From NCBI GenBank assembly GCA_946647055.1, contig CAMPCT010000010.1, positions 1-25,207 on the forward strand: DNA of 25,207 nt. The letters run 5' to 3'. The first letter of the stretch is position 1, and each line of letters starts with the position of its first letter. Below are positions 1 through 25,207 of the stretch, piece by piece. The DNA comes from an uncultured Atopobium sp. (GTDB taxonomy: Bacteria > Actinomycetota > Coriobacteriia > Coriobacteriales > Atopobiaceae). Made by a program: the position numbers and the translations under genes. Below the pieces are notes generated by a model, which did no database searches, had not been told where the DNA came from, and saw nothing but the letters and a program-made list of their open reading frames with translations.

Positions 1-2
1 TT

Positions 3-134
3 GGCAGCGAGGTCACCCACGACTTCGAGGACTTCAAGCGGCGCTGCGACGTGATCCTCGCGAACCGCTGGAGCGCCGAGCTTGCCGATGTCGAGGACAA
101 AGTCTACACGCGCGACCTCTTCAGGAGAGACTAG
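3..134 (+). CDS. ugd: UDP-glucose 6-dehydrogenase, C-terminal end (partial)
   Basis: The last 43 codons of a gene that begins before the window, read in the third forward frame and ending at TAG 132-134. The translated tail contains the segments DVILANRW and DKVYTRDLF followed by RRD and the stop. These match the C-terminal NAD-sugar dehydrogenase domain of UDP-glucose 6-dehydrogenases, where a DKVYTRDLF-type ending is typical. The enzyme oxidises UDP-glucose to UDP-glucuronate with two NAD+. In this locus it would supply uronic acid, which fits the UDP-glucuronate 4-epimerase at 16564-17616. The active-site cysteine lies outside the window, so completeness cannot be judged. Confidence 0.85.
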   Translation, partial: GSEVTHDFEDFKRRCDVILANRWSAELADVEDKVYTRDLFRRD

Positions 135-176
135 GGCATCTGGCACGGACGGCTGCGGGAAAGAAGGAGGAGGGAA

Positions 177-563
177 ATGGGCGACAAAGCGTCTTCGCGA
201 ACCTATGCGTTGCTGCATGCCCTGCTCGTCGCCTACTCCTTCAACGGCGTCCTCAGCAAGCTCGCAGCCCAGCATCCCTTCCTGAGCATCCGGTTCATCC
301 TCCTCTACATGGGTGGCATCTGCCTCCTTGGCATCTATGCCATAGGGTGGCAGCAGGTCATCAAGCGCATGCCGCTGACCACCGCCTATGCCAACCGAGC
401 CGTCACGGTTGTGTGGGGCCTGGTCTGGGGCGTGCTGCTTTTCCACGAGCAAGTCAACGCCTTCAAGTTTGCCGGATCTGTCCTTGTCCTCCTTGGGGTC
501 GTCCTGTTTGCCTGGGCGGGCAACCAGCCGCCACAGGACGCCGAGGAGCGTGAGGCACAGTGA
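177..563 (+). CDS. Small multidrug-resistance/EamA-type transporter subunit, ArnE/ArnF-like
   Basis: A 128-residue protein with four predicted hydrophobic helices (about residues 10-28, 37-57, 72-89 and 96-114) and a short hydrophilic tail. This is the size and layout of a half-EamA/SMR unit. The segment PLTTAYAN (66-73) before helix 3 and FHEQV (89-93) after it are typical of the DMT superfamily. In Gram-negatives, paired proteins of this kind (ArnE and ArnF) flip undecaprenyl-phosphate-aminoarabinose across the membrane. A good ribosome site (AAGGAGG) sits just before ATG 177. The next gene starts inside this stop codon and is a second half-transporter, so the two probably form a heterodimer. 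The glycan context favours a lipid-linked sugar flippase over a drug exporter. The substrate is inferred. Confidence 0.72.
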   Translation: MGDKASSRTYALLHALLVAYSFNGVLSKLAAQHPFLSIRFILLYMGGICLLGIYAIGWQQVIKRMPLTTAYANRAVTVVWGLVWGVLLFHEQVNAFKFAGSVLVLLGVVLFAWAGNQPPQDAEEREAQ

Positions 564-904
564 TCGTCTCCGTGTTGATAGCCCTCTTCGGCGTGTTCAT
601 CAGCGGCATCTCGCAGGTGATGCTCAAGAAGAGCGCCACGGCCGAGCACAAGACGGTGGTGGAGGAGTACCTCAACCCCCTCGTCATTGGCGCCTATGCC
701 CTCTTTGTTGGCGCCACGCTCTGCTCGGTGATCGCATTCAGGCGCATTCCCCTGTCAATGGGACCGATTCTCGACGCCACAGGCTACCTGTACGTGTTCT
801 ACTTTGGCATTACCCTCTTCCACGAGCGTGTCGACCAAAAAAAGGTTCTTGCCTTGATACTCATCATTGCCGGGGTCATCGTCTACTCGCTCGGCGTATC
901 ATAA
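560..904 (+). CDS. Second EamA/SMR-type half-transporter, ArnE/ArnF-like partner
   Basis: A 114-residue protein with four hydrophobic helices (about 2-18, 41-60, 70-86 and 96-113). It carries the family-typical ISQVMLKKSA near the N-terminus, RRIPLSMGPILDA before helix 3 and FHERV (87-91) after it. It starts with GTG at 560-562, overlapping the TGA (561-563) of the upstream subunit. Such an overlap normally means translational coupling and equal amounts of the two subunits. The two proteins differ in sequence but have the same topology plan, as expected for an antiparallel heterodimer such as ArnE/ArnF. The likely job is moving the polyprenyl-linked sugar made by the GT2 at 1945-2865 to the outer face. 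Confidence 0.72.
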   Translation: MIVSVLIALFGVFISGISQVMLKKSATAEHKTVVEEYLNPLVIGAYALFVGATLCSVIAFRRIPLSMGPILDATGYLYVFYFGITLFHERVDQKKVLALILIIAGVIVYSLGVS

Positions 905-961
905 TCTGTCGGACGAACAGCCCCCTCGTCGCCCCCAAGACCAATCCGATTGGAACGCCCT

Positions 962-1936
962 ATGAGCTGGACCCAAGCCGAATGGCCCCTCGTCATCCAG
1001 AAGCTGTCCAGCCCCGACGCATGGGCTCCCTCAAACGAGATATACCTGCTTCGCGACGACCTCATTCCCGTTGCCCTTGGTGGCAACAAGGTGCGGATTG
1101 CCGGCGAGTTCCTTGCTGACATGCGCTCCCGTGGCTGCGATGCCCTCATCATGTACGGCGACCGACAGTCAAACCTCTGCCGGGTCCTAGCCCTGCTCTG
1201 TCGCGCCGGGGGTGTCCCCTGCCTCATGGTCGCAACCTCCGAGGCCCACAACACCACCTCCTTCAACGAGCGGATCATCCAAGACGCGGGAGTAGAGGTC
1301 CTGCAGTGCGAGAAGGATGGCATTGCCGAGGCGGTCGACCGCGCGTTTGAGCTGCTTGCCTCGAGGGGCCTTCGACCCTATTACATTTATGGGAACCGCC
1401 TTGGACGAGGCAACGAGGGCGTTGCCGCACATGCCTACGCACGGGTCTATCGTGCCATCGTAGATTGGGAGCGCTCTCATAACACGACGTTCGACCTGAT
1501 CGTGACGCCCTATGGAACCGGCGCCACCCAGGGAGGGCTCGTTGCGGGGAGCCTTCTCGAGGGAGACGGGCGGAGCATCGTGGGAATCTCGATCTCTTCC
1601 CGCCCCAAGGAGAGGGCGACCGAGATCCTCGTGGATGCGGTTTGCTCCTGGCTTGATAGGGAGGGTCTTGGGCGCCCCGCCGACCTCCTCGACCACATCG
1701 ACCTGAAGACCGCCTACACCCTTGGGGGCTATGGCCGCTTTGACCAGCGCGTCCTTGACCTCATTCAGGCCATGATGGAGCAGGAGGGAGTCCCCATGGA
1801 CCCCACCTACTCGGCAAAGGCATTTCGTGGCATGCTCGACTACCTTGCCGACCACCACGTGGAGGGTGCGCGCGTCCTCTTTGTCCACACCGGCAGCCTC
1901 CCGCTCTTCTTTGACCACCTGAACGCAAGAACCTAG
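962..1936 (+). CDS. PLP-dependent enzyme, ACC deaminase/D-cysteine desulfhydrase-like fold
   Basis: A 324-residue protein from ATG 962; an in-frame TTG at 950 would add four residues, and neither has a strong ribosome site. The N-terminal part reads YLLRDDLIPVALGGNKVR, the PLP-lysine motif of the tryptophan-synthase-beta-like group to which ACC deaminase and D-cysteine desulfhydrase belong (Lys43). It is followed by GDRQSN, where these enzymes have a QSNH loop with a catalytic Ser (Ser70 here). The residue after QSN is Leu, not the usual His. A glycine-rich PYGTGATQGG loop that would hold the PLP phosphate is present, and the C-terminal FVHTGSLPLFF matches the family ending. It sits between the ArnEF-like pair and an ArnC-like transferase, so a catabolic role seems unlikely. 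It may make or rearrange an amino acid for the ATP-grasp ligase at 2867. The reaction is unknown. Confidence 0.7.
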   Translation: MSWTQAEWPLVIQKLSSPDAWAPSNEIYLLRDDLIPVALGGNKVRIAGEFLADMRSRGCDALIMYGDRQSNLCRVLALLCRAGGVPCLMVATSEAHNTTSFNERIIQDAGVEVLQCEKDGIAEAVDRAFELLASRGLRPYYIYGNRLGRGNEGVAAHAYARVYRAIVDWERSHNTTFDLIVTPYGTGATQGGLVAGSLLEGDGRSIVGISISSRPKERATEILVDAVCSWLDREGLGRPADLLDHIDLKTAYTLGGYGRFDQRVLDLIQAMMEQEGVPMDPTYSAKAFRGMLDYLADHHVEGARVLFVHTGSLPLFFDHLNART

Positions 1937-1944
1937 GAGAGAGT

Positions 1945-2865
1945 ATGCTTGTCTCTGTTGTCATCCCCTGCTACAACTCGGAGCACACCATCGCCAAGGT
2001 CGTGGGCCTCATCAAGGAGGAGTTCTCACGCCTTGATGGTTACGAGTGCGAGTTCGTCCTCGTCAACGACTGCTCCTCCGACGGGACCTTCGACGAGATC
2101 CGTCGCATTGGAGAGCAGGACCCGAGCGTCCACGGCATCAGCCTGATGCGAAACTTCGGCCAGCACAACGCCCTCATGTGCGCCATGAACTATGCCTCGG
2201 GCGACCTGGTCCTTGGCATGGACGACGACATGCAGACCCACCCGTCCCAGATCGGAATCATCCTCTCCAAGATGGCCGAGGACTATGACGTGGTCTACGG
2301 GGTGTATCGCGAGAGCACCAACGGGGCGATCAAGAACTTCACGAGCTGGTTCAACAAGGTCTCGTCGCGCATCCTCCTTGGTCGCCCCAAGGACGTTCGC
2401 TCGTCAAACTTCTGGTGCGTCACGGGCGCGGTCAAGGACGAGGTCATCCGCTGTGGAAGCTTTAGCCCCTACGTTGACGGGCTCTTCTATAGGACGACCC
2501 ACAGGATTGGCAACGTCGAGATCGAGCACCACAAGCGCGAGTACGGGTCTTCGGGATACAGCCTCCGAAAGATCATGAAGCTCTGGCTTGCATACTTTAC
2601 CTACTCCGTCGTCCCACTGCGCTTTGCCTCGGTGACGGGGCTCGTCTCCTCGCTCCTTGGCTTTGTCGCAGGCGTCGTCACGGTCATACGGAAGCTCGTC
2701 GACCCCACCGTGCCCATGGGTTGGACGTCAACCGTCTGCCTCATGCTGTTCCTTGCCGGCCTCATCCTCTTTGTGCTGGGAATCATTGGGGAGTACGTGG
2801 GGGACGCAGTGCTCATGCTCAACGGAACCCCGCAGTTCATCGTCCGCGAGAAGGTGAACCTCTAG
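1945..2865 (+). CDS. Polyprenyl-phosphate glycosyltransferase, GT2 family (ArnC/GtrB/DPM1-like)
   Basis: A 306-residue membrane-anchored glycosyltransferase. The GT-A domain opens with VSVVIPCYNSE (3-13), has NDCSSDGT (41-48), and the metal-binding acidic motif MDDDMQTHP (92-100). This is the DxD-Q variant characteristic of the ArnC/GtrB/DPM1 branch. Two C-terminal membrane helices (about 228-248 and 261-283) are also typical. These enzymes move a sugar from a nucleotide donor to undecaprenyl phosphate on the inner face. The ribosome site AGGAGAG overlaps the stop of the PLP gene, and the next gene starts one base after this stop, so they share an operon. The likely donor is the amino sugar made by WecE at 4159, or a derivative; this is inferred from context only. 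Confidence 0.85.
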   Translation: MLVSVVIPCYNSEHTIAKVVGLIKEEFSRLDGYECEFVLVNDCSSDGTFDEIRRIGEQDPSVHGISLMRNFGQHNALMCAMNYASGDLVLGMDDDMQTHPSQIGIILSKMAEDYDVVYGVYRESTNGAIKNFTSWFNKVSSRILLGRPKDVRSSNFWCVTGAVKDEVIRCGSFSPYVDGLFYRTTHRIGNVEIEHHKREYGSSGYSLRKIMKLWLAYFTYSVVPLRFASVTGLVSSLLGFVAGVVTVIRKLVDPTVPMGWTSTVCLMLFLAGLILFVLGIIGEYVGDAVLMLNGTPQFIVREKVNL

Positions 2866-2866
2866 C

Positions 2867-4063
2867 ATGGCGGGGACGGGTCGCATACTGGTGCTTGGCG
2901 CAGGGATCTACCAGGTGCCGCTCATCCAGACGGCGCAGCAGATGGGCCTCGAGGCAATTGTGGTGAGCCGTCCGGGCAACTATCCCGGCTTCTCCGTAGC
3001 CGACCGGTCCCTCCCCCTCGACACAACTGACTGCGCGGGCATCCTCGAGGCCGCCCGCGAGCTTTCGGTTGACGGAATCATCACCACGGGCACCGACGTT
3101 GCCATGCGCTCGATTGGCAGGGTCTGCGACGCATTGGGCCTGTCTGGGCTGTCCGAACGTGCGGCAATGCTCGCAACCGACAAGGCCCTCATGAAGGATG
3201 CCTTTGCGAAGGGCGGGGTGTCCACCTCCCCGTTCGAGGTCGTCCGCAGCCTTGGCGACGCGCTCTCGGCGGCGGCGTCGATTGGCTATCCCGTCATGGT
3301 CAAGGCATGCGACGTCTCGGGGAGCCGCGGCATAAGCAAGGTTGGTTCCCCGGAGGAGCTGCCCCGCGCCCACGAGGAGGCACGTGCCGCAACGAGGAAG
3401 GACTACGTTGTTGTCGAGGGCTTTGTCTCGGGCCACGAGATTGGCGTCGACGCCTATGTGAGCCAGGGGGAGCTGGTCCTCTTCGCCCCGCACACAAAGT
3501 TTGTCAGGCGCGCGGGCTCGGTCACGGTTCCCGAGGGCCACGCCTTCCCCATCGCCGAGGGCCCGGAGACCCTTGCCGAGATACGACGCCAGACCAAGCT
3601 CTCCATCGAGACGCTTGGCCTTGACAACTGCGCAGTCAACGGTGACTTCATGGTCTGCGATGACGGCACGGTGAGCGTGCTGGAGGTTGGCGGGAGGTGC
3701 GGGGCCACCTGCATCCCCGAGCTCATCTCCATCCACCTCGGCATAGACTACTACCGCCAGATGATTCGCGGCGCCCTGGGAGAGAGGCCAGACCTGACCC
3801 CGCGCTGCAACAAGCCCTGCATGGCCAAGCTTCTCTTCTCCCAGACCTCTGGGATCGTGAGGTCAATAGACGAGGCAGGCCTCTCCCGGCTGCTCCAGGG
3901 GCACCCAGAGGCAACCGTCTCCCTGGACGTCTCCGTTGGGGACGAGGTCTGCGCCATCAGGAACGGCACGGACCGCTGGGGCCAAGTCATCATGGAGACG
4001 TCAAGCGAGGCGGAGCTTGACCATATGGTCTCTGCCGTTCGCTCCTGCGTCGAGGTCGCCTGA
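2867..4063 (+). CDS. ATP-grasp carboxylate-amine ligase
   Basis: A 398-residue soluble protein with ATP-grasp architecture. A pre-ATP-grasp Rossmann-like domain begins RILVLGAGIYQVPLI (6-20). The ATP-grasp domain has YPVMVKACDVSGSRGI (141-156, ATP-binding Lys146 and a Gly-rich loop), VEGFVSGHEIGVD (183-195), and the metal-binding end NGDFM...LEVGGRCGAT (258-281, Glu273). The C-terminal 100 residues fit the ligase lid. ATP-grasp enzymes activate a carboxylate as acyl-phosphate and join it to an amine or thiol. Between an ArnC-like transferase and a WecE aminotransferase, a reasonable reading is N-acylation of the amino sugar with an amino acid or similar acid, possibly one made by the PLP enzyme at 962. 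It starts one base after the GT2 stop, so the two are probably coupled. Its substrates cannot be read from sequence. Confidence 0.75.
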   Translation: MAGTGRILVLGAGIYQVPLIQTAQQMGLEAIVVSRPGNYPGFSVADRSLPLDTTDCAGILEAARELSVDGIITTGTDVAMRSIGRVCDALGLSGLSERAAMLATDKALMKDAFAKGGVSTSPFEVVRSLGDALSAAASIGYPVMVKACDVSGSRGISKVGSPEELPRAHEEARAATRKDYVVVEGFVSGHEIGVDAYVSQGELVLFAPHTKFVRRAGSVTVPEGHAFPIAEGPETLAEIRRQTKLSIETLGLDNCAVNGDFMVCDDGTVSVLEVGGRCGATCIPELISIHLGIDYYRQMIRGALGERPDLTPRCNKPCMAKLLFSQTSGIVRSIDEAGLSRLLQGHPEATVSLDVSVGDEVCAIRNGTDRWGQVIMETSSEAELDHMVSAVRSCVEVA

Positions 4064-4158
4064 TTTCTCCCCGCTAAAACCGCAGTTACCCCAACCCATG
4101 CAAGAAGTGCTGCTACCATGGTGCAATCCAGGCATCACGTATCTTGCGAGGGTTTTGC

Positions 4159-5292
4159 ATGATTGACTTCAACATTCCGCCTTTCCTGGGCACCGAGATG
4201 GACTATGTCCGCGAGGCAGCGGCCGTCAACCACAAGATCTGCGGCGACGGCCCCTTCTCGCGCAAGTGCCACGCGTGGATGGAGCAGCGTTTCAATGCCG
4301 AGAAGGCCCTGCTCACCACCAGCGGCACCTCCGCACTCGAGATGGCCGCCATCCTCTGCGACCTCCAGCCCGGCGACGAGGTGATCCTGCCCAGCTTCAC
4401 CTTCTCCTCCACCGCCACCGCGTTCCAGATGGTGGGGGCAACCTTGGTCTTCGTCGACATCCGACCCGACACCATGAACCTCGACGAGGCCAAGGTAGAG
4501 GATGCCATCACCTCGCGCACGCGCGTCATCGTCCCGGTTCACTACGCCGGCGTCGCCTGCGAGATGGACACGATCGTCCGCGTTGCCCGGAAGCACGACC
4601 TCAAGGTGGTGGAGGACGCCGCGCAGGGCGTGATGAGCACCTACCACGGGCGTGCCCTAGGCACCATCGGTGCCTTTGGCGCCTTCTCGTTCCACGAGAC
4701 CAAGAACTACTCCATGGGCGAGGGTGGGGCCATCCTGGTCAACGACCCGGCCTTCATAGAGCGCGCCGAGATCATCCGCGAGAAGGGCACCAACCGCCAG
4801 CGCTTCTTCCGCGGCCAGGTTGACAAGTACACCTGGGTCGACCGCGGCGGCTCCTACCTGCAGAGTGACCTCAACGCCGCCTACCTCTGGGCTCAGCTGG
4901 AGCAGGCGGACCACATCAACAACGACCGCCTGGCCACCTGGGGCGCCTATTGGGACGCGTTCCAGGACCTTGCGGCGGACGGCCTTGTCGAGCTGCCCCG
5001 CATCCCCGAGGGCTGCGTCCACAACGCGCACATGTTCTACCTCAAGTGCACCAACCTCGAGCAGCGCGGCGCCCTCATCGCCCACCTCAAGGCGCGCGGG
5101 GTTCACGCCGTCTTCCACTACATTCCGCTGCACAGCTCGCCTGCCGGGCAGATGTTTGGCCGCTTCCACGGCGAGGACGAGTGGACCACCCGCGAGAGTG
5201 AGCGTCTGGTCCGCCTGCCGCTTTATTATGGGATGAGCGATGAGGACCGCCAGACCGTCATTGCGGCCGTGAGGCAGTTCTACAGGGGTTAG
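4159..5292 (+). CDS. wecE: dTDP-4-amino-4,6-dideoxygalactose transaminase (WecE/RffA)
   Basis: A 377-residue DegT/DnrJ/EryC1-family aminotransferase whose length and sequence follow E. coli WecE closely. Diagnostic blocks are VIVPVHYAGVACEMDTI (123-139), VVEDAAQGVMSTY (150-162), FSFHETKNYS with PLP Lys182, REKGTNR, FFRGQVDKYTW and VFHYIPLHSSPAG. WecE converts dTDP-4-keto-6-deoxy-D-glucose with glutamate to dTDP-4-amino-4,6-dideoxy-D-galactose (Fuc4N). RmlB at 23943-24965 makes the substrate. ATG 4159 with upstream GCGAGGG is preferred over an in-frame TTG at 4144, because it gives the normal family N-terminus. The 95-base gap before it contains an extended -10-like TGC-TACCAT at 4111-4119, so a separate promoter is possible. 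The product name is strong; exact stereochemistry at C4 is inferred from the family. Confidence 0.93.
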   Translation: MIDFNIPPFLGTEMDYVREAAAVNHKICGDGPFSRKCHAWMEQRFNAEKALLTTSGTSALEMAAILCDLQPGDEVILPSFTFSSTATAFQMVGATLVFVDIRPDTMNLDEAKVEDAITSRTRVIVPVHYAGVACEMDTIVRVARKHDLKVVEDAAQGVMSTYHGRALGTIGAFGAFSFHETKNYSMGEGGAILVNDPAFIERAEIIREKGTNRQRFFRGQVDKYTWVDRGGSYLQSDLNAAYLWAQLEQADHINNDRLATWGAYWDAFQDLAADGLVELPRIPEGCVHNAHMFYLKCTNLEQRGALIAHLKARGVHAVFHYIPLHSSPAGQMFGRFHGEDEWTTRESERLVRLPLYYGMSDEDRQTVIAAVRQFYRG

Positions 5293-5316
5293 GATCCTAG
5301 TCCGGGGGTTGTAAGC

Positions 5317-7368
5317 ATGTGGTTCTCTTACGTCGTTGCCATTGTCGTTGGAGTGGCGCTCTCCTTTGTTCCGGGGTACCTTGCCCTGCGATGCATTCGT
5401 CTTGGCAGAGTCGCGTCCCTCTGCGCCGCACCCCTCGCCACGTACGGGATCTATGGCATCCTCGCCCTGGTCTACGGATTCTGCGGCGTCTTCTGCAGCT
5501 GCCTCTCCCTTGCGGCTGCCCCCTCCGCGCTCTTCCTGTGCGCCTTGCTTGTCTCGAATGCCGTTGGCCGGAGGCGCGCCGGTGCCGAGGAGGCCCGGGA
5601 CCGCGATGCAGACGAGGACGCCACCACCCAGGACTCGTGGTTTGAGGCGCGCACGGGCTTCCTCGTTCTTGCCACAAGCGTTCTTGCGGGCATCGTCATC
5701 TGCGCAGTGGTGTTTTGCTGCAACCTCGGAAACCCGGACTCCTTTGCCCAGAACTACGACAATGCGTGGCACCTCTGGCACATCTACCACATTGCGGGCA
5801 CGGGTATCCACTCCTCGCTCACCAGCGTCTTCTACCCCTCCGTCTATCACAGCCTCTGCGCTCTCGTCCAGACTTCGTCATCCGTGTCGAACATCTGCGC
5901 GGAGAATGCGGTCAACTTCGTTCTCCCCGCTTTCGTCTTTCCGGCCAACGTCGTCTTGCTGGCCTCCCAGCTCTTTCCCGAGAGCCCCCGGAAGACACTC
6001 CTCTCGGGCGTCCTCTGCCTCTCGATCGCCTTCTTCCCTTGGCGCATCATGCTCTTTGGTCCGCTGTACCCAAACGTTATGGCCTTCTCGGTCATGCCAG
6101 TAGAGGCAGTGGCCTTCATCCGTGCCACCCTGCCCCACACCACCCCCAAGGACCGCCTCCGCTGGGCAGCCCTCTTTGTGCTGGGAGGAATGGGCCTCGC
6201 ACTCATCCACCCCAACTCGGTCTTCTCAACAGGCGTCTACCTCATCCCCTATCTCATCCACTCCACGGGAACACTGGTTGCCGAGAGGACCCACGGCCGC
6301 AAGGGGGCACGCGTGCTCCCCGTTGTCGCAGCGTGTGCCATGCTCCTCGTCATCGCGTGCGTTTGGGTGGCGTTGTATCGCGCGCCATTCATGCAGTCGG
6401 TCGTGGGGTACGGCCGCGATGCGCCAAACCTCCCGATCCAAGCCCTAAAGTGGGCTTTGGCGCTGTGCTATACCCGCAGGAGACAGCAATACCTCCTCGG
6501 GTGCATCGTCGTCCTGGGCACGGCGCTCATGCTCAGGAAGCCCGGTCGCAGGTGGGCCGGGATCTCCTACGTCCTGCTTGTCGCGCTCTACGTGGTCGCC
6601 TTTGGTGTGGGCGGCGAGGCCAAGGGGCTCCTCACCGGCTTTTGGTATTGCGACTACAACCGCCTCGCGGCCGCCGCCTGTGCCTTTGCGGCACCCTCGA
6701 TTGCCGAAGGCGTCGACGCCCTGGCACACGGCGCCTCGTTGGCCCTTTCGGCCTTGCGCAAGACGGGCGATGCCAACAGGTCCGCGACTACAGCCCCTGC
6801 GGTCACCTGCCTCGTGACCGCGCTTGTCGTGCTGCTCAACTTCTTCCCGCTACCCTTCATCCCCAAGTCGGTCCGCTCCTTTGCCTTCGACACCGTCTCT
6901 CAGGAGTTTTCCAGCGTATATGGCGACCCTGACTGGATCTACCTCGACGACGCGGAGGTGGCGTTCCTCAACGAGGTGCACGACGTCGTTCCGGAGGGAG
7001 AGAGGGTGCTCAACCAGCCCCACGACGGAAGCGTCTTTGCCGCATCGGTCGCAGACGTTCCCGTGACGTTCAACTTCTTCTTCGAGGCGAGAGATAACTC
7101 CGATGGCTGGAAGGCAGTGCGCGAGGGCCTGTGCGACTACACGAGCAATCCCGACGTTGCTGCCCAACTCGAGGAGAGGGGTGCCCACTACCTGCTCCAG
7201 CTCGATCAGGGCAACAGCATCTACGGGATGAACGCACGGGGAACCCTCTACACGCTTGGCTATGAGGGCGTCGACTGGGAGGGGATCAACTCCGTGAGGG
7301 ATGACACCCCAGGGTTCGAGGTTGTTCTCTCAGAGGGAGACATGCGCCTCTACCGGATAACCGGCTGA
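5317..7368 (+). CDS. Large polytopic membrane protein, GT-C-like (resembles DUF6541-type proteins)
   Basis: A 683-residue integral membrane protein. It starts with a hydrophobic helix (about 4-24) and has many further helices up to about residue 530. The rest is a soluble, probably extracytoplasmic C-terminal domain of about 150 residues, beginning near FDTVSQEFSSVYGD. The first large loop contains QNYDNAWHLWH (145-155), with an Asp placed like the acidic residue in the first outer loop of GT-C glycosyltransferases. A charged insert (84-108) lies on the inner side. I believe it belongs with the actinobacterial glycan-locus proteins called DUF6541, but I cannot confirm this without a search. 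As last gene of the wecE block, it is a candidate for transferring the lipid-linked amino sugar to the acceptor polymer. That role is inferred. Confidence 0.65.
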   Translation: MWFSYVVAIVVGVALSFVPGYLALRCIRLGRVASLCAAPLATYGIYGILALVYGFCGVFCSCLSLAAAPSALFLCALLVSNAVGRRRAGAEEARDRDADEDATTQDSWFEARTGFLVLATSVLAGIVICAVVFCCNLGNPDSFAQNYDNAWHLWHIYHIAGTGIHSSLTSVFYPSVYHSLCALVQTSSSVSNICAENAVNFVLPAFVFPANVVLLASQLFPESPRKTLLSGVLCLSIAFFPWRIMLFGPLYPNVMAFSVMPVEAVAFIRATLPHTTPKDRLRWAALFVLGGMGLALIHPNSVFSTGVYLIPYLIHSTGTLVAERTHGRKGARVLPVVAACAMLLVIACVWVALYRAPFMQSVVGYGRDAPNLPIQALKWALALCYTRRRQQYLLGCIVVLGTALMLRKPGRRWAGISYVLLVALYVVAFGVGGEAKGLLTGFWYCDYNRLAAAACAFAAPSIAEGVDALAHGASLALSALRKTGDANRSATTAPAVTCLVTALVVLLNFFPLPFIPKSVRSFAFDTVSQEFSSVYGDPDWIYLDDAEVAFLNEVHDVVPEGERVLNQPHDGSVFAASVADVPVTFNFFFEARDNSDGWKAVREGLCDYTSNPDVAAQLEERGAHYLLQLDQGNSIYGMNARGTLYTLGYEGVDWEGINSVRDDTPGFEVVLSEGDMRLYRITG

Positions 7369-7384
7369 CTTGGCCAGACCCCCT

Positions 7385-8437
7385 CTACCATTTGATGTCG
7401 ATCTTGAGCCTGTTCAGCACAAAGCGGTATGCGGCAAGGAAGGGCACCATGAGGTGCATCCGGTAGATTCGCTGCGCAATGAGCAGCTTCTTGTGCGCAG
7501 GCCCCCTTCTCAGGGCATAGCCCAAAGAGATATAGGGGGAATGTCGCCATGAGGGGAAGAACTCGTCGAGGAAGGCGGTGTTGTTCCCTATTGCCTCGCG
7601 TATCTTGACACCGGGGGCGTTCAGGAGCCTGAAGCCCATGGAGACGCCAAGGTGCACGAAGGCCACCGCGTCGAGCGCCTTGCGCAGACCCGCGCCAACG
7701 TCTTCCTCCAGGTACCTCTCACGTACCTCAAGAAGCATCCGCTTGACTGTCTCCACCTGTTCGGACGTGACGGTGTTGATCATCGAGTCGGCATGGACCA
7801 TGTAGTTGACCAGGGACTTTGGAACAAAGACGACTGGCCCCTCCGTCTCTGGGTATGCCAGCAGGACCAGCGCGAGGTCCTCCATGATTGCCGGGGTCTC
7901 GGCAAGCCTCCTGGTGCGCCCCAGCAGGTCGGCACGGTATGCCTTGTTCCATGCCGCGGGGTTGACCTCGATGATCCTGCCGGGATCCTCCTTGGCGCGG
8001 AATGGAGGACGCTCCTGGCAGAGCTCCTTGGAGAGCACGCGGCCGGTCTCGAGGTCGACTCTGCTGAAACCACATACGACTATGTCTGCGCCAGAGCGCT
8101 TTGCCGCACCATACAGGGCACTCAGGAAGTCGGGGGTCACCGTGTCATCGCTGTCGACAAACGTGATGTACTCGCCACAAGCCACGTCGATACCACTAAG
8201 CCGGGCGTTCCACAACCCACCGTTCTCCCTGTCGACGCAACGAACCTTCTGGGGATAGCGCTGCTCGTAGTCTCTCATGATGCCGCGGCAGCCATCGGGC
8301 GAGCCGTCATTCACGCAGATAACCTCATAGTCATCCATGTCCTGGTTGACCAAGGAGTCCAGGCAGCCCGGAAGGCTGGCCTCCGTCTTGTAGCAGGGTA
8401 CGACGACGCTGATCTTCCTCTGTCCCTCGCCTATCAT
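7385..8437 (-). CDS. Family 2 glycosyltransferase
   Basis: A 350-residue GT2 enzyme. The GT-A domain begins ISVVVPCYKTEASL (9-22), has VNDGSPDGC (42-50), and the donor/metal motif ITFVDSDDTV (91-100, Asp95/Asp97/Asp98). The C-terminal region has no clear membrane anchor. The chosen start (8437) has GGAGG at a normal distance and gives the canonical family N-terminus; an upstream in-frame extension to 8533 would run into the divergent gene and is rejected. The gene ends 16 bases from the end of the convergent membrane-protein gene, with no obvious terminator between them. It probably adds one sugar to a lipid-linked repeat unit on the inner face. Donor and acceptor cannot be told from sequence. 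Confidence 0.85.
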   Translation of the reverse strand: MIGEGQRKISVVVPCYKTEASLPGCLDSLVNQDMDDYEVICVNDGSPDGCRGIMRDYEQRYPQKVRCVDRENGGLWNARLSGIDVACGEYITFVDSDDTVTPDFLSALYGAAKRSGADIVVCGFSRVDLETGRVLSKELCQERPPFRAKEDPGRIIEVNPAAWNKAYRADLLGRTRRLAETPAIMEDLALVLLAYPETEGPVVFVPKSLVNYMVHADSMINTVTSEQVETVKRMLLEVRERYLEEDVGAGLRKALDAVAFVHLGVSMGFRLLNAPGVKIREAIGNNTAFLDEFFPSWRHSPYISLGYALRRGPAHKKLLIAQRIYRMHLMVPFLAAYRFVLNRLKIDIKW

Positions 8438-8478
8438 GTTTCGCGTTACCTCCACTTTCCGGCTACCATTATTGTGGT

Positions 8479-8508
8479 ATTGTAAGCGGCAATAGGCCCA
8501 ACAGCCAA
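8479..8508 (-). promoter_or_regulatory. Candidate sigma-70-type promoter for the leftward GT2 gene
   Basis: On the minus strand a TTGGCT (-35-like, plus-strand 8503-8508) and a TACAAT (-10-like, plus-strand 8479-8484) are separated by 18 bases, about 40 bases before the start codon at 8437. The only other signal in this short divergent gap is a TG-G-TATTGT extended -10-like match on the plus strand (8475-8483) for the rightward GT2, overlapping this one. If both are used, the two genes may compete for polymerase. Confidence 0.35.
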
Positions 8509-8522
8509 ACACAAGGGGGGCC

Positions 8523-9428
8523 ATGAGTACCATGTCGCCCAGTATTGCGGTTGTCGTCGCTGCCTATAACGGCGAATCCCACATTGCAGAACAGCTTGAC
8601 AGCATCCTCGCGCAGGACTGCCCGAACGTCCATGTTGTCGTGAGGGATGACGGTTCGTCCGACGGCACTCTCGATGTCCTCCGGCCGTACGAAGAGCGGG
8701 GCGAGGTTACCGTCATCGCTGGTGAGAACGTAGGGGTTATGCGGTCCTTCATATCGCTCGTCTCGCTCGTTGCCCCCGAATACGACTACGTGGCACTCTC
8801 CGACCAAGACGACGTCTGGCATCCGGACAAGCTCAGCAGGGCGGTCTCTCTGCTGGAGGGACAAGACGGCTCCATCCCTCAGCTCTACTGCTCCGAGTAC
8901 GTCTATTGCGACAGCGACATGAAGCCGGGGAAGCGCTCCCACCTCAACCGGATTGGCGTCTCGTTTGACACCATGCTGTACGAGAACATGGTGTCGGGCA
9001 ACACCTGCGTCATGAACAGGGCTCTCGCCATGCTCATCGCACAGGCCGGCCCCGAGGGCGTCTACTGCCATGACTGGTGGATTGGCCTCGTTGCCTGCGC
9101 CCTGGGCAACTTGACCTTTGATGACTTTGCCTCGCTCGACTACCGTCGCACGGGCCGGGACACAAGCCCGAGCGGGACAAGCGGCGTCAGGCTCTTCCTC
9201 AGGCGCTTCAACACCTTCTTCAAGAACGGCGAGCTCAAGCGCATTGACCTCCAGCTCAGGAGGCTTGAGGCGCTGTATTCCAACCAGCTCGCTCCTGAGA
9301 GGCGTGCCACGCTTGGCGTGTTCCTCCACGGCAACCGTCTCCGCAAGGCATTCGTCCCCAAGCGCCTGAGGCAGAAGCTCGGGGATGAGCTGGTCGTACG
9401 ACTGCTCTTCCTAGTTGGTCTCCTCTAA
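8523..9428 (+). CDS. Family 2 glycosyltransferase, rhamnosyltransferase-like
   Basis: A 301-residue GT2 enzyme. It has SIAVVVAAYNGESHI (7-21), VRDDGSSDGTL (40-50), and YVALSDQDDVWHPDKL (89-104). The SDQDDVW form is common in rhamnosyltransferase-like and O-antigen/capsule GT2 enzymes. A HDWWIGLVA segment in the C-terminal half is another mark of this group, and the minus-strand GT2 at 17924-18889 shares it. Where related proteins usually continue with a YRQHG-type segment, this one has YRRTGRDTS. The start at 8523 lies two bases after a run of six G, with another ATG at 8532, so the start is uncertain by three codons. dTDP-rhamnose as donor is plausible given rmlB/rmlD in the window, but is unproven. 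Confidence 0.85.
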   Translation: MSTMSPSIAVVVAAYNGESHIAEQLDSILAQDCPNVHVVVRDDGSSDGTLDVLRPYEERGEVTVIAGENVGVMRSFISLVSLVAPEYDYVALSDQDDVWHPDKLSRAVSLLEGQDGSIPQLYCSEYVYCDSDMKPGKRSHLNRIGVSFDTMLYENMVSGNTCVMNRALAMLIAQAGPEGVYCHDWWIGLVACALGNLTFDDFASLDYRRTGRDTSPSGTSGVRLFLRRFNTFFKNGELKRIDLQLRRLEALYSNQLAPERRATLGVFLHGNRLRKAFVPKRLRQKLGDELVVRLLFLVGLL

Positions 9429-9485
9429 CCACGTCAATCTCGTCCCAAACACGTAGCCACCCACGTCACCACCCCTGGAGTCCCC

Positions 9486-11951
9486 ATGCGCTGGCACAAC
9501 TTCCTATACCTTGCACCGGCCGCCCTCCTTGCGATCGTGCTTCTTGTCGTCCTCGCAAGGCGCGTACCCTCCCTTTCCGCCCCCTCAAGGAGAAGGACGC
9601 GGGAGGAGCTCGTGGCCCTTGGGGTGTTGTGCGCCTTTGGCCTTGCAATCATCTACTGGAACTTCTACGTCTGCAAGACGTACTTTGTCTACAACATTGG
9701 CGACGTTGGCTCCGACACGACCGAGCAGTACTATCCCTTCTACCTCTGGTTGATTGACTCCGCGAGGAGCGGAACGCTCTCCGCGTGGTCCTTCGAGTAT
9801 GAGCTTGGGGTGAACCTCCAGTCGTTCCAGACGTGGCTCTTTGACCCCTTCAACCTGGTGTTGGTTCCGCTGGGATTGCTCCTTGGCAATGCCCGGCTCA
9901 GCCTTGCCCTCGTCATCACGCAATCGGTCAAGCTCGTCTTGAGCGCCTTCCTCTTTGACCATCTGCTCACCCGCTACTGCGAGACTCCCATCTCGCGCCT
10001 GCTTGGGTCTCTGCTCTATGCCTTCAGCGGCTTCATGGTCCTGTACGGACAGCACTACTGGATTGGAGGGGCCCTCCCCGTCTTCACCGCCACGATTCTG
10101 CTCTTCGAGCGCTACCTCGAGCGCCATGACAGCCGCAGCTTCCTTGACGTGACGCTCATTGTGGCCATACAGCTTGCCTGGAGCGTGTACGTTGCCTTCA
10201 TGATTCTCCTTGGCACCGCGCTCTACCTCCTGGTTCGCATTCCCGCCATTGTTGACGACTTCACACCCAAGCGTTATCTGAGGGAGATTGGGCTGTGCTT
10301 TGTCCCCGTGACCTGCGGCTTCCTCCTGGCCTGCATCACCTGCGTCCCCTATGCCAACTTCCTTCTCAACGAGACGGCTCGCACCTCCAGCTCGACATCG
10401 CTCGTGGAGCGTGTGGCCATAAAGGCCGGCATGTTTGTGCATGCCGACTGGATCCTCCCCATCCTCTCCCGCATGGTAGGCAGCGGCCTTCTCAACACCG
10501 GGGCCGTACCCAGCACGCCGCTGGTGTCAAACACCTATGACATCGGCTTTGTCGGAAGCTTCCCTTACGAGTTCATCCTCTTGGGCTACTCGGGAGGCTT
10601 CTTCATGCTGCTGTCGCAGTTCTTCCACTGGGTTGTCCGGGACTGCGACAAGAGGGGAAGGATCCTCGTTGCGGCAGGAACCACCCTCGTGCTTGCATAC
10701 TGCTTTCACGAGCTTTTGCCGTCCGTGTTCACGATGATGGTGCGCACCCAATACCGCAGCAGCTTCGTCATAGCCCTGCCGGCCTGTCTAGCCATGTCTG
10801 TGGGATTCGAGAAACGCGTCGTCGAGGGAAAGATTGCCCGTGTACCCCTCGCTCTCTCCTTTGTTGCCACGCTGGCAGTCGTTCTCTGGTCTCTCCTCAA
10901 CACGCTCAACGGACGTCTCGTGTGCCTGTACTTCCTGGCATGCACCACGGTGGCGTTTGCCGTGCTTGTTCTGGATGGCACCAGGCTGAGCAGAGACATG
11001 CTCACCACGATCTTCGTGGCCGCCCTGTTCTCGATGTCGGTCGTAGACGGCCTCTTTACCACTAACTGTCGCCTCATGGTCGAACCCATCGGCATTCCCT
11101 ACACAAGGGAGTCCGGCGGCGCCACACCCAGCGTGAGAGCCCTGTCTTATCTTGCGGGACAGGACGACACCTTCTATCGCGTCGACAAGGACTTCTCCGA
11201 CTGGAACCCCCTCAACGACTCCCTCATCGAGCACTACGCGAGCGTCTCCGCCTATAACTCGAGCCCAGATGCCGACGTCGACGACTTCTACCACAACCTG
11301 TGGAACGAAGCCATCTCCACTTGGTCGGTGTATTCCCAGGGGCTCAGAAACGATCAGCCCCGCCCAGAGCTGCTGTCCCTTCTCGATGTGAAGTACTTGA
11401 TCATGTTGACCCCCATCGAGCAGGACTGGCTCCGGCTTGTGACGACGATCGATGACGTCTACGTCTACGAAAACACCAACAGCCCCTCGCTTGCCACCCT
11501 TCGCACGGCGGTCATTGGCGAGGGAGAGGCCGCCCTCCTCCCCGACTCGGCAGCCCGAAGGGAGCTTCTCTCGGGCTACGTCATCGTCCCCGATGAGGTC
11601 GCGGCCTCTTGGAACGGAGCGACCCCGGGGGACGGCGCGTCCTCCCCGGCCGTCTTCAGGACGTGGGACCAAAGCGTCCTGACGGGCACCATCGACGCCT
11701 CGGACGACTCGGTGGTCTGCCTCTCGATTCCCTTCACTGGCTCATGGACCATCACGGTGGATGGCGCCGAGGTCGATACCTTCAGGGCCAACTACGGCTT
11801 CTACGGCTTTGAGATAACCCGGGGAGAGCATAGGGTGCAGGCCACATATTCCATTGACGGATTGGTGACGGGTGCCCTGCTCTCGTGCATGGGCGTTGTC
11901 CTCACGGCCGTGGTATTCCGCCTGATGCGAAAGACGGAGGCCACCGCATAA
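9486..11951 (+). CDS. YfhO family membrane protein (GT-C-like glycosyltransferase)
   Basis: An 821-residue polytopic membrane protein with about a dozen helices spread over residues 7-545, then a soluble extracellular region (about 550-790), and a final membrane helix (about 791-812) before a basic tail. Family marks are GDVGSDTTEQYYPFYLW (72-88), where YfhO proteins have an acidic residue and QYYPFY, and LLYAFSGFMVLYGQHYW in the next membrane block. YfhO proteins are believed to transfer sugars from a polyprenyl-phosphate carrier to teichoic acids or other wall polymers, working with a CsbB/GtrB-type GT2 and a small flippase. Here those partners could be the genes at 1945 and 177/560. A GGAG ribosome site precedes ATG 9486. 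The gap to the upstream GT2 is 57 bases, so they are probably co-transcribed. Confidence 0.8.
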   Translation: MRWHNFLYLAPAALLAIVLLVVLARRVPSLSAPSRRRTREELVALGVLCAFGLAIIYWNFYVCKTYFVYNIGDVGSDTTEQYYPFYLWLIDSARSGTLSAWSFEYELGVNLQSFQTWLFDPFNLVLVPLGLLLGNARLSLALVITQSVKLVLSAFLFDHLLTRYCETPISRLLGSLLYAFSGFMVLYGQHYWIGGALPVFTATILLFERYLERHDSRSFLDVTLIVAIQLAWSVYVAFMILLGTALYLLVRIPAIVDDFTPKRYLREIGLCFVPVTCGFLLACITCVPYANFLLNETARTSSSTSLVERVAIKAGMFVHADWILPILSRMVGSGLLNTGAVPSTPLVSNTYDIGFVGSFPYEFILLGYSGGFFMLLSQFFHWVVRDCDKRGRILVAAGTTLVLAYCFHELLPSVFTMMVRTQYRSSFVIALPACLAMSVGFEKRVVEGKIARVPLALSFVATLAVVLWSLLNTLNGRLVCLYFLACTTVAFAVLVLDGTRLSRDMLTTIFVAALFSMSVVDGLFTTNCRLMVEPIGIPYTRESGGATPSVRALSYLAGQDDTFYRVDKDFSDWNPLNDSLIEHYASVSAYNSSPDADVDDFYHNLWNEAISTWSVYSQGLRNDQPRPELLSLLDVKYLIMLTPIEQDWLRLVTTIDDVYVYENTNSPSLATLRTAVIGEGEAALLPDSAARRELLSGYVIVPDEVAASWNGATPGDGASSPAVFRTWDQSVLTGTIDASDDSVVCLSIPFTGSWTITVDGAEVDTFRANYGFYGFEITRGEHRVQATYSIDGLVTGALLSCMGVVLTAVVFRLMRKTEATA

Positions 11952-11999
11952 GAGCGGGAGCCTCCTGTTCGAGTCACTCCTACCTGGACAGCACCCAAC

Positions 12000-13295
12000 C
12001 TACGAGAGGGCAACGCCTCCGTACCAACCCCACCTTGGGGCAACGGTTGTTCCGTAGAACGCAATCCAGCTGTCGATGGGCGTCTCCTGGACCCCGCTGG
12101 TACCAAAGTCACGCACGATGCCGTTGCCCACGTAGATGCCCACGTGGCCATTGATGGCTCCCGCCGAAGAGCGCGAGTGGGTGGTAACACCAATGATCAT
12201 TCCCGGCTTGAGGTCTGCACGGTTGGAGCTGAAGCAATAGGTATCGGTATAGAGGGCTGCGTTGTAGGTTGGGGCATCAATTCCAACGCTTTTGAAGACA
12301 AAGTAGACGTACCCGGAGCAACCCCAGCCGCGTGCCCCCGCCTCTGCCGGGGGCCCGCTGGAATATGCCGAGTCCAAGACGGCCTGCAGCAAGCCACTGG
12401 TCCCAGGCGTTGGCGCAGGGGTCTCCTGCTGAGGCGTGCTCTGAGCGGGGTCGTTGTTGGCGTCGGGGTTGGTGGCGGCGGGATCCTGGCCACTGTCCTT
12501 GGCCTGCCCGTCCTCGTTCTTTGTCTCGTCTGCGGCGTCATTGTCCTCGTCGGGCTTACTTCCCTCCTGGTCTTCCGCGACCATCTGAGCCTGGCCGAGA
12601 ATCTCTGCGCTCTCCTCACCAAGGAGCGGCTCAACCTCCCTGGGGATGGAGCTCAGCAACTCGGAGGTCTCCTCCTGGAGGGCGCGCATGTCCTCGGTCT
12701 GACTCCTCTGCTGCTCGTACAGGGTCTCGAGGTCGGCCTCCTGCTCGTGGAGGTCGGCTTCGAGCTCCTTGAGCTCCGCCTGTCGGCTCTGTAGCTCTTC
12801 GCGCTCGGTGTTTATCTGGTTGATGGCATCGGCCTCGGACTGCGCGATGGCGCCGTAGTAGTACATCCTCGAGATTGCCTGTTCGAACGAGGTGGACGTC
12901 AGGACGATGGCAAGGAGGTTGACTCCGCCAGACTTGTAGCTGGCGGAGATGTGGTCCCCCAGGTACTCCTGCTTTTCCTCGAGGTCTGCCTGGCGGTCCT
13001 GTATCTCCTGCTCGACATCGGAGATGCGCGCCTCGATATCTGCGATCTCGGCCCACACGCCCTCGAGCTGGGAATAGGTGGCATCCTGCCTCTCGGCGAG
13101 GGCAACATACTCATCGGAATAAGACTCGAGGCGATTCAGAACCTCAACGTACTCGGGGTTGAGGTTCTCCTCCGCCTCGTCGGCAAGCGATGAGGCGGGT
13201 AGGCCAGCAAAGGCAATGGCAGCGGCGCAGAGGCAGGCAAGCGCACGAGTGCCCAGCCTCGCACCGTAACCAGATTTCCCTCTCGCTCCCAGCAT
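12000..13295 (-). CDS. Secreted NlpC/P60 peptidoglycan hydrolase with N-terminal coiled coil (PcsB/CwlO-like)
   Basis: A 431-residue exported protein. A signal peptide (about 1-38, ending ASSLA) is followed by a long coiled coil (about 45-215, rich in Glu, Gln, Leu and Ala) containing the PcsB/CwlO-like stretch SYKSGGVNLLAIVL. Then come an acidic Asn/Asp/Pro/Gln-rich linker (about 225-300) and a C-terminal NlpC/P60 domain (about 305-431). The catalytic Cys is Cys326 in RGWGCSGYV and the His is His384 in GHVGIYVGNG. The usual Asp before Cys is Gly, and the third polar residue, often a His 12 positions after the first His, is Asp396. Such enzymes cut peptidoglycan stem peptides, often for cell separation, and the coiled coil usually contacts an FtsEX-type regulator. 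AGGAGGG lies seven bases before the start. Confidence 0.88.
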   Translation of the reverse strand: MLGARGKSGYGARLGTRALACLCAAAIAFAGLPASSLADEAEENLNPEYVEVLNRLESYSDEYVALAERQDATYSQLEGVWAEIADIEARISDVEQEIQDRQADLEEKQEYLGDHISASYKSGGVNLLAIVLTSTSFEQAISRMYYYGAIAQSEADAINQINTEREELQSRQAELKELEADLHEQEADLETLYEQQRSQTEDMRALQEETSELLSSIPREVEPLLGEESAEILGQAQMVAEDQEGSKPDEDNDAADETKNEDGQAKDSGQDPAATNPDANNDPAQSTPQQETPAPTPGTSGLLQAVLDSAYSSGPPAEAGARGWGCSGYVYFVFKSVGIDAPTYNAALYTDTYCFSSNRADLKPGMIIGVTTHSRSSAGAINGHVGIYVGNGIVRDFGTSGVQETPIDSWIAFYGTTVAPRWGWYGGVALS

Positions 13296-13488
13296 TACCC
13301 ATCCCTCCTGTATGGCCAGCCTTGCGAAGGGCGGACCAGCACGCCGGTACCCAATACCCGGATTCTATCTATCATATCAAGAATGCTTGTATTGATGCCC
13401 CTGAACCGCATCTAACCGCCGAGAACACAGGGTCTCGGGTATGATTGCGGAGGCGGACGGAACCAGATTATTCCTCGAGGGGCATGCA
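13296..13488. promoter_or_regulatory. Divergent intergenic region, probable promoters for NlpC/P60 and acyltransferase genes
   Basis: This 193-base gap separates two divergent genes and holds the most AT-rich stretch of the neighbourhood (about 13362-13395). On the minus strand it contains -10-like TATGAT and TAGAAT. On the plus strand it contains TATCAT. I could not place a convincing -35 element at the right distance for any of them, so the exact promoters are not assigned. Nothing coding is seen here. Confidence 0.3.
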
Positions 13489-14607
13489 ATGGTCAGGAAG
13501 AACCAGCGAGATGCTGGGGTGGAGCTTGCAAGGGTTTTTGGCTGCCTCATCGTGGTTGGCATCCACACTAAACTCGCAGCTCGGGTCGGAACGTCATACG
13601 AGTATGGTCGCATCCTCATTTCCTGCCTGTTTGCGGATGGCGTAGCCATCTTTTGGTTCATCTGCGGCTTCTTTGCCTTCAGGAGCGACGACTACGCACG
13701 TGTCCTCCGTCGCACGCTCACACACATCCTGCTTCCCGCATGGGGCGTCGGTCTCATCTCCTTCTATCTTTACGACATAGGAACTCTTGGCCTAGTGGGC
13801 AGCCTCATGAGACCAAGGGAGGAATACCTCTCCCTATTCGAGAGCCTCCTAATGTGGGAGAATCCCTTCGTCCGCGCCGCTCATCTTTGGTACGTCTTCA
13901 CCTACGCACTCGTCATGCTGTGCTTTCCTCTGCTTAAGGCCTTTTCCGACTACCTTGCCACCAACCGGAGGCATGAGGCCCTGTTTGTCGCCATTTCGGC
14001 GGGTTTGCTGTTTCTGAACGATGTGACCAGGAACGGCACACTGGGGTTTTCCCACCATGGCTTCAATGCGGCGATTCCCGCCGCGGTCGAGGTCCTGTAC
14101 GGATCCATACTGTATCGGCACCGCGAGCGATTTGAGGACCCACGCCTCGTTGTCCTTGCGCCAGCCGCCTTCATTCTGGTCAACGTGGTCCGCTCCCTCA
14201 TCCAGTCGTACGACTACCAGATGGCGGAACCCACCACTCACCTGTCTTCGTGGTTCTCCCTGTTTGCCGTCGTGTGCGCCACGCTCGTCATAGCCTTCAG
14301 CCTCTCGTTCATGAAGGAGCGTGGCGCCGGCCGGTTCTCAGACGCCGTGATACGGCTTGGCTCCTACACCTACCCGGTGTACCTCGTTCACATGATGGTG
14401 CTCGCCGTCGTGGAGCGGCTGGGGATCCCGGCAGTACTGGAGGGGCTCCTCTGTGGGGGAGGCCTTGCTCCCATTGCATCCTTTGGTGCCGCATTGGCCT
14501 ATTCGGCGGTCATGATCGCCCTGATCTTCTCGCTGTCGCTCGCGCTGTGTGTGGTGTGGAGGAAGGCCTGGGCCGTGTTGACGCCCCTGCTTCCGTCACG
14601 CAGCTAG
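13489..14607 (+). CDS. Membrane acyltransferase, acyltransferase 3 family
   Basis: A 372-residue protein with about ten hydrophobic helices. It begins with GVELARVFGCLIVVGIHTK (10-28). His26 is at the position of the conserved catalytic-type His of the acyltransferase 3 family, at the end of helix 1. The next helix reads GVAIFWFICGFF, which matches the family's VDIFFFISGF-like block. Such proteins O-acetylate or otherwise acylate surface sugars from a cytoplasmic acyl donor. ATG 13489 has GAGGGG about six bases upstream and gives the normal N-terminus; an upstream ATG at 13441 adds a hydrophilic extension of 16 residues and is less likely. The gene stands alone on this strand between minus-strand genes. 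It is a good candidate for decorating the locus glycan, for example by O-acetylation. Confidence 0.82.
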   Translation: MVRKNQRDAGVELARVFGCLIVVGIHTKLAARVGTSYEYGRILISCLFADGVAIFWFICGFFAFRSDDYARVLRRTLTHILLPAWGVGLISFYLYDIGTLGLVGSLMRPREEYLSLFESLLMWENPFVRAAHLWYVFTYALVMLCFPLLKAFSDYLATNRRHEALFVAISAGLLFLNDVTRNGTLGFSHHGFNAAIPAAVEVLYGSILYRHRERFEDPRLVVLAPAAFILVNVVRSLIQSYDYQMAEPTTHLSSWFSLFAVVCATLVIAFSLSFMKERGAGRFSDAVIRLGSYTYPVYLVHMMVLAVVERLGIPAVLEGLLCGGGLAPIASFGAALAYSAVMIALIFSLSLALCVVWRKAWAVLTPLLPSRS

Positions 14608-14611
14608 GGAT

Positions 14612-14624
14612 GCCCCCAGGGGGC
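14612..14624. terminator. Short GC palindrome between convergent genes
   Basis: GCCCC-CAG-GGGGC forms a five-base-pair stem with a three-base loop, five bases after the acyltransferase stop and 30 bases before the end of the convergent TupA-like gene. It could be a weak bidirectional terminator. There is no T-run on either side, so support is limited. Confidence 0.25.
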
Positions 14625-14654
14625 GACCGGCTTTCGACGCCTCCGCCAGGTGCC

Positions 14655-15548
14655 CTATCGGCCTTCTGGCAGCTCGATCAAGTAGGCAAGGTCCTTGTTG
14701 TAAGACTCGGGATGCCAGCCGATGTTTCCCGCTGCAGGAGTGAAGGTCATCTCGCTGAAGCGCAGTCCCTTCTTGGGAGACCAGTACCAGTCAACCCGCA
14801 CGTGCAGGAAGTCGTCCGCAAGGGTCTTGGAGTAGGCGAGGATCCTGTCCAGGCACGCGGGTCGCTCGACGGTTCCCGGATAGATGGGCTCCGACGAGAC
14901 AAACGGCTCCCGCTCCCACTCTGGGGTGAAGAACTGCTTCTGGTTGATGCCGTGAGGCTGGACGATGGCGGCAACGAAGGCGATCTTTCCCTTGAAGCAC
15001 CATGCCTGGTACTCAAACTCGATGTCGTCGAGGTATTCCTCGGCCAGGAGCCTCGGGGTGATCGGCGAGTAGTGCCGCTCTATGCACACCACCGAAAAGT
15101 CCCTCTTGAGCCACTTTTCCGCCAGTGCCTTGGCCTTCTTGAGAGAGACGGTCTCGTCAACAAAGAGGGCGTCGCCGCTCGTGTGGTTGGGCTTGAGGAA
15201 GAACGGCTTGGGCAGACCGTCAAAGGTGAGGTCCTCCGCGCTGTCCCACGTTGCGTACTGCTCTAGCAGCACGTCCTTGCCGACCTTCTCGGCAACATAG
15301 TCACGGACGAGAATCTTGTCGGAGAGCCGTGCCTTGCGCGGGTCGAGGTCGTGTGCCTTGAGCCATTGGATCTTCTCGTTGAAGGTGGTGGGGTTGTCGA
15401 GGTCGACTGGCTTCCCCGCGGCAATGCGATACCACTTGCAGACCTCGCGGGCCAGCTCCTCCTCGGAGGCGTTGGCAATCCAGCCCCTTCCAAGGCGCTC
15501 CAGGCGCCTGCGCCTTATGTACTCCTCGATCATGGCTAGTGGTGACAT
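14655..15548 (-). CDS. TupA-like ATP-grasp protein
   Basis: A 297-residue protein matching the TupA-like ATP-grasp group often found in capsule and O-antigen loci. Marks are the N-terminal LDNPTTFNEKIQWLKAHD, typical of this family, then LSDKILVRDYVAEKVG, PFFLKPNHTSGD (ATP-grasp Lys and Gly-rich loop), and a C-terminal FSEMTFTPAAGN (metal-binding Glu with a following Asn). TupA was first linked to teichuronopeptide, a polymer of glucuronic acid and glutamate, in alkaliphilic Bacillus. Family members may therefore ligate amino acids to sugars, but are often annotated only as glycosyltransferase-like. The start at 15548 has GGAGG eight bases upstream. Fifty bases separate it from the upstream GT2, so the two are probably one transcript. 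A uronic acid acceptor would fit the Ugd and UDP-glucuronate epimerase in this window. Confidence 0.78.
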   Translation of the reverse strand: MSPLAMIEEYIRRRRLERLGRGWIANASEEELAREVCKWYRIAAGKPVDLDNPTTFNEKIQWLKAHDLDPRKARLSDKILVRDYVAEKVGKDVLLEQYATWDSAEDLTFDGLPKPFFLKPNHTSGDALFVDETVSLKKAKALAEKWLKRDFSVVCIERHYSPITPRLLAEEYLDDIEFEYQAWCFKGKIAFVAAIVQPHGINQKQFFTPEWEREPFVSSEPIYPGTVERPACLDRILAYSKTLADDFLHVRVDWYWSPKKGLRFSEMTFTPAAGNIGWHPESYNKDLAYLIELPEGR

Positions 15549-15598
15549 GGACTTTCCTCCACACGTCGTCTTGTCTGTTGCCTTGTGGCGCAGATGGC

Positions 15599-16474
15599 CT
15601 ATCGCTTGTAGAACTGGACCCTTTTCACCAGCGGACCGAGCACGCCTACGCTCGAGAGGACGTACTTGGCCAGCGTCTTTGGCTTCCGGTCAATCTGCCA
15701 GGCCCTCTTGAAATAGGAGGCCGCAGGAAGAGAGACGCGCGTCCTCTCCTCACCAATTGCAGCGAGCAGCCACGCCTCGATCGCAGGATACTCCTTGAAG
15801 AGGTAGGCTCGCTTCTCGTAGATGTGCTCGAGGCTGCGGAGCATCTTCTCGTCTCCGTTGTTGGTGAGCGAGTCTCCTTGCAGGTAGGTATCTACCAGGA
15901 CGTCGTCCACCAGGCAGACGCGCCTGCCGTATCCGGCACCTAGCATCCAGTCCCAGTCCATCATCCTTGTGAGCGAGGCGTCCAGGGGCTCCTCGAGCAG
16001 GACGGAGCGCTTGGTCATGATGGTCTGGGAGCTGCATACGGTGCCGCCCAGCAGCCTCTCGTACGGGATGACTCCCGCCTCGATCTTTGGGAACACCGTC
16101 TCGAAGCTGGACCCAAAGCCATGGCGCTCCAGCCTACAGGAACAGATGTCGGCATCGAGCTCGACCATTGCCTTGAGCTGCTTTTCCAGCTTCTCTGGCC
16201 TCCACACGTCGTCGCTGTCCTGTAGGGCAACGTACTCGCCCTTTGCCATGCCAACGGCAACGTTCCTTGCGGCGCCCTGCCCACTGTTCTTCTCGAGCCT
16301 GTGGTAGCGAATGCGCGGATCCGCCATGCCCTTGACCAGCTCGCCCGTATCGTCTGTGGAGCAGTCATCGATGATGATGAGCTCGAAGTCCTCGTAGGTC
16401 TGGGCAAGGACGCTCTCGACCGATCGGCCGAGGAGCCCGGCGCGGTTGTAGGTTGGAATGATTACCGAGATCAT
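15599..16474 (-). CDS. Family 2 glycosyltransferase
   Basis: A 291-residue cytoplasmic GT2 enzyme with a classical GT-A domain. It has MISVIIPTYNRAGLL (1-15), IIIDDCSTDDT (33-43), NSGQGAARNVAVG (63-75, the acceptor/donor loop), and YVALQDSDDVWRPEKL (81-96) with the DxD-type Asp86/Asp88/Asp89. No membrane anchor is seen. It probably builds the lipid-linked repeat unit at the inner face. The start at 16474 coincides with the conserved ISVIIPTYN beginning and has a weak GGTGG upstream. The downstream TupA-like gene follows after 50 bases. Donor sugar unknown. Confidence 0.88.
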   Translation of the reverse strand: MISVIIPTYNRAGLLGRSVESVLAQTYEDFELIIIDDCSTDDTGELVKGMADPRIRYHRLEKNSGQGAARNVAVGMAKGEYVALQDSDDVWRPEKLEKQLKAMVELDADICSCRLERHGFGSSFETVFPKIEAGVIPYERLLGGTVCSSQTIMTKRSVLLEEPLDASLTRMMDWDWMLGAGYGRRVCLVDDVLVDTYLQGDSLTNNGDEKMLRSLEHIYEKRAYLFKEYPAIEAWLLAAIGEERTRVSLPAASYFKRAWQIDRKPKTLAKYVLSSVGVLGPLVKRVQFYKR

Positions 16475-16532
16475 TGTCTGCCACCGTTTGTCTGTGCGTG
16501 AACGTGCACTTCAGAATCTACCCCTCGCATGC

Positions 16533-16553
16533 GGGCGCGTCAAACAGGCGCCC
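16533..16553 (-). terminator. Candidate terminator hairpin after the UDP-glucuronate epimerase
   Basis: GGGCGC and GCGCCC pair around a nine-base loop, starting about 11 bases after the epimerase stop codon on the minus strand. No T-run follows, so it would be a weak or Rho-assisted terminator. It lies in the 89-base gap before the next GT2. Confidence 0.3.
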
Positions 16554-16563
16554 ACGCACGCCG

Positions 16564-17616
16564 TCATTCGTCCTTGAGGTAGTAGGAGCGGTACCAGCGG
16601 GCGAACTCCCTCAGACCGGTCTCGAGGGGGACCTTGGGGACGAAGCCGAAGTCCCTCTCGAGCTCAGTGGCGTCCGCGTAGGTCTGGTAGACGTCCCCGG
16701 GCTGCATGGGGAGCAGCCTGTGCTCGGTCGGCCCGTCAACGACGCCTTCCTCAATGAGCACGCGCTCGAGCGTCTCGACAAACTCGAGGAGCCCAACCGG
16801 CTGGGATCCGCCGATGTTGTATATCTTGTAGCGCGTCCCCATCTCGTTTGGCGAGGGTGGGCGCCTCATCACCCTGCACACGCCCTCGACGATGTCGTCG
16901 ACGTAGGTGAAGTCACGCCGCATGTCCCCCATGTTGTAGATGCTGATGGGCTCGCCTTTTGCTATGAGGTTCGCGAACTTGAAGTAGGCCATGTCGGGTC
17001 GCCCGGCCGGCCCATAGACGGTAAAGAAGCGCAGGCCGGTGGAGGGGATGTCGTACAGCTTCGAGTAGGCGTGGGCCATGAGCTCGTTGGCTTTCTTGGT
17101 TGCCGCGTAGAGCGAGACGGGGTGGTCCACGGGATCCGTCTCGGCAAAGGGAACCTTCTTGTTCTCGCCGTAGACCGAGGAGGATGAGGCAAAGACGAGG
17201 TGGTCGACGGGGTGGTTGCGGCAGCACTCCAGTATGTTGGCAAAGCCAACGAGGTTGCTGTCGATATACGCGCGGGGGTTCTCGAGGGAGTAGCGCACCC
17301 CCGCCTGGGCGGCCAGGTTGACCAGCACGCTAAACCCGTGCTCTTCGAAGAGGCCCTCCAGGAGGCCCTCGTCGCAGAGGTCGCCGCGGACGAAGGAGAA
17401 CGCCCCCGCCTCAAAGCTGCCGGCAGGGACGTAGGCCTCCGGGCTCCCCGCCTCCTCGGCAAGGCGGCGCAGGCGCTCCTCCTTGATGCCCACGTCGTAG
17501 TAGTCGTTGACGTTGTCGAGCCCCACAACGCGCTCGCCGTCTCCGAGCAACCTCTTGCACAGGTGGAAGCCGATGAAGCCCGCCGCTCCGGTGATAAGAA
17601 TGGTGTGTCCTGACAT
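16564..17616 (-). CDS. UDP-glucuronate 4-epimerase (extended SDR family)
   Basis: A 350-residue nucleotide-sugar epimerase. GAAGFIG (10-16) binds NAD; the catalytic pair is Tyr170 and Lys174 in SLYAATKKANELMAH, preceded by FASSSSVYG (142-150). Segments FFTVYGPAGRPDMAYFKF and RRDFTYVDDIVEGV are characteristic of UDP-glucuronate/galacturonate 4-epimerases such as Cap1J/CapI rather than UDP-glucose 4-epimerase. It interconverts UDP-glucuronate and UDP-galacturonate, and the Ugd ending at position 134 would make the substrate. ATG 17616 gives the normal Rossmann start with an AAGAGG upstream; an in-frame extension to 17697 adds 27 residues with no family match and is rejected. It is preceded by the largest non-coding gap in the window, so it probably has its own promoter. 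Confidence 0.86.
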   Translation of the reverse strand: MSGHTILITGAAGFIGFHLCKRLLGDGERVVGLDNVNDYYDVGIKEERLRRLAEEAGSPEAYVPAGSFEAGAFSFVRGDLCDEGLLEGLFEEHGFSVLVNLAAQAGVRYSLENPRAYIDSNLVGFANILECCRNHPVDHLVFASSSSVYGENKKVPFAETDPVDHPVSLYAATKKANELMAHAYSKLYDIPSTGLRFFTVYGPAGRPDMAYFKFANLIAKGEPISIYNMGDMRRDFTYVDDIVEGVCRVMRRPPSPNEMGTRYKIYNIGGSQPVGLLEFVETLERVLIEEGVVDGPTEHRLLPMQPGDVYQTYADATELERDFGFVPKVPLETGLREFARWYRSYYLKDE

Positions 17617-17750
17617 ATGCTGCCTCTTCCCGCTGTTGATGAGAGCCAGAGTCCGTAGGGTCGTCATTGGTAGATACTTCAAATTGGCCACCCGCATGCT
17701 GCGGTACCTGCCGCATCATCATATCTCATCTACAAAGGCGTCACAGAAGA

Positions 17751-17766
17751 ACCGGGCTTTCCCGGT
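17751..17766 (-). terminator. Candidate intrinsic terminator of the GT2/flippase transcript
   Basis: ACCGGG and CCCGGT pair around a four-base loop. On the minus strand the stem is followed by TCTTCTGTG, a modest T-rich tail. It lies about 158 bases after the GT2 stop at 17924 and before the epimerase, which fits the end of the upstream minus-strand operon. Confidence 0.4.
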
Positions 17767-17783
17767 GAGACCCCTGCTGCGTA

Positions 17784-17816
17784 CATGGGCTCCAGAGCAG
17801 TGGGGCTCTGGCCATG
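17784..17816. repeat. Imperfect inverted repeat (hairpin) in the non-coding gap
   Basis: CATGG (17784-17788) pairs with CCATG (17812-17816), and CCAGAGC (17792-17798) pairs with GCTCTGG (17805-17811), giving a 12-base-pair stem with a three-base bulge on one side and a six-base loop. It lies between the GT2 stop and the terminator-like hairpin. It may protect the 3' end of the transcript or form part of the termination region. Confidence 0.4.
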
Positions 17817-17923
17817 GCTGGCACCGTGCTTTCGCCCGTACTGTCGCCAGAGGCATCGTTCCCCGTTCAACAAGGCCGGCTGGAAGGCGGTCCGCCTTAC
17901 CAGGGCGATGGGACAAAGGAGGC

Positions 17924-18889
17924 CTAGCTGTCCCTCCCACGCGGGACAAACAGCGGGATGAGGACCTGCCCCACCCGCCTTCCGATTCCCTGCTGCCACA
18001 GGCCGTGCCTGACGATCGTGATCACGTGACCCAGACCCCTGGGCTGCGCGGAGCCGTAGTCGCGGCACGCGCAGTAGTCCTTCTCGGAAAGGCGCCCCTC
18101 ATACGCCTTTGCGAAGGCCGCAGCCTGCTCTTGTGCCCGCTCGTGGGCCTTTGCGACCTCACCAACGATCGAGAGGTAGCGGAGAACGTCGTACGTGCGT
18201 GCTCCCTCAACATTGGCCCCGTGCTGACGGTACTTCACGAGGGGCTGGTCAACGAAGGCTATCTTGCCGAGCGCCGCTGCAACGAGCATGATCCACCAAT
18301 CGTGCATGACGATGCCCTGCACGTCCTCCACCTCGCCCAAGGCATCGATCAGCGCACGATTTATGAGCATCGTGCATCCCGGAGCCATGTTGCCAACCAG
18401 CAGACGCCTGAACTGCGTTGCCGACGGGTCAAAGTGCTCCAGTCGCAAGAATGACGGTGCGACCGGGGAAAGGGTGCTGTCCACAACCTCTGCGTCGCAG
18501 AATGCGAGTACCGGGACATCGTCGCCAAGCTCCTCCTCGCACTGCCGTGCGGCAAGCAGGAGCTCCTCTACCTTGTTGGGGGCCCATACGTCATCTTGGT
18601 CTGAGAAGAGCACATAGCCGGCGTCCGACTGCCCCAACAGCCACAGGAAGCGCCCGCTTGGACCCCGGTGGAGCCGCTCGTCCTCCAAAACGTGGATGCG
18701 GCCGTCCTCCCCCGCCAGGCGCCGTATCAGCCCTGGGGTGCCATCCGTTGACCCGTCATCGCAAACAAGCAACCGCCACTGCCCAAAGGTCTGATCCTGT
18801 ATCGATTGGACCTGCTCCTCGAGGTACGTCTCGCCGTTATAGGTAGCCATCAAGACGTCGACCGTCGGATACCGTGGCCCTTCCGTCAT
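17924..18889 (-). CDS. Family 2 glycosyltransferase, rhamnosyltransferase-like
   Basis: A 321-residue GT2 enzyme. It has VDVLMATYNGETYLEEQV (10-27), VCDDGSTDGT (42-51), YVLFSDQDDVWAPNKV (92-107), and in the C-terminal half MHDWWIMLVAAALGKIAF followed by LVKYRQHGANV. This set is typical of rhamnosyltransferase-like GT2 enzymes of rhamnan and O-antigen loci. The basic C-terminus (IGRRVGQVLIPLFVPR) may touch the membrane. The start at 18889 overlaps the flippase stop as ATGA, with AGGAGG seven bases upstream, so the pair is translationally coupled. A longer frame upstream of 18889 only reads through the flippase in another frame. dTDP-rhamnose is the likely donor by family and context. Confidence 0.88.
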   Translation of the reverse strand: MTEGPRYPTVDVLMATYNGETYLEEQVQSIQDQTFGQWRLLVCDDGSTDGTPGLIRRLAGEDGRIHVLEDERLHRGPSGRFLWLLGQSDAGYVLFSDQDDVWAPNKVEELLLAARQCEEELGDDVPVLAFCDAEVVDSTLSPVAPSFLRLEHFDPSATQFRRLLVGNMAPGCTMLINRALIDALGEVEDVQGIVMHDWWIMLVAAALGKIAFVDQPLVKYRQHGANVEGARTYDVLRYLSIVGEVAKAHERAQEQAAAFAKAYEGRLSEKDYCACRDYGSAQPRGLGHVITIVRHGLWQQGIGRRVGQVLIPLFVPRGRDS

Positions 18890-20439
18890 CGCGATTCCTC
18901 CTGTTGTATGCCCACGTGTGGGGCGAGCAGATTCGATGCCCATCTGATTGCCGTCTTCAGCAGGGGGTTTCTGAGGTTGACAAGAAGGTAGACCGCAGCA
19001 GAGACCAGCGTGCAAATCACGCCGCGCAGCAGCAACATGATGATCCCGTCGCCCGGGACGAGTGAGCAGAGGAAAAAGGATATCCCGCAGACCAGCAGCG
19101 TCCCTACGGCATAGAAGAGGTTGTCGGCAAAGTACTCCCCCATCTTCCCGTTCTTGAAGTAGTACTTGAAGATGATGGCCGTTGCCATGCCAAAGTTGAT
19201 GATCAACAGGGAGATGAGGGTTGCAGCGATGACGCCCTCTACCCCCCACATACGGACAAACAGGAAGTTGAGAACCAAGTTGGCCGCCGACTCCGCAACG
19301 GCCCTCCAGCGCATCTCCCACCAAAGGCCCGCGCCGCTTGCATAGATCGAGATGATGTCACCCATCTTCAGGCTGTAGTAGTACAGGACCATAAGGATGA
19401 CGGCTGCCATGCCAAACGTGTTCTGCTCCCCCGCCCAGAGTCTCATGAAGGGCTGGTACAGACAGAGCAGGCAGGCGGTACTCCAGCCGGAGACGAGCAT
19501 GTAGACGAAGTTCATGAGGCGCATGTCGCCGTAGTTCTTGTCTGCGCTGTCGGTGACGATGCTGTTCCCAACCGTGGGGAGAATGGCCGTCGAGACGACT
19601 CCCAGAAGGCCCGTCACGGCGTTCATGATGAGGAGGTAGTTGTTGTAGATGGCGGTGACGGTCAGACCGAGGAAGGTTGAGAGGAAGACGCTGTCAAAGG
19701 AGTTGCGCGTGGTCACGCAGACGCGCTGGATGGTCAACCCAACAACACGTTTGCGAATCGATGCACGCAGCTCGTTGGATATCCTGCCCTTGGGAGCGTA
19801 TTCGGGATAGTTCCTGTCAACGTAGCGGGAGACGCAAAGGTTGTTGAGGAGCGTGCATAGGGGAATGGCAACGAGGTAGGCGTAGTAGTTGTGCACCGCC
19901 AGCAAGATGACGATCTGTGCCGCGTTGAGCACGACGTTGGTGATTGTGTTCACGTTGCTCACCACATCCACCCGCTGCATGGCGGTTGGGAGAGCCTGCT
20001 TGTAGGCAAACAGGAGGTAGCTGACAACCGTGTTGGCCAGGTAGATGAGGTAGAGGATGTAGATGTTGACGTCTGCGGGAGGCTCGCCCTTGATGAGCCG
20101 GGGAAGGAAGGGGAGCACCGCAAGCCCCAAGAGGCCAATAACGATGCCTATGATGCGGTACACCCTGCGATAGTAGTTCATGAGCGCAGAGATGACCGGC
20201 TTGTCATCCTTTGCCACGGGCTCGTAGAGAGCGTACACGATGGCGGTGCCAATCCCAAGGTCGGCAAGGTTCAGCACCTGCAGGATGGAGGCGACCAGCG
20301 AGTTGAGGCCCACGTACTCCATGCCGAGGACGTAGATGAGAGCCGTACGGGAGAAGAAGGGCATGAGCATGGTGACCACCTTGTTCACCATGCCAAACAC
20401 CAGGTTTCTCTTGGCTTTTTCGACTCGGCTCTCTGTCAT
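18886..20439 (-). CDS. Polysaccharide flippase, Wzx/MOP superfamily
   Basis: A 517-residue membrane protein with about 12-14 hydrophobic helices over its whole length. The start reads MTESRVEKAKRNLVFGMVNKVV, the arrangement seen in Gram-positive Wzx-type flippases (basic residues, then N-x-x-F before helix 1). It flips undecaprenyl-diphosphate-linked repeat units outward. ATG 20439 has AGGGAAGG close upstream. Upstream in-frame ATGs at 20466 and 20496 are less likely: the latter lies in the loop of a strong hairpin and the extra residues are hydrophilic. Its stop overlaps the GT2 start (ATGA). As a Wzx protein it implies that a full repeat-unit polymer is made here, in addition to the ArnEF-like monosaccharide route at 177-904. 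Confidence 0.88.
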   Translation of the reverse strand: MTESRVEKAKRNLVFGMVNKVVTMLMPFFSRTALIYVLGMEYVGLNSLVASILQVLNLADLGIGTAIVYALYEPVAKDDKPVISALMNYYRRVYRIIGIVIGLLGLAVLPFLPRLIKGEPPADVNIYILYLIYLANTVVSYLLFAYKQALPTAMQRVDVVSNVNTITNVVLNAAQIVILLAVHNYYAYLVAIPLCTLLNNLCVSRYVDRNYPEYAPKGRISNELRASIRKRVVGLTIQRVCVTTRNSFDSVFLSTFLGLTVTAIYNNYLLIMNAVTGLLGVVSTAILPTVGNSIVTDSADKNYGDMRLMNFVYMLVSGWSTACLLCLYQPFMRLWAGEQNTFGMAAVILMVLYYYSLKMGDIISIYASGAGLWWEMRWRAVAESAANLVLNFLFVRMWGVEGVIAATLISLLIINFGMATAIIFKYYFKNGKMGEYFADNLFYAVGTLLVCGISFFLCSLVPGDGIIMLLLRGVICTLVSAAVYLLVNLRNPLLKTAIRWASNLLAPHVGIQQEESR

Positions 20440-20470
20440 TGCCTTCCCTATCGCACGGATAAGCATCCGA

Positions 20471-20522
20471 GAAGGCTTGCCACCCCTGTCATTCACTCGA
20501 AGTCAGGGGGTGGCAAGCCTTC
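20471..20522. terminator. Large stem-loop between L,D-transpeptidase and flippase genes
   Basis: Arms 20471-20488 and 20504-20522 are complementary over about 18 base pairs with one unpaired C/G, around a 15-base loop. This is by far the longest intergenic hairpin in the window. It lies 38 bases after the L,D-transpeptidase stop and just before the flippase start, both on the minus strand. No T-run follows on either strand, so it could be a U-tract-less terminator, a transcript-processing or stabilising element, or an attenuator for the flippase. A smaller hairpin (arms 20527-20533 and 20544-20550) precedes it on the minus strand. Confidence 0.5.
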
Positions 20523-20560
20523 CGAGGTACCCCACAAGAGTCAGGGGTACGTCACCAGAC

Positions 20561-22873
20561 TTATGAGTATGTCCTCGTCCTCAGGCTGAGGCAGCGAGTG
20601 CCGGGGTGTACGTTTTCGTAGATCCACTGGGCGTTGGGGTGGTCAAGGCGGATGCACCCGTGCGAGAGGTGCTTGCCAAGTTCGTTGCTCGAATACAGCC
20701 AAGAATGGTAGCCAAGCTGGTAGTCAACCGAGGTGAAGAACTGCTCTTGCGGGTTGATGTAGCGCCTTCGCGACCCCTCGAACGTCGAGGTGAGGCTGTT
20801 GGCCCATGCGTCGCCACCCTCAAGGTCGTTGTTGCCCGTGTTGCGCAGCGCCATGTAGTAGTCGTACCGTCCGTCCCACGGACTGCCGTCGGGGTTCATG
20901 CAGATGCTCGGGTCGCCGGTCGTGCAGTTCCACCCAAAGAGAGGCTCCCAGTTGCCCTGCGATCCCTTGAACACGGCAAGATAGCTCCCATCCCACGAGC
21001 ATGCGATGAGGTAGCCCGTGCCGCTCCTTCCATCCTTGATCTGGAGCCAGATGTCATGAAGGATGTCATAGTGGCCTAGGTCGGTCCCACCGGGGGTAAT
21101 GTCGTTGTCAAAGTGGGAGCGTGGGTCGGTGCTGAAGTACACCCAATGGCCGTTGACCTGCCTCCAACCGGCCTTAATCTCCTTGACCTTGCCGTTGTTG
21201 TCGGCCTCGTAGCCCTTGCCGCCACCCACAGCAATGACCCCATTGCGCAGGACATAGCCCTCCTCCAACGTATAGTGGGGATAGCCTCCAGCCGTGGAGT
21301 AGCCAAACTTCGCACCGAGGTAGTTCTTCCAGATGGGCTCGATCCAGTAGCGCTGCTTGGAGGCGTTATTGTGGTCCGTCGCGTAGGTGTACTTGTTGGT
21401 GACGACCCAACCGGCCGCGCTAGGCAGCTTGCCGTCGTTATCGGCGAGCAGGATGGTGTTGTCGGCCCTCTTCCTCACGCCGCGGAAGATGTAGCCCTGG
21501 CCACCGATTCCGAAGACGTCGCCAAAGCCGGGCACGGTGAAGAAGCCTGAGCGGGCGGCCTTGCGCGTGGCATCAACGTAGTAGCGCTCGAGGTGGCCGT
21601 CATAGAGCGAGGTCACGACGAAGTTGTTGGAGGTCATGTCGGAGCCCAGGAGCCTGCCGTTGGACTCGGCAATGTAGGTATAGCCCTTGCCGTTGTCGTA
21701 CTTGCCGCGCAGGATGCGGCCGTCGGCCATGGCGTAGGCGTAGTAGGGGGCACCGTCGCCTTCAGGGGTGACCAGGCGGCCTTGGGCGGCGGCGTGCGGC
21801 GAGCCATAGACGGTGTCGCCAAACCAGTAGCGCTGCTTGCCCTGACCAAAGCCGTTGGTGACATAGAAGCCGGAGCGGAGCCTGCCGTCGTTGTCGGCCG
21901 ACCAGAGCCTGCCGTTGAACCTGAAGTCGCCGCGGCGGATGATGCCCTGGCTGTTGGCGAACACGTCAGCGTAGCCAGGAACGGTGAAGAAGCCGGACTT
22001 GACGGCCTTGGTCGCGAAGTCCACGTAGTAGCGCTCGAGGTGACCGTCATAGAGGTCGGTGACGACGAAGTTGTTGTGGGTGACGTCGTTGCCGATGAGT
22101 CGGCCGTTGTTGTCGGCGATGTAGACACGACCCTTGCCGTTGTCCCACTTGCCGCGCACGATGACGCCGTCAGGCCTGGCGTAGGCGTAGTAGGGGGCGC
22201 CGTTCTCGGGGCCGATGAGCATGTCCTTGGCAACGGAGCCGTCGTCGTTCCACACCCAGTAGCGCTCGGTGGTTCCGGAGCGCTTGTCAATCACCCAGTG
22301 GCCCTTGCGGGGCTCAGGGTCGGCCTGGGGGGCCTCCTCCTGGGCTGCGGCGAGCGGGGCCGGCTCCTCGACGGGCTCGGTGACGGTCTCGTCCGCGGGC
22401 TCGACGGGGTCAGCTGCCGGGTCGACGGCAGGCTCGTCCGTAGGCTCGTCAACGGGGTTGTCCGCAGGCTCGTCCACGGGCTCGGCGGGGTCGACCGCCG
22501 GGTCGTCGGTCGGCTCGGTGGCGGGCTCGGTGGGCTCATCGACAGGGTCGACCACGGGATCGACGACGGGGTCGGTCGCAGGCTCATCAGCCGGAGTTGC
22601 GGGCTCGTCCGCGGGAGCGACCGGATCGTCGGCAGGTGCCACGGGCTCGTCGGCAGGTGCTGCAGGCTCGGCCACGACGGCCACAGGCTCGTCGACGGGC
22701 TCGACCTGGTCCTCCGGAACAAGCTCGTTGGACTCGACGAGGATGGGCTCGTCCGCCTCCTCGGCAAGGGCGGCGGCAGGCGTCACCGCGGTCACGGCCG
22801 CAGCGAGACCAAGCGCCAGAACTCCTCGCAGAACGAGCTCGGGGAGCGCCGCGTGCTTCGTTTGTCTCCTCAT
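20561..22873 (-). CDS. Secreted L,D-transpeptidase (YkuD domain) with cell-wall-binding-like repeats
   Basis: A 770-residue exported protein. A signal peptide (about 1-37, ending AAALA) is followed by an acidic low-complexity linker (about 59-171) built from repeats of the DEPAxPA/DPVDEP type. A central region (about 191-560) holds repeats such as YIADNNGRL, SADNDGRL and ADNDGKL, like glucan/cell-wall-binding repeats. The C-terminal domain (about 590-770) ends with the YkuD catalytic motif: His723, then SHGCIR with Cys740. Such enzymes form 3-3 peptide cross-links or attach proteins to peptidoglycan. GGGAGG lies five bases before ATG 22873, which also gives the proper signal peptide; an upstream TTG at 22894 is rejected. 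It is probably anchored in the wall by the repeats and the long linker would span the wall. Confidence 0.9.
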   Translation of the reverse strand: MRRQTKHAALPELVLRGVLALGLAAAVTAVTPAAALAEEADEPILVESNELVPEDQVEPVDEPVAVVAEPAAPADEPVAPADDPVAPADEPATPADEPATDPVVDPVVDPVDEPTEPATEPTDDPAVDPAEPVDEPADNPVDEPTDEPAVDPAADPVEPADETVTEPVEEPAPLAAAQEEAPQADPEPRKGHWVIDKRSGTTERYWVWNDDGSVAKDMLIGPENGAPYYAYARPDGVIVRGKWDNGKGRVYIADNNGRLIGNDVTHNNFVVTDLYDGHLERYYVDFATKAVKSGFFTVPGYADVFANSQGIIRRGDFRFNGRLWSADNDGRLRSGFYVTNGFGQGKQRYWFGDTVYGSPHAAAQGRLVTPEGDGAPYYAYAMADGRILRGKYDNGKGYTYIAESNGRLLGSDMTSNNFVVTSLYDGHLERYYVDATRKAARSGFFTVPGFGDVFGIGGQGYIFRGVRKRADNTILLADNDGKLPSAAGWVVTNKYTYATDHNNASKQRYWIEPIWKNYLGAKFGYSTAGGYPHYTLEEGYVLRNGVIAVGGGKGYEADNNGKVKEIKAGWRQVNGHWVYFSTDPRSHFDNDITPGGTDLGHYDILHDIWLQIKDGRSGTGYLIACSWDGSYLAVFKGSQGNWEPLFGWNCTTGDPSICMNPDGSPWDGRYDYYMALRNTGNNDLEGGDAWANSLTSTFEGSRRRYINPQEQFFTSVDYQLGYHSWLYSSNELGKHLSHGCIRLDHPNAQWIYENVHPGTRCLSLRTRTYS
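21338..22201 (-). repeat. Tandem duplication of a 149-residue module inside the L,D-transpeptidase
   Basis: Two copies of a 447-base unit lie head to tail, about 21755-22201 and 21338-21754. Both encode GAPYYAYA, then RGK(W/Y)DNGKG, NNFVVT, LYDGHLERYYVD, SGFFTVPG, ADNDG and KQRYW in the same order. Copy 2 has several substitutions and a slightly different spacing near its end. The unit is itself made of smaller cell-wall-binding-like repeats, so this is a higher-order duplication. Confidence 0.85.
22361..22699 (-). repeat. Low-complexity Pro/Asp/Glu/Ala linker-coding repeat
   Basis: About 113 codons of short, imperfect repeats encode units such as PADEPVA, DPVVDPV and TDEPAVDP. The DNA shows repeated gctcgtc/gtcgac-like blocks on the plus strand. 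This is explained by the protein linker, an extended negatively charged spacer after the signal peptide. Confidence 0.85.
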
Positions 22874-22894
22874 AGGACCTCCCAAAAGCGACAA

Positions 22895-22923
22895 CTAGTC
22901 CAGTTAGCTGCTGTAAGTGTCAA
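22895..22923 (-). promoter_or_regulatory. Candidate promoter of the L,D-transpeptidase gene
   Basis: On the minus strand a perfect TTGACA (plus-strand 22918-22923) is followed after 17 bases by GACTAG (plus-strand 22895-22900), a poor -10 match, 21 bases before the start codon. The -35 is convincing; the -10 is not. A TATAGT further upstream is another possible -10. Confidence 0.35.
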
Positions 22924-22959
22924 TACTATACGCGAGAACCAACGCGTCGGTCTCAAAGA

Positions 22960-22979
22960 AGCGCCCCCGCGGGGGCGCT
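22960..22979 (-). terminator. Intrinsic terminator after rmlD
   Basis: A perfect 20-base palindrome (AGCGCCCCCG and its complement) lies 45 bases after the rmlD stop. On the minus strand it is followed by TCTTTGAG, a short T-rich tail. It would end the rmlB-rmlD transcript and insulate the L,D-transpeptidase promoter just beyond it. Confidence 0.65.
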
Positions 22980-23024
22980 CCCTCAAAAGAAACCACAAGC
23001 TGTTCGATAGTTGTTGGGAACTCG

Positions 23025-23930
23025 CTAGCCCTCGAGCTCCGGCAAGTTGGCCAGGAAGGTCGCCAGCGCGTCGCGCCACGGGCGCATCTCGTCACCGATG
23101 GTCTGGGCCAGGTGCTCGTTTTTGAGCGCCGAGAAGAGCGGCCTGCGGGCGGCGTCGGGATGTGCCTCGGCGTACTCGTCGGAGGTGCAGGGCGTGACGA
23201 TGTCGGGGCTGTAGCCGGCCCCCTCCACGATGGCGCGGGTGAACTCCGCCCACGAGCAGATGCCGTTGTTGGTGCAGTGGTAGATGCCGTAGTCCTCGGT
23301 GAGGATGAGGCGCAGCAGCTCGTAGGCGAGGTCGTTGGCAGAGGTGGGGTTACCCAGCTGGTCGTCCACCACCGTCATGCCGCCCAGCTCGCGCGCGAGG
23401 CGCAGCATGGTCTTGACGAAGTTCTTGCCCACATAGCCGTAGAGCCAGGCCGTGCGCACCACGAACGTGCGGGGGTTCGCCTCGAGCGAGAGCTGCTCGC
23501 CGGCCAGCTTGGTGCGGCCATAGGCGCTGATGGGGCCGGTGACGTCGGTCTCGACGCGCTCGCCGGGCTCGGTGCCGGGGAAGACGTAGTCGGTCGAGAC
23601 CTGGACGAACTTTGCCCCCTGTGCGGCGCTGGCGCGGGCGAGGTTCTGCGGACCCAGGGCGTTGACCTTGTAGGCCGCGTCCTCCACCTTCTCGCAGCCA
23701 TCGACGTTGGTCATGGCCGCGCAGTTGATGACGGCGTCATAGGAGCGCTCGGCAAACCAGGCGTCGACCGCCGCCTCGTCGGTGATGTCGAGCTCCTCGT
23801 AGTCGATGTACTCCGCCTCGGAGCCAACCAGTTCCTGCGGGATGGGGCCGATCTCGGCCTGTCCCGTCGTGAGCAGACGGCGAAGCTCGTTGCCCAGCTG
23901 TCCCTTGCCACCCGTTACGAGAATCCTCAT
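23025..23930 (-). CDS. rfbD: dTDP-4-dehydrorhamnose reductase (RmlD)
   Basis: A 301-residue NAD(P)H-dependent reductase of the SDR family. It starts MRILVTGGKGQLGNEL with the cofactor loop GGKGQLG (7-13). The catalytic Tyr137 and Lys141 are in SAYGRTKLAGEQ, and the family blocks VINCAAMTNVDGCE (67-80) and STDYVFPG (112-119) are present. It makes the last step of dTDP-L-rhamnose synthesis. Length is normal for a stand-alone RmlD. GGGAGG lies seven bases before the start. The gene is 12 bases after rmlB in the same direction, so the two form one operon. RmlC (epimerase) is not in the window and must be elsewhere for rhamnose to be made. Confidence 0.93.
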   Translation of the reverse strand: MRILVTGGKGQLGNELRRLLTTGQAEIGPIPQELVGSEAEYIDYEELDITDEAAVDAWFAERSYDAVINCAAMTNVDGCEKVEDAAYKVNALGPQNLARASAAQGAKFVQVSTDYVFPGTEPGERVETDVTGPISAYGRTKLAGEQLSLEANPRTFVVRTAWLYGYVGKNFVKTMLRLARELGGMTVVDDQLGNPTSANDLAYELLRLILTEDYGIYHCTNNGICSWAEFTRAIVEGAGYSPDIVTPCTSDEYAEAHPDAARRPLFSALKNEHLAQTIGDEMRPWRDALATFLANLPELEG

Positions 23931-23942
23931 CTTCGTGCCTCC

Positions 23943-25001
<1,059 letters not shown>

Positions 25002-25004
25002 TTA

Positions 25005-25010
25005 AGTATA
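25005..25010 (-). promoter_or_regulatory. Candidate -10 element of the rmlB-rmlD operon
   Basis: TATACT on the minus strand (plus AGTATA) lies about 40 bases before the rmlB start in a short AT-rich patch. No good -35 is seen at 16-18 bases, so support is limited. Confidence 0.35.
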
Positions 25011-25068
25011 GCTGGGCAATGTGGGCACCTGATGTGGACGTGCGTCGTTATGCGGGCGCGCGTCGTTG

Positions 25069-25095
25069 TCCCCGCGTGCAACTGTTGTCCGGGGA
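25069..25095 (-). terminator. Weak hairpin after the partial gene at the right edge
   Basis: TCCCCG and CGGGGA pair around a 15-base loop, about 29 bases after the stop codon of the minus-strand partial gene. No T-run follows. It could end that transcript before the rmlB promoter. Confidence 0.25.
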
Positions 25096-25123
25096 GACAC
25101 CGCAACCGAGAGGAGACGCCCCA

Positions 25124-25207
25124 CTATCCCAGCTTGGTCAGCTTTCCGTTATTGTCTGCCTGGTAGGCCGTCACCACGTACGCAAGCTTGCCCGCCTTGA
25201 TCGTGAT
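25124..25207 (-). CDS. C-terminal end of a protein with a cell-wall-binding-like repeat (partial)
   Basis: The last 27 codons of a minus-strand gene that begins beyond the right edge, ending at TAG (plus 25124-25126). The translated end reads KLAYVVTAYQADNNGKLTKLG. The YQADNNGKL segment is like the YIADNNGRL and YEADNNGKV repeats of the L,D-transpeptidase at 20561-22873, so it is probably another wall-associated protein. It is too short for a firm family call. Confidence 0.5.
   Translation of the reverse strand: MTIKAGKLAYVVTAYQADNNGKLTKLG

Follow-up and report, generated by a model that had tools for sequence, protein, structure and literature searches.

A candidate cassette for lipid-carried amino-sugar decoration of the cell surface in an uncultured Atopobium sp.

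A stretch of 25,207 bp from an uncultured Atopobium sp. (contig CAMPCT010000010.1; the whole stretch is called the window here) carries a block of seven ORFs that recalls the Gram-negative Arn (aminoarabinose) pathway. This raises the question of whether these genes together make an amino sugar and place it on the cell surface. An earlier note on this DNA had proposed such a Gram-positive counterpart built around a WecE-type sugar. The reading favoured here, with a probability of roughly 0.68, is a cassette for a lipid-carried amino-sugar surface decoration, in which a Fuc4N-type sugar would be made, acylated, loaded onto undecaprenyl phosphate (Und-P), flipped and transferred by a GT-C enzyme. 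The relevant features are:

3..134, + strand: 3' end of the upstream gene ugd, for UDP-glucose 6-dehydrogenase (NF011631, E 6e-10, last 43 residues)
177..563, + strand: EmrE1, small ArnE-like half-flippase (EamA, 30.6 bits; ArnE is the best NCBIfam model)
560..904, + strand: EmrE2, second half-flippase (EamA, 28.1 bits; hhalign against ArnE 91.8%)
962..1936, + strand: PALP, PLP enzyme of the D-cysteine desulfhydrase / D-cysteate sulfo-lyase / ACC deaminase superfamily (PF00291, 81 bits)
1945..2865, + strand: GT2, predicted undecaprenyl-phosphate Fuc4N-type transferase, ArnC/GtrB/PgfS-like (Pfam GT2, 89 bits)
2867..4063, + strand: ATP-grasp ligase (ATP-grasp_4, 39 bits)
4159..5292, + strand: WecE, dTDP-4-amino-4,6-dideoxygalactose transaminase (TIGR02379, 621 bits)
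5317..7368, + strand: DUF6541, candidate GT-C transferase (PF20176, 451.7 bits)
9486..11951, + strand: YfhO/PgfM1-like protein encoded 2.1 kb further downstream, the second candidate for a GT-C (PF09586, 151 bits)
18886-20496: Wzx-like protein, assigned by eye (no Pfam or NCBIfam match)
23025..23930, - strand: RmlD, dTDP-4-dehydrorhamnose reductase, predicted to compete for the same intermediate as WecE (TIGR01214, 280 bits, cut-off 224)
23943..24965, - strand: RmlB, dTDP-glucose 4,6-dehydratase, predicted to supply the keto-sugar for WecE (TIGR01181, 470 bits, cut-off 365)

The seven ORFs, EmrE1 to DUF6541, are densely packed on the plus strand between positions 177 and 7368. EmrE1 and EmrE2 overlap by 4 bases, and gaps of 8, 1 and 24 bases separate PALP from GT2, GT2 from the ATP-grasp ligase and WecE from DUF6541, respectively. 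PALP starts with an ATG at 962 (alternative TTG at 950) and WecE with an ATG at 4159 (alternative TTG at 4144). With all seven ORFs present in one direction, tightly spaced and assigned to families by Pfam and NCBIfam, the co-directional block described earlier is real, and it does lie just after ugd, the final 43 amino acids of which are encoded by bases 3-134. As this C-terminal fragment, a short query, had no match among the ORFs of 120 comparison loci, ugd probably lies outside the conserved set and was rejected as a member of it. Several GT2s are present in the window.

WecE scores above the curated cut-offs of TIGR02379 (621 bits; cut-off 434.85) and PRK11706 (624 bits; cut-off 375) and matches the structures 4piw/4zah (E 7e-169); against the ArnB equivalog it reaches 191 bits, the cut-off being 631. 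RmlB would provide dTDP-4-keto-6-deoxyglucose, which WecE would transaminate to dTDP-Fuc4N, an assignment that is strong at the family level. The Wzx-like gene of the window leaves room for a mixed route. For GT2, the closest NCBIfam model is PgfS (151 bits), followed by ArnC (127.5 bits, cut-off 529), both below cut-off. Over its whole length it is a polyprenyl-phosphate-type GT2, with full-length structure matches to ArnC (9hwj, E 2e-32) and GtrB (5ekp, E 1e-28) and an hhalign value of 100% against ArnC. Its family and its near-exclusive co-occurrence with WecE suggest that it loads the sugar onto undecaprenyl phosphate.

Beyond chance, the gene set turns up outside this genus and is spread over two phyla. 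Locus L046, of the cultured commensal Blautia wexlerae, is one example of the cassette. Among the best 80 of 158 PALP relatives, which favour PALP contexts because they were chosen by PALP similarity, GT2 lies within 5 kb in 73/80 loci and GT2 together with the ATP-grasp in 71/80, with local families defined by our own HMMs and thresholds. The set is conserved, but its members are not always all together: EmrE1 is found in 55, EmrE2 in 54 and WecE, within the stretch, in 37 of these 80 loci. In a search covering 50 of the 80 genomes, WecE was over cut-off in 43, that is, in 43/44 with a cassette-type (non-Wzx) locus and in 0/6 with a Wzx-type locus; the four Wzx-type loci that were checked carry a DesI-like dTDP-4-amino-sugar transaminase. 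Locus L103, of a genome lacking PALP, has YfhO, RmlB, EmrE1, EmrE2, WecE, GT2 and ATP-grasp in the same orientation, interspersed with two unassigned ORFs.

The half-flippases proved ArnE-like by profile, with hhalign values against E. coli ArnE of 96.4% for the EmrE1 family and 91.8% for EmrE2. EmrE1 exceeds the Pfam EamA cut-off of 28.2 bits and EmrE2 falls narrowly below it. The similarity is remote, as ArnE, the top NCBIfam model for EmrE1, gives 27.9 bits and the pair (27.9 and 21.3 bits) misses the ArnE/ArnF equivalog cut-offs (92 for ArnE). The pair, which would flip the lipid-linked sugar, was not found in 18/71 core loci, some on short contigs.

DUF6541 far exceeds its gathering score of 29. 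There is no sequence match to ArnT, and the predicted model has an ArnT-like GT-C fold, consistent with its earlier description as GT-C-like. It cannot be regarded as the conserved GT-C, YfhO-family proteins being the commoner neighbours: these occur in 15/80 loci, and DUF6541 is clear only in L065, with a 32-bit match in L005. No single GT-C family is conserved across the set. Within the Coriobacteriia, DUF6541 is enriched in WecE-positive genomes (15/25 vs 46/172). The YfhO protein downstream in the window scores 67 bits against PgfM1, below cut-off, and in L065 the YfhO gene overlaps PALP by 4 bases. With YfhO in 188/250 Lachnospiraceae genomes and no clear excess in the WecE-positive ones (64/81 vs 124/169, the WecE-positive genomes without YfhO being taken from the match listing by eye), it served as a control without a tie to WecE and was rejected as a WecE-specific partner. 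DUF6541 and/or the nearby YfhO protein would transfer the sugar to a surface glycan.

PALP and the ATP-grasp ligase, thought earlier to be able to add an amino acid, do form a recurrent acylation pair, based on fusions and repeated pairing. ATP-grasp-PALP fusions occur in 19/80 loci (Pfam domains checked on two), and the fused ATP-grasps fall in two lineages, of 16 and 3 loci, in a midpoint-rooted tree in which fused proteins were trimmed to the first 400 residues. Unfused ORFs of more than 480 aa were excluded from this tree, hence the tandem ATP-grasp fusions of L015 and L067 are absent from it. A different, PylC-like ATP-grasp adjoins PALP in 5/6 Wzx-type loci. The NCBIfam matches of PALP are all below cut-off (CuyA 130 bits; TIGR01275, D-cysteine desulfhydrase, 116.7 bits vs 289.4). 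Its motifs GGNKVRI, SNLCR and Y-x-x-KA are invariant across 29 aligned sequences, and the motifs characteristic of its superfamily are retained. PALP would generate or convert a small acyl substrate, most probably an amino acid, for the ligase to attach to the 4-amine of the sugar. As an ATP-grasp also stands beside WecE in 14 of 36 PALP-less loci (a non-random set, hand-picked mostly from high-scoring WecE matches in 250 genomes), PALP is not always needed.

Searches of the 250 Lachnospiraceae genomes identified WecE in 81 (E<=1e-100; 80 of them over cut-off) and GT2 in 68 (E<=1e-75). Both Lachnospiraceae and Coriobacteriia are rich in gut bacteria. WecE is found in 63/68 GT2-positive Lachnospiraceae vs 18/182 GT2-less ones, and in 16/16 vs 9/181 Coriobacteriia. 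These figures make the association of the GT2 clade with WecE nearly exclusive in each of two separate groups, the Fisher tests ignoring kinship. Of 73 GT2 matches, 35 begin no more than 5 kb from the start of a WecE and 48 no more than 20 kb; for the other 25, no WecE start is that close on their contig, many contigs being short. WecE must have further uses, since 18/81 WecE-positive Lachnospiraceae and 9/25 Coriobacteriia are without this GT2. It is absent from 3/14 PALP genomes of the Lachnospiraceae sample and 1/4 of the Coriobacteriia sample, the former count using 14 of 19 PALP matches (E<=1e-90) and leaving out five weaker ones (108-141 bits).

These counts bear on a different account, in which the dTDP-Fuc4N made by WecE ends up in an ordinary Wzx/Wzy repeat unit, and GT2, EmrE and GT-C serve a separate decoration with another sugar (Glc, GlcNAc). 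The Wzx-like protein, several GT2s and RmlBD of the window would fit, as would the Lachnospiraceae with WecE and without this GT2, and PgfS, the closest NCBIfam model of GT2, loads other sugars onto Und-P. However, a glucose or GlcNAc enzyme would need no WecE, and only 5/68 and 0/16 GT2-positive genomes are WecE-less; GT2 and WecE are also commonly close without PALP (within 5 kb in 19/36 loci). Even counting the capsule locus to which Fuc4N genes of C. butyricum are assigned in the consulted part of PMC12342839, this account is decidedly unlikely.

It is also unlikely, if less strongly so, that the ATP-grasp works like PurT, as an N-formyl or N-acyl transferase protecting the amine as ArnA does, with a separate, metabolic role for PALP. 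Fold was rejected as a discriminator between formyl and amino acid ligases, as PurT and L-amino acid ligases tie as matches. An amino acid made to order fits better with the pairing or fusion of PALP with three ATP-grasp lineages, and precomputed annotation assigns the amino acid ligase C-terminal domain LAL_C2 (PF18603) to many of 120 listed relatives, the domain exceeding the gathering score of 29.4 in L080 (35.5 bits; window copy 24.8). Neither ATP-grasp nor PALP matches ArnA or ArnD, both staying under 1% in hhalign. A search through the ORFs of the 120 loci and of the window gave no match to E. coli ArnD and only two weak ones to the formyltransferase half of ArnA (residues 1-300; L069, 32 bits; L085, 25 bits). 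Family c21, found after EmrE2 in 9 loci, was rejected as an ArnD counterpart, the tested member being a PdaA-like deacetylase (271 bits vs cut-off 298). BacD-type ligases make dipeptides, and EbrA and other SMR efflux models match the EmrE proteins weakly; PALP and ATP-grasp might thus make a free small molecule such as a dipeptide, exported by the EmrE pair with the sugar genes as bystanders. Against this, the set is tied to two kinds of dTDP-4-amino-sugar transaminase (WecE, and DesI-like in the four Wzx-type loci), and the conserved Glu that is essential in EmrE was not found in the first hydrophobic stretch of EmrE1 or EmrE2, leaving such export highly improbable.

The favoured cassette would be Arn-like in its working, yet its acylation steps are not homologous to Arn. 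Like E. coli K-12 arnBCADTEF, it combines a sugar 4-transaminase (an ArnB relative), an ArnC-like GT2, an ArnE-like pair and a GT-C with the ArnT fold; it differs in having WecE in place of ArnB and in missing every Arn equivalog cut-off. It likewise resembles Streptococcus PgfS-PgfM1-PgfM2, to which NCBIfam places GT2 and the nearby YfhO protein closest, but scores far below the Pgf cut-offs. To our knowledge, PgfE, the source of the Pgf sugar, is not a WecE relative. The cassette WecE belongs to the same family as WecE/RffA of enterobacterial common antigen, where, in contrast, the sugar becomes part of a repeat unit on Und-PP that WzxE flips. An Und-P-type GT2, a putative small flippase and a GT-C are shared with three-component transmembrane glycosylation systems (GtrAB-Gtr, CsbB-GtcA-YfhO, GtlA-GtcA-GtlB, Citrobacter pentofuranose), to which the cassette adds the ligase and the PLP enzyme. 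It has a two-gene EmrE pair where these systems have GtrA, although the Citrobacter system also uses an EmrE/ArnE-like flippase according to excerpts of PMC11127046 and PMC8035078. The donors named in the excerpted literature are Glc, Gal, GlcNAc, pentofuranoses and Ara4N (Arn), whereas that of the cassette is predicted to be a dTDP-derived 4-amino-4,6-dideoxyhexose. According to the consulted portion of PMC11800379, a TupA-like ATP-grasp amidates a surface sugar of the Campylobacter jejuni HS:2 capsule; there the sugar gives the carboxylate, the cassette sugar would give the amine, and the ATP-grasp families differ.

A more specific form of the favoured reading is tentative, at somewhat less than even odds. 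The product would be a 4-amino-4,6-dideoxyhexose bearing an amino acid, or in some species a dipeptide-like group, synthesised in the cytosol, loaded onto Und-P, flipped and placed on a wall glycan as a Dlt-independent amino-acid decoration of Gram-positive surfaces. The PLP enzyme, coupled to the ligase, would make the amino acid to order, and the tandem ATP-grasps of L015 and L067 would add a second residue.

If the cassette works as proposed, a lipid-linked Fuc4N-type decoration would be present in roughly one in four of the Lachnospiraceae sampled (68/250) and in some Coriobacteriia (16/197). The purpose of WecE would then be explained in most WecE-positive genomes of both samples (63/81 and 16/25), DUF6541 would gain a GT-C role, and a PLP enzyme and ATP-grasp ligases would be tied to surface charge in a testable way.

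Seven co-directional genes lie on the + strand of the window, as the earlier note had claimed, with families named by Pfam and NCBIfam and intergenic gaps, in gene order, of −4, 57, 8, 1, 95 and 24 bases. This cassette is a real, conserved gene set. The features are as follows:

3–134: ugd, terminal part
177–7368, + strand: EamA (two half-size proteins, the EmrE-like half-flippases EmrE1 and EmrE2), PALP, GT2, ATP-grasp, WecE and DUF6541
16564–17697, − strand: NDP-sugar epimerase
23–25 kb, − strand (opposite to the cassette): RmlB and RmlD

WecE is the sole strong equivalog of the cassette, with 624 bits (cut-off 375) and 621 bits (cut-off 434.85), and matches structure 4piw/4zah at E 7e-169. 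The closest models of GT2 are PgfS (151 bits) and ArnC (127 bits), each under its cut-off, and it aligns over its full length to solved ArnC and GtrB structures.

Based on a PALP alignment of 29 rows, 158 relatives were retrieved from named genomes. The best 80 of these were made into loci, in which family membership was called with local HMMs; they are mainly Lachnospiraceae (by title), plus Atopobiaceae/Olsenella and a small number of others. In 73/80 loci GT2 lies within 5 kb of PALP, and in 70/80 a separate ATP-grasp does; 71 (the core loci) combine GT2 with an ATP-grasp, whether separate or part of a fusion. Anywhere in the stretch, EmrE1, EmrE2, RmlB and YfhO occur in 55, 54, 28 and 16 of the 80, respectively, and WecE in 37. 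As to gene order in relatives, to which the earlier note had looked for support, PALP, GT2 and ATP-grasp directly follow one another in 47/80; Blautia-type loci have the order ATP-grasp-PALP fusion, ATP-grasp, EmrE1, EmrE2, GT2, WecE. Four loci (L006, L008, L036 and L037) carry doubled cassettes, PALP-GT2-ATP-grasp-EmrE1-EmrE2-GT2-ATP-grasp, downstream of two or three large YfhO proteins.

WecE was searched with TIGR02379 in 50 of the 80 PALP-locus genomes and exceeded the cut-off in 43. The seven without it are G024 (a MAG, locus L038) and six with PALP in Wzx-type clusters lacking the cassette GT2, i.e. WecE is present in 43/44 non-Wzx-type genomes versus 0/6 Wzx-type ones. The background rate is 80/250 in Lachnospiraceae. 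In the same 250 genomes, the cassette GT2 (a match to the GT2 alignment at E ≤ 1e-75) was found in 68. A lack of joint conservation in relatives would, according to the earlier note, speak against its proposal; GT2 and WecE were found together, with WecE in 63/68 GT2-positive versus 18/182 GT2-less Lachnospiraceae and, among 197 Coriobacteriia (WecE in 25, GT2 in 16), in 16/16 GT2-positive genomes, kinship being uncorrected for in both comparisons. All 18 Lachnospiraceae genomes with a GT2 of at least 430 bits hold WecE. PALP genomes contain WecE in 11/14 cases in the Lachnospiraceae set and in 3 of 4 in Coriobacteriia, where PALP is rare (4/197). Since YfhO, a broad GT-C family, occurs in 188/250 Lachnospiraceae overall and in 64/81 WecE-positive genomes, the WecE-GT2 tie is not general to surface-sugar genes. 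This co-occurrence is the main argument that GT2 would use a WecE product.

Among 36 WecE loci from PALP-less genomes, GT2 lies within 5 kb of WecE in 19 and anywhere in the stretch in 21, leaving 15 without a GT2 of the cassette kind; the EmrE pair is present in 10 and ATP-grasp in 14. L103 carries YfhO, RmlB, EmrE1, EmrE2, WecE, GT2 and ATP-grasp on one strand, with two unidentified ORFs interspersed, and L084 has YfhO, WecE, GT2 and ATP-grasp. The core is thus, judging from gene content, WecE plus GT2, and the EmrE pair, ATP-grasp and PALP are optional parts.

An ATP-grasp is fused to PALP or within 5 kb of it in 77/80 loci: the 71 core loci, five of the six Wzx-type loci and L055, a fusion whose contig stops ahead of any GT2. 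The three without this partner are L002, L057 (contig end) and L069, where a formyltransferase (PF00551, 8547–9416) stands immediately ahead of PALP instead, the sole such case among the Wzx-type loci. Four of the five Wzx-type ATP-grasps have a PylC-like N-terminal domain (Pfam); the fifth, in L077 (10953–12431), has its match in the CPSase-like family PRK12767 and groups with two of the PylC-like ones. It adjoins PALP and is joined with a GNAT-type acetyltransferase region. Fusions occur in 19/80 loci (domain order seen by Pfam in L080 and L074), and their ATP-grasp domains fall in two places of the tree, 16 and 3; therefore two ATP-grasp lineages have joined to a PALP. Two ATP-grasp domains share a single ORF in L015 (7454–9859) and L067 (5536–8625), the latter with about 230 N-terminal residues without a domain match, perhaps from a wrong ORF start. 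A DesI-like transaminase, below cut-off, is present in the four Wzx-type loci examined, tying PALP to dTDP-4-amino sugars of either kind. The PALP motifs GGNKVRI, SNLCR and Y-x-x-KA are retained in 29/29 aligned sequences. PALP would make or process a moiety, most likely an amino acid, which the ligase would then join to the 4-amine.

The earlier note had proposed a Gram-positive Arn counterpart. The likeness in working holds, GT2 matching ArnC and WecE matching ArnB at 100% each in hhalign, but membership does not: every Arn equivalog cut-off is missed by the cassette proteins, and the cassette ATP-grasp and PALP show no match to ArnA or ArnD. In a search of ORFs from the window and from 120 comparison loci, E. 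coli ArnD has no match and the ArnA formyltransferase half matches only in L069 (32 bits) and L085 (25 bits). In hhalign, the EmrE1 and EmrE2 families reach 96.4% and 91.8% against E. coli ArnE, and 51% and 2.5% against ArnF. In the first hydrophobic stretch, as delimited by eye, neither family has a conserved Glu; EmrE2 conserves E36, which lies beyond that stretch. As the pair was not found near 18/71 core loci, a different flippase may serve these. The cassette fits a broader kind of system that has been reviewed (PMC8035078), and an EmrE/ArnE-like flippase is reported for a three-component pentofuranose system (PMC11127046).

Outside the cassette, a TupA-like ATP-grasp (PF14305, 102 bits; 14655–15548, −) shares a region with the ugd end and the NDP-sugar epimerase. 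By analogy with the TupA-like domain of C. jejuni Cj1438, described in PMC11800379 as acting in uronic acid amidation, it may amidate a uronic acid. At 18886–20496 (−) lies a multi-TM protein, Wzx-like by eye, without Pfam or NCBIfam match. A 777-aa protein (20561–22894, −) combines a YkuD L,D-transpeptidase domain with repeats resembling wall-binding ones by eye; Blautia-type cassettes also adjoin YkuD, GH25 and amidase proteins bearing choline-binding repeats. A likely cell wall hydrolase (12000–13295, −), in which a PcsB-like coiled coil is combined with an NlpC/P60 domain, sits amid the glycan genes. Since at least two DUF6541 genes lie near each other in the Coriobacteriia genomes G471, G452 and G474, more than one decoration may depend on this STT3-like family.

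Titles and abstract starts among the matches listed from open-licence papers held no description of the cassette, and an earlier one is possible. The topics were ATP-grasp with Qui4N, three-component systems, Fuc4N in Gram-positives, DUF6541 (no paper), PgfS/YfhO, ArnC in Gram-positives, ATP-grasp with dTDP, dTDP-Fuc4N with Lachnospiraceae, WecE/RffA, and D-cysteine desulfhydrase with ATP-grasp. Closest among the matches listed is PMC12342839, a study of Clostridium butyricum in which dTDP-Fuc4N is predicted for a capsule locus. A version with an amino acid made to order is tentative, falling somewhat short of even odds, and aminoacylation of the sugar stands at about an even chance. The core reading, in which a WecE-type amino sugar would be placed on a lipid carrier and brought to the surface in an Arn-like manner, is held at a probability of about 0.7.
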